64,000 nt of DNA from Gammaproteobacteria bacterium 42_54_T18 (GCA_002163245.1 MAAL01000063.1:1-64000); one strand, 5' to 3'. Positions 1 through 64,000 are shown, counted from the stretch's first letter. A program made the numbers and translations. Notes: generated by a model not told the origin, from the sequence alone.

Positions 1-74
1 CTCAGAAGTGAAACGCAGTATCGCCGATGGTAGTGTGGGGCTTCCCCATGTGAGAGTAGGTCATTGTTGGGCAT
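1..74 (+). rRNA. rrf: 5S ribosomal RNA, 3' portion
   Basis: The window opens inside a 5S rRNA. The sequence contains the conserved helix IV/V region (GAAACGCAGTATCGCCGATG) followed by CCCCATGTGAGAGTAGG and ends near GGGCA, as gammaproteobacterial 5S genes do. About 40-45 bases of the 5' end lie upstream of the window. A strong intrinsic terminator follows within 10 bases, so this is probably the last gene of an rrn operon. The exact 3' end (73-75) is estimated from family knowledge. Confidence 0.93.
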
Positions 75-81
75 TTATTCC

Positions 82-116
82 AAAAAACCCCGTTCAGAAA
101 TGGACGGGGTTTTTTA
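82..116 (+). terminator. Intrinsic terminator of the rrn operon
   Basis: An A-run, an 8-bp GC-rich stem (CCCCGTTC pairing with GGACGGGG, one G-U), a 6-base loop and a T-run form a textbook Rho-independent terminator directly after the 5S rRNA. The flanking A and T runs could extend the stem. Confidence 0.93.
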
Positions 117-329
117 TTGCCTACGTTTTATGGGCTTACGTTATGTTCGTTATGTTCGTTAGGTTAGCTGGCGTTATCGTTTAGCAGGGTGTTTTTTAGT
201 AGTGTGCGCCAGTGCATCTTTAAGGTGATGACGTTTAGATGGAGACGTTTAGATAGTGAGGTTTAGATAGTGACGTTAAGGGAATCGATGAAAGAAACCT
301 TATGAATGTGTGATGGAGATAGAGGTTTG

Positions 330-2120
330 CTATTTGTCTGAGGCTAAAAATATATATTGCTTTGAAACCTTAGGTATATCAACTTTTAGAAAGTCTTTAG
401 TCTCAGAGTTCCAATTCAATAACATCACGTCAGCACTATCAAGAGAGTCTTTGAAGGTCAATAAGATTTCAGTAGGGTGACCCTGAGGGGATATCTTGAT
501 GATTTCTATGGTAACCCCGCTCAGAGGGATTTTATCTCCGACTGTTATAGGTTTCGATTGTAAATTTCGAGTGGCTTGCTCTGGACCTGTAATAAACCCC
601 GAAGGTTTATTGGCTAGCAGTTGATTGTCTGAAATACGAGAAACCGTGGTTTCTGTACCTGTTGTTGATATAACCCAAAGCTTGCTGGGTAACGGCAGGT
701 TTTGAACAACACGGGTTGTTGTTATAGCGAGTGCTGACCCAATGGGCACGTTAAATAGGATGATTTGTTTGTTTTCTATATTGCCCTCTGTCGAATCTAT
801 CCCAGTGAGCAGGGCGGGAGATAAGTCCAGCTGAGCGCTCCATATTTTTGTACTATAAGACATCATAGGCATTAATAGAGGGGCGAGTACCAGGTGCGTC
901 AGAGCAAAAGGGTAAGCTGTTAACCTTGCAGCCGGGGCAAGTTTTCCATAGACTTCTTGTGCATGTTTTAACGCCGCGATAATTATAGCGGCAGCACAAT
1001 AACTTCCTCCTAACCCGATGAAAAGTAGCACTCTGTCATGGGGTGCAGCTGAACAGACGGGCAATGCAGCGAATAACATCCCAAAAAACCAAAATCGTAT
1101 ATGTGCGTATTGCTTTAACAGTGGAGTTAACAGCAGTAATGTCAGGGAAATAAATACGGCGCCAATTATAAGTGCCACATTCCCAACAACCTGATTACCT
1201 GGCCCAATAAAGCCAAAGACTTCAGCTGGAATTAACCCCCATTGTGAACCAATAAGTGCAACCAGTCTTTCTCCGAGGGTAGATAGGAATAACAAGGGGG
1301 AAGCGATAGGGTCAAGGTAGTAGGCATCAGCATTTGCGGCACCAAAGTTCCCTGCTTTATAGATTAACCACCACAAGCCCGTGAGAGCTGCGTGTGGGAT
1401 AATGTAAGTTAACCCTTTGATTGGACCGTTTTTGTCCATAAAAATCGCAAAGGCCCCTAAATAAGCGCATGTCGAAATGCCAAACTCGGCGGATAGTAAC
1501 GATAGGCTTAAGAATACTAATGAAAGAATATAGTCAAAGTGGCGATCCTGGTTGTACCAGCGTATGTAAAAAATCAGTGAGCTGACACCAAAGGTGGCAG
1601 CTATGAGGCTGTTTCGATTAGCGATCCAAGACACTGTAAATCCATGGCTACTATCAAGACCATAGATAAGCATCGCCAAAATAGGAATGCTAGCAGACAG
1701 AGTTGATGCTTTGTTTGGTAATGAGCTCTTAAACAGGATGTGGGCCAAATAGATAAGAAGAAGGTACCAAGCAATATTTTGAGCATGCATCAATGCGGGG
1801 CTAGAAGGCCAAAAACGGTGGTCAACCCAATGAGTTATTTCAGATATAGGCCGCCAAAAAGCATACTTCAAATCAGGGTTTGTCCACCAAGGAAGCAGCC
1901 CTAAGTCCATTAGCTTATGTGTGCGTGCCGTGTCACCATTTACGAATGAAAAGAGGCCGAATAGAGACAAGTCCTGAGGTTTTTGTATGGGAGAGCTTTC
2001 TTGCAATAATGCGTGATGCATGTAGTCGTCGCCAAAGTAGCCGGTGAAAAGAGCCGGTAAACTTAGTACAAAGGCAAGCGCGATGATCGACTGCGGGGAG
2101 AGTAGCCACTTTTTTAACAT
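330..2120 (-). CDS. GT-C-like polytopic membrane protein
   Basis: A 596-residue integral membrane protein. The N-terminus is one hydrophobic helix (about residues 8-28) followed directly by a GDDY motif (D31, D32). An acidic pair after the first helix is typical of GT-C glycosyltransferases, which use lipid-linked sugar donors on the outer face of the inner membrane. About nine to eleven helices follow, to about residue 420. A soluble C-terminal domain of about 150 residues, with mixed strand and Thr/Ser content, probably faces the periplasm. The gene stands alone, with 210 bp to the 5S terminator and 287 bp to the divergent tetR gene. I infer a glycosyltransferase-like role from topology and motif only; no specific family was recognised and another polytopic enzyme class is possible. 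Confidence 0.6.
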   Translation of the reverse strand: MLKKWLLSPQSIIALAFVLSLPALFTGYFGDDYMHHALLQESSPIQKPQDLSLFGLFSFVNGDTARTHKLMDLGLLPWWTNPDLKYAFWRPISEITHWVDHRFWPSSPALMHAQNIAWYLLLIYLAHILFKSSLPNKASTLSASIPILAMLIYGLDSSHGFTVSWIANRNSLIAATFGVSSLIFYIRWYNQDRHFDYILSLVFLSLSLLSAEFGISTCAYLGAFAIFMDKNGPIKGLTYIIPHAALTGLWWLIYKAGNFGAANADAYYLDPIASPLLFLSTLGERLVALIGSQWGLIPAEVFGFIGPGNQVVGNVALIIGAVFISLTLLLLTPLLKQYAHIRFWFFGMLFAALPVCSAAPHDRVLLFIGLGGSYCAAAIIIAALKHAQEVYGKLAPAARLTAYPFALTHLVLAPLLMPMMSYSTKIWSAQLDLSPALLTGIDSTEGNIENKQIILFNVPIGSALAITTTRVVQNLPLPSKLWVISTTGTETTVSRISDNQLLANKPSGFITGPEQATRNLQSKPITVGDKIPLSGVTIEIIKISPQGHPTEILLTFKDSLDSADVMLLNWNSETKDFLKVDIPKVSKQYIFLASDK

Positions 2121-2300
2121 AGGTTGTAGTTATTATTTTTATCGTTATTGATTTATCAAATTTAGTTAGGAGTTTAAGGTTATAAAATAGGCGCATCAAG
2201 TGCGTCATTCACAGATAACAAAACTATAACAATAATCATTAGGTCAATTACCTTAATTATCAGTAAATTCTTGGTTAAACGCGTTGTATATGTTTTTTGT

Positions 2301-2328
2301 TTGCGTAGAATATTGCTGATACTATATA
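2301..2328 (+). promoter_or_regulatory. Candidate sigma-70 promoter for the tetR gene at 2408
   Basis: TTGCGT (2301-2306) and TATATA (2323-2328) are separated by 16 bases in an AT-rich region, about 80 bases before the ATG. The match is reasonable but not unique, because the region has several TATA-like stretches. Confidence 0.4.
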
Positions 2329-2407
2329 TATACCATTCATTATGTATAGCAGGTAATCTGCAGCATAGAGCGTTGAATGAGTTTATGAATGCTAACAGAG
2401 GCTTACG

Positions 2408-3142
2408 ATGGAAGATGTAACACCAGGCTCAGAACCAAATGTTATCGATAAAGATCATGATGATACTCATTTTATGGACGCTTTGTTAAAAGAAACGGAG
2501 CGTGAGCGTGGGGATGATGCAACACAATTGAACTTCCCTTTGCCTGGCCAAGGTGCAAAGTCAGATGTGTTGTTTAATGCAATAGGAGTGTTTGCACGCA
2601 AGGGGATTACAGAGACGACGGTTCAAGATTTACTAGAGGCCGCCCACATATCTCGGCGTACATTCTACAAATATTTCAAAAATAAGGTCGATGTGCTGGA
2701 AAGTATCTATCGGCTTGCGGCAGAGTTGTTAACGGCCCGTTTTAAGTCTGAGCGTCAAAATACTAGCTCGTTAACGGAGTTTGTAATGCGCTGTGTCGAT
2801 CTATATTTTGACTATCATGCAAGCTTAGGGCCTTTGGTTCGGATGATGACGGAAGAGGCGCGTCGTACAGACTCACCTTTAGCACAACACAGGGAAGCTC
2901 TTATTAGACAAATTGTCGAACTATTTGATGATAAATATCATGAAGTCGAAGGGCGACACTTGGATCCGTTGGTGCACTATTCATTGATATGGTCGATGGA
3001 AAGCGCATCGATTAATCTGTTGACGAATACGAACTGTACTCAGAGTGAAGTTGATCGTTATAAAGGGGTGATGAGGGCTGTGGCTGCTAGAGTTATATCC
3101 TCAGGTCTTGCCGAGGACTGCCCTGACTTGCCTTCTAAGTAG
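2408..3142 (+). CDS. TetR/AcrR-family transcriptional regulator
   Basis: A 244-residue protein with a TetR-type helix-turn-helix at about residues 55-100, ending in the characteristic SRRTFYKYFKNKVDVLESIY segment. The helical ligand/dimerisation domain follows. An acidic, probably disordered extension of about 50 residues precedes the DNA-binding domain, which is longer than usual for the family. The ATG is preceded by AGAGG at suitable spacing. The gene is divergent from the GT-C-like gene and is followed after 115 bp by the receiver-like gene, with its own ribosome binding site, so co-transcription is possible. The ligand and targets cannot be read from sequence. Confidence 0.85.
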   Translation: MEDVTPGSEPNVIDKDHDDTHFMDALLKETERERGDDATQLNFPLPGQGAKSDVLFNAIGVFARKGITETTVQDLLEAAHISRRTFYKYFKNKVDVLESIYRLAAELLTARFKSERQNTSSLTEFVMRCVDLYFDYHASLGPLVRMMTEEARRTDSPLAQHREALIRQIVELFDDKYHEVEGRHLDPLVHYSLIWSMESASINLLTNTNCTQSEVDRYKGVMRAVAARVISSGLAEDCPDLPSK

Positions 3143-3257
3143 ATCTTTACCATAAACTACCTTTCTTAATCTTGTTGGTCTGATGTTTTGCTTCTAAGCT
3201 AATAATATTCCTTTACGATATTCGTAAAAGTAGAAGCCAGACAGGAGGGCATTTATT

Positions 3258-4421
3258 GTGGCAGGAGCGAAGCGTAGATTATTATTGGTGTGTACCGATG
3301 AGTTACCCGTCGTAGTCGCGCTAGAAACTGATTTTATTATAACTTGCGTTGATACTGCCGACGGAGTGGCGACACTACCTGCATTGGATGTGCTAGATAT
3401 TCTATTTCTTGTTGCTTCAGAAAGAGGCAGTATTACGCCTCAGTGTGAAATGCTGCGAGATATTTCTGATTTAGAATCGGCGTCACTTATTATTTATTGC
3501 CCTGATGGTATTCAGGTTGACCCTATGGAAGCATTTAACGCAGGGGTGGATGATATTGTTGACGCATCGATGGGGGAGACGGAGCTAAGAGCTCGCTTGC
3601 AAAAGGAAGTTTTCCATAAAATTGCCAATGAACAGCTGAAAAGTCGTTTGCGTCAAGCCAATGATATGGCATTTTCTGCAATGTCGGATACCAGTGATTT
3701 AGGGGCGAATGTTCAGTTTCTTTTGCATTGTCATGAATGTGGCAACTTAGATGAGCTCGCTCAATTGTTGTTTAGCTCGCTGATGAATTACCAGATTCGT
3801 TGTAGCCTTCAAATTCGTAGTACTTTTGAATTGAAAAACATTGAGGAGAACGGCTTAGCAAAAGACTTGGAGTCAAGATTGTTGTGGGAGCTCAAAGATG
3901 ATGGGCGTTATATAGACTTTGGTCGACGTTGTATTATCAATTATGGCTGTGTTTCACTTTTGGTAAAAAACATGCCTGAAGATGAAAAACGATATAGCGC
4001 AGTAAAAGATAATGTGGTTTCCATGGTACAGGGTATGGATGCAAGAGTGCATTCTATTGATGGCAGTAAAATGCTAGAGATGGAAAAGGAAGTGATGCAA
4101 GGGCTTGGGCGAAAAATGCAGCAAGTTGTGGAGCAGGTGGATGAAGGGTACCAAAAAGTGATGGCAAGTTGCGCTGAATTAGTGGAATCAATGTCTGCTC
4201 GAGTTGATGAGGCAACGATGTTTCTGGATTTAACGGAACAGCAGGAAGAGGTATTCACATCAATTATGTCTGATGGAGTAACTAATATTAATGCGTTGTT
4301 TAATCAAGGAGTTAAAATTGATGAGAGTTTTCGGCGCTTGATTGAGCGGCTAAATAATATTTTTGACACAGAGGGTCATATGACCCCCGATGAACTGCAA
4401 AATATCATTGCTAGACTGTAA
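3258..4421 (+). CDS. Degenerate receiver-domain protein with C-terminal coiled coil
   Basis: A 387-residue protein starting at GTG, with a strong ribosome binding site (AGGAGGG) eight bases upstream. Residues 6-120 have the alternating strand/helix pattern of a CheY-like receiver, including an Asn-Ala-Gly-Val-Asp-Asp stretch near the fourth strand. The phospho-acceptor aspartate is absent: the end of strand 3 reads LDILFLVASERG, with Val52 at the expected position. The N-terminal acidic pair is reduced to TDE, and the conserved Lys near strand 5 is also missing. A middle region of unknown fold follows, then a long charged helical segment (about residues 265-350) likely to be a coiled coil. 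It is probably a phosphorylation-independent signalling adaptor. No output domain was recognised. Confidence 0.6.
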   Translation: MAGAKRRLLLVCTDELPVVVALETDFIITCVDTADGVATLPALDVLDILFLVASERGSITPQCEMLRDISDLESASLIIYCPDGIQVDPMEAFNAGVDDIVDASMGETELRARLQKEVFHKIANEQLKSRLRQANDMAFSAMSDTSDLGANVQFLLHCHECGNLDELAQLLFSSLMNYQIRCSLQIRSTFELKNIEENGLAKDLESRLLWELKDDGRYIDFGRRCIINYGCVSLLVKNMPEDEKRYSAVKDNVVSMVQGMDARVHSIDGSKMLEMEKEVMQGLGRKMQQVVEQVDEGYQKVMASCAELVESMSARVDEATMFLDLTEQQEEVFTSIMSDGVTNINALFNQGVKIDESFRRLIERLNNIFDTEGHMTPDELQNIIARL

Positions 4422-4455
4422 CGGAGTAGCTAGCAGTCTTAATGGCCATGTAGGA

Positions 4456-4677
4456 TTACTCGCTTGCATTCCGTGTCCAGCGGAAACGCGGCACTTCTTT
4501 ATTGTCGATAGTGATTGACTCATTGAACATCTCAAAAGGTCTCACCCACAAGTCATAGTTACCGTAAAGGGTTCTGTAAACAACAAGTTGCTCCTCTGTT
4601 TCACTGTGGGTTGCAACGTCAATAACGTGGTATTCGTTACCTTTGTAATGGGTGTATATACCGGGCTTAATTTTCAT
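4456..4677 (-). CDS. DUF1653 domain protein
   Basis: A 73-residue protein that matches the small DUF1653 family over its full length: an initial PGIYTHYKGNEYHVI strand pair, a central VVYRTLYGNYDLWVRP block and a C-terminal PRFRW motif. Family members are small beta-rich proteins of unknown function, common in proteobacteria. The start ATG has AGGATC upstream. The gene is convergent with the receiver-like gene (34 bp gap) and divergent from the 7TMR-DISM gene. Confidence 0.85.
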   Translation of the reverse strand: MKIKPGIYTHYKGNEYHVIDVATHSETEEQLVVYRTLYGNYDLWVRPFEMFNESITIDNKEVPRFRWTRNASE

Positions 4678-4808
4678 TTCGTCGAGATCCTGTATGTTTT
4701 TAGAAGAATAGCGGTGGTTGCGCTATTTTTGTGGTTGAATGTGGTTAAATGCGCCTAGGTTTTAGCATCTAGTGAATAGCAACGGATTCTATAGCGTGAC
4801 GGTATATT

Positions 4809-6698
4809 GTGATACTCATCAAAAAAATTAAAAAGAGCATTAGTGATCATTCTTTATTTATCGGTATCGTTTTAAATACCTTTCTGGGATTTATTTTCCT
4901 CTTGACGGCTGCTGTGCCAGCGGTTGGGGGTACTACTGATTCTAAGGTGATGTTGAGTGATGCGTCGACAAGGGTGAATGTAAGTCCATACCTGCAGTTT
5001 TACGAGGATAAGCAGGGTCAGTTGGGGTTTTCTGATATCTATGAAGACCGATTGGCAATACCGTGGCAAGACGTACCTAATGGAATGCCTAGTTTTGGCT
5101 ATTCACGTTCAGTCTATTGGTTTTACGCAGAGATCGCTTCTCAAGGGGATGCTCGCCAATGGTATCTCAATGTTAACAATACTCAAATCAGAGCCTTGGA
5201 TTTATATATTGTTGAAAAAGGAAGGGTTCAAAAGGTATATCAAACAGGAGATCGTTTTGAGTTTTCTGGGCGCCCTTTAACATATAGATCCTTTTTGTTT
5301 CCATTGGAGTGGGAAAAAACGCAACCTTTAGAAGTATTGATAAGAGTTCAAACACCGTACCCGATAAGAGTGCCAGTCTCGATTGTTGAACAAACTGAAT
5401 TGTTAGAGAGCTCTGTTCAAATAGAGTTGGCTTATGGATTGTTTTTTGGTTTTTTGATTGTTATGGCGGTATACAATTTCTTTATATTTCTTGGTACTCG
5501 TGAATTTGCTTACTTATTTTATGTGCTGTTCACTTTGTCTAGTGCGATGTTTATGTCCGCTGAGCAGGGGTTTGCTTTTCAGTATTTGTGGCCCTCGTCG
5601 ATTTATTGGCAGCATCAAGCTGTGGGTATTTTTGCTAGTATGACGATGTTTTTTGCAGGCCTATTTGTTGTTGAGTTTTTACGATTAAAAGAATTGCAGC
5701 GTACACTATATTATTTGGCAATGTCGGCAATACTCTATTCTGCCGTTATGGTTTTTGTGGGTGGTTTTGTCGACGCGTACTACGTGCAGCAAAGTAATTC
5801 AATTGTTGTGTTGGTTGCATCTGTTTTTATAATGCTTTCGGGGTTGTTAGCGTGGAGGCGAGGACAAAAGGAAGCAGGGTATTTTGTTGTCGCTTGGTTT
5901 ATCTATGTTGTCGGTGTTAGCGGAATGCTTTTTTATCGCATCGGCTTTTTACCCGCCGTTTTTGTGGCGAAATATAGTATGGAAATTGGTGCAGTTTTGG
6001 AACTAAGCCTTCTATCGTTTGCACTGGCCGATAAACTTAATCGAAAGCGAAATGCACAATCGATTGCTGCTCAACAGGCAAAACATACCGAAGCAAAGGT
6101 TCTTGCGGATCAGGCCTTTGCGTTAGAGCGGGAGCGGATTAGCAATGAACGTTTAGCAAAAAACATCAAAAAGCGGACGGAACGATTGCACCAGGCATTG
6201 GCAGAGTTGTCGCAGATGAATCATCGGTTGGAAGAGATAAATACCGTTGATGCGGTTACGGGCCTTAAAAATCAAGTGAGCTTTACGCAGCGATTGCAAG
6301 AAGAATGGGATCGAGCTTACCGTGAACAAGCTCCAGTTGCTTTGTTGTTGGTTTCGATTGAGCGGTTTGACGCAATAGGAGATTGTTATGGCTATGTGGC
6401 AGCGGATGAGTCGTTAAAAATGATTGGCCAGATGCTGCGTTCGCTAGTTACTCGCCCAGCTGACTTGTTAGCCAGGCTTGAAGTTGCACAATTTGCTGCG
6501 GTGTTGCCGAATACAGATAAAGATGGAGTTGAGCACCTAGTAAGGGAAATTAATTCGCGCTTAAAGGCTGAGCCGATAAACCTTGGCGTATGCTGTATCT
6601 CTGTATCTGTTGCGTGTGGTGCTTCTGTGGTGGTTCCCCAGCAAAGCGGGGAAAGTAATTGGTTGCTAACGGATGCTAGAGATCAGTTGGTAAGTTAA
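4809..6698 (+). CDS. 7TMR-DISM sensor with degenerate GGDEF domain
   Basis: A 629-residue membrane sensor. It has a signal peptide or first helix (about 17-40), a periplasmic 7TMR-DISMED2-like beta domain (about 55-195), seven transmembrane helices (about 205-408), a charged coiled coil (about 410-475) and a GGDEF-family domain (about 477-620). The active site is degenerate: EVAQF (558-562) replaces GGDEF. The inhibitory-site motif RxxD (RPAD, 549-552) sits exactly five residues upstream, as in active enzymes. The protein is therefore probably not a diguanylate cyclase but could still bind c-di-GMP. The start is a GTG with a weak ribosome binding site; no better in-frame start lies before the hydrophobic segment. 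Its periplasmic ligand is unknown; in this architecture it is often a carbohydrate or small molecule. Confidence 0.85.
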   Translation: MILIKKIKKSISDHSLFIGIVLNTFLGFIFLLTAAVPAVGGTTDSKVMLSDASTRVNVSPYLQFYEDKQGQLGFSDIYEDRLAIPWQDVPNGMPSFGYSRSVYWFYAEIASQGDARQWYLNVNNTQIRALDLYIVEKGRVQKVYQTGDRFEFSGRPLTYRSFLFPLEWEKTQPLEVLIRVQTPYPIRVPVSIVEQTELLESSVQIELAYGLFFGFLIVMAVYNFFIFLGTREFAYLFYVLFTLSSAMFMSAEQGFAFQYLWPSSIYWQHQAVGIFASMTMFFAGLFVVEFLRLKELQRTLYYLAMSAILYSAVMVFVGGFVDAYYVQQSNSIVVLVASVFIMLSGLLAWRRGQKEAGYFVVAWFIYVVGVSGMLFYRIGFLPAVFVAKYSMEIGAVLELSLLSFALADKLNRKRNAQSIAAQQAKHTEAKVLADQAFALERERISNERLAKNIKKRTERLHQALAELSQMNHRLEEINTVDAVTGLKNQVSFTQRLQEEWDRAYREQAPVALLLVSIERFDAIGDCYGYVAADESLKMIGQMLRSLVTRPADLLARLEVAQFAAVLPNTDKDGVEHLVREINSRLKAEPINLGVCCISVSVACGASVVVPQQSGESNWLLTDARDQLVS

Positions 6699-6712
6699 TG
6701 TTACATAGAGTC

Positions 6713-7348
6713 TTAGTTTTGCACTCTTCTACGCCACACCCAAAATGCTCCTGGAATAATACCTACTATTGCTCCGTATAAGTGGCTGTCGATAGCAACT
6801 TCTCCGCCAATTAGGGCCGCAGTTGCTCGGTCAGGCTCGGCAAAGAACTGCTCATAAATTATTTTTGTAGTAACAAAAAACAAAAAGAAGGCAGAGAGGT
6901 AAGGTGTTTTTTTCGCACCTATCATCGCATTGCTAACCAGCAGTCCATATATTGCACCGGATAGTCCTGCGTACCATGCCATTTCTGGGTTGAACCAATA
7001 AATGCCTAAACCAACACCAATGGTTGCAATAAATAGTGTGATCATTTCTTCCGTTGCAGTGACCTCTTTTCGAAAACCAAAGCAAAGAATGATGTAACCC
7101 GTAGCGTTTAATAAGGTGTGGTTTGTTGTTAAATGAACAAATTGGCCAGTGATGATCCTCCACCACTCTCCTTGGCTAATCATTTCGCGTTTTAGCGAAA
7201 GTGCTTGAGTAAGGCTGTCACCGAAGGAGGCGGTAGTGAATATAATGACAAGTACCAAAAGAGAAAACCACCATTCAGAAAAAAACTGTTTGGCAGAAAA
7301 GTCATCTGTTTTTAGGGGCGTGTCGGTTTCGATGGGAGTGTTAGTCAT
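6713..7348 (-). CDS. rrtA: Rhombosortase-like rhomboid intramembrane protease
   Basis: A 211-residue rhomboid-family membrane protein with about six helices. The features seen are EWWRIITGQFVH before helix 2, HTLLNATG, the serine motif WYAGLSGAIYG (catalytic Ser of GLSG) and the histidine helix DSHLYGAIVG. This short layout, with an aromatic residue before GLSG, resembles rhombosortase, the intramembrane protease that processes proteins carrying a GlyGly-CTERM tail. No GlyGly-CTERM protein was noticed in this window, so its substrates would lie elsewhere. The gene lies 14 bp from the convergent sensor gene. A terminator-like hairpin lies directly upstream of its start, and no clear ribosome binding site remains outside that hairpin. 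A general GlpG-like rhomboid is the alternative. Confidence 0.72.
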   Translation of the reverse strand: MTNTPIETDTPLKTDDFSAKQFFSEWWFSLLVLVIIFTTASFGDSLTQALSLKREMISQGEWWRIITGQFVHLTTNHTLLNATGYIILCFGFRKEVTATEEMITLFIATIGVGLGIYWFNPEMAWYAGLSGAIYGLLVSNAMIGAKKTPYLSAFFLFFVTTKIIYEQFFAEPDRATAALIGGEVAIDSHLYGAIVGIIPGAFWVWRRRVQN

Positions 7349-7353
7349 AATAA

Positions 7354-7377
7354 AAAAGGAGGGAAAACCCTCCTTTT
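7354..7377 (-). terminator. Intrinsic terminator after valS
   Basis: A perfect 10-bp stem (AAAAGGAGGG with its complement) around a 4-base loop sits between valS and rrtA, with a T-run on the minus-strand 3' side. It reads as the valS terminator. The only Shine-Dalgarno-like GGAGGG near rrtA is inside this stem. Confidence 0.85.
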
Positions 7378-7400
7378 GCTTAGTTGGTTATAGTTTAGGG

Positions 7401-10235
7401 TTAGAGCGCGCTTATTTTTTTCGACTGCTCTGCTAAAGTTGCAAGAGCAGCTTTTGCATCCGCGACTTTTAGCTTCTCTTTCTCAACGACTTCTGCAGGA
7501 GCTTTATCAACAAATTTAGGATTTGTTAGTTTCTTTTCCGCACGGTCAATGTCGATTTTGAGTTTATCTATTTCTTTATTAAGGCGAGCGAGTTCTGCAT
7601 CTTTGTCTATTAATCCAGCCATTGGAACAAGCACTTCCATGTCCCCAACAAGCTGGATAGCGGACATTGGTGCTTCTTCCTCTGCATTTAGCCACGTGAG
7701 GCTTTCTAACTTTGCAAGAGAAATAAGGAACTGAGCGTTGGTGTCAAAGCGTTGCTTATCAATATCATCACCGTGACTTAATAACACAGGGATTTGTTTG
7801 GCTGGAGAGATATTCATTTCACCACGAATATTTCGAATGCCTACGATAACGCCTTTAACCCATTCAATGTCACTTTCAGCCCGAGGGTCGATGCTTTCTT
7901 CAGCGGGTGCTGGAAGTTCAGCAAGCATGATGCTGTCGCCGCTCTTGCCAACCATTGGAGCGATTTGTTGCCAAATCTCTTCGGTGATATAGGGCATCAT
8001 TGGATGAGCAACACGTAATGTGGTTTCCAGTACTTGAAGCAATGTACGTCGTGTTCCTCGCTTAGCTTCGGCGCTGAACTCATCGCTGGTTAAAATAGGT
8101 TTTGATAATTCTAGATACCAATCACAATATTCATTCCAGATGAATTCATAAAGTGCCTGTGACGCATGGTCGAAACGAAATTCTTCAACAGCTTTGTTAA
8201 CACTATCGATCGTTTTTTGTAAACGAGAAATAATCCAACGATCCGCTAGGCTGAGTTCAACGTTTTCACCATTGATGCCGTTATCCTGGTCCTCGGTATT
8301 CATCAACACGTAACGTGTTGCGTTCCAGATCTTATTACAAAAGTTGCGATAACCTTCCAAACGACTGGTATCAAACTTAATGTCACGACCTGTTGATGCT
8401 AATGATAAGAAGGTAAATCGTAGAGCATCGGTACCGTATGACGAAATGCCTTCAGGGAAATGCTTGCGGGTTTGTTTCTCAATCTTTGCAGCCATTTTAG
8501 GCTGCATCATGCCGCCCGTACGTTTAGTAACAAGCTCTTCTAATTCAATGCCATCAATGATATCGATAGGGTCCAAGACATTCCCTTTGGATTTCGACAT
8601 TTTTTGGCCTTCCGCATCACGAACTAAACCGTGTACGTAAACCTTTTTAAACGGCACTTCATCTTTGAATTTCAGTGTCATCATTATCATTCTGGCAACC
8701 CAGAAGAAAATGATGTCAAAGCCGGTTACTAATACATCAGTAGAGTGAAAGGTTTTGAGCTCAGGTGTTTCTTCCGGCCAGCCTAGCGTTGAGAACGTCC
8801 ATAATGCAGAAGAGAACCAGGTGTCCAATACATCTTCGTCTTGGCGTAACACCAAATCGTCTGCAAGCTGATGTTTACTTCGAACTTCTTGCTCATCACG
8901 GCCAACGTAAACATTACCTTCGTTATCATACCAAGCCGGTATGCGATGCCCCCACCAAAGTTGACGTGAAATACACCAGTCTTGAATATCTCTCATCCAA
9001 GCAAAATAAGTGTTTTCCCACTGTTTTGGAACAAATTCAATATCGCCGTCTTCCACTGCTTTTATGGCGGGTCCTGCTAATGGAGCAACACGAACATACC
9101 ATTGGTCAGTAAGGTAAGGTTCGATTACCACACCGGAACGATCACCACGAGGCACTTTTAACCCGTGATCGTCAATTTTCTCAAGTAATCCATTGTCATC
9201 AAATTCAGCAATGATTTGTTTACGGGCAGCAAAACGATCTAAGCCAGCGTAATTTTCGGGCAAGCTGCCATCAATCTCGTTGTTTTCCGTGCCGTCTATA
9301 TTGTAAACGGTTGCTGTTGCGAGAATGGATGCATCGTCAGTGAGGATGTTGATAAGAGGCAGGTTGTGACGTTTGCCTACTTCATAATCGTTAAAGTCGT
9401 GGGCTGGCGTGATTTTTACGCAACCAGTACCAAATTCCATATCCACGTAATCGTCAGCAACGATAGGGATTTCTCGGTTAACCAAGGGCAACAGAATGGT
9501 TTTACCCACTAATGCTTGGTAACGCTCGTCTTTTGGATTAACCGCTACGGCACTATCACCTAACATGGTTTCTGGTCGAGTTGTTGCAACAATGATGTAG
9601 TCCAGGCCTTCGGCGGTTTTTTCGCCGTTAGCTAAAGGATAACGAAAATGCCAGAGACTGCCTTTCTCATCTTTATTTTCTACTTCCAGGTCCGAGATGG
9701 CGGTGTGTAGTTTTGGATCCCAGTTGACTAAACGTTTACCACGGTAAATAAGGTCATCTTCGTGTAAACGTACAAAAACTTCCTTTACCGCTTCTGATAG
9801 CCCGTCATCCATTGTGAAACGCTCGCGGGTCCAGTCAATACTGTTCCCCATACGACGTAACTGCTGGCTGATGATTCCACCGGATTCCTCTTTCCACTCC
9901 CATACTTTATCAAGGAATGCTTCACGGCCAAGGCTGTGGCGAGTAATGTTTTGAGCTTGTAATTGACGTTCAACCACCATTTGGGTGGCTATCCCCGCAT
10001 GATCACAGCCTGCTTGCCATAAGGTGTTATGCCCCTTCATGCGATGATAGCGTACCAATGTATCCATAATGGTATCTTGGAAAGCATGCCCCATGTGAAG
10101 ACGACCGGTAACATTCGGCGGGGGGATCATGATGCAGTAGGAGTCACCTTCGCCGCTAGGCTTGAAGTAACCATTTTCTTCCCAGGTTTTATACCAACGG
10201 GTCTCGATTTCACTTGGGTTAAACGTCTTTTCCAT
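7401..10235 (-). CDS. valS: Valyl-tRNA synthetase
   Basis: A 944-residue class I aminoacyl-tRNA synthetase that charges tRNA-Val. The HIGH-type motif is HMGH (47-50, in GRLHMGHAF) and the KMSKS loop is KMSKSKGN around residue 555. The editing (CP1) domain with [11 protein letters not shown] lies between them. The anticodon-binding domain and a C-terminal coiled-coil arm (about 880-944, rich in Lys/Glu/Ala) complete the usual bacterial ValRS layout and length. It is transcribed in the same direction as the genes from holC onward, with a 119-bp gap holding a stem-loop upstream and a strong terminator downstream. Confidence 0.98.
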
Positions 10236-10272
10236 AATGATATGTTGTACAGATTCTCAATAGGGGAGGGGG

Positions 10273-10293
10273 GTTAGCGAAAGGCTCGCTAAC
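10273..10293. other. Stem-loop in the valS leader
   Basis: An 8-bp perfect stem (GTTAGCGA / TCGCTAAC) with a 5-base loop lies 38 bases upstream of the valS start. There is no T-run on the minus-strand 3' side, so it is not a canonical terminator. It could be an RNA processing or leader structure for valS. Confidence 0.45.
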
Positions 10294-10354
10294 AGTGACA
10301 ATAATTCTTGATAATGGGTCGGCATTATACCGATTGGGGGCGGGGAAAGCTCGG

Positions 10355-11155
10355 TTATTCTTTGTTTTGCTCACGTATCATTGCATCAACTTCTGCTTCT
10401 AAGCGCATCCGCAGCTCTGCCTCCAACCTTGGCAGTTGTATTTTAACGATGTCATTGATTACAGAAGATGCTTTTTGGCGTAAACGCTGGTATTCCGGGG
10501 AACCTTGACCATCGTCGAATGTTGCTTTTGCCGATTGCCTAAGCAAAGCATGTAGTTCTGAGGATGCATCGCTACTGTCGCTGACTCTGTTGCTATTGTT
10601 ATTGCTTGGGCGATTGCTACTTAAATTGTTACCTGTAGTGGCACTTCGGTTGTCTCTAATACGATCTTTAGCGGATTGAGGCAGAAACGGGTTACTTTCC
10701 AGGGCTGTTGGTTTAGTGATGTTAGGGTCACTTGTTGTTCGTGGTTCAATGACCGCTTTGGGTACGGGCGTGGGCAATGTAGATGTTAAAGATGGTTCTG
10801 AATTATGTGGAGTTGTAGTGGTTTGAGTGTTCCCTGAGGATGCAAGGTTGGCAGCTCGTTGCTGTTTAACAAAATCACTAATGGCTAGAGGGTCGGTGCT
10901 ATTTTCAGAGTGATTGCTGCCTTGGTAGTCTGCAGTATGGGCGCCTTTCGTGGCAGTGGCAGGGTCTTGCTTTTCCTCGTCTTCTTTAATAATTCGCTCA
11001 CTAAGAACCGGCACATCTTCTACAAAGCTTTTAAGTACTGGCAGGTCTTCCAGCTGCTGCTCGGAATCTAAATCAAAAGGGTCATTATCAAGCGTATTGT
11101 TGAGTGATTCTAACTCTGATAGTAGGCGCTCACTTTCGTTTTGCTTGTCGCTCAT
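10355..11155 (-). CDS. Low-complexity protein of the holC-valS cluster
   Basis: A 266-residue hydrophilic protein. The N-terminus is acidic and contains LEDLPVLKSFVEDVPVL, a motif I associate with the hypothetical gene found between holC and valS in pseudomonads and relatives. A long, probably disordered Ser/Thr/Asn/Pro-rich middle (about 85-190) leads to a C-terminal amphipathic helix (about 205-266: Arg/Lys/Glu-rich, with paired leucines) that could be a coiled coil. No transmembrane or catalytic motif is seen. The gene lies 36 bp after holC on the same strand, so it probably belongs to that operon. Function unknown. Confidence 0.75.
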   Translation of the reverse strand: MSDKQNESERLLSELESLNNTLDNDPFDLDSEQQLEDLPVLKSFVEDVPVLSERIIKEDEEKQDPATATKGAHTADYQGSNHSENSTDPLAISDFVKQQRAANLASSGNTQTTTTPHNSEPSLTSTLPTPVPKAVIEPRTTSDPNITKPTALESNPFLPQSAKDRIRDNRSATTGNNLSSNRPSNNNSNRVSDSSDASSELHALLRQSAKATFDDGQGSPEYQRLRQKASSVINDIVKIQLPRLEAELRMRLEAEVDAMIREQNKE

Positions 11156-11191
11156 ACGGTGTTGCTCGATGGCTAATGTATGGTGGAAGTG

Positions 11192-11623
11192 CTAAGGCGT
11201 TTTTATGTTATGGGTATGTAAAGGATAGCCCCTCTCTTTATAAAATCGAAAGTTTTCTCTGCTCTTAGTGCGCATTTCTTTATTCCCTGGCACGATTTCA
11301 GCAACGCGCTCAAAACGACTAAAGAAATTAGGGATGTTTCCGGACAAGTTAATCATAACGTTGCCGTGGTGTTGTGGTTCGTTACCGAAGCCGAGCAACA
11401 CGGGCGCATCAGATTGTTGTTGGCCAACTATTTCATGAGGAACAAAACTCTCGGGGGCAAATTGCCAAAGCTGCTCGTCAAGGTATTGTGTATCTTGCTC
11501 ATTTTCGAGGTGAACATAAATACCATGACCGAGACGATACACTTTTTCGATAAGGCGGCTGGCATAGACAAGCGGTGACTGGGGATAGTTATCCGGTAAT
11601 ATGTAAAAATCAACGCGAGTCAT
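11192..11623 (-). CDS. holC: DNA polymerase III chi subunit
   Basis: A 143-residue protein with the HolC fold pattern: RVDFYIL at the N-terminus, RLIEKVYRLGHGIYVH, the LWQFAPESFVPHE block and a C-terminal RFERVAEIVPGN segment. Chi joins the clamp loader to SSB through psi. Position between pepA and the low-complexity gene upstream of valS matches the standard gammaproteobacterial order. Length is normal. Confidence 0.95.
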   Translation of the reverse strand: MTRVDFYILPDNYPQSPLVYASRLIEKVYRLGHGIYVHLENEQDTQYLDEQLWQFAPESFVPHEIVGQQQSDAPVLLGFGNEPQHHGNVMINLSGNIPNFFSRFERVAEIVPGNKEMRTKSRENFRFYKERGYPLHTHNIKTP

Positions 11624-11747
11624 AAAGGCCTTAGTACGCAGTATTTTGTTGAATTAGAGTATTAAGCCACACATAACGGTATCTTACCTCAATGTTAATG
11701 TAGATAAGGTGTTGCTATATGTGGCTAGTTTGACGTCAGATTAACAA

Positions 11748-13235
11748 TTAAACCTGATTAATCAAATATTGCGTTAATAGAGGTACCGGTCGACCGGTGG
11801 CCCCTTTCTTCGGCCCAGCGCTAACCCAAGCGGTACCGGCTATATCCAAGTGTGCCCAGGGGTAATCTTCAGTAAAGCGAGACAGGAAACAAGCCGCTGT
11901 AATTGTCCCAGCATTACGACCACCGATATTGCCCATATCTGCAAACGGACTGTCTAATTGGCGCATATATTCTTCACCCATAGGTAGTTGCCACACGGCA
12001 TCTTGGGTGCTATCTGCGGCAAAACGTAGATTATCCATCACTTCATCATCGTTGCCGAGCATGCCGGATGTGTGATTACCCAATGCAACCAGACAAGCGC
12101 CAGTGAGGGTTGCGATATCTATAACAGAAGCGGGTTTAAACCGTTTCACGTACGTTAATGCGTCACATAAAACCAATCGACCTTCTGCGTCGGTATTTAA
12201 AACTTCTACGGTTAACCCTGCCATAGTGGTTACGATATCACCGGGGCGGGTAGCTCCACCGCTGAGCATATTTTCAGCAGAAGTAACAACGCCAATAACA
12301 TTTAATGCCAAATCCATTTCTACCACGGCTTGCATGGTACCTAGAACACTCGCTGCTCCACACATATCAAACTTCATTTGATCCATGTCAGCCCCGGGTT
12401 TTAATGAAATACCACCGGTATCAAATGTTACGCCTTTTCCAACCAATATATGGGGAGCGTCCCCTTTCTTGCCACCCTTGAATTCCATGATGATCAATTT
12501 GGCTGGCTGGTCGCTACCTGCACTTACCGAAAGTAAGGCGCCCATACCGAGTTCTTTCATCTCTTTTTCTTCGATGACTTTAATCGTTAGTTTCTTTTGG
12601 CCGCGTGCAATTTTTTTGGCTTCTTTGGCAAGGTAAGCAGGAGGGCACTCGTTACCAGGAAGGTTGCCTAGGGTTCTAGTGGTGTCCATTCCATTGGCAA
12701 TTGCCTGGGCGGTGGTTGCAGCAGAAGATAAAGCGGTTTGGCTTTTTTTGTCGTTAGCCAAAAAGGTGATCTTGGTTAAGTTAACTGCCTTCTTGTTGTC
12801 TTTACTTTTGAACTGATCAAATGCGTAAGTTGTCGTAGCTGCAAGCTCGCCAGTTTGTGACACCATCCATTCACTGTTTTGGCCTGTAACGTCAACGCCA
12901 TCAAAGCAAATAGCGAGGTCTTTAGTTTTAGATGACGCCGCCTTTGCCAGTGCAGAGCTGATACTGTTACGAAATGACTTTGCAGCCACAGGGAGCTTGC
13001 CCAAGCCAATCAGTAACAACCGTTGTGCTTGAATGCCAGAAGGTGCCGGCAATAAGGCAGATTGACCAGATGCTCCGGTGAAATCTCCCAATTTAAGGGC
13101 TTTAGAGATAGTCCCATCGGTGGCTTCGTCAACTTTTTGAGCTGCGACAGAGAGAGCACCACCTTCAAAAATGGTGACGGCAAGACAGCCGCTTTTATGT
13201 TTTTCAGGTTGCGCTGATTTCGCTAGGAATTCCAT
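11748..13235 (-). CDS. pepA: Leucyl aminopeptidase (M17 family)
   Basis: A 495-residue cytosolic M17 metallopeptidase. The C-terminal catalytic domain carries the metal-binding GKGVTFDTGGISLKPG segment and the family signature NTDAEGRLVLCD. The N-terminal domain is of the usual PepA type. I place the start at ATG 13235, with GGAGAG five bases upstream. The open frame extends five codons further to a TTG, which has no such site. PepA removes N-terminal leucine and similar residues and, in E. coli, also serves as a DNA-binding protein in Xer recombination. It is divergent from lptF with about 270 bp between. Confidence 0.97.
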   Translation of the reverse strand: MEFLAKSAQPEKHKSGCLAVTIFEGGALSVAAQKVDEATDGTISKALKLGDFTGASGQSALLPAPSGIQAQRLLLIGLGKLPVAAKSFRNSISSALAKAASSKTKDLAICFDGVDVTGQNSEWMVSQTGELAATTTYAFDQFKSKDNKKAVNLTKITFLANDKKSQTALSSAATTAQAIANGMDTTRTLGNLPGNECPPAYLAKEAKKIARGQKKLTIKVIEEKEMKELGMGALLSVSAGSDQPAKLIIMEFKGGKKGDAPHILVGKGVTFDTGGISLKPGADMDQMKFDMCGAASVLGTMQAVVEMDLALNVIGVVTSAENMLSGGATRPGDIVTTMAGLTVEVLNTDAEGRLVLCDALTYVKRFKPASVIDIATLTGACLVALGNHTSGMLGNDDEVMDNLRFAADSTQDAVWQLPMGEEYMRQLDSPFADMGNIGGRNAGTITAACFLSRFTEDYPWAHLDIAGTAWVSAGPKKGATGRPVPLLTQYLINQV

Positions 13236-13507
13236 GTATTCTCTCCGCAAGACAAATGAATGTGTTTATTAGATAATCCCCCAAACGATGTAGGTGGTTG
13301 TTAACGGGATTTTTAATTTGAACTAGATTGTAATGGTAGACTTATTCCCGGTGGAGCGCTTGGTATTGAGCCTAGTGGTGAGAGTGTAACGATAAATGAA
13401 GAACTTGTTTAGTTTTTGTGGGTGCATTTTGTGACGAGGTTGTTAGGAATTTCTTTGTTAGGCTTATTGTTAGGCGCATTGCTGGACGAGTTACAGGGTA
13501 TGACGTT

Positions 13508-14635
13508 TTGATTATCTATCGATATTTATCACGCCAGCTGCTTTTAACCACGATTGCGGTTAGTAGTGTGTTGGTGATTATTATTGTATGTGGCCAATTT
13601 GTGCGCTTTCTCACCGCAGCAGCATCAGGGAAATTGAGCAGTGAAGCCGTATTCTTAGTGTTAGCGTATCGTATGCCCGGTATGTTGGAATTGATTTTGC
13701 CATTAGGTTTATTTCTAGGCGTTATGCTGTGTTATGGACGAATGTACTTGGAAAATGAAATGGTGGTGCTTGAAAGTAGCGGCATGGGTACAGCTCGGCT
13801 AACCGCATTGACCATGTTTCCAGCGTTTATGATGGCTCTGTTTATCGGGGTAATTAGTTTATATTTAGCTCCCCAGGGAGCTATGAAGTCAGAGTTGCTG
13901 GTGGAAGAACAAAAGAGTAAGTCAGGACTTGATGCCTTAACAGCGGGGCGTTTCCACTCCACTAAGAAGGGAGACATGGTGACTTATATTGAATCGATTT
14001 CCGGTGAAGACAGTATGGAGACGGTTTTTATTGTGACGCAAAATAAGTCTAACCCAAATAAGTTGTCCCTTGTGCGTGCAGCCTCTGCAAGGTATCGCGA
14101 AGATCCAACTTCAGGTGCTCGTTACTTAGTGCTTGAAAATGGTTATCGAGATGATGGTATGCCAGGGGAGGCGGATTTCACAAGAGTGTCTTTTCAGCGT
14201 TATGAAATTAAAATTAAAGACCCTGAACCTGTGAAAATTGGAGAAGCATTTAATACCTTATCTTCGATATCCTTATGGGATGATAAGCGCGTTGGTGCTA
14301 AAGCAGAGCTGCAATGGCGCATATCGTTGGCGTTGCTTGTTCCTATTGTTGTGTTAATGGCTGTACCCCTTAGCAAAGTGAACCCAAGGCAAGGCCGGTA
14401 TTTGAAATTATTGCCATCAATCATGCTGCACTTGAGTTATGTTGCGGTACTGATGGTCGCAAAAGATGCGATGGAGCGAGGAAAGATACCCGCGGCACTC
14501 GGAATAATGTGGGTACATGTGCCTTTTTTATTGTTGGGTGTGTTGCTTAATTATTGGCCGACATTAAAGCTAACATTGCGTGCAGAAGAAAAGCCACCTG
14601 CTCAGCAGGCGACTAATAAGCAGGAGGCTCCATGA
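13508..14635 (+). CDS. lptF: LPS export permease LptF
   Basis: One of the two inner-membrane permease subunits of the LptB2FG ABC transporter that extracts lipopolysaccharide and passes it to LptC. Six helices flank a periplasmic jellyroll domain. LptF proteins normally begin close to IIYRYLSRQLL; TTG 13508 gives exactly that start and has GGG nine bases upstream. The open frame reaches back to an ATG at 13418, which would add a 30-residue extension with no family support. The hydrophilic C-terminal tail (AEEKPPAQQATNKQEAP) is ordinary for the family. It overlaps lptG by four bases (ATGA). Confidence 0.93.
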   Translation: MIIYRYLSRQLLLTTIAVSSVLVIIIVCGQFVRFLTAAASGKLSSEAVFLVLAYRMPGMLELILPLGLFLGVMLCYGRMYLENEMVVLESSGMGTARLTALTMFPAFMMALFIGVISLYLAPQGAMKSELLVEEQKSKSGLDALTAGRFHSTKKGDMVTYIESISGEDSMETVFIVTQNKSNPNKLSLVRAASARYREDPTSGARYLVLENGYRDDGMPGEADFTRVSFQRYEIKIKDPEPVKIGEAFNTLSSISLWDDKRVGAKAELQWRISLALLVPIVVLMAVPLSKVNPRQGRYLKLLPSIMLHLSYVAVLMVAKDAMERGKIPAALGIMWVHVPFLLLGVLLNYWPTLKLTLRAEEKPPAQQATNKQEAP

Positions 14636-15690
14636 AATTATTGGATGTCTATGTAGGTAAGACCGTACTGTTTTCAGTACTTGCGGTATTTCTTGTGGTT
14701 GGTGGTCTTGACGTTGTCTTTGGTTTTATCGCAGAGCTGGACCGTTTGGAAAATGATTACCAAACAAAGCAGGCACTTATTTACACCCTTTACACTATTC
14801 CTCGCCGTTTATATTTACTGATACCGGTATGTGCATTGATTGGTTGTTTGGTGGGGTTGGGGGCATTAGCCAGTAATAGTGAGTTAACTGTAATGCGGGC
14901 TTCGGGTATTTCTGTGCCTCGTATTGTTATGTACGCCACCAAGCCACTCATTCTAATTGTTGGAGTTGGGTTATTGATGGCGCAATTTGTTGTGCCACAG
15001 ATGGAGCAGTTTGCCCAAAGTGAACGGGCTATGCAGCAAAATGGTGGAAAAGCACTAAGTGCTCGACATGGCTCATGGTACCGTGAAGGTGATCAATTTA
15101 TCCACGTGACGGCTATACAGCCAAATGGCGTTATGTTTGGTGTCGCGCGTTTTGATTATGATGCAACGGGCAAATTGATTTCGTCTGATTATTCCGAAAA
15201 GGCTATTTTTCAAGGTGATCATTGGGTATTGCAAGAGGTGAAAAGAACCCTCCTGTTTGATAAGGAAACTCAGCAAGATGAGAGCACGACAATTAAGTGG
15301 GAGACCTCAATTACCCCTGATATGTTATCTATCATCGTATTGCGCCCTGATTATTTGTCCATAACAGGGCTTTATGAATACTCGAGTTATTTGTCGCAAC
15401 AGGGTATCGATAGTGCACCTTATTACTTTGCCTTTTGGAAAAAGGTGTTTCAGCCGTTTGCAACGGTAGTGATGGTGTTTATTGCGGTATCGTTTATTTT
15501 TGGGCCGCTACGTTCCGTGACATTGGGACAGAGAATAACCGCTGGTATCGTGACAGGGTTGTCGTTTAACTACATCCAGGATATTTTGGGCAATGTCAGT
15601 GTGGTGTTTCACGCCTCACCATTATTGGCCGCTATAATCCCTATTTTGGTGTGTTTGGTATTTGGCGTGACTATGTTGAGAAAAGCATAG
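14632..15690 (+). CDS. lptG: LPS export permease LptG
   Basis: A 352-residue partner of LptF. Six transmembrane helices, three at each end, surround the periplasmic beta-jellyroll (about 130-260). The N-terminal YVGKTVLFSVLAVFLVV and the RLYLLIPVCALIGCL helix are typical. The start overlaps the lptF stop (ATGA), so the two are translationally coupled and made in equal amounts, as expected for a heterodimer. It is convergent with the RDD gene after 13 bp. Confidence 0.95.
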   Translation: MKLLDVYVGKTVLFSVLAVFLVVGGLDVVFGFIAELDRLENDYQTKQALIYTLYTIPRRLYLLIPVCALIGCLVGLGALASNSELTVMRASGISVPRIVMYATKPLILIVGVGLLMAQFVVPQMEQFAQSERAMQQNGGKALSARHGSWYREGDQFIHVTAIQPNGVMFGVARFDYDATGKLISSDYSEKAIFQGDHWVLQEVKRTLLFDKETQQDESTTIKWETSITPDMLSIIVLRPDYLSITGLYEYSSYLSQQGIDSAPYYFAFWKKVFQPFATVVMVFIAVSFIFGPLRSVTLGQRITAGIVTGLSFNYIQDILGNVSVVFHASPLLAAIIPILVCLVFGVTMLRKA

Positions 15691-15703
15691 TGTTGAGAAA
15701 GGC

Positions 15704-16186
15704 TTAATACAACCCGTTAGCCTTTGGTAGGCGAATGGTTCGTGTTTTAGACGCAGTGTCATGCCAAGTATCGCGGTTACTGTTTAGGTATACCCAAAGG
15801 TAGCCTAACAAAAAACAGGAAAATGAAAGACTGCCAACGATCATTCTAATAATACATTGAAACAGTTTGACGGGTGAGCCGTCTAGGTTTTCATGTACCA
15901 CCTTGATTCGCCAGGCTTTCATGCCTAACGTTTGGCCACCATGAGTCCAGAACCAGAAATAGAATAGAAAGGTGCTGCAAACAATGGCAGGGAATAGGGT
16001 GAACTGGAGTCTGTTGGCGTCACCTTGGCCGGGTTCACCGAGAATGGCTGCGTGAATTGCGGCAACTAACATCCAAATAGCAAACAGCATCAAGGTGTCG
16101 TAACCCATAGCCGCAATACGAGGAATAAAACCAGCCGAAGGATTTTCAAGATAGGATGTTTTCATATTTAGAGGGATTCGTTTCAA
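15704..16186 (-). CDS. RDD-family membrane protein
   Basis: A 160-residue RDD-family protein. The first helix begins with AGFIPRIAAMGYDTLMLF, the R..A...D signature region. A second helix pair follows, then the TLGMKAWRIKVV loop typical of the family, and a last helix before the basic tail. Members are small membrane proteins of mostly unknown function; some are linked to ion transport. Placement beside lptG is common in gammaproteobacteria. Confidence 0.88.
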   Translation of the reverse strand: MKRIPLNMKTSYLENPSAGFIPRIAAMGYDTLMLFAIWMLVAAIHAAILGEPGQGDANRLQFTLFPAIVCSTFLFYFWFWTHGGQTLGMKAWRIKVVHENLDGSPVKLFQCIIRMIVGSLSFSCFLLGYLWVYLNSNRDTWHDTASKTRTIRLPKANGLY

Positions 16187-16664
16187 AGGGATTTATTAAA
16201 TAATAAAGAAATAAAATTAAAATCATAAGATTGTACGTATTTCATTGCTTATCATTCTACATGAAATCGAATGTCACTTCTGAAAAAAGTGATAACTGAC
16301 AGTGTATAAAACCAAATTAAAACCTGTTGAGTGCATGCGGCAGCAGTAGGCGCCTAGTTTGGTTAGCTCTCTGTTTGGTTGCGACACAGCCTTTGATAAT
16401 TTCACTCACGCTCAAGCCATTCTGTAACCATCTACGAAACTACAAAAATCAGTTATGACGCACTTAAGGTGGCACCTGCTTTTCATTTTCTCCAAATGAA
16501 TACCTTTATAGCGATCATGAATGGTTAATTTTTTCCCCGCCTTCTGTGAATTGGTACACTGAAAATCAATAAAAAATTGATGAAGTGTTCTAAGTTGGGG
16601 AAAAGGCATATTACACCAAAAAGCCAACCTACTTATCAATCAAATTCCAACGTTAATAAAATTT
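16187..16664. other. Gene-poor region with a possible decayed minus-strand coding remnant
   Basis: This AT-rich stretch separates the core genome from the transport locus. On the minus strand an open frame of 75 codons (16412-16639) ends at a stop. A second frame with protein-like composition continues from about 16427 to 16317 (WLQNGLSVSEIIKGC then KQRANQTRRLLLPHALNRF), which would fit one frameshifted gene. I do not recognise a family. A short hairpin (TCACTT/AAGTGA, near 16274) is also present. Coding potential is weak and unproven. Confidence 0.3.
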
Positions 16665-16665
16665 C

Positions 16666-16834
16666 GCGATTTAACGTCTTGTTTTGCCTAACAGAAAGTG
16701 ACAATGAGAATCCCCGGCTTTACTTTGGCGTGGCGATGTAACGGTGACAAATGACGTTTTCAGGGGTAAAAAATGCAATACATAAAAATAATTAGAGAGG
16801 GAATCTCATGGGGACTTATCGGAATATAGCTGCT
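16666..16834 (+). repeat. 169-bp direct repeat, copy 1 (upstream of the RND gene)
   Basis: These 169 bases align without gaps to 19448-19616, with about 14 mismatches by eye. The repeated unit contains a promoter-length AT/GC-mixed leader, a short ORF with a ribosome binding site (CAGGGG), a second ribosome binding site (AGAGAGGGA) and the first nine codons of the downstream lipoprotein gene. In this copy the lipoprotein reading frame is cut off after 13 codons. It looks like a duplicated regulatory leader left beside, or captured by, the RND gene. Confidence 0.93.
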
Positions 16835-16849
16835 TTTTCACGCGCATGA
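16773..16849 (+). other. Two overlapping leader mini-ORFs in repeat copy 1
   Basis: ATG 16773 opens an 18-codon ORF starting MQYIKIIREGI, ending at TAG 16829. ATG 16808 opens MGTYRNIAAFSRA, ending at TGA 16849. The first nine codons of the latter match the start of the lipoprotein encoded at 19590, so this is a truncated duplicate of that gene start. Both have plausible ribosome binding sites. Whether either is translated is unknown. Confidence 0.5.
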
Positions 16850-16964
16850 TAAAGCCACCGCTAAGGACCTTGGTAGAACGGGTGGCTATGGCTAATACGG
16901 AAAATCAAGGCAAATAGATGAAAACGCGCCCACCCTAAACCAACAACCGCAGGCTTATGTAACG

Positions 16965-19382
16965 ATGGACTCAAATAAAAGAAACTGGAAGAGGCGTGTT
17001 GAAAGTGGTTTCGGTCAATTAGGCTATGCCATGGGTAATCACTCGTGGCTTTGGCTTATAGGTTGTGTATTCGTCATTGGTGTTATGGCCTCACAGCTGG
17101 TTCATCTTCGCAAGGACACCAGTGTGGAGGGTTTTCTAGAAGAGGGGTCTATCGAACTTCAGCAATACAACCGCTTTAAAGACATATTTGGCCGGGACGA
17201 AGTCTTTATTGTGAGTGTAGAAGTTGGCGAAATTTTTACTCAGGACTTTGCCGACAAGTTCCGTGCATTGCATCAACAAATTGAGGATGAAGTCCCCCAC
17301 GTTAAAACTGTCGACTCGCTAATTAATGCTCGTTACACCTATGGAGCAGACGACACCCTTTATATCGAAGAATTATTACCCGTCACCTTGCCAACGGATC
17401 CCGGCGGGTTGCAAAAGCTAAAAGACTACACCTTTGGTAATGCCACCTACGCGGATTATCTCATTTCAAAAGACCGCCACCTATTGGCTTTGATTGTGCG
17501 GTTAGAGTCTTATCGTTATGAGAAAGACGAAAATGGAGCGTTACAAACGCTGTATATGGAAACGCACCATATGCAGGAGTCTTTAGAAAAGTTATCTGAT
17601 ATTGCTAAGCAACATAGAGGTGTGTTGTCCCATGACATTCGTCTGGCAGGTTCAATGCCCTTTCAGTTAATGCTTGGAGAAATGTTAGAAAGGGATTTTG
17701 CAATGTTTGCCGGCATAGCGACCTTTCTCATCGGCATGGTATTGTTTATTATTTTTCGCCGTGCTTCAGGCGTATTTATGCCGCTTATGATTATGAGTTT
17801 GGGTGTGATAACTACGCTAAGTTTGATGGCTATCATGGATACCCCTATTCAGGTAACCACATCGATTCTGCCCTCTTTTTTATTGGCGGTTTGTGTGGGG
17901 GATAGTATCCACCTGCTAACCATTTTTTATAAAAACTATGATCAAGGGCAGGATAAAATTCAAGCGCTTGCGAATGCCATGGAGCATACAGGCCTGGCTA
18001 TTTTCTTTACCAGCATTACCACAGCTGCAGGTTTGGCATCTTTTGCTATGTCAGAAATTACAGCGGTAGCGTCACTTGGGCTTTATGGTGCGCTGGGTTC
18101 CATAATCGCTTTTTTATTGACGGTGTTTGTCCTGCCTTGCCTCATCAGTTTGTTGCCCATTAAACGTCGCCCGTTAAGCAAAGAAGAAAGTAATGGCCTG
18201 CATAGGCTGTTAAGCTGGTGCGCTAGAGTTTCCACCACCTATCCTAAAGTTATCGTTACTTCCGGCGTTATTGTCTTTGTTGTGAGCTTGGGCATCGCTA
18301 GTCAAAACCAATTTAGCCATAACCCACTGGCTTGGCTACCTGACAACTCTCCACCGGTACTCGCTCTTAAAAACTATGAGCAACGTATGGGTTCAAGTAT
18401 GGCAATAGAAGTAATGCTTGATACCGGAGTGGAGCGAGGCGTAAATAATCCGGCGTTTATGCGAGCGTTAGATGAGGTGCAAAGAGAAGTCGAGACTTGG
18501 GATACGGATACGTACCGAGTAGTGAAAACCATGAGTGTTGCTGATATTGTGAAAGAATCCAATCGTGCTCTACACGATAATGATGAAGCACAATTTTTAA
18601 TACCAGGTAATGCTGAACTTATTAGCCAAGAGTTGTTTCTAGTAGAACTTGATGAGCCCGACGACCTCTACTCGATGATAGATCGTCGTTACCAGATAGC
18701 GCGCCTCACCTTAATGATCCCATGGATGGATGCTCTTTATGCAAAACAACTGTTGGAGCGATTAAGGCCCTTTCTACAAGAAAAACTAGGTCCACATACC
18801 CGCGAAATAACCTCTACCGGTAGTGCCGCCATTATGGGTGGAACCATTGCCAGAATGTTGATTTCCGCCGCTGAAAGTTATGGCTTTGCCGCCATCGTTA
18901 TTACCCTGATGATGATCTTGATGATTGGTAGTATAAAGCTGGGACTACTGAGTATGATTCCTTCACTACTGCCTATTTTGATCGTACTGTCCATTATTAA
19001 GCTTATCGGCATGCCTTTAGATATGTTGACGATGCTTATCGGCTCCATCGCCATCGGGTTAACCGTGGATGATAATGTGCACTTTATGCTCGGGTTTAGA
19101 CGTTTATATGAGAAAACTGGTGACCCGGTATTTGCTATTGAGAAAACGATGTTGTCAACAGGGCGAGCTATGTTGATTACGTCACTGGTGTTAAGTATCG
19201 GGTTTCTTACTTACAGTCTTTCCGAAATGAAAAATATGTTTAGTTTTGGTGTGATGACGGCTTTTTGCATATTCCTCGCGTTATTAGCGACCTTTATTTT
19301 GGCCCCAGCATTGATGATGCTGGCAAATAGAACGTGGCAACATCAAAACGAACACACGTTAATACCTAACACACAAATATAA
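16965..19382 (+). CDS. RND/MMPL-superfamily transporter
   Basis: An 805-residue membrane protein with the internal duplication of RND proteins: one helix (about 27-46), a periplasmic loop, a five-helix block, then the same again (about 420-800). Charged residues used for proton coupling appear in matching places of the two halves, GDSIHLL in the first and VDDNVHF in the second. The sterol-sensing-domain-like character and small loops point to the HAE2/HAE3/MMPL branch, whose members move lipids, hopanoids or other hydrophobic compounds, rather than the AcrB drug exporters. No membrane-fusion or outer-membrane partner is nearby. Instead it is followed by a TatT-like lipoprotein and TRAP-type genes, which suggests a combined system. 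No strong ribosome binding site precedes its ATG. Confidence 0.9.
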   Translation: MDSNKRNWKRRVESGFGQLGYAMGNHSWLWLIGCVFVIGVMASQLVHLRKDTSVEGFLEEGSIELQQYNRFKDIFGRDEVFIVSVEVGEIFTQDFADKFRALHQQIEDEVPHVKTVDSLINARYTYGADDTLYIEELLPVTLPTDPGGLQKLKDYTFGNATYADYLISKDRHLLALIVRLESYRYEKDENGALQTLYMETHHMQESLEKLSDIAKQHRGVLSHDIRLAGSMPFQLMLGEMLERDFAMFAGIATFLIGMVLFIIFRRASGVFMPLMIMSLGVITTLSLMAIMDTPIQVTTSILPSFLLAVCVGDSIHLLTIFYKNYDQGQDKIQALANAMEHTGLAIFFTSITTAAGLASFAMSEITAVASLGLYGALGSIIAFLLTVFVLPCLISLLPIKRRPLSKEESNGLHRLLSWCARVSTTYPKVIVTSGVIVFVVSLGIASQNQFSHNPLAWLPDNSPPVLALKNYEQRMGSSMAIEVMLDTGVERGVNNPAFMRALDEVQREVETWDTDTYRVVKTMSVADIVKESNRALHDNDEAQFLIPGNAELISQELFLVELDEPDDLYSMIDRRYQIARLTLMIPWMDALYAKQLLERLRPFLQEKLGPHTREITSTGSAAIMGGTIARMLISAAESYGFAAIVITLMMILMIGSIKLGLLSMIPSLLPILIVLSIIKLIGMPLDMLTMLIGSIAIGLTVDDNVHFMLGFRRLYEKTGDPVFAIEKTMLSTGRAMLITSLVLSIGFLTYSLSEMKNMFSFGVMTAFCIFLALLATFILAPALMMLANRTWQHQNEHTLIPNTQI

Positions 19383-19447
19383 ACTTCTACTGCACAGCAT
19401 GATAGACATCATGATCTGTAGAAAATTTAATAGTGTCTTAAAAAATA

Positions 19448-19616
19448 GCGATTTAACGTCTTGTTTTACCTAACAGAAAGTGAATTTGAGAATTACTGAC
19501 TTTACTTTGGCGTGGTGATGTAACGGTGACAAATTACGTTTTCAGGGGTAAAAGATGCGGTACATAAAAATAATTAGAGAGGGAATCTAATGGGGACTTA
19601 TCGGAATATAGCTGCT
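19448..19616 (+). repeat. 169-bp direct repeat, copy 2 (upstream of and into the lipoprotein gene)
   Basis: Second copy of the leader module at 16666-16834, same length with no gaps. Here it runs into the intact lipoprotein gene, so this is probably the parental copy. The most divergent part is around 19484-19499; the ribosome binding sites and the start of the gene are nearly identical. Confidence 0.93.
19555..19590 (+). CDS. Putative 11-residue leader peptide overlapping the lipoprotein start
   Basis: ATG 19555 follows AGGGG at good spacing and encodes MRYIKIIREGI, ending at TAA 19588-19590. The last base of that stop is the first base of the lipoprotein ATG (TAATG), and the lipoprotein ribosome binding site lies inside the mini-ORF. 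This arrangement is typical of translational coupling or attenuation. The first 11 residues are kept in repeat copy 1 apart from Arg2 to Gln2. Expression is an inference. Confidence 0.45.
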   Translation: MRYIKIIREGI

Positions 19617-20606
19617 GTGGCAGCGCTTTCACTTTCATTCTTTCTGAGTGGTTGCTCGCAACACATGATGCGTGACGTCGCAGCCTCTGGCATGGTGGGG
19701 TTTAGTAATGATTACGCCGCCCCATGGTTTTTGGCATCAGAAGATACTGATGTGATGTGTGGGATGGGCGAGGGTTTATCGGCAATGACTTACCCCATGG
19801 GGCCAAATGCGGATGCTCTTGTTCCTATGCTGAGCTTGGCATCCGGAATGTGTGCGGATGAACGAAGTAAAGAAGAAGAGCTACGATACATTCGAGCTAT
19901 ACGTCGAAACGATATCGAAACCGCACAAGATGCTCGAACCCTACAGAAGCGTTGGTTAGCGCTAGCTGCCAAACGACAGTATTTCGGTTACCAAGCGGGT
20001 GTGCGTGCGTGGGGGGAGCCTGGTAAAACGTGTCCAGCGTTATCCGATCGCAATGATCAAATGAGTTACCTAATGGGGTTATTACTTGGGCTGCAAGCGT
20101 TTCAATCGGATTTCTCCCTGGGTGGAACATTAGTTCCTTCAGATACGGTTTCTAAAGTAATGAGCGGTATGAGCTGTTTAGGGAGTGATGATTTCTGGGG
20201 GGTACCTGCAGCAGCGTTATCAATGACTGAAATTATATTAGCGAACGCGGGTGATGACCAAGTCGCGTTGGATGTTGGGTACGCCAAATTGGCGCGGGCT
20301 TCGGCCGTAGGTGAGCGAGATGGTGTTCGTATGGTTCAAGCGTTACAGGCCTCACTCTTTGCCATGCAAGGTAAAGAAGAACGAGTGAAGCAAGTTATCC
20401 GTGATCATGTCACGAGCAAGAAAGAGACACCTGCCAGCGTCGAATTCAAATTGATGGATAAAATGGCTACTCGAACCATCAAACTTGTGTCTGACAAATT
20501 GTGGACTCAAGCGACGGGGCAGCGAACGCCGTATGGGAAACTCGGCACTTTTTGGGATGACAAACCCACGTTAGAAAATGCATTGGATATTGATGATTTA
20601 TTATAA
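19590..20606 (+). CDS. TatT-like periplasmic lipoprotein
   Basis: A 338-residue lipoprotein with a lipobox LSGC (Cys22). The mature protein is almost entirely helical and Ala/Leu-rich, with features resembling TatT, the TPR-like trimeric lipoprotein of tripartite TRAP systems: an early ASGMVGFSNDYAAPWFLAS helix, PMGPNADALVPMLSLASG and a long helix with YQAGVRAWGE. Several paired cysteines (for example near residues 56, 88 and 150) may form disulphides. TatT proteins are thought to carry hydrophobic ligands together with the TRAP binding protein. The binding protein and permease genes follow in the same direction. The family assignment is by pattern and context, so I hold it at moderate confidence. 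Confidence 0.65.
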   Translation: MGTYRNIAAVAALSLSFFLSGCSQHMMRDVAASGMVGFSNDYAAPWFLASEDTDVMCGMGEGLSAMTYPMGPNADALVPMLSLASGMCADERSKEEELRYIRAIRRNDIETAQDARTLQKRWLALAAKRQYFGYQAGVRAWGEPGKTCPALSDRNDQMSYLMGLLLGLQAFQSDFSLGGTLVPSDTVSKVMSGMSCLGSDDFWGVPAAALSMTEIILANAGDDQVALDVGYAKLARASAVGERDGVRMVQALQASLFAMQGKEERVKQVIRDHVTSKKETPASVEFKLMDKMATRTIKLVSDKLWTQATGQRTPYGKLGTFWDDKPTLENALDIDDLL

Positions 20607-20632
20607 GAACTAAATTCTGATCACTGTTTCAC

Positions 20633-20702
20633 AATGTAAGTGTTGAAAATCAATTGTCGCAATTTAAGTGTCGCAATTAAAGTGCTGTAATTTGAGTGTC
20701 AC
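20633..20702. repeat. Five tandem degenerate 14-bp repeats
   Basis: Five consecutive 14-mers (starting at 20633, 20647, 20661, 20675 and 20689) follow a consensus close to AATTTAAGTGTCGC. Units 3 and 5 differ at three positions and units 1 and 2 are more diverged. They fill the gap between the lipoprotein gene and the binding-protein gene, about 100 bases before the latter's start. Confidence 0.7.
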
Positions 20703-20797
20703 GTTTCTAATTCACGGAATAGTCTCAGTGTATAAATAGTTTTAGCGGATATTTTCTTTATTGCGAAAAATAAAAAAGGATAAAAAGGGGTGAAAAA

Positions 20798-21820
20798 ATG
20801 AAAATAATATCGAAGGCGAAAAAAACTGCGGTTAGTATTGCCGTTGCAATGCTATTAGCTAGCGGTGCGCAAGCCGCTAATCTTAAGCCTATCACTATGT
20901 GTGCTTTAATGATGATGGGAGAAGGTGGCCCGGAACATCAAATGTTGCTGGATTACCAAGCTGCGGCATTAAACTGGGGCGTGAAGGTCGAGCTTAAGCC
21001 CTACAATAATGAGAAAATCGTAACGGAAGAATTAAAAGCAGGTGTATGCGATCTTGCGAATGTGACGGGAATGCAGGCTCGTAGTTTTAATAAGTTTACC
21101 GGCACATTGGATTCGCCAGGCAGTATCCCCACGTATGATCACTTGAGAATTGTATTGGAAACGTTAGCTCAACCCAGAGCGGCGAAATACATGAAAGAAG
21201 GAGAATACGAAATTATTGGCATCCAGCCAGCAGGAGCGGTCTTCTTGTTCACCAATGACCGTAAGATTGAGAGTGTGGGCGACCTTGCAGGAAAGAAGAT
21301 TGGCGTGTTAGAGAGCATGCCTGAAATGCGACAGATGGTTGCAGATATGGGGATGACACCGGTTTCGTCCACGTTAACCAATGTCTTCCAGAAATTTAAT
21401 AACGGTGTTATTGATATAACCGGTGGCCCGGCGATAGTGTATGACATGATGGAATTGTATAAAGGGATGGAACCAGATGGGGGGGTGTTAGAGGCCCCGT
21501 TAGTTCAAGCAAATGTACAATTTATTGGGCGCGCAGAAAGATTACCAGAAGGCTTTGCGCAAAAGTCTCGTGAATACTTTGTTTCGAACTTCGATGCTAG
21601 TTTGAACTTTATTAAAGCGGGTGAAAAGAGTATTCCAGCGAAATGGTGGATTCCGGTACCAGAAAGTAAGGAAGACGAGTTACACGAGACAACCCGAAAA
21701 GTCCGTTTGGCGTTTAGAGACATGGGGGTTTATGACCCTAAAATGCTTACATTGCTACGGAAAATTCGTTGTAAGCAAGACCCGTCGCGTTCAGAGTGTA
21801 CGGATAAAAACGCAGAGTAA
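20798..21820 (+). CDS. AdeT/TRAP-type periplasmic solute-binding protein
   Basis: A 340-residue secreted protein with a signal peptide (cleavage after AQA, residue 26). The mature part resembles the AdeT1/2 group of DctP-like binding proteins: TMCALMMMGEGGPEHQMLLDY near the N-terminus, the Lys-Pro-Tyr-Asn-Asn strand, a VGDLAGKKIGVLESMPEMRQM hinge region and a conserved C-terminal LRKIRCKQDPSRSEC with two cysteines. AdeT was once described as part of an efflux pump, but the fold is that of a solute receptor. It probably delivers a substrate to the permease encoded next. The gene has a purine-rich ribosome binding site (AAGGGG region). Confidence 0.82.
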   Translation: MKIISKAKKTAVSIAVAMLLASGAQAANLKPITMCALMMMGEGGPEHQMLLDYQAAALNWGVKVELKPYNNEKIVTEELKAGVCDLANVTGMQARSFNKFTGTLDSPGSIPTYDHLRIVLETLAQPRAAKYMKEGEYEIIGIQPAGAVFLFTNDRKIESVGDLAGKKIGVLESMPEMRQMVADMGMTPVSSTLTNVFQKFNNGVIDITGGPAIVYDMMELYKGMEPDGGVLEAPLVQANVQFIGRAERLPEGFAQKSREYFVSNFDASLNFIKAGEKSIPAKWWIPVPESKEDELHETTRKVRLAFRDMGVYDPKMLTLLRKIRCKQDPSRSECTDKNAE

Positions 21821-21902
21821 ATACAATAGCCAACGTAAGTGCTTGTCTTGTACTTAGGTTGGTTTTCGTTTGGTTATAATTTTTCCAGTCAGGTATGTCA
21901 TT

Positions 21903-23972
21903 GTGAGCGAAGTTGCGCTAGAAACTCCCCCCTCTTTTTTCTCCTTACTAACCGACCGTGCACCGATTTCAGTGATACTGTTATTGTTAGTGTTTTTGAT
22001 TTTTGCGCGAACCGGCGAAAGTTTTCATGGTCAGCTAACCAAGATCGGAGAGTCGCTGTGGGAAGATTACTTTTCTCTCAGAGAAGATAGCCCAACACCG
22101 ACCTGTAATAAAAACCCTGATATTGGATTGCGATTAAATACATTGGAAGTCGAATCAAATGCATCGTCAGATGATTTTGATATATTTGAAGAAAGTTTTG
22201 ATCGTGACGCCACTCGTCAATCCCTTGAGAAACAAAAATCCGAATGTATTGCTTCTTATGCGAAAGCGGAATACCTTCAAAGCAAGGTGACGCCAGGTGT
22301 TCGTGTATACCGTTATATAGAGCATCAATTTGCCACGGCGAGTTTATTCGCCACAGCTCAGCAACAATTCTTCTTGGTTATCTTATTATTTGTTGCCGGT
22401 AGTATCGCGACGCAAAAGCAGCACCATATTGCGTTTAGGCCCATTTCTAGCACCTTAGATCACCGGGTGTCGACAGTATTGCAGTTGCTTGCTAACGCCT
22501 CGTTGGCGGTGTCAGCTTGGAGCTACAGAGCAACAACTTTCAGTTCAACAATTGAAGTCAGTAATCCTGAGATTATTAACGGCCTGGCGATCGGCTCCAC
22601 AGTATTGGTGTTGGCTTCGTTGTATCAGCTTGTTCGACATCCAAAAGGACTCGAGCAAAGAGGAACGATAGGTCGCGCCTTACTCTCGGTTCCTCTATAT
22701 ACCTTTGTCATGCTGATATTTGCATTTATTACTTACGGTGTGAAACAGCATGTACCAGGGTTGGCGATTTATTTTAGTAGTTTCTTTGAAAACGCGGGTA
22801 CTTACCTGGATGTTGGTTTGTATTTGTGGAGCGGCATGTTGTTAAAGCAAACACAGTTAGGAGAGCGTGTTTTTAGTGTGTTTACTCCGTGGAAGTTGCC
22901 ACCGGAATTATTGGCATTCGTTGCCGTTGTGGTAATGGCAGTACCTACGGCTTACACCGGCGCATCGTCTATTATTATTCTGGCGATGGGGACCGTGGTT
23001 TATCGTGAGTTACGTAAGGTGGGAACTCGACGACAGCTGGCGTTGGCGACAACGGCGATGAGTGGTAGTTCTGGTATTGTATTACGCCCTTGTTTGTTAG
23101 TGGTCATCATTTCAATTTTGAATAAAGAAGTGGTTACTGATGACCTTTTCTTTTGGGGTGTTCGCGTGTTTATGTTAACCGTGGGGGTGTTTTTCTTTTA
23201 TGCCTTGTTAACTAAGCAAGAGCCGTTACGTGTGGCGAAAGTCAGTGATGCGTTATCGCCATCGTTAGCGAACCTCAGGTCATTACTACCCTATATTGCT
23301 GTTTTTAGCATTATGATGGGCTTGTATGCAGTGTCACTTGATGCCTATATGGATCAGTTTTCAGCGCCAATTATGTTACCTGTTCTGATTGTTGCAGTGA
23401 TTGCTTATGAAAGATGGATGAGTAAAGCCAAGCCGATTTATCACGACCCAGAGCGTATGGATACGGTTAAAGGGGCTCTCAACAAATCCATGGTAGACGC
23501 ATCCATTCATATTGGCGCGTTATTGATGTTGATGTCGACATTCATGATTATTCAAGGGATGGGTGGAAAAATGGTTTCTGCGACATTCTTGGCGGATTTT
23601 GATACTACCTACGCAACGATGGGAGCGTTGGTGCTGCTCTTTGTCTTGATAGGCATGTTTGTAGAATCCATGGCCGCCGTGGCCATCGTCTCCCTGATGA
23701 TTGCACCTATAGCGTATCAGCAAGGTATCAACCCCATTCATTTTTGGATGACATGTTTAGTGGCATTAGAGATGGGGTATTTAAGCCCTCCAGTGGCTCT
23801 GAGCCATATCTTTACCCGTCAGGTTGTCGGTGAGACGGAGTGTTTATTAGCAGCTCAAGAAGGTCATAACTTCTACTATCGGAATGAGAAGTATTTGTTA
23901 CCACTGTTGGTAATGGGAACTACGCTGGTCATTGTGGCGTTTGGACCGTTACTTTATGGTATTGGCGGTTAA
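21903..23972 (+). CDS. TRAP transporter large permease with N-terminal extension
   Basis: A 689-residue protein. The C-terminal half (from about residue 320) is a DctM-type large permease with typical AYTGASSIIILAMG and SGSSGIVLRPCLLVVI segments and the late GYLSPPVALS motif. Ahead of it are a first helix (about 18-32), a soluble Cys/Asp-rich loop of about 110 residues, and four helices that could play the part of the small DctQ subunit, so this looks like a fused QM permease. I prefer GTG 21903 (AGG eight bases upstream, giving MSEVALETPP) to the TTG at 21870 that opens the frame. It completes the cassette with the binding protein and the lipoprotein. Driving force would be a sodium or proton gradient, by family knowledge. 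Confidence 0.85.
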   Translation: MSEVALETPPSFFSLLTDRAPISVILLLLVFLIFARTGESFHGQLTKIGESLWEDYFSLREDSPTPTCNKNPDIGLRLNTLEVESNASSDDFDIFEESFDRDATRQSLEKQKSECIASYAKAEYLQSKVTPGVRVYRYIEHQFATASLFATAQQQFFLVILLFVAGSIATQKQHHIAFRPISSTLDHRVSTVLQLLANASLAVSAWSYRATTFSSTIEVSNPEIINGLAIGSTVLVLASLYQLVRHPKGLEQRGTIGRALLSVPLYTFVMLIFAFITYGVKQHVPGLAIYFSSFFENAGTYLDVGLYLWSGMLLKQTQLGERVFSVFTPWKLPPELLAFVAVVVMAVPTAYTGASSIIILAMGTVVYRELRKVGTRRQLALATTAMSGSSGIVLRPCLLVVIISILNKEVVTDDLFFWGVRVFMLTVGVFFFYALLTKQEPLRVAKVSDALSPSLANLRSLLPYIAVFSIMMGLYAVSLDAYMDQFSAPIMLPVLIVAVIAYERWMSKAKPIYHDPERMDTVKGALNKSMVDASIHIGALLMLMSTFMIIQGMGGKMVSATFLADFDTTYATMGALVLLFVLIGMFVESMAAVAIVSLMIAPIAYQQGINPIHFWMTCLVALEMGYLSPPVALSHIFTRQVVGETECLLAAQEGHNFYYRNEKYLLPLLVMGTTLVIVAFGPLLYGIGG

Positions 23973-24025
23973 CCCCCCCAAAACGCACCTTGTCACCTTA
24001 GAAGTCTGTCAATACGTCTGCTGCT

Positions 24026-24073
24026 CTCCTATCTGTTTTAATGAGGAACTAGAAATCATTGAACAGATAGGAG
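24026..24073. promoter_or_regulatory. Inverted repeat covering the ribosome binding site of the MpaB-like gene
   Basis: CTCCTATCTGTT (24026-24037) and its perfect complement (24062-24073) are separated by 24 bases. The right arm contains the AGGAG used by the ATG at 24081. It may be a repressor operator, since two half-sites one helical face apart suit a TetR dimer pair, or an RNA hairpin that hides the ribosome binding site. Confidence 0.7.
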
Positions 24074-24080
24074 CCTGAAA

Positions 24081-25376
24081 ATGCTAGATATCCCGTTAAA
24101 GACTGAGACAATTAGACAGGAGCATATGGATATTTGCCCTGATGTGTATAAAAACGTTGATCTTACTCAGGCACCTGACCGATACAGAAAAAAACCGAGC
24201 GAAAATAGCTCTCTCTGGTCACAGGTTACTGACAGTGATAAGGAGATGATGTCCGATGGCGACCTGCAGGAACAATTTCGTCAATGGTCGATAGCAGGTG
24301 ATCCTGTAGCAGATGCGTTCGCCTTAAGGTTCCGAGACCTTAAACATAGCGTTGCAATGCAAATGCTCAATACGGCCCTGGACAAAGGAATTGACGCTGT
24401 TGAAGATGCCCCAGCAGAACTTATTGCGTTGATGGCGCAGGTAGATCATGTGCCGGACTGGGTCGATTGGGACGCTGTGGATAAAACAGCAGAGCTGATA
24501 GGTCCAATGATTTACGCTTTGGGACAAACTGGATGGCGCGCGGGGTTTGTTTTGACTTTTGGTAACTCGTATCAAGGTTTGCCGATGGTGAAAACGGGCG
24601 CCTTACACAAACCTGAAACGGCTCCCGGTAGAATTAAAGAAACTGTCAGTGTTATTAATTACCTTGCGATCCCCGGAGGATTACGTCGGCAGGGCGTAGC
24701 ATTAAAGTTATTGGTGAGAGTCCGGGTTATGCACTCCCTGGTACGGGTTAATTTACTGAGTAACCCAAAAGCATGGGATGTCTCGACTTACGGTGTGCCT
24801 CTGCCCCAGGTCGATATGTACGCTGGATGGGGTCTTATTGCTAGCGGTTTATCGGTAATGGAGAATATGAGCGGGAAACCGATGAATATTTCTGCGTTGC
24901 GTTACCTTATGTATTTAACGGGCGTCGATACGCGTATGCCCAGTAACAGCGTCGAAGAGGTGAAGGGTGTCATGGTAATGGTTTCATCAACGTTGAATCA
25001 TAGGTACGAAGCCTGGGCATCTGAGTTAACCGCAACGGCGTTAAATGCAAAAATGACTCCGAACATCAGTATTAAGGACAAGTTGTGGGACAAAGCCGAT
25101 CGTAAACTGGGTGAGCTTATTCTCACGAAAGTTATGGGCAAGCGAAATGCGACGCAACTTGGTGTTACCGCATCGCCGCTAAATTACGCATCTGCGGCAT
25201 ACTTGATTACTCCAATAGTCGCTAAGTTTACCAAATTAAAGGCAATGGAGATGTTGCCTGGCGGTAAAAATAGGGTGAAGAAAATGTGTGTGGATTATGC
25301 GTACAGTAACATGGGCATTGACCTTAAGTTTGATAGTAATTCAGACAATTACAGTAGCACTAAAGGCACAGCATGA
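24081..25376 (+). CDS. MpaB-like (DUF2236) oxygenase
   Basis: A 431-residue protein resembling the DUF2236 family, which includes the fungal oxygenase MpaB and latex-clearing protein Lcp; these cleave carbon-carbon double bonds of isoprenoid chains. Supporting segments are VPDWVDWDAVDKTAELIG, a central GPMIYALGQTG helix and RVRVMHSLVR, whose His and Arg fit the conserved core. No signal peptide is seen, so the enzyme is cytosolic. It begins the operon with an acyl-CoA ligase and an aldehyde dehydrogenase, which would suit oxidative cleavage of an unsaturated chain followed by oxidation of the aldehyde and CoA activation. Haem binding cannot be shown from sequence alone. Confidence 0.75.
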   Translation: MLDIPLKTETIRQEHMDICPDVYKNVDLTQAPDRYRKKPSENSSLWSQVTDSDKEMMSDGDLQEQFRQWSIAGDPVADAFALRFRDLKHSVAMQMLNTALDKGIDAVEDAPAELIALMAQVDHVPDWVDWDAVDKTAELIGPMIYALGQTGWRAGFVLTFGNSYQGLPMVKTGALHKPETAPGRIKETVSVINYLAIPGGLRRQGVALKLLVRVRVMHSLVRVNLLSNPKAWDVSTYGVPLPQVDMYAGWGLIASGLSVMENMSGKPMNISALRYLMYLTGVDTRMPSNSVEEVKGVMVMVSSTLNHRYEAWASELTATALNAKMTPNISIKDKLWDKADRKLGELILTKVMGKRNATQLGVTASPLNYASAAYLITPIVAKFTKLKAMEMLPGGKNRVKKMCVDYAYSNMGIDLKFDSNSDNYSSTKGTA

Positions 25377-25428
25377 GAATTTACATAGCACGAGGATCGC
25401 GTTTTAATCATAAGCCTAGGCAGATATT

Positions 25429-27231
25429 ATGAACAGTTTTCTGGATCTTATTAAACAGAAAGACGTTAGGCAATTTGCCAGTAAGCCATTGGCATCACTC
25501 GGATATGTGAATTTTGCAAAAAGTTTGTTTCTCGCTAGTAGAGAAAGTGCATATGACAAGAAGGTTCTTCCTCGCTTCTTAATGCAAGCACTTTTTCAAG
25601 GTCTGGGTGATAGAAAGGCCGTTGTGACAGAGTCGGGAGTGTTGAGCTTTTCTGAGCTCGAAACGAGAGCCGTAAAATTGGCGAACGGCTTTTATAAACA
25701 GGGCGTGATCGAAAATGATCGCGTGGCCGTTCTCCTTGATAATGAGCAAGCCTGGTTTGAAACCATGCTTGCCTGCATGTTGACTGGCGTGAAAATGCCG
25801 ATGCTTAGCACACACCTGAATCAGGTTGAGCTCAAGAACTGTATAAATGCCTGTGCCCCAAAGGTATTGGTTTTTTCTCACCGGTTAATCGATGACATTA
25901 AACAGATTGAAAAAGAGCTGACCTCCGTTGAGCTTTTTGTCTGTGCATCTGACGCCATGGCGTCAGAACCGTACACCTCTTTGGAGGCAATGATTGGTTC
26001 TGCTGAATACAAACTTCCACCAGGAGGTTTTGGCGTGGCGCAAATGCCCTTCAGTGGCGGGTCGTCAGGAGTGCCAAAGTTTATACAGCAAAAAGACGGC
26101 CAATCAGCGCTTAATCAGCGAATGAAGGGGGTGACGAAACGTGACCTTCGGGTGCTAAAGCAAAGGTTCGTCTTTGGTCTTACTAGTCTGGGTCTGGGCG
26201 ATATAAAAGATAACATTGTTTCTCTGATACCTGGGCCTCTTTATCATTCGGGTGTTCAGGCTGCTGTGGCACCACTCTATTTGGGTGGCACCGTTGTGGT
26301 AATGAAGAAATTTGATGCAGAAAGTTTTCTACAAACCATCGAAAAAGAAAGGGTGAATTTTACGTTTGTCGCCCCGACAATGCTTGAGCGGATATTGAAA
26401 TTGCCGGAAGAAACCAAGCGTAAGTATGACCTTTCCAGCATGAAGGTCATTGTCTGTGCTGCCGCTCCTTGCCCTGATTATGTGAAGGTAAACATTAATG
26501 GCCTGTTTAGAGAGCAGGGCGCCAGTGTGAGCGTATTTACCGAATACTACGGGTCTTCGGAAGCATTGATGATCTCAATTCTGCGACCGAGAGATTACGA
26601 GGAAAAACCCGAACGCTACAAGAGTGTTGGCAAAGCCATTGTTTCTGAAACGCGCATCTACAATCACGAGAAAAAATCGTGGTGTGCCGTAGGAGAAATT
26701 GGCAATGTACTGATACGCAACCCGCGAATTTATCAAGTGCAAGCGGGTAATTCGGACGATATAAATGCGTCTTTCTTTGAAGTAGATGGCGTCTACTGGT
26801 ATGACGATGGTTGCATTGGCTACCTTGATGAAGATAACTTTCTTTATTTAACGTCTCGTAGCAAAGACATGATCATATCGGGTGGGGTTAATGTTTTTCC
26901 AACAGAAATTGAAAATGTAATAAAGCAGCATGCAGATGTTATGGATGTTGCCGTCATTAAAGTGGGCGATGTAGATTTAGGCGAGGTGCCAGGTGCGCTG
27001 ATACAAATGGTTGATGGAAAAGCGATTGATGAATCAGAACTCATAACGTTTTGTAAAGAGAAGGGTCTATATGGATTTAAGCTGCCCAAGCACATTCGTA
27101 TAATTGACAAACTTCCAAAAAACGATGCGGGAAAAATTCGAAAAAGCGAGCTCGAGAAAGAATTTCACTACTTGAGCCAGCCTAAATCTGCGGGCAATGT
27201 GCCGAATGCAATTGGGGAAGGAGTAGATTGA
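25429..27231 (+). CDS. Acyl-CoA ligase, AMP-binding superfamily
   Basis: A 600-residue ANL-superfamily ligase that would activate a carboxylic acid through an acyl-adenylate. The P-loop-like motif is unusual, FSGGSSGVPKF instead of the common TSGTTGxPKG, but keeps Gly, Ser and Lys. Later motifs are normal: TEYYGSSEA, YDDGCIGYLDE, SRSKDMIISGGVNVFPTEIE and the C-terminal NDAGKIRKSEL lysine loop. It lies 52 bp after the MpaB-like gene and overlaps the next gene (TGATG). The substrate class is not evident; diverged A3 motifs occur in several medium/long-chain and aromatic acid groups. Confidence 0.88.
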   Translation: MNSFLDLIKQKDVRQFASKPLASLGYVNFAKSLFLASRESAYDKKVLPRFLMQALFQGLGDRKAVVTESGVLSFSELETRAVKLANGFYKQGVIENDRVAVLLDNEQAWFETMLACMLTGVKMPMLSTHLNQVELKNCINACAPKVLVFSHRLIDDIKQIEKELTSVELFVCASDAMASEPYTSLEAMIGSAEYKLPPGGFGVAQMPFSGGSSGVPKFIQQKDGQSALNQRMKGVTKRDLRVLKQRFVFGLTSLGLGDIKDNIVSLIPGPLYHSGVQAAVAPLYLGGTVVVMKKFDAESFLQTIEKERVNFTFVAPTMLERILKLPEETKRKYDLSSMKVIVCAAAPCPDYVKVNINGLFREQGASVSVFTEYYGSSEALMISILRPRDYEEKPERYKSVGKAIVSETRIYNHEKKSWCAVGEIGNVLIRNPRIYQVQAGNSDDINASFFEVDGVYWYDDGCIGYLDEDNFLYLTSRSKDMIISGGVNVFPTEIENVIKQHADVMDVAVIKVGDVDLGEVPGALIQMVDGKAIDESELITFCKEKGLYGFKLPKHIRIIDKLPKNDAGKIRKSELEKEFHYLSQPKSAGNVPNAIGEGVD

Positions 27232-28658
27232 TGGCTAAGATGGAAACGGTTGTAACGTTAGCTTATGAGCAAGGGGTTGATTCCTTGAACTCGACATTTA
27301 ACGAGCAAAAAACAGCATATTTTAATGATCCAGAGCCATCTTACGAAGAGAGGGTCCGGCATCTAAAATCGCTAAGAAAAATGCTGATAAAGAATCGTCG
27401 AAATATCAAAGAAGCGATTAATTTGGACTACGGGATTCGGAGCAATATTGAGAGTAACCTTGCTGAAGTAGCATCATCCATTCTCGCCATAAACCATATG
27501 ATCAAACATTTGCGACAATGGATGAAACCACAAAAGCGACAAGCTAGCATTGGTTTTTTTGGTGGTAAAAGCAGACTGTTGGCTCAGCCGCTTGGTATCG
27601 TCGGTATTATTGTTCCCTGGAATTTTCCTATCTATTTGTCCTTTATACCGATTGCAACCGCCATTGCGGCGGGGAATCGGGTCATGGTCAAAATGTCTGA
27701 GAACTCGCGAAATCTTGCCAAGGTCCTTATCAACATTTCCCCCGAGTATTTTTCAGATGAAAAACTGTCATTTATTGATGAAACGGGAAAGGTTGGAATA
27801 GAGTTTTCAACGTTATCGTTTGACTTACTGCTGTTTACCGGTTCTCCCGACACGGGAAAGTCCGTCATGAGATCTGCAGCCAATAATCTGACTCCCGTCA
27901 TTCTAGAACTGGGTGGGAAAAACCCTGTCATCGTTGATCCAACGTATCCGCTAGAAAAGGCGGTTGAGCGTATCGTATTTGCAAAGCAAACAAACGCCGG
28001 GCAAGTCTGTCTTAACGTGGACTATGTTTTTGTTCATGAATCTAAAATTGATCGCTTTGTAGAGCTCATAAAGGCGGCGGTAAAAAAGATGGTTCCCGAT
28101 ATCAATAGCCCTTACTTTACGTCGATAATCGATGACGCTTCAATGAAACGTCTTGATAACCTATTGCAAGACGCAAAGAGTAAAGGCGCAGAAGTGATCA
28201 ACTTGAGTGACCAAGAGATAAATTATGGAGATAAAAAGTTTCCAATAAATTTGGTCATCAATCCAACGCAGGATATGGAGATTTGCCAGCGAGAAATTTT
28301 TGGTCCGATTCTTTCAGTACGAACCTATAGTGAACCTCAGAAAATAATTGATTACACTAATTCCCATGAAAAACCTTTAGCTCTCTATATATTTTCCCAT
28401 GATAAAAAACTAATAGAGACCTATATTTCAAGAATCATGTCAGGTGGTGTGACGGTGAATGATATTGCGCTGCACGCGGCACAGGATGATCTTCCATTTG
28501 GTGGCGTGGGGCATAGCGGTATGGGACATTATCACGGTTCTGAGGGGTTTCAGTCGTTCTCGAAAATGCGACCGGTATTCTATCAGCCTAGACTGAATCT
28601 GTTTTCTGCTTTGAATCCTCCTTATACAGGATTGCTAAAAAAGATTATCGATATGTAG
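27231..28658 (+). CDS. Aldehyde dehydrogenase (coniferyl-aldehyde-dehydrogenase-like)
   Basis: A 475-residue NAD(P)-dependent ALDH. Motifs seen are IVPWNFPIYLSF, the substrate-side Glu in VILELGGK, the catalytic Cys in NAGQVCLN and FGPILSVRTY. It is of the short, class-3-like type, with a C-terminal tail (YTGLLKKIIDM) that might bind membrane. The start ATG overlaps the ligase stop (TGATG), so the frame's apparent TTG three bases earlier is unlikely. It is a clear paralogue of the ALDH at 36286, sharing long stretches such as LTPVILELGGK and QVCLNVDY. It probably oxidises an aldehyde produced by the upstream oxygenase to the acid used by the ligase. Confidence 0.92.
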   Translation: MAKMETVVTLAYEQGVDSLNSTFNEQKTAYFNDPEPSYEERVRHLKSLRKMLIKNRRNIKEAINLDYGIRSNIESNLAEVASSILAINHMIKHLRQWMKPQKRQASIGFFGGKSRLLAQPLGIVGIIVPWNFPIYLSFIPIATAIAAGNRVMVKMSENSRNLAKVLINISPEYFSDEKLSFIDETGKVGIEFSTLSFDLLLFTGSPDTGKSVMRSAANNLTPVILELGGKNPVIVDPTYPLEKAVERIVFAKQTNAGQVCLNVDYVFVHESKIDRFVELIKAAVKKMVPDINSPYFTSIIDDASMKRLDNLLQDAKSKGAEVINLSDQEINYGDKKFPINLVINPTQDMEICQREIFGPILSVRTYSEPQKIIDYTNSHEKPLALYIFSHDKKLIETYISRIMSGGVTVNDIALHAAQDDLPFGGVGHSGMGHYHGSEGFQSFSKMRPVFYQPRLNLFSALNPPYTGLLKKIIDM

Positions 28659-28739
28659 TTCGAAATTTAATGGTGTATACGATCCAACGTTAATACGGAT
28701 ATTTATTTAATCCTGTGGCTTTTAAGGACCCTGACTTCA

Positions 28740-29975
28740 ATGGAATTAATGCAAAGTTTTCTCCAGCACCCCGATATTACCTATCTTCTATTAATTCCAG
28801 TTATTAGTGGTGTGATTGGCTTAGTGACTAACGTGATTGGCATTCAAATGATGTTTAAACCACTTCACTTTGTGGGTATAAAACCACTTTTTGGTTGGCA
28901 AGGTATCATTCCATCTCGTGCCAAGAAATTTGCTCGCTTGCAGATGGATCAAGTTGAAAGGATAGTCGATGTAGGGGAGCTACTGGAAAGTATTGACCCT
29001 ATAGAAATTAACAAAATTCTACAGCCAGATATACGGCAATTAGTCGAAGTCATGATCGATGACGCGGTCTCTAAATCGTCACCTGTTTTTTGGGAAAATA
29101 CACCTTATGTGATTAAATCAAGGCTCTATTCAAAAGTAGAGCGTGAAATGCCGGCTAGCATTGACAGCCTATTCGAGTACATAAAAAGTAACCATGAGGC
29201 GATTTTTGACTCAAAACAAATGGTCATTGATAAGCTAGATAAAGAAAAACACCTATTGGTTGAACTCATCCAAAAAATCGTTAATAAGGAACTTGGCTTT
29301 CTCGTTAAGTCTGGCCTTGTTTTGGGTTTCATATTTGGCATATTTCAGATGGGTTTATTTTACCAGTACCCAGGCGCCTGGTACGTCTTACCCATTGGTG
29401 GGTTCGCCGTTGGATACCTGACCAACTGGGTGGCAATAAAACTCCTGTTCAATCCAATTAATCCTATCAAAATTGGCCCCTTCACTCTGCAAGGCCTTTT
29501 CTTAAAACGAAAACATGAAGTGGCCGAGGATTATGCAGATACCATGACCAAGTCCGTACTCAATGCTCAAACGGTCGCGGAATATATACTGGCGTCGGAT
29601 AGCACCTCTCCGCTAAATAAAAAGCTAAAATATCATATTAATAAAACCATTGATAAATCTTTGGGCCGAACTAAACACCTGCTCTTACCTTTGATCGGCA
29701 CGGAAAACTATATTGAATTAAAGGAGGGGCTTTTCGATCAAATGCGCAGTGAGGATCAACCTCCGCCTCCTGTTCTTGACAGTATTGCCTACATGGAAAA
29801 GTCCATCAATCTCAGTGAAGTAATACAGTCGCGCATGAAGGCGTTTTCCCCATTGGAACTTGACCGTTTTGTACGCCCCATATTTGAAGAAGACGAATGG
29901 ATACTTTACATCGTAGGCGGGGCGTTGGGCTTTGTCGCGGGGTGGTGCCAATTCGTAACGATGTTTTCTGGATAA
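28740..29975 (+). CDS. DUF445 family membrane protein
   Basis: A 411-residue protein with the DUF445 (YheB-like) pattern: an N-terminal hydrophobic segment with GVIGLVTNVIGIQMMFKP, a following GWQGIIPSRAKKFA motif, a middle helix pair (about 190-235) containing GYLTNWVAIKLLFNP, and a last hydrophobic helix near the C-terminus. The two TN..AI..MFKP/LFNP segments look like an internal duplication. Function is unknown. It follows the ALDH after 81 bp in the same direction and may be the last gene of that operon. Confidence 0.8.
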   Translation: MELMQSFLQHPDITYLLLIPVISGVIGLVTNVIGIQMMFKPLHFVGIKPLFGWQGIIPSRAKKFARLQMDQVERIVDVGELLESIDPIEINKILQPDIRQLVEVMIDDAVSKSSPVFWENTPYVIKSRLYSKVEREMPASIDSLFEYIKSNHEAIFDSKQMVIDKLDKEKHLLVELIQKIVNKELGFLVKSGLVLGFIFGIFQMGLFYQYPGAWYVLPIGGFAVGYLTNWVAIKLLFNPINPIKIGPFTLQGLFLKRKHEVAEDYADTMTKSVLNAQTVAEYILASDSTSPLNKKLKYHINKTIDKSLGRTKHLLLPLIGTENYIELKEGLFDQMRSEDQPPPPVLDSIAYMEKSINLSEVIQSRMKAFSPLELDRFVRPIFEEDEWILYIVGGALGFVAGWCQFVTMFSG

Positions 29976-30044
29976 AATAGAGTTAAGAGAGTACGCTTTA
30001 CCCCGTGACGTAGTAATGCTATTTGATGATTGTGTAGTTGCTTA

Positions 30045-30053
30045 GGGGGGGGG
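30045..30053 (+). repeat. G9 homopolymer at the start of a tetR gene
   Basis: Nine consecutive G residues end one base before the ATG at 30055 and take the place of the ribosome binding site. Tract-length change would alter Shine-Dalgarno pairing and spacing. This could be a phase-variable switch or a region prone to sequencing error. Confidence 0.85.
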
Positions 30054-30054
30054 A

Positions 30055-30639
30055 ATGATTAAGTTATCTGATAACCAAGAAGTGAAAGAAAGGATAAAGC
30101 AAGAGCTTTATCGGTGCATGATTGAAATGCCATACAATAAAATCACGGTCAAAAATCTTGTTTCTAGACTTGGAATGAGCAGACAGAATTTCTATCGATA
30201 TTATATGTCGAAGGATGAGATATTGTTGGATCTGATCGATGATATGTTAGATGCGGCATATCAAGTGATAGAACTGAACATACAATTGGTTAGCGAAAAT
30301 GTCAGCTTAATAACGGACAGGCTCCAGGAATTAGTTATCCCGAGAAAGGAATTTATTCATGAGATACTAAACTGCTCAAATGATAAAGTTGTGTTCGCTC
30401 ATTTACATCGATTTATTCGAAGAGTCGTCGGAAGGTTGTTGCGAGAAGGGAATCATACGGATATCGATCAGGATTATATGGATATCGTTATTTCTAAACA
30501 CACGGGGTCTGGTTACCATATGGTCAAGGCTTGGGCGCAAATTGATGGTGAATTAGATGAATCTAAACTTAGATATCTTATATTTAATTTTGTGGATGGT
30601 TTGCTCAGAGAAGTGGGTGATACGTTTGAGTCGTCGTGA
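30055..30639 (+). CDS. TetR-family transcriptional regulator
   Basis: A 194-residue regulator with a TetR helix-turn-helix (about residues 24-60: ITVKNLVSRLGMSRQNFYRYYMSKDEILLDLI). The C-terminal ligand domain keeps a GSGYHMVKAWA segment, which also appears in the regulator at 45763 (GSGFNVVKGWA); the two are paralogues. The start is ATG 30055, placed right after the G9 tract. Neighbours upstream are the MpaB/ligase/ALDH/DUF445 genes and downstream the outer-membrane triad, either of which could be its target. Confidence 0.88.
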   Translation: MIKLSDNQEVKERIKQELYRCMIEMPYNKITVKNLVSRLGMSRQNFYRYYMSKDEILLDLIDDMLDAAYQVIELNIQLVSENVSLITDRLQELVIPRKEFIHEILNCSNDKVVFAHLHRFIRRVVGRLLREGNHTDIDQDYMDIVISKHTGSGYHMVKAWAQIDGELDESKLRYLIFNFVDGLLREVGDTFESS

Positions 30640-30794
30640 ACGTTAACTCACTATGATAGGTCGTTATGGTAGGTAGTTATGATAGATAGCATAGAAGAAC
30701 TCTTATCCATTCAGCTGCGACCTAGAAAATTAAAAGGCATCCTATGGGGGTGAATTGCGGTACTTTTTAATGAATGTCATCTACACTTAATTTC

Positions 30795-30848
30795 ATGAGC
30801 CTCAAACATCCCAAACATCCCAAACATCCCATTTATGTCCTTAAATAG
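30795..30848 (+). other. Short ORF built of three 9-bp tandem repeats, overlapping the porin-like start
   Basis: Three perfect copies of AAACATCCC (30804-30830) lie inside an ORF of 17 codons, MSLKHPKHPKHPIYVLK, that ends 14 bases inside the next gene in another frame. The next gene, at 30835, also starts with MSL. It may be a leader peptide or just a local duplication; no strong ribosome binding site is present. Confidence 0.35.
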
Positions 30849-32151
30849 ACCTACCAGTTACCGCGAAATCAGCCAACTACCGCTGATACTTGCCTTAATT
30901 TGGTTAACCCTTTTTCCAGCTTATAGCATGGCTGATGATTTTGCGCCTAGCCGGTTTAGTTTTAATGGCTTCGCGACGCTGGGTGCCGTCAGGGGTGGGT
31001 CAGAGGCCCTTGGCTACCGCCAAGATATTGCAGAAGATGGCGTCTTTGAGGGGGATTGGTCGTTAAAGACCGATTCCCTGTTAGCGCTGCAGTTTGGTGT
31101 TCGGATAACGGATGATTTTGATGCTGCTATGCAGCTCGTCTATGAAGATCGCGCTATCAATGGCATTGAAGAAAGCCTGAAGTGGGCCTATTTACGGTAT
31201 CGATTGTCGCCAAATGTCACCGCGCGAGCGGGTCGCATTGGCCTTGATTTATATATGCTATCGGAGTATCGACACCTGGGGTTTTCTTATCTTTGGGCGA
31301 GACCTCCCGTTGAGTTCTATGGAGCAATACCATTGGAATATTTTGATGGTGTTGATGTTGGTTATACTACCTCTCTAGGTGTTGGAACACTCAGTACCAA
31401 ATTTTTTGCTGGAACTGGCTCATCAGCAGTCGATTTTGTTGATAGTGGCGATAAGCTACGAGTTGATAAGGCGATTGGCGCTACCGTCAGTTGGGAGACC
31501 ATGCATTGGCAACTGCGCTTTTCAGCAACTACCGTTGAATTCAATGACGACCTGCAAGAGACCTTTCGCACCGATGATTTTATTATGGGTCTTTTATCAG
31601 CCGCAACGCTGATAAAAACCCAAACGCCGTTCGACTGGACTGACGCCGAACATATTGCAGATCAAATTTCTCTTCAGGACGTAACAGCCAATTACTATGC
31701 GGTGGGTATATCCTACGACCATGCTGCGTGGGTGATTCAATCAGAAATCAATTACTATGATGCTGAGGACGAATTATTTAAATCTTACACGGGGCAATAT
31801 CTTAGTGTTGGTTATCGCATAGCGTCAACCAGCCTGTATGGGCTAGTGGCGAGAGGTAAACAGCTGAAATCGAGAGAGAAAGTTCCACCCCTCCCCGCTG
31901 AATTAGCGCCATTCGCACCTGCTTTAGATCCTTTGCTGGCGGGCGTACAAGCGCTGTATGACTTAAACTATATTGATCAACACAGTCTCTCCATCGGATT
32001 CCGATGGGACGTTCGCTATGATGTTGCATTGAAATTCCAATGGGATCGAACCTGGGTGGATGATGCGGGTGGATTACTTTGGGTGCAGACTACGCTTACC
32101 GAAAAAGAAACTATCGATACCTATTCTCTTAACTTAAACGTTATTTTTTAG
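30835..32151 (+). CDS. Outer-membrane beta-barrel (porin-like) protein
   Basis: A 438-residue secreted protein with a signal peptide (residues 1-33, ending YSMA). The mature part has repeated amphipathic strands with aromatic girdle residues, for example FSFNGFATLGAVRGGSE, YLRYRLSPNVTARAGRIGL, YAVGISYDHAAWVIQSE and a last strand ending in Phe (YSLNLNVIF), the usual signal for outer-membrane insertion by BAM. It therefore resembles a 14-18-strand barrel, but I do not recognise a substrate family. It overlaps the small periplasmic binding protein gene, and that overlaps the diguanylate cyclase, so the three are probably one transcription unit. Confidence 0.75.
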   Translation: MSLNRPTSYREISQLPLILALIWLTLFPAYSMADDFAPSRFSFNGFATLGAVRGGSEALGYRQDIAEDGVFEGDWSLKTDSLLALQFGVRITDDFDAAMQLVYEDRAINGIEESLKWAYLRYRLSPNVTARAGRIGLDLYMLSEYRHLGFSYLWARPPVEFYGAIPLEYFDGVDVGYTTSLGVGTLSTKFFAGTGSSAVDFVDSGDKLRVDKAIGATVSWETMHWQLRFSATTVEFNDDLQETFRTDDFIMGLLSAATLIKTQTPFDWTDAEHIADQISLQDVTANYYAVGISYDHAAWVIQSEINYYDAEDELFKSYTGQYLSVGYRIASTSLYGLVARGKQLKSREKVPPLPAELAPFAPALDPLLAGVQALYDLNYIDQHSLSIGFRWDVRYDVALKFQWDRTWVDDAGGLLWVQTTLTEKETIDTYSLNLNVIF

Positions 32152-32153
32152 TG

Positions 32154-32576
32154 ATGATAAAACGACAGCGACTCATATTATTATTGATTACATTGCTTGC
32201 AAGTCCTTTGCAGGCCGGTGTGGTCGTGATAGTAAATGCTGAAAATACCGTGAATGATTTCAACCAGCGGCAATTAGTGGATCTTTATATGGGGAGGGAC
32301 TTATACTTTCCCAACGGTCAGATGGCATTACGCCTTGATCAATCGCCAGACTCTAAGGTTCGGAAGAATTTTTACGCAAACCTTGTCGGTAAGACCGTCG
32401 CCCAAGTGAATGCATACTGGGCGAGATTGCTATTCACCGGCCGGGCCTCTCCGCCACAGGTTATCCGCAACAGCAAGGACGTATTAAAAGCGATCCGAAA
32501 CAATTTTAATGCGGTGGGTTATATCGACGAGAAAGACCTGGAGGACGGCGTTAGGGTTATTGCACATGTTGACTAA
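32154..32576 (+). CDS. Small periplasmic PBP-like (phosphate-binding-type) protein
   Basis: A 140-residue secreted protein with a signal peptide (residues 1-21, ending LQA). The mature part resembles a one-lobe PstS/PBP-like domain found in short proteins: VVIVNAENTVNDFNQRQLVDLYMGR, a FPNG turn, a QVNAYWARLLFTGR helix and a GYIDEKDLEDGVRV end. It is about half the size of a full solute receptor. I use ATG 32154; GTG 32151 directly before it overlaps the porin stop. There is no separate ribosome binding site, so translation is probably coupled. Placed just ahead of a sensor cyclase, it may present a ligand to that protein. Confidence 0.78.
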   Translation: MIKRQRLILLLITLLASPLQAGVVVIVNAENTVNDFNQRQLVDLYMGRDLYFPNGQMALRLDQSPDSKVRKNFYANLVGKTVAQVNAYWARLLFTGRASPPQVIRNSKDVLKAIRNNFNAVGYIDEKDLEDGVRVIAHVD

Positions 32577-33801
32577 ACTCTGGCGATCGCTTCCCTTTCA
32601 AACAGGGTTCAGCATTGCATTGGGTGCTGTGCTATTGACATTAATACTGTCGATTACGGTATATAACTGGACCATTAAAAAGGTCGTTAGAGATTCCAAT
32701 CTCCGTATTTCTCAACTGGTCAGTACCGTCGAGCGTAGCGCATCAATCGCAGCCTATTTGGATAACAGTGAACTTGCACTCGATGTGACGCAAGGGCTTG
32801 TTAAGAATGACATTGTCACAGGTGTTTCACTACGCAGTGATTCTGGCATGCGCATTATTAGTGGCTCTCCTTTCAATTTTAACGACGATAATATCCTACA
32901 CTTCTCGCTTGCCAACCCCTTTATGACCGATGAAAAAATCGGTGATATTTTTATTAAACCTAATCAGAATAATATTGATGCGCAAGCGACACAAATGGGT
33001 TTTATTTTTGTGTCTATGTTAACGACTCATTCCTTAATAATTACCATTTTTGTGATTTTTCTGGTGCAAAGTCGTTTAACAAGACACCTGACTGTTCTCG
33101 CCAAAACACTCCATAAGATTGAACCCGGTAGTGTAGAACGATTACAATGCCCGCCTCTGCATCGTAATGATGAAATAGGTTTGCTTGTTCGGGATACCAA
33201 TCAGCTGTTGACGGCGGTGCAAAATACCCTCGAAGGCGAACGTCGTTTACGCGAATATTCCGAAACCCTTGAGAAACAAACTCGTAAAGAAGCGGAACGT
33301 GATCCTCTTACCAATTTACTCAATCGACGAGCGGGTGAACGAGCCATCGCAAGAGCACTACAGAAAGCCGAAGCCGGCAAAACTCGTTGCGCCATTATGC
33401 TGATTGACTTGGATAAATTTAAACCCATCAATGATACGTACGGTCATGATGCGGGTGACCATACGTTGGTCACCATTTCGAATCGTTTAATCAAAACATT
33501 GCGTAAGAATGATATTGTCATCCGTTGGGGTGGCGATGAGTTTTTAATTCTCGTGCAGCAAGGTCATGGCGACCTTCAGGAATCAGTGATCGCCGATAAA
33601 ATACTCGCGGCACTTGCGGTTAACATCGATCTTAACGAAAATACCAAAGCTAGTATCGGAGGTAGTATTGGTATATCCCTTTACCCCGATCATGGAACCG
33701 ACGCTACCCACCTCATTGATCTTGCTGACAAAGCGATGTACCACATCAAGCGTTCGGGACGGAATGGCCATTTTATCCACACACCTGGCGATAGCGTTTA
33801 A
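32566..33801 (+). CDS. Membrane-bound diguanylate cyclase with periplasmic sensor
   Basis: A 411-residue GGDEF protein. Helix 1 spans about 13-34, a periplasmic domain about 40-140 resembling CHASE8 (ERSASIAAYLDNSELALDV), helix 2 about 146-168, a HAMP-like linker about 169-225 and a GGDEF domain about 245-400. The active site is intact (GGDEF, 322-326, preceded by RW) and the inhibitory site RKND (313-316) is present, so it should make c-di-GMP and be product-inhibited. The frame runs back to 32509 inside the upstream gene, but ATG 32566 gives the natural N-terminus and an 11-base overlap. The layout recalls YfiN (TpbB), which is controlled by a periplasmic protein. Confidence 0.92.
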   Translation: MLTKLWRSLPFQTGFSIALGAVLLTLILSITVYNWTIKKVVRDSNLRISQLVSTVERSASIAAYLDNSELALDVTQGLVKNDIVTGVSLRSDSGMRIISGSPFNFNDDNILHFSLANPFMTDEKIGDIFIKPNQNNIDAQATQMGFIFVSMLTTHSLIITIFVIFLVQSRLTRHLTVLAKTLHKIEPGSVERLQCPPLHRNDEIGLLVRDTNQLLTAVQNTLEGERRLREYSETLEKQTRKEAERDPLTNLLNRRAGERAIARALQKAEAGKTRCAIMLIDLDKFKPINDTYGHDAGDHTLVTISNRLIKTLRKNDIVIRWGGDEFLILVQQGHGDLQESVIADKILAALAVNIDLNENTKASIGGSIGISLYPDHGTDATHLIDLADKAMYHIKRSGRNGHFIHTPGDSV

Positions 33802-33804
33802 CCG

Positions 33805-35205
33805 TTATAGTTTTCGAAAAACAAGCGGAAGCCCGTCCGAGGGGAACGTTAAGGGAACCCAGCGAAATTTATAATCGCCGTTTTTTGTTTTCGGTTCTAC
33901 GCGATAATTTTTTAAGAAGTGAAACAGAAAGGTTTTTATTTGGGTCTCAGCAAAGTGCATGCCAAGGCACTTGTGCGCACCGCCCCCAAAAGGAATATAT
34001 TGGAAAAAGTCTTTTTTATCTTCGGCTCTTTCAGGGGAGAATCGACGTGGATCAAATTGGTGGGGATTACTCCAGTATTCCTCGTCGTAATGGGAAAAAA
34101 CCGCCGAGATCATCACTTGGGAATTTGCCGGTATGGTAACCCCATTAAATTCGACATCTTCCAGTGTGAAACGTGGCATGACACCAAGAGGAGGATACAT
34201 CCGTATTGTCTCCTTTATTGACCAGCTGGTTTTCTCCATCAGCGCCAGATCGTCAAACTCAAGATGATCTTTATCCAGATTTGATATTTCCTCACGCAAT
34301 TCTTCTTGCCACTTAGGATTACTGGCGATTGCGTACAATAAAGAGCATAAGGTGCTGGTAGTGGTATCATGCGCTGCAAACAAGACAAATAAAACCTGGT
34401 CGCGAATTTCTTCATTACTAAGGCGCTTTCCATCATCATCGGTTAACACACAAAGCTGAGAGAATATGTCTTTTCCTGGGTTTTTTCTGCGTTTTGGGAT
34501 GTTACGAAAAATAAAGTCTGTAATCGTCTGGCGACCTTTTACCCCCCTAGCATAAGGAAAAAAGAACGGGCCTTTTTCTTTGAAGGGGTCGGCAACCGCC
34601 ATCACTATATTAACGAATGCTTGATTCAATTCGGAGCTTTCGTGCCCTGGTTCGACTCCAAGAAAAACTTTGCTGCCAGTGTCTAGTAGTAACGTTTTTA
34701 GTGGTGTCAATGTTTTGAATAATGTATTGGTTGGCCATTGATTGATGCCTTTCTTTAGAATGGGGCTCATTATCTCCATATGAGATTGAACGGCTTCGCG
34801 TTTGAATGCAGCCTGTAGGATTTTTCGATTGCCTTTGTGATTGTTAAAATCCTGCTCCAGAAGAGCATTGTCAAACAGCCCCTTAAATGCAACATTCCAA
34901 CCGAAATAGTTGCTGAATTTTTTTCCTTGGTTTTGCAATACAAGTTTGTTTGCTTCAGGCCCAAGCAGCCAAACACCTTCAGTTCCGATAGTTCCTATGC
35001 TCTTGAATTTGAAGATGGGGCCGTATTTTTTGTAGCTGTTGTTGATATAGTCTTCGAACCTGAACAGCAGGTTGTGTGCATTACCGATAATGGGCAAACC
35101 GGTATTGCCTGGAATATGGCGTAAGTCGGGTTTGCTGGCATTGCGCTGATATCTGCGAATTGCGGGGGTATCGTTTTGGGCTAGTGCATACTGGATATCG
35201 GTCAT
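33805..35205 (-). CDS. Cytochrome P450
   Basis: A 466-residue soluble P450. The I-helix oxygen-binding motif is FAAHDTTTS, the ExxR pair is in ETIRMYPP, and the haem loop is FGGGAHKCLG with ligand Cys413. A proline-rich linker is not obvious. Length and the PPLGVMPRFTLEDVEFNGV region look more like CYP51/CYP120-type proteins than like the P450 at 37824, so the two P450s are from different families. It is 34 bp downstream of an SDR gene on the same strand, so they probably act together. No ferredoxin or reductase gene is in the window, so electrons must come from elsewhere. It ends three bases from the diguanylate cyclase stop. Confidence 0.93.
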   Translation of the reverse strand: MTDIQYALAQNDTPAIRRYQRNASKPDLRHIPGNTGLPIIGNAHNLLFRFEDYINNSYKKYGPIFKFKSIGTIGTEGVWLLGPEANKLVLQNQGKKFSNYFGWNVAFKGLFDNALLEQDFNNHKGNRKILQAAFKREAVQSHMEIMSPILKKGINQWPTNTLFKTLTPLKTLLLDTGSKVFLGVEPGHESSELNQAFVNIVMAVADPFKEKGPFFFPYARGVKGRQTITDFIFRNIPKRRKNPGKDIFSQLCVLTDDDGKRLSNEEIRDQVLFVLFAAHDTTTSTLCSLLYAIASNPKWQEELREEISNLDKDHLEFDDLALMEKTSWSIKETIRMYPPLGVMPRFTLEDVEFNGVTIPANSQVMISAVFSHYDEEYWSNPHQFDPRRFSPERAEDKKDFFQYIPFGGGAHKCLGMHFAETQIKTFLFHFLKNYRVEPKTKNGDYKFRWVPLTFPSDGLPLVFRKL

Positions 35206-35239
35206 TTCTAATTCTCTCGCATTGACTATTTAACGTTTT

Positions 35240-36043
35240 TTAACGGCGCTTTGTTGATGGCTTAGAGAGGTGATCGAAATTCTTCCCCTCAACTAAATGA
35301 ATTGCCCACCACAGTAAGTTCGGTACCAACCGTCTTATCCTGTAAATCGCTTTAGCCTGCCAGCCAGGTAGGCATAACCATTGCCCCTTGGTAAGGCTCT
35401 TTTCCATCGCATCTAGGACGAAGTCGGGTTCAACCGCCGGGGAGAGGTCGAGAGATTTAGGCCGATTAATTGCACCTCTTAGCAATGGAGTATTGACGGG
35501 GGGAGGGCAAACGCAACAAACCTTTATGCCATAGCTTTGATTTTCATGGTGCAGTACTTCGGAAAACGCAACGACAGCAAACTTAGCAGCAGAGTACGCG
35601 CCAAAGCTTATCGACGGAGTCAGGCCCGCTATCGATGCGAAGTTTACGATTTCACCCTGCTTGTTATCCCGCATGTGGGCGAGTACTGCCATGTTGATAT
35701 TAACGGTTCCAAGATAGTTTACATCCATGATTTTCTTGTACTCGGATGGATGCTGGGAATTTAATGTTCCTAAAGGCATGATGCCAGCGCAATTTATTAC
35801 TTTTTTTATATTTCCCTGGTTTTTCACAATTAGGGCTGTGGTTTTTTCTACGCTCTCAAAATCCGTAATATCGACGACAAAGGTCTTTATATTGTCGTAC
35901 TGTGATTCCAAATCCATTAATGATTTGGCATTTAAATCAAAACCTACGACATTTTCTCCCTTGCTAGCAGCGCGTTCTGCTGCCAGTTTTCCCATTCCGC
36001 TACCTGCACCGGTAATTAGGACGATATCTTTGGATTGGAGCAT
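35240..36043 (-). CDS. Short-chain dehydrogenase/reductase
   Basis: A 267-residue classical SDR. The dinucleotide motif is TGAGSGMG (11-18), NCAG lies at 84-87, and the catalytic set is Ser137, Tyr150 and Lys154 (YSAAK). The C-terminus ends in a hydrophobic/basic stretch (LVPNLLWWAIHLVEGKN), possibly for membrane contact. The start ATG has AGGAAA upstream. It leads the minus-strand pair with the P450 and would oxidise or reduce an alcohol or ketone made by that enzyme. It is divergent from the ALDH at 36286 with 242 bp between. Confidence 0.93.
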   Translation of the reverse strand: MLQSKDIVLITGAGSGMGKLAAERAASKGENVVGFDLNAKSLMDLESQYDNIKTFVVDITDFESVEKTTALIVKNQGNIKKVINCAGIMPLGTLNSQHPSEYKKIMDVNYLGTVNINMAVLAHMRDNKQGEIVNFASIAGLTPSISFGAYSAAKFAVVAFSEVLHHENQSYGIKVCCVCPPPVNTPLLRGAINRPKSLDLSPAVEPDFVLDAMEKSLTKGQWLCLPGWQAKAIYRIRRLVPNLLWWAIHLVEGKNFDHLSKPSTKRR

Positions 36044-36285
36044 AGTTTTTCCTCATTGTTTTCTCGTCAACTCTTCTTAATACACCCAAATACTCGCATG
36101 TCCGTTCAAAACCACAACTAGACATCGAAAGCTATGTGTAACACCACGTTTAGGCTTGTCACTCTTGAAAACTGTCTATACCTCGCTTCTTACATGTCGT
36201 GTTTTGATGGTGGTTATTTCTTTGCCGGTGCTTGACGGGTTAACGTGCCAGCATGATCTTGACGAGTTATTAGTGGATAAAGTCT

Positions 36286-37794
36286 ATGACGATTGAAAGT
36301 GTGGCGATTGAAAGCTTGGGGATGGAACGCTTGACGGTGGAAAGCTTGGCAATAGAAATGGACATCTCGGAAAGGGATATCTCGGAAAAGGCTGCGCCAT
36401 TGTGGAGTGCATTTGATTCGATGAAGGCCTCGAGTCAATTCATGGGTGAGGCGACATATCAGGAACGTCTCAATGATCTACGGGCATTAAAACGAATGCT
36501 CGTTGAAAACCGTGATGCGCTGACCGATGCCATTTCTAAAGATTATGGTAATAGAAGTTGGCACGAGACGACATTTGGCGAGTTTATCGCGGTGATGGGC
36601 GCCATCGATTATATTTCGAAGCAATTAAAACGATGGATGCGGCCACAGAAGAAAAAGGTGGATTTTACACTGTTTCCCGGTGCGAAAAACAGGGTGATTC
36701 CGCAGCCTCTTGGTGTAGTTGGAATCATAGTGCCCTGGAACGGGCCTATCAACTTGTCGATGGTGCCTGCTGCTACCGCTCTGGCTGCGGGCAATCGGGT
36801 TATGATCAAGATGTCTGAAAATTCCCGTCATACCAGTAAACTCCTAAAAGAGCTCACCCCAAGGTACTTTTCGAAAAACAAGCTAATAGTGATTGAAGAA
36901 ACGGGGGGTATAGGTATCGAGTTTTCCAAAATTCCTTTTGACTTGATTCTGTTCACCGGCTCTGTGGAAACGGGCAAAGCGGTTATGGCAGCGGCCTCTC
37001 GAAACCTGACACCGGTAATATTGGAGCTTGGCGGTAAGTCACCCGCCGTCATTGATCCAGAGTATCCTCTTGACAAGGCGGTGCAGCGGGTTGTATTTGC
37101 TAAACAATTTAATGCGGGTCAGGTGTGTCTTAATGTTGACTACCTTTTTGTCCATAAAACTCAACTCGACGAGTTTGTACGCTTAATGAAGTTAGAGTCC
37201 AAAGGGATGGTGCCTGACATTAATCATGCTGATTACACCAGTATCATTGATGAACGCTCGCTACTTCGCCTGGAGGAATCGCTGCAAGATGCAAAGGCCA
37301 AAGGAGCTGAGGTGATTAACCTCTGCGATCAGGAAATCAATCATAATGATCGTAAATTCCCATTACATTTGGTGTTGGATGCTAAGCCGGATATGCTTAT
37401 TTCGAATCGAGAGACCTTTGGCCCTATCCTAATGGTTCACACCTATGGGAGTAAAGATGAGGTGATTCATCATGTCAATTCCAGGCAAAAACCTTTGGGG
37501 TTTTACGTCTTTTCCAAAAACAAAAAACTCGTTTCAGAATATATATCCAAAGTAATGTCGGGAGGGGTGACGGTGAACGATACGATGCTGCATGCCTTTC
37601 AAGACGACATGCAATTTGGTGGGGTCGGTCCAAGTGGCATGGGTCATTATCACGGTTACGAAGGTTTTATGTCATTCTCGAAAATGCGCCCAGTTTTTTA
37701 TCAACCGCATTATAACCCGATGTCGTTATTGAAACCGCCCTATCAAAATTGGGTTACCAAGTCTTTTAATCTTATTTTAAAGCTAAAAAGTTAA
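36286..37794 (+). CDS. Aldehyde dehydrogenase with repeated N-terminal extension
   Basis: A 502-residue ALDH closely related to the one at 27231: IVPWNGPINLSM, LTPVILELGGK, NAGQVCLNVDY and a FGPILMVHTY segment are all present. The first 30 residues are unlike the paralogue and are built from repeats (SVAIES, SLGMER, VESLAIE, then two ISER/ISEK units), encoded by near-repeated GAAAGCTTGG units. Later in-frame ATGs (36322, 36358) could be the true start, but none has a clear ribosome binding site. It is 29 bp ahead of the P450 gene and probably in one operon with it. Confidence 0.9.
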   Translation: MTIESVAIESLGMERLTVESLAIEMDISERDISEKAAPLWSAFDSMKASSQFMGEATYQERLNDLRALKRMLVENRDALTDAISKDYGNRSWHETTFGEFIAVMGAIDYISKQLKRWMRPQKKKVDFTLFPGAKNRVIPQPLGVVGIIVPWNGPINLSMVPAATALAAGNRVMIKMSENSRHTSKLLKELTPRYFSKNKLIVIEETGGIGIEFSKIPFDLILFTGSVETGKAVMAAASRNLTPVILELGGKSPAVIDPEYPLDKAVQRVVFAKQFNAGQVCLNVDYLFVHKTQLDEFVRLMKLESKGMVPDINHADYTSIIDERSLLRLEESLQDAKAKGAEVINLCDQEINHNDRKFPLHLVLDAKPDMLISNRETFGPILMVHTYGSKDEVIHHVNSRQKPLGFYVFSKNKKLVSEYISKVMSGGVTVNDTMLHAFQDDMQFGGVGPSGMGHYHGYEGFMSFSKMRPVFYQPHYNPMSLLKPPYQNWVTKSFNLILKLKS

Positions 37795-37823
37795 AAATCT
37801 GATCGATTAGCGTTGGAGTTAAT

Positions 37824-39050
37824 ATGGATAATAAAGACTTGTTAAATCCGCGTATTATGGGCGACGAGCCAAAAATGTATGCGTTGTTTGATTATCTCCG
37901 TGAGAATGCCCCGGTAACCTATGTCGAAGATCCTGATTACATACCGTTTTGGTCGCTATCAAAATACGAAGATATAAAAAACATTGGAAGTAAAAATGAC
38001 GAGTTTCTTAGTGCGCCCCGGGCGACCTTAATACGAAAAAATCTTGAAGATTTTTTTGAAAAGAAGCTGGGTACCCGTAATGGCGGGGAAACACTAATTA
38101 ATATGGATCGACCGAAACACCTCAAGATACGTCGAGTTTCTCGAGAATGGTTTTTACCGCGCAATATCGCCAAATTGAATGCACAGATGGAGGATCTAGC
38201 GAAGTACTATGTGGATAAAATGCAAGACATGGGGGAGGAATGCGACTTTGTAAAAGATGTCGCATTGGAATACCCGTTGCGCGTTATTTCCACTATTCTT
38301 GGTCTTCCACGGGAAGACGAGCATCTGATATTGAAGATCACACAGGAGATGTTCGGTAATTCTGATCCGGATTTGCGTCGAGGGAAAAGTATGAAGGATA
38401 CGCTATCCATCATTTCGGATCTTTACGCGTATTTCTCTGAGGTCATAACATCCCGTAAAAATAAGCCTACGGATGACCTTTCTTCGGTTATCGCAAATGC
38501 GGTAATCGATGGTGAGCCTATGAACCTTCTTGATCAGCTGAACTATTTCATCATAATTGCGACGGCGGGGCACGACACGACATCTTCGGCCCTTAGTGGA
38601 GGCCTCAAAGCATTGATTGAGCACCCTGAGCAAATGGAAAAATGGCGGCATAATAGTGATTTGGATTCTAATGCTACAAAGGAAATTATGCGTTGGGTAT
38701 CACCTGTGCGCCATATGGTGCGAACAGCAACGCAGGATTTTACGCTCCGAGACAAGCAGATTAGGGCTGGAGAGAATATTGTGCTTTGGTTCCCTGCGGC
38801 AAATCGAGATGAGTCAGTTATAAAAAATGCCAATAGCTTTGATCTAAATCGAGATCCAAAAAATAATCTTGCTTTCGGATACGGCTCGCATATGTGTTTG
38901 GGGCAGCATCTGGCTACCGCAGAAGTTGAGATATTTTTTCGGGAGTTATTGCCGCGCTTGAAAAACATAGAAATGCAAAGAGAACCTGATTGGATACATG
39001 CAAATTTTGTGGGTGGGTTAAAATCAATGCCAATTTCTTACAGATTTTAG
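37824..39050 (+). CDS. Cytochrome P450 (actinobacterial/steroid-type class I)
   Basis: A 408-residue P450 of the bacterial class I type. Motifs are ATAGHDTTSS in the I-helix, the ExxR pair in KEIMRWVSPVRHMVR and the haem loop FGYGSHMCLG with Cys358. The HMVRTATQDFTLRDKQIRAGE and FDLNRDPKNNLAFGYG segments resemble CYP125/CYP142/CYP124-like and related enzymes that hydroxylate terminal carbons of alkyl side chains. GGAG precedes the ATG. Its partner ALDH is encoded directly upstream, fitting oxidation of a primary alcohol or aldehyde to an acid. Confidence 0.93.
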   Translation: MDNKDLLNPRIMGDEPKMYALFDYLRENAPVTYVEDPDYIPFWSLSKYEDIKNIGSKNDEFLSAPRATLIRKNLEDFFEKKLGTRNGGETLINMDRPKHLKIRRVSREWFLPRNIAKLNAQMEDLAKYYVDKMQDMGEECDFVKDVALEYPLRVISTILGLPREDEHLILKITQEMFGNSDPDLRRGKSMKDTLSIISDLYAYFSEVITSRKNKPTDDLSSVIANAVIDGEPMNLLDQLNYFIIIATAGHDTTSSALSGGLKALIEHPEQMEKWRHNSDLDSNATKEIMRWVSPVRHMVRTATQDFTLRDKQIRAGENIVLWFPAANRDESVIKNANSFDLNRDPKNNLAFGYGSHMCLGQHLATAEVEIFFRELLPRLKNIEMQREPDWIHANFVGGLKSMPISYRF

Positions 39051-39167
39051 TTTATGCTACCTGAGCAAAAACACTTGTCTGTGTGTATCTGTATCAGTGG
39101 CCGCCCTAATCCATGAACGGTGTAAGTGATATTCAAACCAAGACATTTTTCTTCATATTGTTTTTTA

Positions 39168-39992
39168 CTACACCAATGCTGACTGTTTCCAAATGTCCCT
39201 TCCACGCAAGCGTCTAACGCTTGAACTTGTTTTAAAATAGAGCTTCGCCAGAAGGGGCTCCCATTTCTTAAGCGCATTGTTATACGCAGGTTTATTCTGG
39301 AATTGCTTATACCAATGGTCTAGGTTTTTGAATTTATGTATAGGAAAACCAAACATGCTTCCCCTATGAACATTGGCAATCCAGATAATGTCGCTTAAAG
39401 AAAAATCCTGGCCATCTAGCCAGCGCTTGTGTTCCAGTCGTTGGTCCAGCCATTTCATGCTCTCATAAAAATCCTTTCTTTCTTGTAACAGTCGCTCTTG
39501 CGAAAAGCCTTTAGCAAAGTCTTCATAAAAGTGAATAAGGTGGGCATCAGATGAATGTTCTCTCGCTTTCTCTAAGTCTCGGTGCGCAGTTCTCTTTTTT
39601 AGGGGTTTAAACAAATACTCAAATGATAGCGTTTTTAACGTGGATTGAAGCGGATCAGATTGCGAAACACATTCTAGGTAAAACTTTTCATCTTTGGGAA
39701 ATAGCGATGCTCCAGGAAAGGTCTGGTCTATATATTTAATAATGTCGGTAGATTCGGTAACTATTTTATCGTCATGAATCATGGCAGGCACTAAACACTT
39801 TGGGTTAATACGTTTGTACTTGGCAGAAAGGTGTTCGTTTTTTTCCATATTAATAATATGGCTGCTCCATTGCACTTGTTTTTCTTCAAGACATAAACGC
39901 ACTCGCTGCGAACAGCTACTCATTCCGTGATGGTAAAGGTGTAACCCTTTATAGTGCTTTGTATCAGGGTTCAGGTTTTCAACGATTGGCAT
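39168..39992 (-). CDS. Glutathione S-transferase-like protein
   Basis: A 274-residue protein with a thioredoxin-like GST N-terminal domain (GLHLYHHGMSSCSQRVRLCLEEK, with Ser/Cys in the active-site position; NPKCLVPAMIHD as the conserved proline turn; TESTDIIKYID) and an all-helical C-terminal domain. It is longer than common GSTs. It follows the tetR gene after 14 bp on the same strand and shares the ring-cleavage locus with a second GST at 44640. In aromatic-degradation clusters, GSTs may isomerise ring-cleavage products or handle reactive intermediates; the reaction here is not known. Confidence 0.85.
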   Translation of the reverse strand: MPIVENLNPDTKHYKGLHLYHHGMSSCSQRVRLCLEEKQVQWSSHIINMEKNEHLSAKYKRINPKCLVPAMIHDDKIVTESTDIIKYIDQTFPGASLFPKDEKFYLECVSQSDPLQSTLKTLSFEYLFKPLKKRTAHRDLEKAREHSSDAHLIHFYEDFAKGFSQERLLQERKDFYESMKWLDQRLEHKRWLDGQDFSLSDIIWIANVHRGSMFGFPIHKFKNLDHWYKQFQNKPAYNNALKKWEPLLAKLYFKTSSSVRRLRGRDIWKQSALV

Positions 39993-40006
39993 TGGGTGTT
40001 TCCTTT

Positions 40007-40702
40007 TTAAAGTGAGTCGTCTTCAATCGCTGCGGGAAGTGGCACTTGCGATATCTGAGAAGCTTCATCTTCGGCTATGCCTAGATTGATTAGCGAGCTT
40101 TGCACCAGGCGTTCCCCAAAGTTTTTTTCATCATTCGCTGTAGGGCTTTGAAGTTGAATCGACATCCACGCTAAGGTGGTCGCACCTATAGATAAAACCT
40201 GAATCTCGGGATCGTATTTCCGAAATCGGCCAGAGATCATGCCTTGGGATACATCCCTCGCTAAACGCGAGCCAAGCCCGCTACTCATTGCCTGAATCGA
40301 AAACCCTTCGCGAATAAGAAATTTGGCCCAGTCCCGGTTGTGATTGGCGTGCAGCATAGTATGGCGTAATGCGACAGAAATCTTTTCAGCTGGATCTTCT
40401 ATTAGGGCAAGTTGCGCATCGATAGCATCACCAAACTGGCCAATCATTTCTTCTTGAAGGGTTTCGTAAATAGCTTCCTTAGAGGGGAAGTGGTTGTAAA
40501 ACGAACCGAAGCCTACATCGGCTTCTTCGGTGATTTCATTTATCGATACGCCTTCCATTCCATTTTCAGCCATTAAGCGAAGGGCAGCATTGAGTAGTTT
40601 CTGGCGGGTTTTCCTTTTGCGCCGGGCGCCACGGGGTTCCTTTATAGGCTCTTCGTTAATAGCTGTCTTCGTTTCTGTGCTGCTCACTATGGGCTTCCTC
40701 AT
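40007..40702 (-). CDS. TetR-family regulator of the divergent ring-cleavage locus
   Basis: A TetR regulator of 231 residues if read from ATG 40702, which has GAGGAAA just upstream. The frame also has ATGs at 40714 and 40741 with no such site. An Arg/Lys-rich stretch (RGARRKRKTRQKL) precedes the helix-turn-helix (about 30-75: GVSINEITEEADVGFGSFYNHFPSKEAIYETL). The protein is divergent from the hydroxylase operon at 40875, the usual place for its regulator. Two GTATCA words (40735, 40761) lie in the shared region and could be part of an operator. Confidence 0.87.
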   Translation of the reverse strand: MRKPIVSSTETKTAINEEPIKEPRGARRKRKTRQKLLNAALRLMAENGMEGVSINEITEEADVGFGSFYNHFPSKEAIYETLQEEMIGQFGDAIDAQLALIEDPAEKISVALRHTMLHANHNRDWAKFLIREGFSIQAMSSGLGSRLARDVSQGMISGRFRKYDPEIQVLSIGATTLAWMSIQLQSPTANDEKNFGERLVQSSLINLGIAEDEASQISQVPLPAAIEDDSL

Positions 40703-40874
40703 AGGTTTCCTCATTGTCGTACAATGCCATAACTGTATCATTTATTCATAGTTGATAAAAGTATCAGAGTTGGGTGCAGTCATCATAAGTTGAGAGAAAA
40801 GACGGGCGGAATACGCCTTTGTTATTCTAATTTGTTGTTATGTATGGCTTTTTGTCTTCAGTCGGAGTTAGTGA

Positions 40875-42509
40875 ATGCAAACTGAAAAGAAAGTGTTGGA
40901 TGCAGATATATTAATCGTAGGTTACGGGCCTGTTGGCGCGGCACTGGGTTGTTTGCTTGGTAAGTACGACATACAAGCTCTGGTCATCGATGTGGAAGCC
41001 GATGTGCTGGAGCACCCCAGGGCCATCGCCTTAGACAATGAGGCTCTGCGCATATTACAGATGACAGGCTTACCTGAGGACTCCTTTGAAAAGGTGGTTC
41101 TTCCCAAGGTAAGAATGTGGTCGCAGTATTTTAGCGATTTCTCAGAGATTAATACCACAGGCAGTATTAATGGCCATCCAAAGTTAGTCACTTTCTTTCA
41201 GCCTGAATTAGAGCGAGCGCTGCGCAAGCAAGTTGGTCAGTGTTCAAGTGTGCAAACGATGGTAAGCACTGAGCTGGTCTCCTATGACGAGCACTACGAT
41301 CATATCGAAGCCCTATTGCGAACATCTGAAGGTGAGCATCTTAAGGTGCGCTGCCGTTACCTCGTGGGTGCGGATGGCGCAAAGTCGATGGTTAGAAAAT
41401 CGATCGGTTTGGCTTTTACGGGAAAAAGCCATGCGGAAGATTGGCTAATTATAGATGCTCTGAATGCACCAAAATCCATTGATCATTTGGAATTTATTTG
41501 TGATCACCGTAGGCCAGGGCCACATATGGTTGCGCCCGGTGGTCGACAGCGTTGGGAGTTTATGTTGCACCCTGGCGAAGATCCGAAGCAGATGTTGCGT
41601 GATGAGAGTATCGCAAAACTATTGGCGCCTTGGGGGTCTTTAAGTGAGATCACCATTGAGCGCAAAGCGATTTATCGCTCTCATAGTCGATGCGCCAAGG
41701 AGTTTTCCAGAGGTAGAGTGTTTTTGGTAGGTGATGCGGCGCATATTACTCCGCCTTTTGCAGGGCAGGGCTTAGTGGCAGGGCTTCGTGATGCTGCCAA
41801 TTTAGCGTGGAAGTTTTCATGGGTTTTGAAGGGGCGCTCTCCTGAAGCTGTTCTAAAAACCTACTCTCAAGAAAGGCGGCCTCACGCTAAAGCGATGATT
41901 CTTTTGGCGAGAATGATGGGGAAATTAGTGATGCCAACCAACGCTGTTGCTGCCATTCTTACTCATGGTCCGGTAAGGGCGAGTCGATTATTACCGGGTC
42001 TTCGACGCTTGACTGAAGAGGCGCAAGTGAAACCGGCCAATCAGTTTAAAAAAGGTTTTTTTCTGTCTACCCCGAAAGGTGCACCCGCCATATGCGGTGG
42101 CCAGCTTTCGCAACAGTTAGTGCGTAAAAGCGACGGCGAGATTGTATTAAGCGACGACCTTTTTAGTCAGGATTTTTCGCTGGTTGGTTTTGGTGTCGAT
42201 CCTCTCTCAAATTTGTCGGCCGAAAAACGCAAAATGTTGGAAGGTGCGGGTATTAGTAGCTTTTACGTATATTCCCGTGGAGGCAATGCCGGTAGTGCGG
42301 GTAGTGAAAATAGTGCTGATAACGCGCTTGAAGATATTGCAGATAACTTTGTAAGCCGAGACTCCCGAGGATGGGTGGCATTAGTTCGGCCCGATTGCGT
42401 AGTCATGGGTATCGATCGCATTGAAAATCTAGAGGTATTACTGCATAAAACCAAAAAATATTTCCTAACAGCGAGTTCAGCCGCTGTTAACAATATAGCC
42501 TTTGCTTAA
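40875..42509 (+). CDS. FAD-dependent aromatic hydroxylase (MhpA-like)
   Basis: A 544-residue class A flavoprotein monooxygenase. It has an N-terminal FAD site (IVGYGPVGAALG, then an acidic VIDVEAD end of strand 2), a DG motif (LVGADGAKSMVRKS) and a GD motif (RVFLVGDAAHITPPFAGQG). The ARG-rich ALDNEALRIL segment is as in MhpA, which hydroxylates 3-hydroxyphenylpropionate. It probably places a hydroxyl next to an existing one to form a catechol for the extradiol dioxygenase, whose gene follows 14 bp later. The C-terminal thioredoxin-like domain of MhpA relatives is also present (about 410-544). It starts the plus-strand operon. Confidence 0.9.
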   Translation: MQTEKKVLDADILIVGYGPVGAALGCLLGKYDIQALVIDVEADVLEHPRAIALDNEALRILQMTGLPEDSFEKVVLPKVRMWSQYFSDFSEINTTGSINGHPKLVTFFQPELERALRKQVGQCSSVQTMVSTELVSYDEHYDHIEALLRTSEGEHLKVRCRYLVGADGAKSMVRKSIGLAFTGKSHAEDWLIIDALNAPKSIDHLEFICDHRRPGPHMVAPGGRQRWEFMLHPGEDPKQMLRDESIAKLLAPWGSLSEITIERKAIYRSHSRCAKEFSRGRVFLVGDAAHITPPFAGQGLVAGLRDAANLAWKFSWVLKGRSPEAVLKTYSQERRPHAKAMILLARMMGKLVMPTNAVAAILTHGPVRASRLLPGLRRLTEEAQVKPANQFKKGFFLSTPKGAPAICGGQLSQQLVRKSDGEIVLSDDLFSQDFSLVGFGVDPLSNLSAEKRKMLEGAGISSFYVYSRGGNAGSAGSENSADNALEDIADNFVSRDSRGWVALVRPDCVVMGIDRIENLEVLLHKTKKYFLTASSAAVNNIAFA

Positions 42510-42523
42510 GGAGCACTGACACT

Positions 42524-43597
42524 ATGATCGATTTATCAACACCGCAGCCTCGACGGCACCCAGCTCCCACGGTTAAGGCCCAGCGACTTGCCTACCTAAT
42601 TTGGGAAAGGCCTGATTTGCAAAAGGCGAAGCAGTTTTTACAAACGTTTGGCTTACATGTTCTGCAAGAAAGTTCAGAGGTCATTTATTTTCGTGGTACG
42701 GCAGAGGCGCCGTTTTGTTATGTGGTGAGAGAAGCACAAAAAGAAAAGTTTGTAGGTTTTGGCCTTGAGGTGGCTTCTATGCAAGACCTTGAACAGCTTG
42801 CAACGTTGCCAGAGGCTTCTGCAATCAGTGAATTAAAAACGCCTGGTGGAGGTCATGCGGTATCGTTAACCGATCCTTCAGGATTTATCGTGCATGCAGT
42901 GTATGGGCAAAAAGGCGCTGAGGAGTTAGCGTCTCGTGAAGTCATGACTAAGAATACTCCAATGGATACGCCGCGTATTAATGCTACGCAACGTGTTCCC
43001 GTTGAAGCGCCCGAGGTAATAAAGCTCGGTCATGTGGTTTTAGAGTTGGCAGAATTTCAAGCCACTTGTGGCTGGTATACCAATCACTTCGGCCTAATCC
43101 CAAGTGACGTACAGGTGTTGCCAGATGGATCGCCTGCGGTGGCATTTATGCGTTTGGATTTAGGCGATAAGCCCGCCGATCACCACACCATAGCTTTCGC
43201 CCAAAGTTTAGGCGCGGACTTTAGCCATTGCGCCTTCGAATTATTGGATGAAGACGCTGTGGGTATGGGGCAGCGGGTTTTGCGCGAACAGAAATTCAAA
43301 CATGCTTGGGGAATAGGGCGGCATATTTTAGGTAGTCAGATATTTGACTATTGGAATGACCCTTTTGGTTGCACACATGAACACTACTGCGACGGTGATG
43401 TGTTTACCTCTGAAGTGCCATTGGGAGTTCATGCCGTGCATAAAGAAGCCATGGCGCAGTGGGGCGCGCCAATGCCTGCCGATTTTGTAAGACCAAAATT
43501 GACATTTTTAACGGCGGTAAAGGCCGTCAGTAATCTGCGCACAAGCCCCGATCTATCGATTAAAAAAGCAATCATGCTAGCGAAGGCGATGCTGTAA
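42524..43597 (+). CDS. Extradiol ring-cleavage dioxygenase, VOC superfamily
   Basis: A 357-residue two-domain class I extradiol dioxygenase. The N-terminal VOC repeat (about 20-130) has lost the metal site. The C-terminal repeat carries likely iron ligands at His170 (KLGHVVLE), His235 (FSHCAFE) and Glu286 (HEHYCDG); His and Tyr/Asp residues around 266-290 fit the active site. The protein is about 50 residues longer than BphC and more like fungal/actinobacterial and marine relatives. It cleaves a catechol next to the hydroxyls, in the order hydroxylase, dioxygenase, hydrolase. A small hairpin follows the gene. Confidence 0.88.
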   Translation: MIDLSTPQPRRHPAPTVKAQRLAYLIWERPDLQKAKQFLQTFGLHVLQESSEVIYFRGTAEAPFCYVVREAQKEKFVGFGLEVASMQDLEQLATLPEASAISELKTPGGGHAVSLTDPSGFIVHAVYGQKGAEELASREVMTKNTPMDTPRINATQRVPVEAPEVIKLGHVVLELAEFQATCGWYTNHFGLIPSDVQVLPDGSPAVAFMRLDLGDKPADHHTIAFAQSLGADFSHCAFELLDEDAVGMGQRVLREQKFKHAWGIGRHILGSQIFDYWNDPFGCTHEHYCDGDVFTSEVPLGVHAVHKEAMAQWGAPMPADFVRPKLTFLTAVKAVSNLRTSPDLSIKKAIMLAKAML

Positions 43598-43616
43598 TCA
43601 TGTCGTAAACGTAAAG

Positions 43617-43633
43617 CCTGCTCCTGTAGCAGG
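43617..43633. other. Small stem-loop after the dioxygenase gene
   Basis: CCTGCT and AGCAGG surround a 5-base loop. It is not followed by T residues, so it is at most a weak pause or RNA-stability element within the operon. Confidence 0.35.
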
Positions 43634-43680
43634 AATAAATACTGAATAAATAATTAGTTAATAGCAGTACGGAGAAAAAC

Positions 43681-44640
43681 ATGAGCCTAAATGTAATTCG
43701 ATATTCACAAAACTCAACGATTGCCTGGGGCCTGCTTGAGGGTGATAAAATAACTCCGCTTAAGGAGAACTTTGCAACGACGGGTGATCTAATTCGCTAT
43801 GCCGACGAACATAACAATGACCTGCCGGTTTTAAAGCAGAGTATTGATTTGTCAGATGTCTCTATCCTGTCGCCAGTAACGAGAAATCAGCAGTTCGTTT
43901 GCCAAGGTGCGAATTATCGGCAGCATATGATTGAATCGGGTATGAACCCCGATGAAAAGAATTTTAATATGATCTTCCGTAAGGCATCAAGCTGCATTAC
44001 GCATGCCGATTCTGATGTGGTGAAGCCCGCCCATGTGCGTTTTCTCGATTATGAAGTTGAGCTAGGTATTATCATCAAGCGTCCAATTGAAAAAGCGATA
44101 AAGGTTACTTCGAGTAATCTCGCCGATTATGTCGCCGGTATAGTGATAGTGAATGACTATTCGGCGCGTGATGTGCAGATTCCACAAATGCAATTTTATA
44201 AGGGAAAAAGCTTCCGTACCTTTGGGCCTGTGGGTCCGGTGTTGTGTTTGTTACTTCCGGATGAAATGCATTACCTCGATAAACTACAGCTTTGCTTAAC
44301 GGTAAACGGAATGGTTCGACAAAAGGATACAACGGCCAATTTGGTTTTTAAACCTGATGTAACCTTAACTGAGCTGTCTGGCGTACAGGATTTTAATCCG
44401 GGAGATTTGTTGGCAACGGGTACACCTGCGGGCTGCGCACTTTCCATTCCGTCGCAAAAGATTCAGAAGCTTAGCGCGTTAATTCCAGAGAAACAAAAGT
44501 GGCAAGCGTTTATGAGGATCCAGAAAAAGCAGCCTTATCTTAATAAAGGTGACTTAGTAGAAACTACCATTGCTACAGCTTGTGGAAAAGTTGACCTTGG
44601 CAAACAGCGTAATCGGGTGGTAGAAGAAGGAGCTGTGTGA
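43681..44640 (+). CDS. Fumarylacetoacetate-hydrolase-family protein
   Basis: A 319-residue FAH-superfamily enzyme. The features are FVCQGANYRQHMIESG, the metal-site acidic cluster FLDYEVELGIII, the NDYSARDVQ motif and the LATGTPAGCAL turn. Such enzymes hydrolyse carbon-carbon bonds of diketo acids or hydrate/decarboxylate oxo-pentenoates, and follow extradiol cleavage in meta pathways. A longer C-terminal segment (about 260-319) differs from the shorter MhpD/HpcE types. It overlaps the next GST gene by one base. Its exact reaction is not set by sequence alone. Confidence 0.9.
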   Translation: MSLNVIRYSQNSTIAWGLLEGDKITPLKENFATTGDLIRYADEHNNDLPVLKQSIDLSDVSILSPVTRNQQFVCQGANYRQHMIESGMNPDEKNFNMIFRKASSCITHADSDVVKPAHVRFLDYEVELGIIIKRPIEKAIKVTSSNLADYVAGIVIVNDYSARDVQIPQMQFYKGKSFRTFGPVGPVLCLLLPDEMHYLDKLQLCLTVNGMVRQKDTTANLVFKPDVTLTELSGVQDFNPGDLLATGTPAGCALSIPSQKIQKLSALIPEKQKWQAFMRIQKKQPYLNKGDLVETTIATACGKVDLGKQRNRVVEEGAV

Positions 44641-45605
44641 TGAGCAGCAATAATGATAACAGTCTTGTTCTGTTTGATTATCCAGGTTCGCCCTGTGCGA
44701 GGCGGGTGAAAGTTTCGATGATCGAAAAAGGGTTGCAATGGAAAAATGTGACGGTTGATTTATCGCGTATGGAGCAGCGTCACCCGGAATACCTCGCTAT
44801 TAATCCCAACGGTAAAGTACCGGCCCTAATTCATGGGAATCGTGTGATTGTCGAATCCAATGATATTACTCGCTATCTTGATAAAGCTTTTACGAATAAG
44901 TCTATGTACCCGACAGACAAAAATGCGTTGGCACAGGTTAAATGCTGGCAGCAAGCAGAATTGGATATGGCAAAAGATTATCGGCCATTGATGTATCAGC
45001 GACTCATGGGGCCGATGCTTCGTTTAACGCTTACGCTTGATGAAGCGCTAGCAAGGGCCCGGCTTTCTACAACGAATCCAGAAGATTTAGAGTGGGAGAG
45101 AAAGGTATGGTCACTCGAGGTGGTATCTGCTGAAGAGCAGGTAGAACTCGTCAATAAATTGATGGCATGGCTTGATAACGTGGAAGTGGCTTTAGAAGGA
45201 AAGCAGTATTTGGTGGGTAATCGATTTGGACAGGCGGAGATTTCACTTTATCCACGCATTAGCATGTACCCCTGGATTGGCCTGACGGTTAATAGAACCC
45301 GTTATCCCAACGTCGTTAAGTGGATGAAGCGGCTAGCGAAAAGGGAGAGTTTTAAAGCAACGCTAGCGCCGAAAGATAGAGGGATACAGCAGCTTTCGCG
45401 AACGCCATTATTTCCTTTTCTAGCAGATACCTTGCCGGATCGTGGTGCCCAGAGTTTTAAAACACGCTTGATACTGGCAGGGCTACAGAAGGCAATGGGG
45501 GTGGCAATGGAGTCTCCTTTGGGAAACAAAAAAACATTGCCCGAAAAACTAAGACTTTTAACGGGCTCTGGTGAGCTTGTGTCTGTATCTGGAGATAAGC
45601 GATAA
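44640..45605 (+). CDS. Glutathione S-transferase-like protein, second copy
   Basis: A 321-residue GST-fold protein. The N-terminal thioredoxin-like domain has FDYPGSPCARRVKVSMIEKG, NPNGKVPALIHGN and VESNDITRYLD. The C-terminal helical domain is extended by a basic, partly hydrophobic tail of about 60 residues. ATG 44640 shares a base with the FAH stop; the GTG three bases earlier is less likely. It is a distant relative of the GST at 39168. Co-transcription with the ring-cleavage genes suggests a role in the same pathway, perhaps isomerisation of the ring-fission product as maleylpyruvate isomerases do. Confidence 0.85.
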   Translation: MSSNNDNSLVLFDYPGSPCARRVKVSMIEKGLQWKNVTVDLSRMEQRHPEYLAINPNGKVPALIHGNRVIVESNDITRYLDKAFTNKSMYPTDKNALAQVKCWQQAELDMAKDYRPLMYQRLMGPMLRLTLTLDEALARARLSTTNPEDLEWERKVWSLEVVSAEEQVELVNKLMAWLDNVEVALEGKQYLVGNRFGQAEISLYPRISMYPWIGLTVNRTRYPNVVKWMKRLAKRESFKATLAPKDRGIQQLSRTPLFPFLADTLPDRGAQSFKTRLILAGLQKAMGVAMESPLGNKKTLPEKLRLLTGSGELVSVSGDKR

Positions 45606-45704
45606 CCTCATCCAGATAGCAGACAAGCCAGTCATTGGCAATTGGGGCGTTCGATTTTAAACATGGGTTATAAATTTATCATGCCTCGCGGATTCAATTC
45701 CTGG

Positions 45705-45753
45705 TATTGCCTATTCAGAGGGGGAGGTGCAATTTACCACTGAATAGGCAATA
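45705..45753. promoter_or_regulatory. 14-bp perfect inverted repeat, probable operator of the tetR gene
   Basis: TATTGCCTATTCAG (45705-45718) and its exact complement (45740-45753) flank a 21-base spacer holding AGGGGGAGGTG. The right arm ends 9 bases from the ATG of the tetR gene. It probably serves autoregulation; a hairpin controlling translation is the alternative. The word TGCCTATTC recurs at 46486 before the next gene. Confidence 0.75.
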
Positions 45754-45762
45754 ATATTCCCC

Positions 45763-46344
45763 ATGAAAGAGACCGCTCCCCCCAAAATACGCATCAAACA
45801 GGAACTTCTTTCCCAGCTGGAGGAGGTCCCCTACAAAAAAATCACCATGAAGAACTTAGCTGAGTCATTGGGTATGACAAGGGGGAATCTCTACAAACAC
45901 TATTCCTCTAAAGACGAAATCATTCTAGCCATTATTCAAGAACGCCTTGATTTAGTATTTGATTTGCTTGAAAGCATGGAAATGGCGTCTGATGTAGTCA
46001 ACTGGCACGCGCTGCTCAGACAATGCTCGCAGGTTCTGTTAGCCAATAAAAAAATGGTTTGTGCTGTTATGACCATTGATGCCGAAGATCTAGTTTTTGA
46101 ACACCTGAAATCCTTTTTTGCTCGTATTTTAGGCAATATCGCTCGAATTAATGAGATACAAATTAAAGACCGCGATTACTTCAAGCTTATCGTGCTGCAC
46201 ATATCAGGTTCCGGTTTTAACGTAGTGAAGGGCTGGGCTCTGAATGGAATGAAAGCGCCAGCAGAACAGGTCGCTATTCTGTGCGACGATATTATTAACG
46301 AATCCATTCTGGATAAACTCCGGTTCTGCGATACCGGCGCTTGA
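45763..46344 (+). CDS. TetR-family regulator, paralogue of the one at 30055
   Basis: A 193-residue TetR regulator with a helix-turn-helix at about 24-60 (ITMKNLAESLGMTRGNLYKHYSSKDEIILAII). The spacing and late segment (DYFKLIVLHISGSGFNVVKGWA) match the regulator at 30055. There is no Shine-Dalgarno directly before the ATG; the purine-rich sequence nearest to it lies in the loop of the upstream inverted repeat. It precedes the membrane/NorEF-like genes after 184 bp and probably controls them, itself or both. Confidence 0.88.
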   Translation: MKETAPPKIRIKQELLSQLEEVPYKKITMKNLAESLGMTRGNLYKHYSSKDEIILAIIQERLDLVFDLLESMEMASDVVNWHALLRQCSQVLLANKKMVCAVMTIDAEDLVFEHLKSFFARILGNIARINEIQIKDRDYFKLIVLHISGSGFNVVKGWALNGMKAPAEQVAILCDDIINESILDKLRFCDTGA

Positions 46345-46528
46345 TTCGATTCACTCGCCTTGCCCTACTTTTCTTCATTGTTATTTGGTATTAATGCCAG
46401 AATCAGATTACTAGACGTAGACAGATTACAAAATCTGTTCACTACCCGTCCTCGTGCGCTTCCCCCACACTGTGTCCATTCCCGGTGCCTATTCGCGCCA
46501 TTCCAATAGATAGAAGAGGATAATTTAC

Positions 46529-47233
46529 ATGACAAATACTCAACCCTCAGTAAGGTATGACCGTTGGTCTGTCTACTCACTGTATGCATTTGCAGTCCTA
46601 GCGTTCGGCGGATCTCTGTTTGCTGCCGGCTTTTTACCTCCATGGGATCCAACTTGGGATGCCAACAAAATTGCTGAGCTTTATCAAACGAAGGGTTTTG
46701 GGATTCAGATAGGTATGATGATGTTGATGCTTGGATGCGCCCTGTATCTTCCTTTCTGCGCTATCACATCTGAGCTTATAGAAAAACGCTTGGGTATGCC
46801 GCTTATGGCTAAAATACAATTTAGTTCAGGAATCGCGGCCGTTGCTTTTGGAATGATGGCTGTTGCTGCTTGGGGAATTGCGGCTTTTCGTCCAGAGCGT
46901 GATCCGCAGATTACACAGCTAATGAATGATATGGGTTGGATCGTTTTCTTTTGGGACATTGCGTTTTTTCAACTTCAAGGAGCGGCTGTCATGTTCGCAA
47001 CATTTTTTTATAAAGGTCCCAACCCAGTCTGGCCGAGATGGATGGGGTATATGTTTGTCGTTGGCGCCCTTGGGGTTTTCCCTGCTTACGGTGTCATTAT
47101 GTTTAAAACGGGATGGTTGGCTTACAACGGATTGATTGGATATTGGTTCCAAGTTATTGCTTTTGGATTAATGTTACTACCCTGGTCATGGTATTGCCTG
47201 GTCGCACTTAAAGACGATGAGCCCATGCTCTGA
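46529..47233 (+). CDS. Six-helix membrane protein of unknown function
   Basis: A 234-residue protein with about six transmembrane helices (about 15-39, 60-78, 100-120, 137-163, 171-195, 205-228). Loops contain PPWDPTWDANKIAELYQTKG and GPNPVWPRWMG. A ribosome binding site (GAAGAGGA) is present. I do not recognise the family. It lies directly upstream of the NorE/NorF-like pair and downstream of a TetR gene with a likely operator, so the four may form one regulated unit. The first periplasmic segment (residues 40-58) and aromatic-rich helices are its notable features. Confidence 0.7.
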   Translation: MTNTQPSVRYDRWSVYSLYAFAVLAFGGSLFAAGFLPPWDPTWDANKIAELYQTKGFGIQIGMMMLMLGCALYLPFCAITSELIEKRLGMPLMAKIQFSSGIAAVAFGMMAVAAWGIAAFRPERDPQITQLMNDMGWIVFFWDIAFFQLQGAAVMFATFFYKGPNPVWPRWMGYMFVVGALGVFPAYGVIMFKTGWLAYNGLIGYWFQVIAFGLMLLPWSWYCLVALKDDEPML

Positions 47234-47286
47234 TTGCCGCTTGGGTCTTAACTCTTTGATTTTTTACTACACCTTTAATTTTTAAG

Positions 47287-47902
47287 GTGGGAGCCGTTAT
47301 GCAGTCGAGTACGGAGCTGACGATTCGATCAGGCAAGCATGTTCCCGTGGAGGAAGGTTTCTGGCTCGCTATTTTTTTCGAGTTAATAGCGTTCTCTGCT
47401 TTGTTTGTTGCATTTTTGGTCGGGCGTTTCGAAAGTGATACGAGTTACCAAGATTTCGCAACAAGCGCGCAAGTCTCTTAATCAGGGAATAGGCTTGGCG
47501 AATGTCTTTATTTTAATGACAAGCAGCTTATTGGTGGCAAGGGCTGTCGTTTTATTTCGAGCGAGAGAAACTGTTAGGGCTCACAACCAACTACTATCGG
47601 GAATGTTTCTGGGATGTGCTTTCATCGCTCTGAAATGCTTTGAGTACTACGAGAAGCTGGAATCGGGCATTACTGCCACGAGTAACGAGTTCTACAACTT
47701 TTATTTTATTATCACTGGCATTCACCTTCTTCATGTCGTTATTGGTTTGTTGTTGCTGAATTTTGTGTTTTGGAAATATGAAAAAAAGCAAGAAGACAGT
47801 GTCAGCTTTACTTGGGTCGAAATCGCGGGATGCTATTGGCATATGGTGGATTTTCTTTGGTTTATTATATTTGCACTGCTTTATTTGATAGCAAGCCCCT
47901 AG
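47287..47902 (+). pseudogene. Frameshifted NorE-like (cytochrome c oxidase subunit III family) gene
   Basis: Two frames together make one COX3/NorE-like protein of about 205 residues. The first (47287 to TAA 47479-47481) encodes EEGFWLAIFFELIAFSALF, the usual first helix. The second (open from 47405 to 47902) continues with SLNQGIGLANVFILMTSSL, GMFLGCAFIALKCFEYYEK, HLLHVVIGLLLL and CYWHMVDFLWFIIFALLYL, the remaining four helices. The junction is GTCTCTTAAT near 47476; one more CT would restore a single frame with a helix-to-helix length that fits the family. So this is a broken gene, a sequencing error or, less likely, recoding. Start GTG/ATG near 47287-47299 is uncertain. Confidence 0.85.
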
Positions 47903-47939
47903 CTCAAAAAACCTTAGCTCGAAACTATTGGATGGCAAG

Positions 47940-48236
47940 ATGGAAATTGATACTCAACTCAGGTCTTTCTTAAATACCTATCTAGCATTGTTTTTTTTAA
48001 CGCTTTGCTCACTACTCCTAGCAGAGTCCGGATGGTTTACCGCATATCTATCGCGGCACATGATTGAAGTTATTGTCCTTGTGGTCGTGGGCGTGAAGAT
48101 TTTCCTTGTCGCTTTTAATTTTATGGAGTTACGGTTCTCTCCAAAATGGCTTTTAGGATTGATGGGCGCTTGGATCGCTGCTATCGTTGCTGTTCTCTCC
48201 GGTTTTGTTTTTTTATTTTCACCCATTGTTTTATAG
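47940..48236 (+). CDS. NorF-like small membrane protein (cytochrome oxidase subunit IV family)
   Basis: A 98-residue protein with three transmembrane helices (about 15-34, 41-65, 73-95). It contains VGVKIFLVAFNFMELR, the conserved K.....FMELR segment of COX4/NorF-type proteins. ATG 47940 with GGA upstream is favoured over the TTG at 47928. It always follows NorE-like genes in related loci; here the NorE gene is broken. It is convergent with the binding-protein gene. Confidence 0.82.
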   Translation: MEIDTQLRSFLNTYLALFFLTLCSLLLAESGWFTAYLSRHMIEVIVLVVVGVKIFLVAFNFMELRFSPKWLLGLMGAWIAAIVAVLSGFVFLFSPIVL

Positions 48237-48247
48237 CGCATTTTTAA

Positions 48248-48967
48248 TTATTGAACATTTTGTATTAATCTTTGATACGTTCCATCCATTTTCATTGCTT
48301 GTAGCGATTCGGCAATTTTAGGAACTAATGTACTGTGTTTTTTATGCAAATAGGTATAAATAGGTAGAGAGGTCAATGGCGGATAGATTCTTCTAATTCC
48401 ACTATCTCTTAATTCAGTCTTAAGGATGTCAGCGTTTGAAAGTGTGGCTATGACAAGATCAACTCTCCCTGCGTCAAGCATTTTGAACTGTTGCCTAGTG
48501 GTACCTACCGCAGCAACCCATTTGGCGTATGCCTTCGCTTTTTCAGATACAAAAACGGTTCCTAAATGTACTGCTACCGTATACGATGATAATTCACTCC
48601 ATCCATTCTTTAAACTGATGTCTTTTTTAGCCCACGCATAGTCATGGACGACCTGTTGGATTTCTGGGATTCTAATCAGGTTGTGTAACCCTTTTTTTTC
48701 AAGTATTCCATCAATCCGATGTGCGTCACCATCGGTTCTTCCTCGGTCTGCTTCTACTAACGCTCTTAGCCCAGGCAATGGTTTCAATATCAATTTCAAT
48801 CCATTTCTCTTAAAAGCTTCCTGCATGATTGTAAATGTTACTTTATAATCATATCGTTCTTTTGTGAGGTGAGTAGATAAAATAATTGTATCTTCAGCAA
48901 TAAGCGGGGTTGTTGAAGATATGAAAAACAATGTGAATACCCACTTGAATATGACTCGTTTATTCAC
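48248..48967 (-). CDS. Periplasmic binding protein, SBP_bac_3-like
   Basis: A 239-residue secreted protein if read from GTG 48967, which gives a good signal peptide (cleavage after LIA, residue 24) and has GGAAGG upstream. The frame extends to 49042, but that extension has no leader features. The mature protein resembles the amino-acid-type solute-binding fold as used in many small orphan receptors: an early strand, FTIMQEAFKRNGLKLILKPLPG, GRTDGDAHRI and a late YTYLHKKHSTLVPKIAESLQAMK helix. No transporter genes are beside it. Confidence 0.75.
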   Translation of the reverse strand: MNKRVIFKWVFTLFFISSTTPLIAEDTIILSTHLTKERYDYKVTFTIMQEAFKRNGLKLILKPLPGLRALVEADRGRTDGDAHRIDGILEKKGLHNLIRIPEIQQVVHDYAWAKKDISLKNGWSELSSYTVAVHLGTVFVSEKAKAYAKWVAAVGTTRQQFKMLDAGRVDLVIATLSNADILKTELRDSGIRRIYPPLTSLPIYTYLHKKHSTLVPKIAESLQAMKMDGTYQRLIQNVQ

Positions 48968-49084
48968 GAAAAATTCCAGCCTTCCAGTTGTTAGTGAATT
49001 AATCTCACGCTCACCATAGTAGCATGGCAATGGAGACACCATTGGGGCGGAAGTTAGTTGAGGGGGTGTTAGCTACAAAGTCTT

Positions 49085-49756
49085 TTAATTGTTTTGAAAC
49101 GCCATCATAGCGATATTATCTTTAATGAAAATATTGCCGTACTGTAGTTCAACCCAACCCCATTCTTTCCATTGATTAAGAATTCGATTAATACGCTGAC
49201 GGGGAATACCGGTCATACTTGCAAGGGATTCCTGAGAAAGGTCGATGACTGGCATGCCGTCGATTATCGAGCCAAATCGCTCGGCACTATGAAGAATATA
49301 GCGACAAAGGAGTTTGTCGTCTTCACGATTGAGTAAGTAAATACCGCTTTCCCGTAATCGAACGGCGTAGATCTTTAGTAATTTCTCATAGACAACAGGG
49401 TTTTCATGGCAGGTGTCGAAAAAGGCTTGTTTAGGAATCTCTAAAACAGTGACCTCCTCCAATACAGTGGCTCTAGAGGTTCGTGGACTGGGGTCAAAGA
49501 GTTCCATTTCACCGATAGCCCAGGGTGGTTCAGCGATACCTAAGGTAACCTTTTTCCCTGCTTTAGTATAAACGTCAAAGCAAACACGCCCTCCGAGAAG
49601 AAGATAGAGCTCCTCTGTTGGATCACCAATATCGAAAACGCAGCCATCTTTGCGATATTTTTTTTCCGTACTCGCTTCCGCTAAGCGTTGAGCTGACGCT
49701 TCTTGGATCTCGTGAAAGATAGAGCACTGCCTAATCTGATTAATCGTCTGCGTCAT
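49085..49756 (-). CDS. Crp/Fnr-family transcriptional regulator
   Basis: A 223-residue regulator with a cyclic-nucleotide-binding-like beta roll (about 10-125: VFDIGDPTEELYLLLGGRVCFDV and IGEMELFDPSPRTSRATV), a dimer helix (about 128-150) and a winged helix-turn-helix (about 170-215: LSQESLASMTGIPRQRINRILNQWKEWGWV). The cysteine cluster of FNR is absent, so no iron-sulphur cluster is expected. The cAMP-contact residues (E and RT/SS) are only partly like those of Crp; the SPRTSRATV segment keeps an Arg. The effector is unknown. Confidence 0.9.
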   Translation of the reverse strand: MTQTINQIRQCSIFHEIQEASAQRLAEASTEKKYRKDGCVFDIGDPTEELYLLLGGRVCFDVYTKAGKKVTLGIAEPPWAIGEMELFDPSPRTSRATVLEEVTVLEIPKQAFFDTCHENPVVYEKLLKIYAVRLRESGIYLLNREDDKLLCRYILHSAERFGSIIDGMPVIDLSQESLASMTGIPRQRINRILNQWKEWGWVELQYGNIFIKDNIAMMAFQNN

Positions 49757-49960
49757 TAATAGCGCCGCTACTGTAAATGCGGACTTTTCCTATTGGCTAA
49801 TCGAATATGGCTGTGATTATATCGGTTAATATAGCATGGTTTGGGTTTTGACTGTCTCGTTTGCGACATTTTAAGGGTGCCTGTCTGCTAAAGTTGCCGC
49901 CACATGATTTTCTATCGTTTTTATTTAAAGGCATTGACGCTCATCTTTGCCAAAAAATCG

Positions 49961-51673
49961 TTAGCTAAGGCTAGCGGCTTCCTTTTTAATGGATGTTTCA
50001 AATTCAAAAGACGCTTCAAAAACAATAGATCCGTTGGTGGCGACGTTATTCACCTCCTGAACAATACGAGCATATTTATTTTCGATGGCGTTCCGTTTGA
50101 TTTTAGTCGTGTGTGTGAGAAGAGAATTTTGGATGCTCCATGTTTCATGGGTAACAATGATATGAGACATGCGCTCATGTTTTTCTAGCTCGGTGTTGAT
50201 AGTGTTCATTTTCTCGATCAAGGTACTTTTTAGTAGACCCTCATCGATTTCATTGCCATCTTCAGTGAGGTTTACTAATAGAATGGTTGCTGGCAGACCT
50301 GATCCGACTAAGCAAAGGTTCTCAACAAATGGGGTGTTGGACATTTTGTTTTCTACTTTGGTGGGCGCGACATATTTCCCCTTTGCGGTCTTGAATATCT
50401 CCTTGATGCGACCGGTAACTCGCAGGTAGCCATCCTCATCAATTTCACCCAGGTCACCGGTATGCATCCAACCACCAGCAAGATCCTCTTTGCTTTTCTC
50501 GGGGTCGTTGTAGTAACCCATCATCATGCAGGGTGTGCGGGTAAGGATCTCACCATTATCCGCAATTTTTACTTCTGCGCCGACGACGGGACGGCCAACG
50601 GTGCCTGTTTTGTTGGCTTCCGGAAGATTGGTGGCGGTTGGGGCAGCCTCCGTCATGCCATAGATGTCGTAGAGTGGCATTCCCAGTTGTTGGTACCAGC
50701 CGTACAGTTCACTGGGTGTTTGGCCGCCACCGGTAACGCGTATTCTTGCTTTACTCAAGCCCATGGATTCCTGAACCATTGTTTGTAGCTGATTTTTTTT
50801 AATATGTACCGATGAGTCTGTGTTGGCCAGCATGGCTTCAAGTTTTTCTGCACCGATCTTGGCGATGATCGACTGTTGAAACTTTTGCCATATTCTGGGT
50901 GGGGCACAAAACCAAGTAGGGTTAGCGATGAGCATATCGTCAGCGAATGTTTCCAGAGACTGGTTAAAAAACACCTGGCCCCCGCATGCAAGGGATTGCA
51001 TAAGAACGGCCCGCTCAAAGATATGAGATAAGGGCAGAAAAGAAATGAAGCGATCGGCTTCTGTTGTTTTGTAGGTGTTCAGCATTGACTGTCCGGATCT
51101 TGCTAAAGATCCGTGGGAATGCATAACCCCTTTAGGCATACCCGTCGTTCCAGACGTGTAGATGATGGTACAGAGCTCGTCTGCCTGTGGTAGGTAATCG
51201 CTTTGGAGTGGCTCGTGTTCCGTTAGCATTGCTTCCAATGAGGTGTATTCATTATCAAGGGAAACTCCTGGCATGCTGATCAGTGTTATGTCAGCGGGAA
51301 TAACATCGGCGACATCTTGCCAATTGTCAGCTGGCCCAATGAACATAGCTTTTGTTTCGCTATTATCCAGAAGGTAACGGGTGCCCTTGGCATCCATTGT
51401 TGTAAAGGCAGGCACGCTAACGTGTCCGCTCATCATGATTGCAAGGTCGCACAGATACCAATAAATAGAATTTTTGGAGAGAATCGCTATTTTACTGCCC
51501 TTTGGAAGTTCAAGTGCAGAGAGCCCTGCTGCTATACGCCTTACCATATCGCCAGCTTGACCCCAGGAATAGGAGGTCCATTGCGTGTTATCTGGTTGGT
51601 GAACCCAGGTGTCATCTGGCTTGGCCTTCTCCAAGCGATAGAACATTTGCAGCGGAGTCTTGTGGTTTTCCAT
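49961..51673 (-). CDS. Long-chain-fatty-acid-CoA ligase-like protein
   Basis: A 570-residue ANL-superfamily ligase with normal motifs: IIYTSGTTGMPKGVMHSHGS, YGMTEAAPTATNLPE, HTGDLGEIDEDGYLRVTGR and TAKGKYVAPTKVEN. The last is the FadD15/ACSL-like form, in which an Ala-Lys-Gly-Lys loop replaces the usual D-x-I-x-x-G-G. Such enzymes act on long-chain or very hydrophobic acids. It is divergent from the ligase at 52029. A cytosolic, membrane-associated location is likely. Confidence 0.92.
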   Translation of the reverse strand: MENHKTPLQMFYRLEKAKPDDTWVHQPDNTQWTSYSWGQAGDMVRRIAAGLSALELPKGSKIAILSKNSIYWYLCDLAIMMSGHVSVPAFTTMDAKGTRYLLDNSETKAMFIGPADNWQDVADVIPADITLISMPGVSLDNEYTSLEAMLTEHEPLQSDYLPQADELCTIIYTSGTTGMPKGVMHSHGSLARSGQSMLNTYKTTEADRFISFLPLSHIFERAVLMQSLACGGQVFFNQSLETFADDMLIANPTWFCAPPRIWQKFQQSIIAKIGAEKLEAMLANTDSSVHIKKNQLQTMVQESMGLSKARIRVTGGGQTPSELYGWYQQLGMPLYDIYGMTEAAPTATNLPEANKTGTVGRPVVGAEVKIADNGEILTRTPCMMMGYYNDPEKSKEDLAGGWMHTGDLGEIDEDGYLRVTGRIKEIFKTAKGKYVAPTKVENKMSNTPFVENLCLVGSGLPATILLVNLTEDGNEIDEGLLKSTLIEKMNTINTELEKHERMSHIIVTHETWSIQNSLLTHTTKIKRNAIENKYARIVQEVNNVATNGSIVFEASFEFETSIKKEAASLS

Positions 51674-52028
51674 GATGAACTTCCTGTTGGTTTTTTCTTA
51701 GGGTAGAAAAAGGGTATCGGCTGGGTAGCCTACTTAATCATTACCTATCGTAAAGGATCACCAGGCGCATTTTCCACTTTACACGTTGCGTGTGATGTCA
51801 CATCTGGATGCTGATGTCTCCCGTCCAATTTAAGCCATTAACACTCCACCAAAGGTGACAAGTCCTGTTTAGAGCCGTTGTATTTACTCCATTCGGTGAA
51901 TTTGATCTACTTGATTTCACTAAGCCGCGGGTTTGTTTTGGTTGCGTTTAAAAACGGTATCCGCTGGGTTTAGGTGCATTTTTTATTTTCTTCACAATTT
52001 AGATAGTCGGCTTGCCCGGGAGTATGTA
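51674..52028. other. Divergent promoter region between two ligase genes
   Basis: This 355-bp non-coding region lies between two divergent CoA ligase genes. A short inverted repeat (TGTGA-TG-TCACA, 51791-51802) is near the middle, but its 2-base spacer is not the 6 bases of a Crp site. GGGAG ending at 52021 is the ribosome binding site of the plus-strand gene. No RNA gene or transposon is seen. Confidence 0.5.
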
Positions 52029-53564
52029 ATGCGAGTGATTGATTTTTTTGACCAGGGTGCTGAGCTGTATCCAAATAATTTGGCGTTTGTTGATGACCTT
52101 GGTGAGATCACCTATTCGGATGCGCGCTCTTTCAGTATGCGCTTAGCATCCGCTATTCGTGCCCGTGGTTATAGCAAAGGGGATAAGGTTGGTGTGTTGT
52201 CGCCAAACTCCAATATTGCTTTCTTGACACTCCTTGGTGTGTTTCGTGGCGAATCAGCGTGGATACCTATCAATCCTCGTAATGCAACGGCAGCAAATGC
52301 AGATCTACTGGGGCGCTTTGACGGGTCGCTGTTGTTTTATCACAGTGCTTTTGAAAAAGAGGCGATGGAGTTAAAAGACACGGTTAAATCGCTTCAAGAA
52401 GTTGTTTGCATTGATAAGGGTTTAGATACTTGGCTAGCCGATGCTGGCGATGATTTTGAGATGGATGATGAGGATCCAGAAGGTGTTTTTGCAATATTTC
52501 CAACGGGAGGAACCACAGGGGCACCAAAAGGTGTGGTGGTACTTCACCGAAATTTAGAGGCTATGTTTACCAATTTCTGGACACATTTTAATTATTACGA
52601 CAATACCAAACATTTGGTTGTTGCACCGATGACGCATTCATCAGGCGCGCTGGGCTGTATGCACTTCTCCAGAGGTGGCACTAACTACATAATGAATCAG
52701 GTTAGCCCTCAGGCCATTATTGAAGCCATTCAAAAGCAAAAAATAACGCATCTGTTTTTACCGCCAACCGTACTGTATATGATTCTAGCGTTACCGGATG
52801 TTAGAGATTATGACTACTCATCATTGCAGCACTTTTTAATTGGTTCAGCCCCTTGTTCTTTGACGAAATTAAAAGAAGCCATTGACGTTTTTGGTCCGGT
52901 AATGACAGAAGCCTTTGGGCAGACGGAAGCGCCAGCGGCCATCACTGCAAAAGCGCCTTGGGATTATCTTGACGCAAACGGCGAGATAATTGAGTCGCGA
53001 TTAAAAAGTATTGGACGTCCTTGTGTTTTGAATAAAGTAGCAATTTTGGATGATGACGGTAATAAAATGCCATTGGGGGAGTCGGGTGAAATATGTGTGC
53101 GAGGTCGATTGGTTACCCAAGGTTATTACAAGAATCCAGAGGCCACTGCCGAGAGTCGACAGTTTGGCTGGCATCATACCGGCGACATTGGCGTGATGGA
53201 TGAAGAAGGGTATATCACCATCGTTGATCGCAAGAAAGATATGATTATCACGGGCGGTTTTAATGTTTTTCCCAATGAAATTGAACAAGTATTATGTCAA
53301 TTTGATGCAGTACAAGACTGTGCCGTTATTGGTGTACCCGATGAAAAGTGGGGCGAGGCGGTGAAAGCAATCGTACAACTTAAGCCTGAAATGATCACCG
53401 ACGAATCTGCATTGTTAGCATTTTGCAAATCAAAATTGGGAAGCGTTAAAACCCCAAAAAGTATCGAATTTTTTGATGATTTACCGCGCAGCCCGGCAGG
53501 GAAAGTACTTAAAACCGAACTGCGTAAAAAATATTGGGCGGACTGTGAACGCGCAGTTAATTAA
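52029..53564 (+). CDS. Acyl-CoA ligase (FadD3-like), first gene of the thiolase/DUF35 operon
   Basis: A 511-residue ANL-superfamily ligase. ATG 52029 has GGGAG seven bases upstream and starts at the family's natural N-terminus (VIDFFDQGAELYP); the frame's extension to 51933 has no such site. Motifs are FPTGGTTGAPKGVV, EAFGQTEAPAA, HHTGDIGVMDEEGYITIVDR, MIITGGFNVFPNEIEQ and PAGKVLKTEL. It resembles FadD3/FadD17-like ligases of ring-containing acids, but the substrate is not set by sequence. It is followed by the thiolase genes in the same direction, so it probably makes the CoA ester on which they act. Confidence 0.92.
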   Translation: MRVIDFFDQGAELYPNNLAFVDDLGEITYSDARSFSMRLASAIRARGYSKGDKVGVLSPNSNIAFLTLLGVFRGESAWIPINPRNATAANADLLGRFDGSLLFYHSAFEKEAMELKDTVKSLQEVVCIDKGLDTWLADAGDDFEMDDEDPEGVFAIFPTGGTTGAPKGVVVLHRNLEAMFTNFWTHFNYYDNTKHLVVAPMTHSSGALGCMHFSRGGTNYIMNQVSPQAIIEAIQKQKITHLFLPPTVLYMILALPDVRDYDYSSLQHFLIGSAPCSLTKLKEAIDVFGPVMTEAFGQTEAPAAITAKAPWDYLDANGEIIESRLKSIGRPCVLNKVAILDDDGNKMPLGESGEICVRGRLVTQGYYKNPEATAESRQFGWHHTGDIGVMDEEGYITIVDRKKDMIITGGFNVFPNEIEQVLCQFDAVQDCAVIGVPDEKWGEAVKAIVQLKPEMITDESALLAFCKSKLGSVKTPKSIEFFDDLPRSPAGKVLKTELRKKYWADCERAVN

Positions 53565-53603
53565 TTGTATTAATCAAAAGTAAGCGTGCTGGAGAAGTAG
53601 AAT

Positions 53604-54848
53604 ATGAGTGACGGTGTAAATATAGTCGGTGTAGGTATGACCCACTTTACCATTCATTTGGATAAGACATACCAGCAACTCTGTGCGATGGCAATTGATG
53701 AGGCCTTAGAAAATGCGGGTCTCGAAAAAGATGTTTTGCAGAGTGTATTTTTTGCCAATAGCGCATGGGGTATTTTTGAAGACCAGCATACGATTCGTGG
53801 CCAATGTGCTATGCGTCCCTATGGTCTGTTAGGCATCCCCATCATCAATATTGAGAATGCCTGCTCGTCGGCATCCACTGCCTTGTACTCCGGGTACATG
53901 GGCATAAAATCAGGCGAATTTGATATAGCTTTAGTTGTTGGTGTCGAAAAATTAGCACATCGTGATAAATCAAAATCGATTGAAGCATTCACTAGTGGCT
54001 TCGATCGTAGCCGGTTGCAAGAAACTTTCGACCTTTACGATCAACTTTCCGCGACGTTTGATGTTGACATGCCTGCTGATGATGGTTTGCCTAAGAGTAA
54101 AGCCATGGAAACGTACGGTGTAATGGCCCGCTGGCATATGTCGAAGTACGGTACGACACAAGAACAAATGGCTAACGTGGTGGTAAAAAACCGCAAAAAT
54201 GGTGCGCTTAATCCCAAAGCACATTGGCAGACGCCAATATCGTTTGAGGAAATAATGAATGAACGACTCATTTCCTATCCGATCACTCGACCTATGTGTG
54301 CACCTATCGGTGATGGTGCCGCAGCAGCGATTATTGTGTCCGATAGGTTTTTGGCCAAGATGACAGGCGCGAATCCTATTCGAATCAGGGCAATGGCGCA
54401 TACATCGGGTCATGCAAAGAAAACCTTTGAAGAAAGTTTAGATATTGCTGAACGGCTTTCAACCGTCGCCTATGAAAAAGCGGGGTTAGGGCCCGAAGAT
54501 ATCCAAATTGCAGAAGTTCATGATGCAAGTGCCTATGGCGAAATTCATCAGGTAGAGGCGCTAGGTTTTACTCCAGAAGGCATGGGGGGAGCATTTATTG
54601 ATTCCGGTAAGTCTGCGATAGATGGAGAGTTACCGATTAATACCAGCGGTGGCTTGATATCTCGAGGCCATCCGGTGGGTGCTAGCGGTTTAGCACAAAT
54701 TTATGAGTTGGTAACGCAGATGAGAGGGCAGGCTGGCGATCGTCAGGTGCCGAAGGATATCAACGTTGCATTGGCAGAAAACGGTGGTGGAATTCTCACT
54801 CTCGAGGAAGCGTCAATGACCATTTCCATTTTGGAAAAAGTAAGTTAA
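53604..54848 (+). CDS. SCP2-type thiolase (Ltp-like) with complete catalytic set
   Basis: A 414-residue thiolase-fold protein. It has the nucleophile Cys87 (IENACSSAS), His306 in EVHDAS, and His356 in the SRGHPVGAS motif, so the usual acid/base residues are present. The absence of the second Cys near the C-terminus (AENGGG) is normal for the SCP2 type. SCP2 thiolases cleave 3-ketoacyl-CoAs with bulky branched chains; one branch (Ltp2) performs retro-aldol cleavage with a DUF35 partner. Here DUF35 genes lie downstream in the same operon. Twenty-four bases separate it from the next thiolase-like gene. Confidence 0.9.
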   Translation: MSDGVNIVGVGMTHFTIHLDKTYQQLCAMAIDEALENAGLEKDVLQSVFFANSAWGIFEDQHTIRGQCAMRPYGLLGIPIINIENACSSASTALYSGYMGIKSGEFDIALVVGVEKLAHRDKSKSIEAFTSGFDRSRLQETFDLYDQLSATFDVDMPADDGLPKSKAMETYGVMARWHMSKYGTTQEQMANVVVKNRKNGALNPKAHWQTPISFEEIMNERLISYPITRPMCAPIGDGAAAAIIVSDRFLAKMTGANPIRIRAMAHTSGHAKKTFEESLDIAERLSTVAYEKAGLGPEDIQIAEVHDASAYGEIHQVEALGFTPEGMGGAFIDSGKSAIDGELPINTSGGLISRGHPVGASGLAQIYELVTQMRGQAGDRQVPKDINVALAENGGGILTLEEASMTISILEKVS

Positions 54849-54872
54849 TCATCGTAAATCGAGGAGGCGTAA

Positions 54873-56030
54873 GTGAAAAAAGTCGCAATAGTAAGTTACG
54901 GTGTTCTTCCCTACACATCAGCCGATGAGGTCGGCATGTGGAGTGACGAAGCCACGTTTAAAGTAACTCGGGAAGCATTGGCTAAAATTAACCTTTCCGC
55001 AGACAAGATCGATACCGTAATCCTGTCCTCTATGGACGGACTTGACGGTATCACCATCAGTAACGCGTTAATGGCTCCTGCTGCCGGCGCATTTAAAAAG
55101 GAGTCAACGCGGATCGAAAATGGCGGCATTCACTGTGCTGTTTCGGCGATAGCCGGCATCCTTTCCGGTAGCGCAGATATTGTAGTGGTCGCGTCTTCGG
55201 ATACGATTAAGACGGACTTGGATTACGTGTCTAACGCTACCCAGGATTCGGTTTTTCGGGCGCCATTGGGATTTAATCAGGATCAAACTTTCGGCCTGTT
55301 GGCAACCGAGTGCCTAAAAAACACGGATGCCACCGAGGATGATTTTGCTGCGGTTTCCGCGAAAAATTATCGCAATGGGGCACGAAACTCATTAGCACAC
55401 GTTAAGGCTGGACACGAGGCTGACGAGATTAAGTCCTCGAAAATGGCCAGTTGGCCATTGACCGACCTGCAAATCGCAAAACCTTCGTACGGTGCTGCTG
55501 CAATTATTTTTGCCAGTGAAGAAACGGCTAAAAAACTCACCGATAACCCTGTTTGGGTAACCGGTATCGGCGTTGGTACAAATGCCTACTTTGGCAGCTG
55601 GGAAGAACTTTCCGGTAATGCAGGATTAGAGAAAGCGGCTAAAAAAGCCTATGAGAAAGCGGGTATTAAAAATCCAGCAGAAGATCTGGATTTTGTTGAA
55701 CTAGCCAATCCATTCTCGGCTTTTGAACTTATGGCCTATGAAACATTGGGTTTGTGTGAAAAAGGAAAGGCGGCTGATCTTATGCGTAATGGCGCCACGG
55801 AAATGGATGGCAGCATCCCGGTGAATATTTCTGGAGGTTCGCTTTCAACAAATGGTCTTAATAGTTCAGGGGTTTTTCGCATGATTCAGGCCGTTCGTAT
55901 TATGAATGGTGAAAGTGAGGGCGTTGATATTGGTAATCCCAAAAAGGCGCTTGTGCATGACAGCGATATGAATATAAGTGCGGTTGGTGGTGATTCACAC
56001 GCCGTGTTGATACTGGAAAAGGGGGTGTAG
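54873..56030 (+). CDS. Thiolase-fold protein lacking the catalytic histidines
   Basis: A 385-residue SCP2-thiolase relative. Where the complete thiolase has VHDAS it has LANPFSAFE (279-281 are NPF), and where that protein has RGHPVG it has STNGLN (about 325-330). A cysteine (Cys88, GGIHCAVS) is present near the nucleophile position but the sequence around it is different. It therefore cannot follow the normal thiolase mechanism and may be a retro-aldolase-type or structural subunit. It is a paralogue of the next protein (both have AGIKNP, NPF.(A/G)FEL). The ribosome binding site is GGAGG. The gene ends one base before the next ATG. Confidence 0.85.
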   Translation: MKKVAIVSYGVLPYTSADEVGMWSDEATFKVTREALAKINLSADKIDTVILSSMDGLDGITISNALMAPAAGAFKKESTRIENGGIHCAVSAIAGILSGSADIVVVASSDTIKTDLDYVSNATQDSVFRAPLGFNQDQTFGLLATECLKNTDATEDDFAAVSAKNYRNGARNSLAHVKAGHEADEIKSSKMASWPLTDLQIAKPSYGAAAIIFASEETAKKLTDNPVWVTGIGVGTNAYFGSWEELSGNAGLEKAAKKAYEKAGIKNPAEDLDFVELANPFSAFELMAYETLGLCEKGKAADLMRNGATEMDGSIPVNISGGSLSTNGLNSSGVFRMIQAVRIMNGESEGVDIGNPKKALVHDSDMNISAVGGDSHAVLILEKGV

Positions 56031-56031
56031 C

Positions 56032-57201
56032 ATGGCTAGACGAGTTGGCGTAATTGGGGTTGGCAACACTCCATATACCAGTGCAAAAAGAGAAACACGG
56101 GAACGGTCGGAAATCGGAAGAGCCTGTATCAAGAATGCGATCGATTTTGTTGGTAACGGGTTGACGTTGTCGGATATTGATGCGGTTTATTATACAACGG
56201 TTGATGGTTTTGAGGGTACGCAGAGACCGGATAGAACAATGGATTGTTTGGCCAAAGGAACCAATGCACCGGTGTATTTTGTAAATACTGGTGGCACCTC
56301 GGGCGGCAGCACCATTAAAGACGCCTATCGAGCGGTGGCTTCTGGGTTATACGATATTGTGGTGGTGTATGGCGCGGGCTCATTAATTGCCACCAAAAAT
56401 GCCCAACAAATTCTCAACAGTGCATCGCCACCCTTAATTGAAAGTAAAAGTGGCATTGGTGCGATTCACATTGGCGGCTTTTATTTAAATAAATATAAGT
56501 CGGACTATGGAATAACCGATTTGGATTTTGCTACGGTGGCCGCAAAAAGCCACAAACATGCGAAGAACAACCCTTTTGCACATATTCGAAAAGGCTATAC
56601 GGTAGATGAGGTGTTGGCTTCGCCTATGCTTGTTTCTCCCATTCGTATGCTTGAGGTTTGCCCTGTATCTTCTGGTGCTTGCAGTATGATTTTGGTCTCT
56701 GAGGAAAAAGCGAAAGAGCTTTCAGAGACACCGGTATGGATCAAAGCGGCCAGCAGTATTACGAACTCATTTACAACGGCTTATAGAGAATTCAAGGGAT
56801 TCGAAATGTTAGAAGTTTTAGCCAATCGAATTTATGAGAAGGCCGGTATTAAAAATCCTCTTGAGGAAATTGATTACGCAGAGGTCTTTAACCCATTCGC
56901 CGGTTTTGAATTGCTTGAATATGAAGCTCTTGGGTTTTGCGGAAAAGGAGAAGCTCCACATATTCTCCATGACGGTATAACAGATCTGGGTGGGAAACTG
57001 CCTGTCAATTTGTCGGGAAGTACCCTTTGTACTAACTCTGGTGTCGCGGCATCACTTACCCGACAGGCTGAAACCTGTTTGCAATTGATGGGTAAAGTTG
57101 AAGGGGGAAGGCAAGTGGAAAATGCCAGGTTGGGACTTGCACATACCTGGGGTGGCAATATGGGACAGTTTGATACCTTGACGTTGTTTGAGAGAGACTA
57201 A
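56032..57201 (+). CDS. Thiolase-fold protein lacking nucleophile and catalytic histidines
   Basis: A 389-residue protein paralogous to the preceding one. At the nucleophile position it has FVNTGGTSGGS with no Cys; the HD motif is replaced by VFNPFAGFE (287-289 NPF) and the GHP motif by STLCTNSGV (about 330-338). It is clearly thiolase-fold by its GNTPYTS start, GLYDIVVVYGAGSL helix-strand region and C-terminal GGNMGQFDTLTL. Together with the paralogue next door it probably forms a heteromer, as seen in archaeal thiolase/DUF35 assemblies. The start codon follows the previous stop by one base. Confidence 0.85.
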   Translation: MARRVGVIGVGNTPYTSAKRETRERSEIGRACIKNAIDFVGNGLTLSDIDAVYYTTVDGFEGTQRPDRTMDCLAKGTNAPVYFVNTGGTSGGSTIKDAYRAVASGLYDIVVVYGAGSLIATKNAQQILNSASPPLIESKSGIGAIHIGGFYLNKYKSDYGITDLDFATVAAKSHKHAKNNPFAHIRKGYTVDEVLASPMLVSPIRMLEVCPVSSGACSMILVSEEKAKELSETPVWIKAASSITNSFTTAYREFKGFEMLEVLANRIYEKAGIKNPLEEIDYAEVFNPFAGFELLEYEALGFCGKGEAPHILHDGITDLGGKLPVNLSGSTLCTNSGVAASLTRQAETCLQLMGKVEGGRQVENARLGLAHTWGGNMGQFDTLTLFERD

Positions 57202-57213
57202 GGAGAATTCACT

Positions 57214-57696
57214 ATGACAGAATTAACGACCAACCTTCAATGGAATCTACATTGCGACTTTTCACAGCCTCAGGGCGAGCTGTATAGCCAGTTTATGAGC
57301 GCGCTCAAAGATAAAGTGTTTTTGGGTACCAAGATTGGAGAAAAGAGCTATTTTCCAGTGAAACAATTTTGTAGCACGACTTATCAAGAACCTGAAAAGG
57401 TGCTTGAGTCCGATGGTGTTGGTGTCGTCGAGTCGTTCACTATTTACAATAAAAAACCATCGCGTGTCGCGTTTCCCGGTGCGGATCTTACGGTGGAAGC
57501 ACCGTATATCGTTGCGGCTATAAGCGTTCATAATTCGAGCCAAAGCTTTTTTCATTTTCTTTCGGGCGTTGATATCGACAATCCGTTGGCGCTTCTAAAA
57601 AGTATTAAAGCTGGCTTAGAAGTGAGACCTGTTTGGGCGGAGAATCGTCAAGGAAATATCCTGGACATTCTCTACTTTGAACCTGTCTCCTCGTAA
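57214..57696 (+). CDS. DUF35 OB-fold protein without a complete zinc ribbon
   Basis: A 160-residue DUF35-type protein. Like its neighbour it begins with a helix (GELYSQFMSALKDK) and ends with WAENRQGNILDILYFEPV, the OB-fold end. The zinc-ribbon part is degenerate: in the aligned segment TKIGEKSYFPVKQFCSTTY only one of four expected cysteines (Cys53) remains. It may act as a non-metal scaffold next to the zinc-binding partner, giving a specific pair for the two thiolase-like proteins. The start follows the previous gene by 12 bp. Confidence 0.85.
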   Translation: MTELTTNLQWNLHCDFSQPQGELYSQFMSALKDKVFLGTKIGEKSYFPVKQFCSTTYQEPEKVLESDGVGVVESFTIYNKKPSRVAFPGADLTVEAPYIVAAISVHNSSQSFFHFLSGVDIDNPLALLKSIKAGLEVRPVWAENRQGNILDILYFEPVSS

Positions 57697-57739
57697 AATT
57701 AAACGTTTGGTAAAATAGAAGTTTTCCAGAGGAATGATC

Positions 57740-58201
57740 ATGGAATCAATTGAAAATCAAAAGGTCGACTATTCTTGGGATATACCTTATAGCGCTGTCT
57801 TAGGTGAAACCTATGCGATCTTTATGAAGGGTATGAAAGACAAAAAAATAATGGGAAATGAATGTAAGAGCTGTAAAGGCGTACACTTCCCAGCGAAACC
57901 ATTTTGTGAAAAATGCTACGAAGCGTGCGAGGAATGGGTGGAGCTTGATGGTGCTGCAACACTGGTAACCTACGCCGTGTGTTACATACCGATGCCTCAT
58001 TTACCGAAGCCTCCGTCTATTACGGGTATCATTAACTTTAATGGAAGTATCTTAAACTTTGTCCATAACGTTGGCGGTATCGATGTCTCTGATCCAACTA
58101 AAGTGGAGGAGCAGTTGACAGTGGGTATGAAGCTTAAACCGGTGTGGAAGGATGTACGTGAAGGTGACATGTTTGATATTGACTACTTTGAACCTGCGTA
58201 A
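57740..58201 (+). CDS. DUF35 OB-fold/zinc-ribbon protein (ChsH2-like C-terminal domain)
   Basis: A 153-residue protein with the full DUF35 layout: an N-terminal helix (GETYAIFMKGMKDKK), a rubredoxin-like zinc ribbon (CKSC and CEKC pairs) and an OB-fold ending DMFDIDYFEPA. Such proteins partner thiolase-fold enzymes; examples are the archaeal acetoacetyl-CoA thiolase/HMG-CoA synthase complex and the Ltp2/ChsH2 aldolase of sterol degradation. ATG 57740 has AGAGGA six bases upstream; the ATG at 57734 is inside that context and less likely. It is the sister of the gene at 57214. Confidence 0.92.
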   Translation: MESIENQKVDYSWDIPYSAVLGETYAIFMKGMKDKKIMGNECKSCKGVHFPAKPFCEKCYEACEEWVELDGAATLVTYAVCYIPMPHLPKPPSITGIINFNGSILNFVHNVGGIDVSDPTKVEEQLTVGMKLKPVWKDVREGDMFDIDYFEPA

Positions 58202-58241
58202 CATGAACCTGCATAACGTAACACATATTAATGTTTGATGT

Positions 58242-58268
58242 TGAGTGGCAGTTAAACGCTGCCACTCA
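58242..58268. terminator. Ten-bp stem-loop between the DUF35 and enoyl-CoA hydratase genes
   Basis: TGAGTGGCAG and its exact complement flank a 7-base loop. Only a weak T-rich sequence follows on the plus strand. It may partly terminate transcription or protect upstream RNA, reducing expression of the distal genes. Confidence 0.6.
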
Positions 58269-58293
58269 TTGAATATATTGTTTGGAGAATAAT

Positions 58294-59067
58294 ATGAGTA
58301 GTACTGTAACTTATAAAATAGAAAATGAAATCGCTATTGTTACCATGAATAACCCACCGGCAAACCAGTTTTCAGAAGCACTAATTAATGACTTTATTTC
58401 CGCTTTCGAACACTTGCATGAAGAGAAACTACGCGTGGTTGTGTTGACCGGCACCAATCAGTTTTTTCAGGCTGGTGTGGATATCAGTATGTTGGGTAAT
58501 GTGGAAACAAAAGAGAAGGGTCTTGAGTTTTGTGATGTGTGCCAAAAGATAACCAACCTTGTTGCCACAATGCCTTGCCCCGTGATTGCAATGGTTAACG
58601 GAGTGGCATTGGGGGGCGGCAGTGAATTGATCGCTGCCTGTGATATTCGTGTTGCTTCAAAAGATGCGAAGTTCGGGTTGCCTGAAGTGGGTTGGGGCGT
58701 TTACCCAGGAGCTGGTGGTACTAAGCGTATTCCTGCGTTAATCGGCCCGGGAAAAGCCAAGATGTTAATGTTTTCTGGAAAGACGCTGACCGCAGATGAA
58801 GCCCTGGAAATCGGTTTAGTCGATGAAGTGGTAGAAGCAGGCTCGCTATTGGATAGCACCATGACATTGGCAACGATGATTGCGCGCCAAAGCCCTTCGG
58901 CTGTACGCGGAGTAAAAATGGCGATAGATAAAGGACTGCATGTCAGTCTTGAAGAAGCGCTGGCAATCGAACGTGATGGTCTAGGTGAGTTGGTTACAAC
59001 GGGGGATCTTCTTGAAGGTTCTGCGGCCTTTGCTGAAAGACGCAAGCCTGTTTATGAAGTGAAGTAG
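58294..59067 (+). CDS. Enoyl-CoA hydratase/isomerase family protein
   Basis: A 257-residue crotonase-fold enzyme. Both catalytic glutamates of hydratases are present, Glu111 (GGGSELIAACD) and Glu131 (GLPEVGWG). The oxyanion hole segments FFQAGVDIS and VALGGGSE are normal. It probably hydrates a 2-enoyl-CoA to a 3-hydroxyacyl-CoA, the substrate type for the aldolase- or thiolase-like proteins encoded upstream. ATG 58294 with GGAGA upstream is preferred over the TTG at 58282. Confidence 0.93.
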   Translation: MSSTVTYKIENEIAIVTMNNPPANQFSEALINDFISAFEHLHEEKLRVVVLTGTNQFFQAGVDISMLGNVETKEKGLEFCDVCQKITNLVATMPCPVIAMVNGVALGGGSELIAACDIRVASKDAKFGLPEVGWGVYPGAGGTKRIPALIGPGKAKMLMFSGKTLTADEALEIGLVDEVVEAGSLLDSTMTLATMIARQSPSAVRGVKMAIDKGLHVSLEEALAIERDGLGELVTTGDLLEGSAAFAERRKPVYEVK

Positions 59068-59145
59068 GTTCGAAGGTAGCGTTGGTTTTCCGCCAACTAT
59101 TATTCTAGAAATTATGGTTTTACAACTTGAAGTTAGGAGTGTTTT

Positions 59146-60462
59146 ATGAAAACTATTGGAATTGTAGGAGGCGGAATTACAGGGTTAACGTGCGCCTATA
59201 AACTGCAAAATGAGTTTGAGGTAACACTGTTTGAGAGAGACGACAATCTAGGGGGGCAGGCACAGACTGCGGAGGTCAACGGTATAACGGTTGAACATGC
59301 AGTATCGGTGGTGGCAGAGCTTACCTATGTTGAATTTTTTAAGATAATGAAAGAAATAGAGTTTGATGAATTTAAACCCTATGCGCTTAATGGTCTGCAT
59401 GTTCATGATCGCGCAAAAACCGCATATTATCTCGATACCAATCTTCGTAGATTAATTAGCTTGTTGCCCAAGTATTTAAAAGACAAGCCGTTGGGTATCG
59501 TTGATACGTTGCAGCTGATACCTTTTTTTAATCGGATGTACGCGGACTACCGAAAAGGTGATCTCGACGATGTGTTGGTTCTGGACGCCTATACAAAATA
59601 CCCAGGTTACGAAACACTTGTCACCACGGTGTTAACCATATTAAGCCTTATAACATCAGTACAGGTAAAAAATACCACCATAGCACATGTACTAAATTTC
59701 ATTTTCGATTTTGAAAATAATAAAGAATACACCAACCCTCTGATGCAGGTAATAAAACTTTTTAATGATGTAACGGTTCCTGACGGTGGGGTTGGGGCTT
59801 ATATCGATAAGCTTAGAGGATTGACCAAGGCTAAGTTTATAACGAATACTGAAGTCATTAACGTGAGGCGAAACCCAGATTCTACTGTCACTGTGTGTAT
59901 CGCAGATGGGGGTGAGGTGACGTTCGATACGGTAATTGTTGCGGCCCAGCCCTTCCAGGTGGGTTCATTTCTAGAGTATAAAAATGACGAAGAACAGGAT
60001 GGGTTTTCTCGTTTGGCGGAGCTAATAACGCATTCCATGGTAACCAATCATACGGATGAAGGCATCCTTCCTGGCGTTAAATCGACTGATGGTTTTGTCG
60101 ACTTTCGGCTTGATTATCATGAAAATGCCTCGCAAACCACCATTGCCAGAGAGGGCTATTTCTACACAGCCCAAACCCTTCCTGAAAGTTTTAAGCACAA
60201 CGGCCGTGACGGAGAAATATTTTCTGATACCGGAGTGACTCCCGATAACTATTCAATAGATAAAGAAAAAATTCTAACTCAGCATTTTCATGCGGTGCAA
60301 CATATGACACCAGAAACCTCGGTGATTCTAAATAACATTGCTGAATGTAGCGGTGAAGATAACCTGCATTTTGCCTGTGCAGCACTGAGTAAATACCCAA
60401 CCTCACAAGAAGGTGGCGTAAGATCTGCGCTGAGTGTGGTGAAGAAACTGCAAGCAGTGTAA
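59146..60462 (+). CDS. FAD-dependent oxidoreductase (amine-oxidase-like fold)
   Basis: A 438-residue flavoprotein. It has an N-terminal dinucleotide motif (IGIVGGGITGLTCAYKL), an acidic end of the second strand (FERDDNLGGQAQT) and, near the C-terminus, the second FAD contact region (HFACAALSKYPTSQEGGVRSALSVV). The middle (about 120-330) is a substrate domain with hydrophobic stretches (TTVLTILSLITSVQV). Such proteins include amine oxidases, phytoene-desaturase relatives and ketosteroid-type dehydrogenases; sequence alone does not choose between them. It ends next to a long inverted repeat. Confidence 0.85.
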   Translation: MKTIGIVGGGITGLTCAYKLQNEFEVTLFERDDNLGGQAQTAEVNGITVEHAVSVVAELTYVEFFKIMKEIEFDEFKPYALNGLHVHDRAKTAYYLDTNLRRLISLLPKYLKDKPLGIVDTLQLIPFFNRMYADYRKGDLDDVLVLDAYTKYPGYETLVTTVLTILSLITSVQVKNTTIAHVLNFIFDFENNKEYTNPLMQVIKLFNDVTVPDGGVGAYIDKLRGLTKAKFITNTEVINVRRNPDSTVTVCIADGGEVTFDTVIVAAQPFQVGSFLEYKNDEEQDGFSRLAELITHSMVTNHTDEGILPGVKSTDGFVDFRLDYHENASQTTIAREGYFYTAQTLPESFKHNGRDGEIFSDTGVTPDNYSIDKEKILTQHFHAVQHMTPETSVILNNIAECSGEDNLHFACAALSKYPTSQEGGVRSALSVVKKLQAV

Positions 60463-60469
60463 AGGGTTG

Positions 60470-60517
60470 GAATAATCTATTGGCGCTAATTGGATACCAC
60501 ACGCCAATAGATTATTC
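60470..60517. terminator. 16-bp perfect inverted repeat between convergent genes
   Basis: GAATAATCTATTGGCG (60470-60485) pairs exactly with 60502-60517; the loop is 16 bases. It lies between two convergent genes, and the right arm overlaps the last codons of the minus-strand gene. It can fold on both strands, fitting a bidirectional terminator, though there is no long T-run. Confidence 0.7.
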
Positions 60518-61093
60518 GGCTATCCCAAGCATACCCTTACGTAACTTCTCATTTTTATGGGAGGGTTTGTCAATAATCCAGATACCAAATAGTGCTTTTT
60601 TCAGATCAAGACCTTCCTGTGTGGCAATGAAATTTTTGTTTTTGTAAAAACTAGTTCCTTTGTTCGGTTCATAAACGATGTTAAAAACGTCTCCTTTGCT
60701 GAACTTCTGCCTGAAAGCAGTGTAGACGAGATCAATTTTGTCTTTCAGTGGTGCCATATTCCCATTGGTTGATCTCTGAAACCCGGCTTCACAAGCTTCG
60801 ATAAAACGCTCGGAAGTGACTAGGCCGGAAGTAATGGTAATATTTATTGCCATTGGCTCATCAGCATCAATAATCTGTTTGAAATTATGGTTTTCTTTCG
60901 TTAAGTAAAGTCCCGCAACGTAGATATCAAAAAATGTTTTGGTTCTGATGCCGCCGCCATTTAGTATCAGCTTACCTGAGTCTGTCTGCATTGTTTCTGA
61001 AAGCTGAACACCTCCCACATCCCTTGCCTGTGCTGAAAGCGTAAAGGTTGCGAAGATAACAGCAATAGCTGCTGCAAGGATACTTTTTATCAT
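60512..61093 (-). CDS. Secreted chalcone-isomerase-like protein
   Basis: A 193-residue protein with a signal peptide (cleavage after AQA, residue 23), followed by a chalcone-isomerase-like fold: VQLSETMQTDSGKLILNGGGIRTK, a FDIYVAGLYL strand, an SGLVTSERFIEACEAGFQ helix and a late KKALFGIWIIDKPSHKNEKLRKGMLG helix. The bacterial CHI-like family is periplasmic and may bind fatty acids or other hydrophobic ligands; isomerase activity is not implied. ATG 61093 (AGGAGC upstream) is preferred to the 23-codon longer frame. Its stop lies inside the inverted repeat. Confidence 0.88.
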   Translation of the reverse strand: MIKSILAAAIAVIFATFTLSAQARDVGGVQLSETMQTDSGKLILNGGGIRTKTFFDIYVAGLYLTKENHNFKQIIDADEPMAINITITSGLVTSERFIEACEAGFQRSTNGNMAPLKDKIDLVYTAFRQKFSKGDVFNIVYEPNKGTSFYKNKNFIATQEGLDLKKALFGIWIIDKPSHKNEKLRKGMLGIAE

Positions 61094-61362
61094 TATATGC
61101 TCCTGTTGAAAGCTACGTTGCGGGCAGTGCACCAAACAGACAGTGTGCCATAGCCAGTTCATTTACAGAAGGGGAGGTCTGTCGAGCTTATTTGGTTCCT
61201 AATTTGTTGTGCCTGAAAAGTTATGTAATGGTGCGATAGTTATCGCTATTTGTCGCATATGTAGTAGAAAGCCTAGCCAATTGTCCGGATCGAGACATTC
61301 CGGCAGCGAATTTTTTAGTAAGTTGGGAAAAATACACCTAATTATAATAACTGATTGCTGCT

Positions 61363-64000
61363 ATGAACATTAAACTGCTAGTTTGCCTACTCTGTTTTGG
61401 AATAACCCTTCATGTAACTTTCTTTCATGTAACTGCCTTCGCTCAAGGTGACAATAGTGACGGTTTAATTGGTCATGATGAATTGCCCGAGGTACCGGCT
61501 ATTTTTCGTAGTGTGACAGGTATTATCGATAAGGAATTTTCCGGTCCTCATATGCCATTGCTGCGTCTATCAAAGGACGGAAGAATTGCGCTAAAAGCAG
61601 GGACTGCCTACGTTGTTAGGCCAACGGCAGTAAACTCAGCGGTGGTCGATCAGAAAAGGGGGGTAGTGGAAAACCTCATCAATTTTGAGGAAGGTGTCCC
61701 GCTGCCTTTTGCCGCACGTGAGATTGCTGTATGTGAACCCAATACCGGTAACCCTGTGAGTGGCATGAAGAATCCATACATGTGCGGTGTTAGCGGGAAA
61801 GACGATTGTTATGATCTCAATATTGTTACCCAGAGGAAAAAGTTTGGGGAATATGAAGAGGTTCTTTCTTTGCATAACGTCTTTACGACAATTCGTGTTG
61901 TAAACCCGAAAACCCCTAATGCTCGCATCGCTGAAGTTACCCATAAAGATATTTCTCAAAGGCTCCCCTATTTGACCTGGTTATTGGTCGAGCCCATGAC
62001 GCCTGCTGACGGGCGGTTACTGATTGGTCGCACTGAGTTGCAAACGCTTAGTTGGTATAACGAAAATACAGACTCCTATGAAACAGGGGAAAATATAGAC
62101 ATTGTATACTCCTATATCGAGGAGCCGCACCAGCCTTGTGATGTCAGCCAGTGGAAAGAGTTTAAGCCAATAAGCCACGCCCCCTATGATAAGCGTATTA
62201 ACCAACGTTATAAGTTTGCCTCACAGCCATTTCGAGATGCCTCTGGGCGAATTATTCCTGATGGTGAAGACATGCAGGGCTCCTATCCCTGGATCGATAA
62301 GGAGGCCGCCAATCTGTCTATGTTAATGGGGACAGAGTTATTAGAAGAAATAGATTTGGATGGAAATGTGATTACATCGCGTTACCCGACTCGTTGTGTC
62401 ATTGAGGGCTGTACTGACGAAGGAGGCGCTGATATTGAACAGCGATCGAATTTTGCTGGGTTGGCTATTTTTGGTGCGTGGACTCAAGGAAAGGTGATTT
62501 TAGTTGACGGGCTACTTAATGACATTGATTTCAAAATCGGCATGGCGGATGAGAAACACCGTTATGTGTCGCTTTACAAACCCGGTAGTGGTTTAACGGG
62601 AGAGGAAAACGGTGAAGTTAGAGTGGGGAGCGTGCGTCAAGAATCCGGTTTGTTAGAAAGAGAAATTTACGATGGTCCTACGGGGTATCATTTTGCAAGT
62701 TTTTTTGATTCGTTTGAGCAACGATTGAATTTTTGGCAGCCATTACGACCTGTTTCTCCTAAAGATGTGACTTGGTTGGCGAGCACCGGTAGGCATACCG
62801 TCGAACTTGCTTTTGACGATTATCTAAACCCAAATGCGTTTATCGTCTCAAATATGGTAGGGCTACTTGATCGCCTTGATCGTGACCCTAGAAGCGCTCG
62901 CTTTGCTGCTGATTATAAAGATGGCTGGAGTGTTGCAGACCAAGCATTTACCCAAGAAGTGAGAGTCCAGAATTCTGCAGCAGCGCTACCTGAATTTTGG
63001 CATATACCACGTTCTGGGAAATTGCATAATGCCCGGATAGAACCTGTGGCACTGGGTGGTGTACGTGGTAGAGGTATTTGGTTGAACGGAGAAGGCGCTT
63101 ATCTTAGTTATGATATTGAGGAACAGCCGCGACGAGTATCTGCGTTTCCCTGGAGTGTAGGTTTATTTCTTGACCCAAGGGGAGAAGGTGACAGAAAGGA
63201 CGGAACTGAAGAGGCGCTGTTACAATTCCCTGATGGAACTGTGCTTAGCTTGCTTAATCGACGGGTTATCCTGTATCGGGATGCAGAGGGGGAATTGTTA
63301 CATGATATTCAGCTGCCAACGCACCTAGAAAATAAGCAATGGGTACATGTTGCTTTAAATATACATCCAGGAGGGAAGCGTATTAAATTTCTTCTCAATG
63401 GTATGTTATACAATACTTTCAACAGTGTGCAGCCCATATTTCAGATGGACAGTGGCGAGATGCACGTTGGCTCTGCTCGTGTGCAGGGTGCAGAGGTTGT
63501 GAACTTTCGTGGCTGGTTGGATGAATTTAAAGTTTTTGCCCGACAGTTTACGCCAGAAGTTGACTGTAATAATGCTTACGGAACATTGATCGGTTTACCT
63601 AAAACGTATGAAGGTGACTGGAAACCGTTAGCCCAGCGTTATCCCGCGTTAACTCATGAGTATATGAATAATGCGTTAACTATGCGCGGTAAAGAGACAT
63701 ACCCACTGTATGCATGTTATCTCGATAATAGTTGGGATTACGCAGCGCATTTGGCGAACTACCCAGAAGGTACTGTAAGCCTCCGATCAGCTATTAATTT
63801 CCCTGAAGGGCCACTCTACTTCGATTCGCCACGCCCAGATTCGGTGTTTAATAGTTTTTGCCTAGACTGTCATCATGAAACCGGTCAAGTTGGGCTGACT
63901 ATCGATGCTTTACGATATAAGGCGGGTATAAGCGCTCAACATGATTCTCGCCGTCAGCCATTGCAACCTCCAGCGCTTGTTCGTGGTAATTTGCCCGTCG
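61363..64000 (+). CDS. Large secreted protein with LamG-like domain and CxxCH motif, cut by window end
   Basis: The frame is open from ATG 61363 to the last base (879 complete codons, no stop), so the C-terminus is missing. The protein has a signal peptide (cleavage after AFA, residue 27). The first 550 residues show no family I can name, with many aromatic and acidic residues. Residues about 567-726 resemble a LamG/concanavalin-like domain (GRGIWLNGEGAYLSYD, FLLNGMLYNTFNS, GWLDEFKVFAR). At 833-837 is a c-type haem motif CLDCH in FNSFCLDCHHETG. It may be a periplasmic or cell-surface cytochrome with a carbohydrate- or protein-binding module. The ribosome binding site is weak. Confidence 0.8.
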   Translation, partial: MNIKLLVCLLCFGITLHVTFFHVTAFAQGDNSDGLIGHDELPEVPAIFRSVTGIIDKEFSGPHMPLLRLSKDGRIALKAGTAYVVRPTAVNSAVVDQKRGVVENLINFEEGVPLPFAAREIAVCEPNTGNPVSGMKNPYMCGVSGKDDCYDLNIVTQRKKFGEYEEVLSLHNVFTTIRVVNPKTPNARIAEVTHKDISQRLPYLTWLLVEPMTPADGRLLIGRTELQTLSWYNENTDSYETGENIDIVYSYIEEPHQPCDVSQWKEFKPISHAPYDKRINQRYKFASQPFRDASGRIIPDGEDMQGSYPWIDKEAANLSMLMGTELLEEIDLDGNVITSRYPTRCVIEGCTDEGGADIEQRSNFAGLAIFGAWTQGKVILVDGLLNDIDFKIGMADEKHRYVSLYKPGSGLTGEENGEVRVGSVRQESGLLEREIYDGPTGYHFASFFDSFEQRLNFWQPLRPVSPKDVTWLASTGRHTVELAFDDYLNPNAFIVSNMVGLLDRLDRDPRSARFAADYKDGWSVADQAFTQEVRVQNSAAALPEFWHIPRSGKLHNARIEPVALGGVRGRGIWLNGEGAYLSYDIEEQPRRVSAFPWSVGLFLDPRGEGDRKDGTEEALLQFPDGTVLSLLNRRVILYRDAEGELLHDIQLPTHLENKQWVHVALNIHPGGKRIKFLLNGMLYNTFNSVQPIFQMDSGEMHVGSARVQGAEVVNFRGWLDEFKVFARQFTPEVDCNNAYGTLIGLPKTYEGDWKPLAQRYPALTHEYMNNALTMRGKETYPLYACYLDNSWDYAAHLANYPEGTVSLRSAINFPEGPLYFDSPRPDSVFNSFCLDCHHETGQVGLTIDALRYKAGISAQHDSRRQPLQPPALVRGNLPV

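Follow-up and report, generated by a model that had tools for sequence, protein, structure and literature searches.

The two thiolase-fold proteins P3 and P4 and the two DUF35 proteins encoded directly after them on balance probably constitute an asymmetric Ltp3/Ltp4-type lyase that cleaves carbon-carbon bonds in acyl-CoA substrates and operates in a catabolic operon for a branched or cyclic acid. The assignment builds on gene content, the loss of the thiolase residues, family membership and the co-inheritance of the two lineages, A and B, to which P3 and P4 belong. A heteromer of two thiolase folds lacking the thiolase residues, together with two DUF35 proteins, would fit all of the comparative evidence, and our best guess for this quartet is a heteromeric acyl-CoA carbon-carbon lyase with altered chemistry. 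A retro-aldolase role, offered as an example in a preliminary description of this DNA, is likewise a best guess, made by analogy with precedent; the substrate channel of its own that the same description envisaged finds no support in our analysis.

The genes are located on contig C30 of a 6.66-Mb gammaproteobacterial assembly, from which a stretch of 64,000 nucleotides (the window) was analyzed. ORF and Pfam analysis revealed a cluster of eight co-directional genes on the + strand (51933-60462), separated by intergenic gaps of 1-80 bp and arranged in the order of the table below. The five reading frames between 53604 and 58201 are open on the + strand as previously described, with gaps of 1-37 bp. 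All five genes of the operon proposed earlier are thus present, but the cluster is longer and adds the ligase at 51933, the hydratase at 58282 and the flavoprotein at 59146. The identification of two DUF35 genes after the thiolases also holds, both proteins matching OB_ChsH2_C (DUF35); the match of the first falls short of the cut-off, that of the second exceeds it, and only the second has a zinc ribbon. Promoter and terminator scans of the cluster returned fewer sites than in shuffles, so that it is the gene spacing that argues for transcription as a single unit. The true start codon of the ligase may be further inside the ORF. The gene for the FAD oxidoreductase retains its position in a sister MAG (L017).

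Features of the gene cluster in the window (positions counted from its first nucleotide)
Feature	Coordinates	Strand	Evidence
Acyl-CoA ligase (AMP-binding), first cluster gene	51933..53564	+	PF00501 1e-65; ends 39 bp before P2
P2, SCP2-type thiolase	53604..54848	+	Cys87, His306, His356; groups with true thiolases in tree
P3, A subunit, thiolase fold	54873..56030	+	Gly at nucleophile position, ANPF, TNG
P4, B subunit, thiolase fold	56032..57201	+	Gly88 for Cys, F286-N-P-F, C333-T-N335 for GHP, His371
DUF35a, OB-fold, without CxxC zinc ribbon	57214..57696	+	PF01796 22.3 bits, below 27.1 cut-off; orthologues in L017, L018, L125
DUF35b, zinc ribbon and OB-fold	57734..58201	+	PF01796 and PF12172 above cut-off; two CxxC
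Enoyl-CoA hydratase/isomerase family protein	58282..59067	+	PF00378 1e-58
FAD-dependent oxidoreductase (amine-oxidase/desaturase-like), last cluster gene	59146..60462	+	PF01593 7e-19

P2, P3 and P4 are paralogues, all of thiolase fold according to Pfam (PF22691 at 1e-24 or better). The SCP2-thiolase Cys-His-His set is complete in P2, where the alignment places Cys87, His306-Asp307 and a GHP motif with His356 as first noted, and is absent from P3 and P4. Both of the latter lack HD and GHP, in agreement with the preliminary description, with ANPF (P3) and FNPF (P4) where HDxx would stand and TN(G/S) at the GHP position. That description implied that only P4 lacks the Cys, but P3 also has Gly in the nucleophile column; Gly and Asn occupy the Cys and GHP-His sites of P3, and Gly88 and Asn335 those of P4. 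The nucleophile loop of P3 is three residues shorter, Gly85 aligning with Cys87 of P2. A neighbouring cysteine of P3, Cys88, falls, in the structural model (strand 77-82, helix 85-97), at the start of the helix that follows, within its first turn and ~6 residues beyond the nucleophile site, and is present in P3 and two close orthologues only (3 of 50 A subunits; absent from 47); its shifted position and its absence from the other A subunits rule it out as the catalytic nucleophile. As no acyl-enzyme is possible at the usual site, classical thiolysis in P3 and P4 is unlikely. The loss of all canonical thiolase residues could also signify that P3 and P4 are decaying pseudo-enzymes without function, but this is barely credible given that the frames are intact, that orthologues in Desulfobacterota are 53-67% identical and have a conserved gene content, and that such genes occur in both bacteria and archaea.

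Single-chain AF2 models of P4 (pLDDT 77.6, pTM 0.85) and P3 (pLDDT 73.2, pTM 0.83), in which several active-site loops are of low confidence (below 50), match SCP2-thiolases, the P. furiosus thiolase, BbsAB, Ltp2 and Sal at TM 0.7-0.8. A sequence search of solved structures with P3 and P4 returned other thiolase-like proteins, none of them named as an A/B pair. The benzoylsuccinyl-CoA thiolase BbsAB (7pxp) is a close fold neighbour that combines a thiolase fold with a DUF35 partner, but it has one thiolase-fold and one DUF35 subunit, and P3 and P4 score far below the BbsAB NCBIfam cut-off. PhlABC (5m3k), MucABC (9vbo) and the archaeal thiolase/HMG-CoA synthase complex (6et9) are, like the set in the window, multi-component and based on thiolase folds, and PhlABC and the archaeal complex also have DUF35-type partners; in these two, however, the second partner is a KAS-III/HMGCS-type synthase and not a second Cys-less SCP2-thiolase. 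PhlC and a MucABC subunit, both from multi-component acyltransferases, are further fold neighbours of the P3 and P4 models, which is what a biosynthetic complex, condensing acyl-CoA or C-acylating in the manner of PhlABC or MucABC, might lead one to expect. Such a function is nevertheless very improbable, considering that a KAS-III-like PhlA partner is missing and that the surrounding genes (P450s, ALDHs, ring-cleavage enzymes, ligases, hydratase) suggest catabolism.

The steroid aldolases Ltp2-ChsH2 (6ok1) and Sal-Shy (9myr) resemble P3 and P4 in their SCP2-thiolase fold, the missing nucleophile Cys and the DUF35 partner, and cleave a carbon-carbon bond of a 3-hydroxyacyl-CoA; unlike the window, they have one kind of thiolase subunit (alpha-beta-beta-alpha). 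Retro-aldol cleavage by the thiolase fold and DUF35 of Ltp2 and Sal relies on Tyr as the base and on Tyr or Cys as the acid, with the motif YDHF or YDCY (PMC12329534), which is absent from P3 (ANPF) and P4 (FNPF). The active-site Tyr of Ltp2, to which the preliminary description had pointed for comparison, has no equivalent in P4, where Phe286 stands at the position of the Ltp2/Sal base. Simple transfer of the mechanism of these enzymes to P4 is consequently unsupported, and its chemistry may differ.

P3 and P4 fall into the A and B lineages, which were side by side in 48 of 48 modules examined and appear to be ancient sisters. About two-thirds of the 48 modules have two DUF35 domains in the stretch, in tandem, flanking or fused; both DUF35s of many modules bear zinc in one deltaproteobacterial class (that of genome G059), and there are modules with a single DUF35. 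The catalytic Cys is found in none of 100 subunits (50 A and 50 B), all 50 B have Gly at the nucleophile site and Asn at the GHP His, and the aldolase base position in B is Tyr in 36, Phe in 12 and Gln in 2, although these are not counts of independent events, as some sequences are close to each other. The distance matrices of A and B are strongly correlated (r = 0.895, 30 pairs; reached in 0 of 5000 permutations), which demonstrates joint inheritance and not in itself contact. In the tree, B forms one clade (SH-aLRT 99) containing PRK08313 (Ltp3-type) and P4, and A splits into two supported clades, of which one holds PRK07937 (Ltp4-type) and the other, smaller (98), holds P3 and the partners of P4's relatives; the quick tree search does not show the two A clades as one, and among the A branches several are long. 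A/B pairs are numerous in the class of G059, with at least 12 matches in several genomes. The odd-looking operon is thereby placed in a large, little-studied family of paired Cys-less thiolase folds, which recurs many times within a genome in one deltaproteobacterial class and extends to haloarchaea. Our search for publications on A/B pairs outside the steroid field found none, and Ltp3/Ltp4 appear to be the only genetically studied members of the family.

From length and adjacency we take NF006180/PRK08313 to be the Ltp3 family and NF005924/PRK07937 the Ltp4 family; we know of no in vitro assay or structure for Ltp3/Ltp4. Pairs of gammaproteobacterial and actinobacterial origin that were included in the tree exceed the cut-off for these models. 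P4 reaches 252.5 bits against the NF006180 cut-off of 514 and P3 90.5 (84.2 in the genome search) against the NF005924 cut-off of 419, and with these scores, and with FNPF in P4 versus the Tyr-type YVPF, the window pair lies outside Ltp3/Ltp4 proper (PRK08313/PRK07937). It belongs to the broad Ltp3/Ltp4-type A/B family by its neighbouring A and B genes, the lack of a nucleophile Cys, Asn for the GHP His in B, and two DUF35 domains, one zinc-bearing and one zinc-less. Ltp3/Ltp4 of Rhodococcus and Mycobacterium share with the window the tandem Cys-less A/B folds and Gly and Asn at the Cys and GHP sites of B. Among the Ltp-type pairs scanned, the two DUF35 domains are in tandem or fused and one of them lacks the zinc ribbon, the same asymmetry as in the window, and such modules are often beside a CoA ligase and a hydratase, as here. 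The window differs in having Phe for Tyr in B, a longer A (~385 vs 353 aa) and the DUF35 genes after the pair, not before it. The preliminary description had proposed a new assembly. Since canonical Ltp4/Ltp3-type pairs (PRK07937/PRK08313) already have this composition, and a review citing Wilbrink 2012 calls Ltp3-Ltp4 a heteromeric aldol-lyase for C24-branched sterol side chains (PMC6678751), the assembly is not of a new kind; on these comparisons, the window set is a divergent relative of the Ltp3/Ltp4 pairs. In the literature, Ltp3 and Ltp4 are named aldol-lyases for these side chains (PMC6678751, PMC6593523, PMC6273163) and given as required for growth on C24-branched sterols (PMC6273163, PMC6678751), the aldolase activity being attributed on mutant genetics as cited in reviews. 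fadD19 and echA19 are found near ltp3/ltp4 (PMC6593523), and in Mtb Rv3521 (a conserved hypothetical), Rv3522 (ltp4) and Rv3523 (ltp3) have consecutive numbers (PMC6429209). Our comparison predicts that Ltp3-Ltp4 would act as a complex with two unequal DUF35s.

A contig scan with P3 as the query gave three loci only, and relatives were sampled more widely by searches of sampled genomes and plasmid tblastn. The contig of the sister MAG (L017) begins just before P4. A Desulfobacteraceae MAG (L018) has an ACAD, a PaaK-type ligase, orthologues of P3 (53%) and P4 (67%) with both DUF35 genes (DUF35a, DUF35b) between them, and a hydratase, and a second genome of the same class (L125) has the ligase, P3, P4, DUF35a and DUF35b in the same order as the window. 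The hydratase adjoins the quartet in L018 and in Ltp3/Ltp4-type loci as well. At E 1e-100, genomes with the window type are rare, numbering 1 among 398 sampled from the phylum and 3 among 291 from L018's class. Plasmid tblastn detected P4 relatives in haloarchaea (46-48%) and Rhodococcus (35-38%), each with an A subunit directly before it; in several Rhodococcus records this subunit carries no annotation beyond hypothetical.

The fetched stretches of L018 and L125, both from Desulfobacterota, contain no P2-like gene, and P2 is ruled out as a core subunit by these two loci; as they carry the quartet without a neighbouring P2, it is accessory, outside the quartet core. P2, P3 and P4 could still be imagined as one thiolase complex in which P2 does all the chemistry and P3 and P4 are a non-catalytic scaffold or regulatory, considering that the three genes are adjacent and co-directional and that haloarchaeal and some Rhodococcus A/B loci are near a true thiolase with its own OB-fold protein. 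We regard this as improbable in view of L018 and L125, where A, B and both DUF35s occur in the fetched stretch without P2, and because P2 is closest to a paralogue encoded at another place in the same genome (L100, 41%), the neighbouring thiolases in other phyla fall outside P2's branch, and B subunits hold many invariant polar residues. The P3 subfamily, by comparison, retains almost no polar active-site residue, and P3 is a probable pseudo-subunit without a conserved catalytic residue, with P4 as the probable catalytic subunit.

The B subunits with Phe at the aldolase base position (12 of 50), those seen all in the P4 subfamily, form a new Phe-type subfamily, occurring in Gammaproteobacteria, Desulfobacterota, haloarchaea and Rhodococcus and having Phe where most B, Ltp2 and Sal have Tyr. 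None of the catalytic residues known in thiolases or steroid aldolases is present in this subfamily, which retains Cys333, Asn335, His371, His184 and a TGGT loop; the first three are invariant in our alignment of Phe-type B (A6). Conceivably, these three residues replace Cys-His-His in P4, and the quartet acts on 3-ketoacyl-CoA, either by hydrolytic or thiolytic retro-Claisen cleavage or by decarboxylation. Their invariance would agree with this, as would some A/B modules (L019, L073, L082 and L084) that occupy the place of the thiolase in beta-oxidation operons (ACAD, hydratase, 3-hydroxyacyl-CoA dehydrogenase); the hydroxyacyl-CoA dehydrogenase at L019 would suit a keto-acyl substrate and counts against our preferred explanation. 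Retro-Claisen chemistry in thiolases normally proceeds via a Cys acyl-enzyme, however, and every B has Gly at that site, Cys333 is Ser or Ala in many B and hence not family-wide, and the operon in the window includes a true thiolase of its own and lacks a 3-hydroxyacyl-CoA dehydrogenase, which makes action on 3-ketoacyl-CoA rather unlikely.

For the carbon-carbon lyase that we favour, the following pathway can be envisaged. The ligase would form the CoA thioester and the hydratase the 3-hydroxyacyl-CoA, which the quartet would cleave in a retro-aldol-like manner without an acyl-enzyme; P2 would then perform ordinary thiolysis on a later intermediate. P4 (B), probably with the zinc-bearing DUF35b, would be the catalytic half, and P3 (A), with the zinc-less DUF35a, a degenerate half whose role would be to complete the dimer and shape the cleft for CoA and substrate. 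The simplest reading of the sequences would be an asymmetric complex of two unequal halves, one catalytic and the other degenerate, to which the zinc-bearing and the zinc-less DUF35 would correspond; from the sequences we infer complex formation, the choice of catalytic half and the DUF35 pairings as well as the reaction and substrate. More tentatively, the Phe-type enzyme may be a carbon-carbon lyase that has dispensed with both the thiolase Cys and the aldolase Tyr and relies on a new catalytic set around Cys333, Asn335 and His371; its asymmetric complex would contain one pseudo-half, and its substrates would belong to a class with no previous link to DUF35 enzymes.

The window is a catabolic island that also encodes two P450s, aldehyde dehydrogenases, an FAD monooxygenase, a glyoxalase-fold dioxygenase, an FAA hydrolase and further ligases. 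A locus on another contig of the genome (L096) has P450, ferredoxin reductase, ChsH1-like MaoC, ChsH2-like and Ltp2-family genes. A direct steroid assignment of the operon was not adopted despite this Ltp2-ChsH1-ChsH2-like locus and a PRK12845 match below the cut-off, as the genome profile search gave no PRK07937 protein above the cut-off. The target is probably carbon-carbon bonds in a natural compound other than branched sterols. In a distant A/B/DUF35 module (L126), the neighbours, from translations read by eye, resemble CoA transferase, ACAD, MaoC, amidohydrolase and parts of 2-hydroxyacyl-CoA dehydratase/benzoyl-CoA reductase, and together with the catabolic context and L096 they make branched or cyclic acids plausible substrates.

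Beta-oxidation operons in the deltaproteobacterial class of G059 (L073, L082, L084 and L019) carry a Cys-less A/B thiolase pair together with two DUF35s, the pair occupying the expected place of the thiolase; within this set, a single stretch sometimes holds two A/B and DUF35 modules. At the distant locus L126 (1-12000), the A/B/DUF35 module adjoins genes that, by reading of their translations, encode a putative CoA transferase, ACAD, MaoC and amidohydrolase, as well as putative ATPase and dehydratase subunits like those of 2-hydroxyacyl-CoA dehydratase/benzoyl-CoA reductase enzymes.

In the sister MAG (L017), too, the FAD oxidoreductase that ends the operon follows the hydratase gene, and an NCBIfam search of the protein returned no role-giving model over the cut-off. 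The genes at 33805-45605, upstream of the operon, make up a catabolic cluster for ring cleavage. No oxidase core subunit was recognised among the scanned proteins neighbouring the COX-like genes.

Features discussed, with their locations
Feature	Location	Remarks
P450s, aldehyde dehydrogenase, FAD_binding_3 monooxygenase, glyoxalase-fold dioxygenase, FAA hydrolase, GSTs	window 33805-45605	
COX3-like (165 aa) and COX4_pro-like (102 aa)	window 47405-48236	short adjacent genes
FAD oxidoreductase	window 59146-60462	amine-oxidase/desaturase kind
A subunit, Rhodococcus plasmid	L104:7916-8986	annotated solely as hypothetical protein; partner, B thiolase-fold gene
A subunit, Rhodococcus plasmid	L105:7874-8986	as for L104
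A subunit, Rhodococcus plasmid	L106:7855-9000	as for L104

Elsewhere in the same genome, a locus on contig C61 (L096) is likely devoted to a steroid or terpenoid side chain. It encodes a P450, a ferredoxin reductase, a ChsH2-like protein, a ChsH1-like MaoC, an Ltp2-family aldolase, a thioesterase and an SDR, and two FadL-type porins adjoin this gene set.
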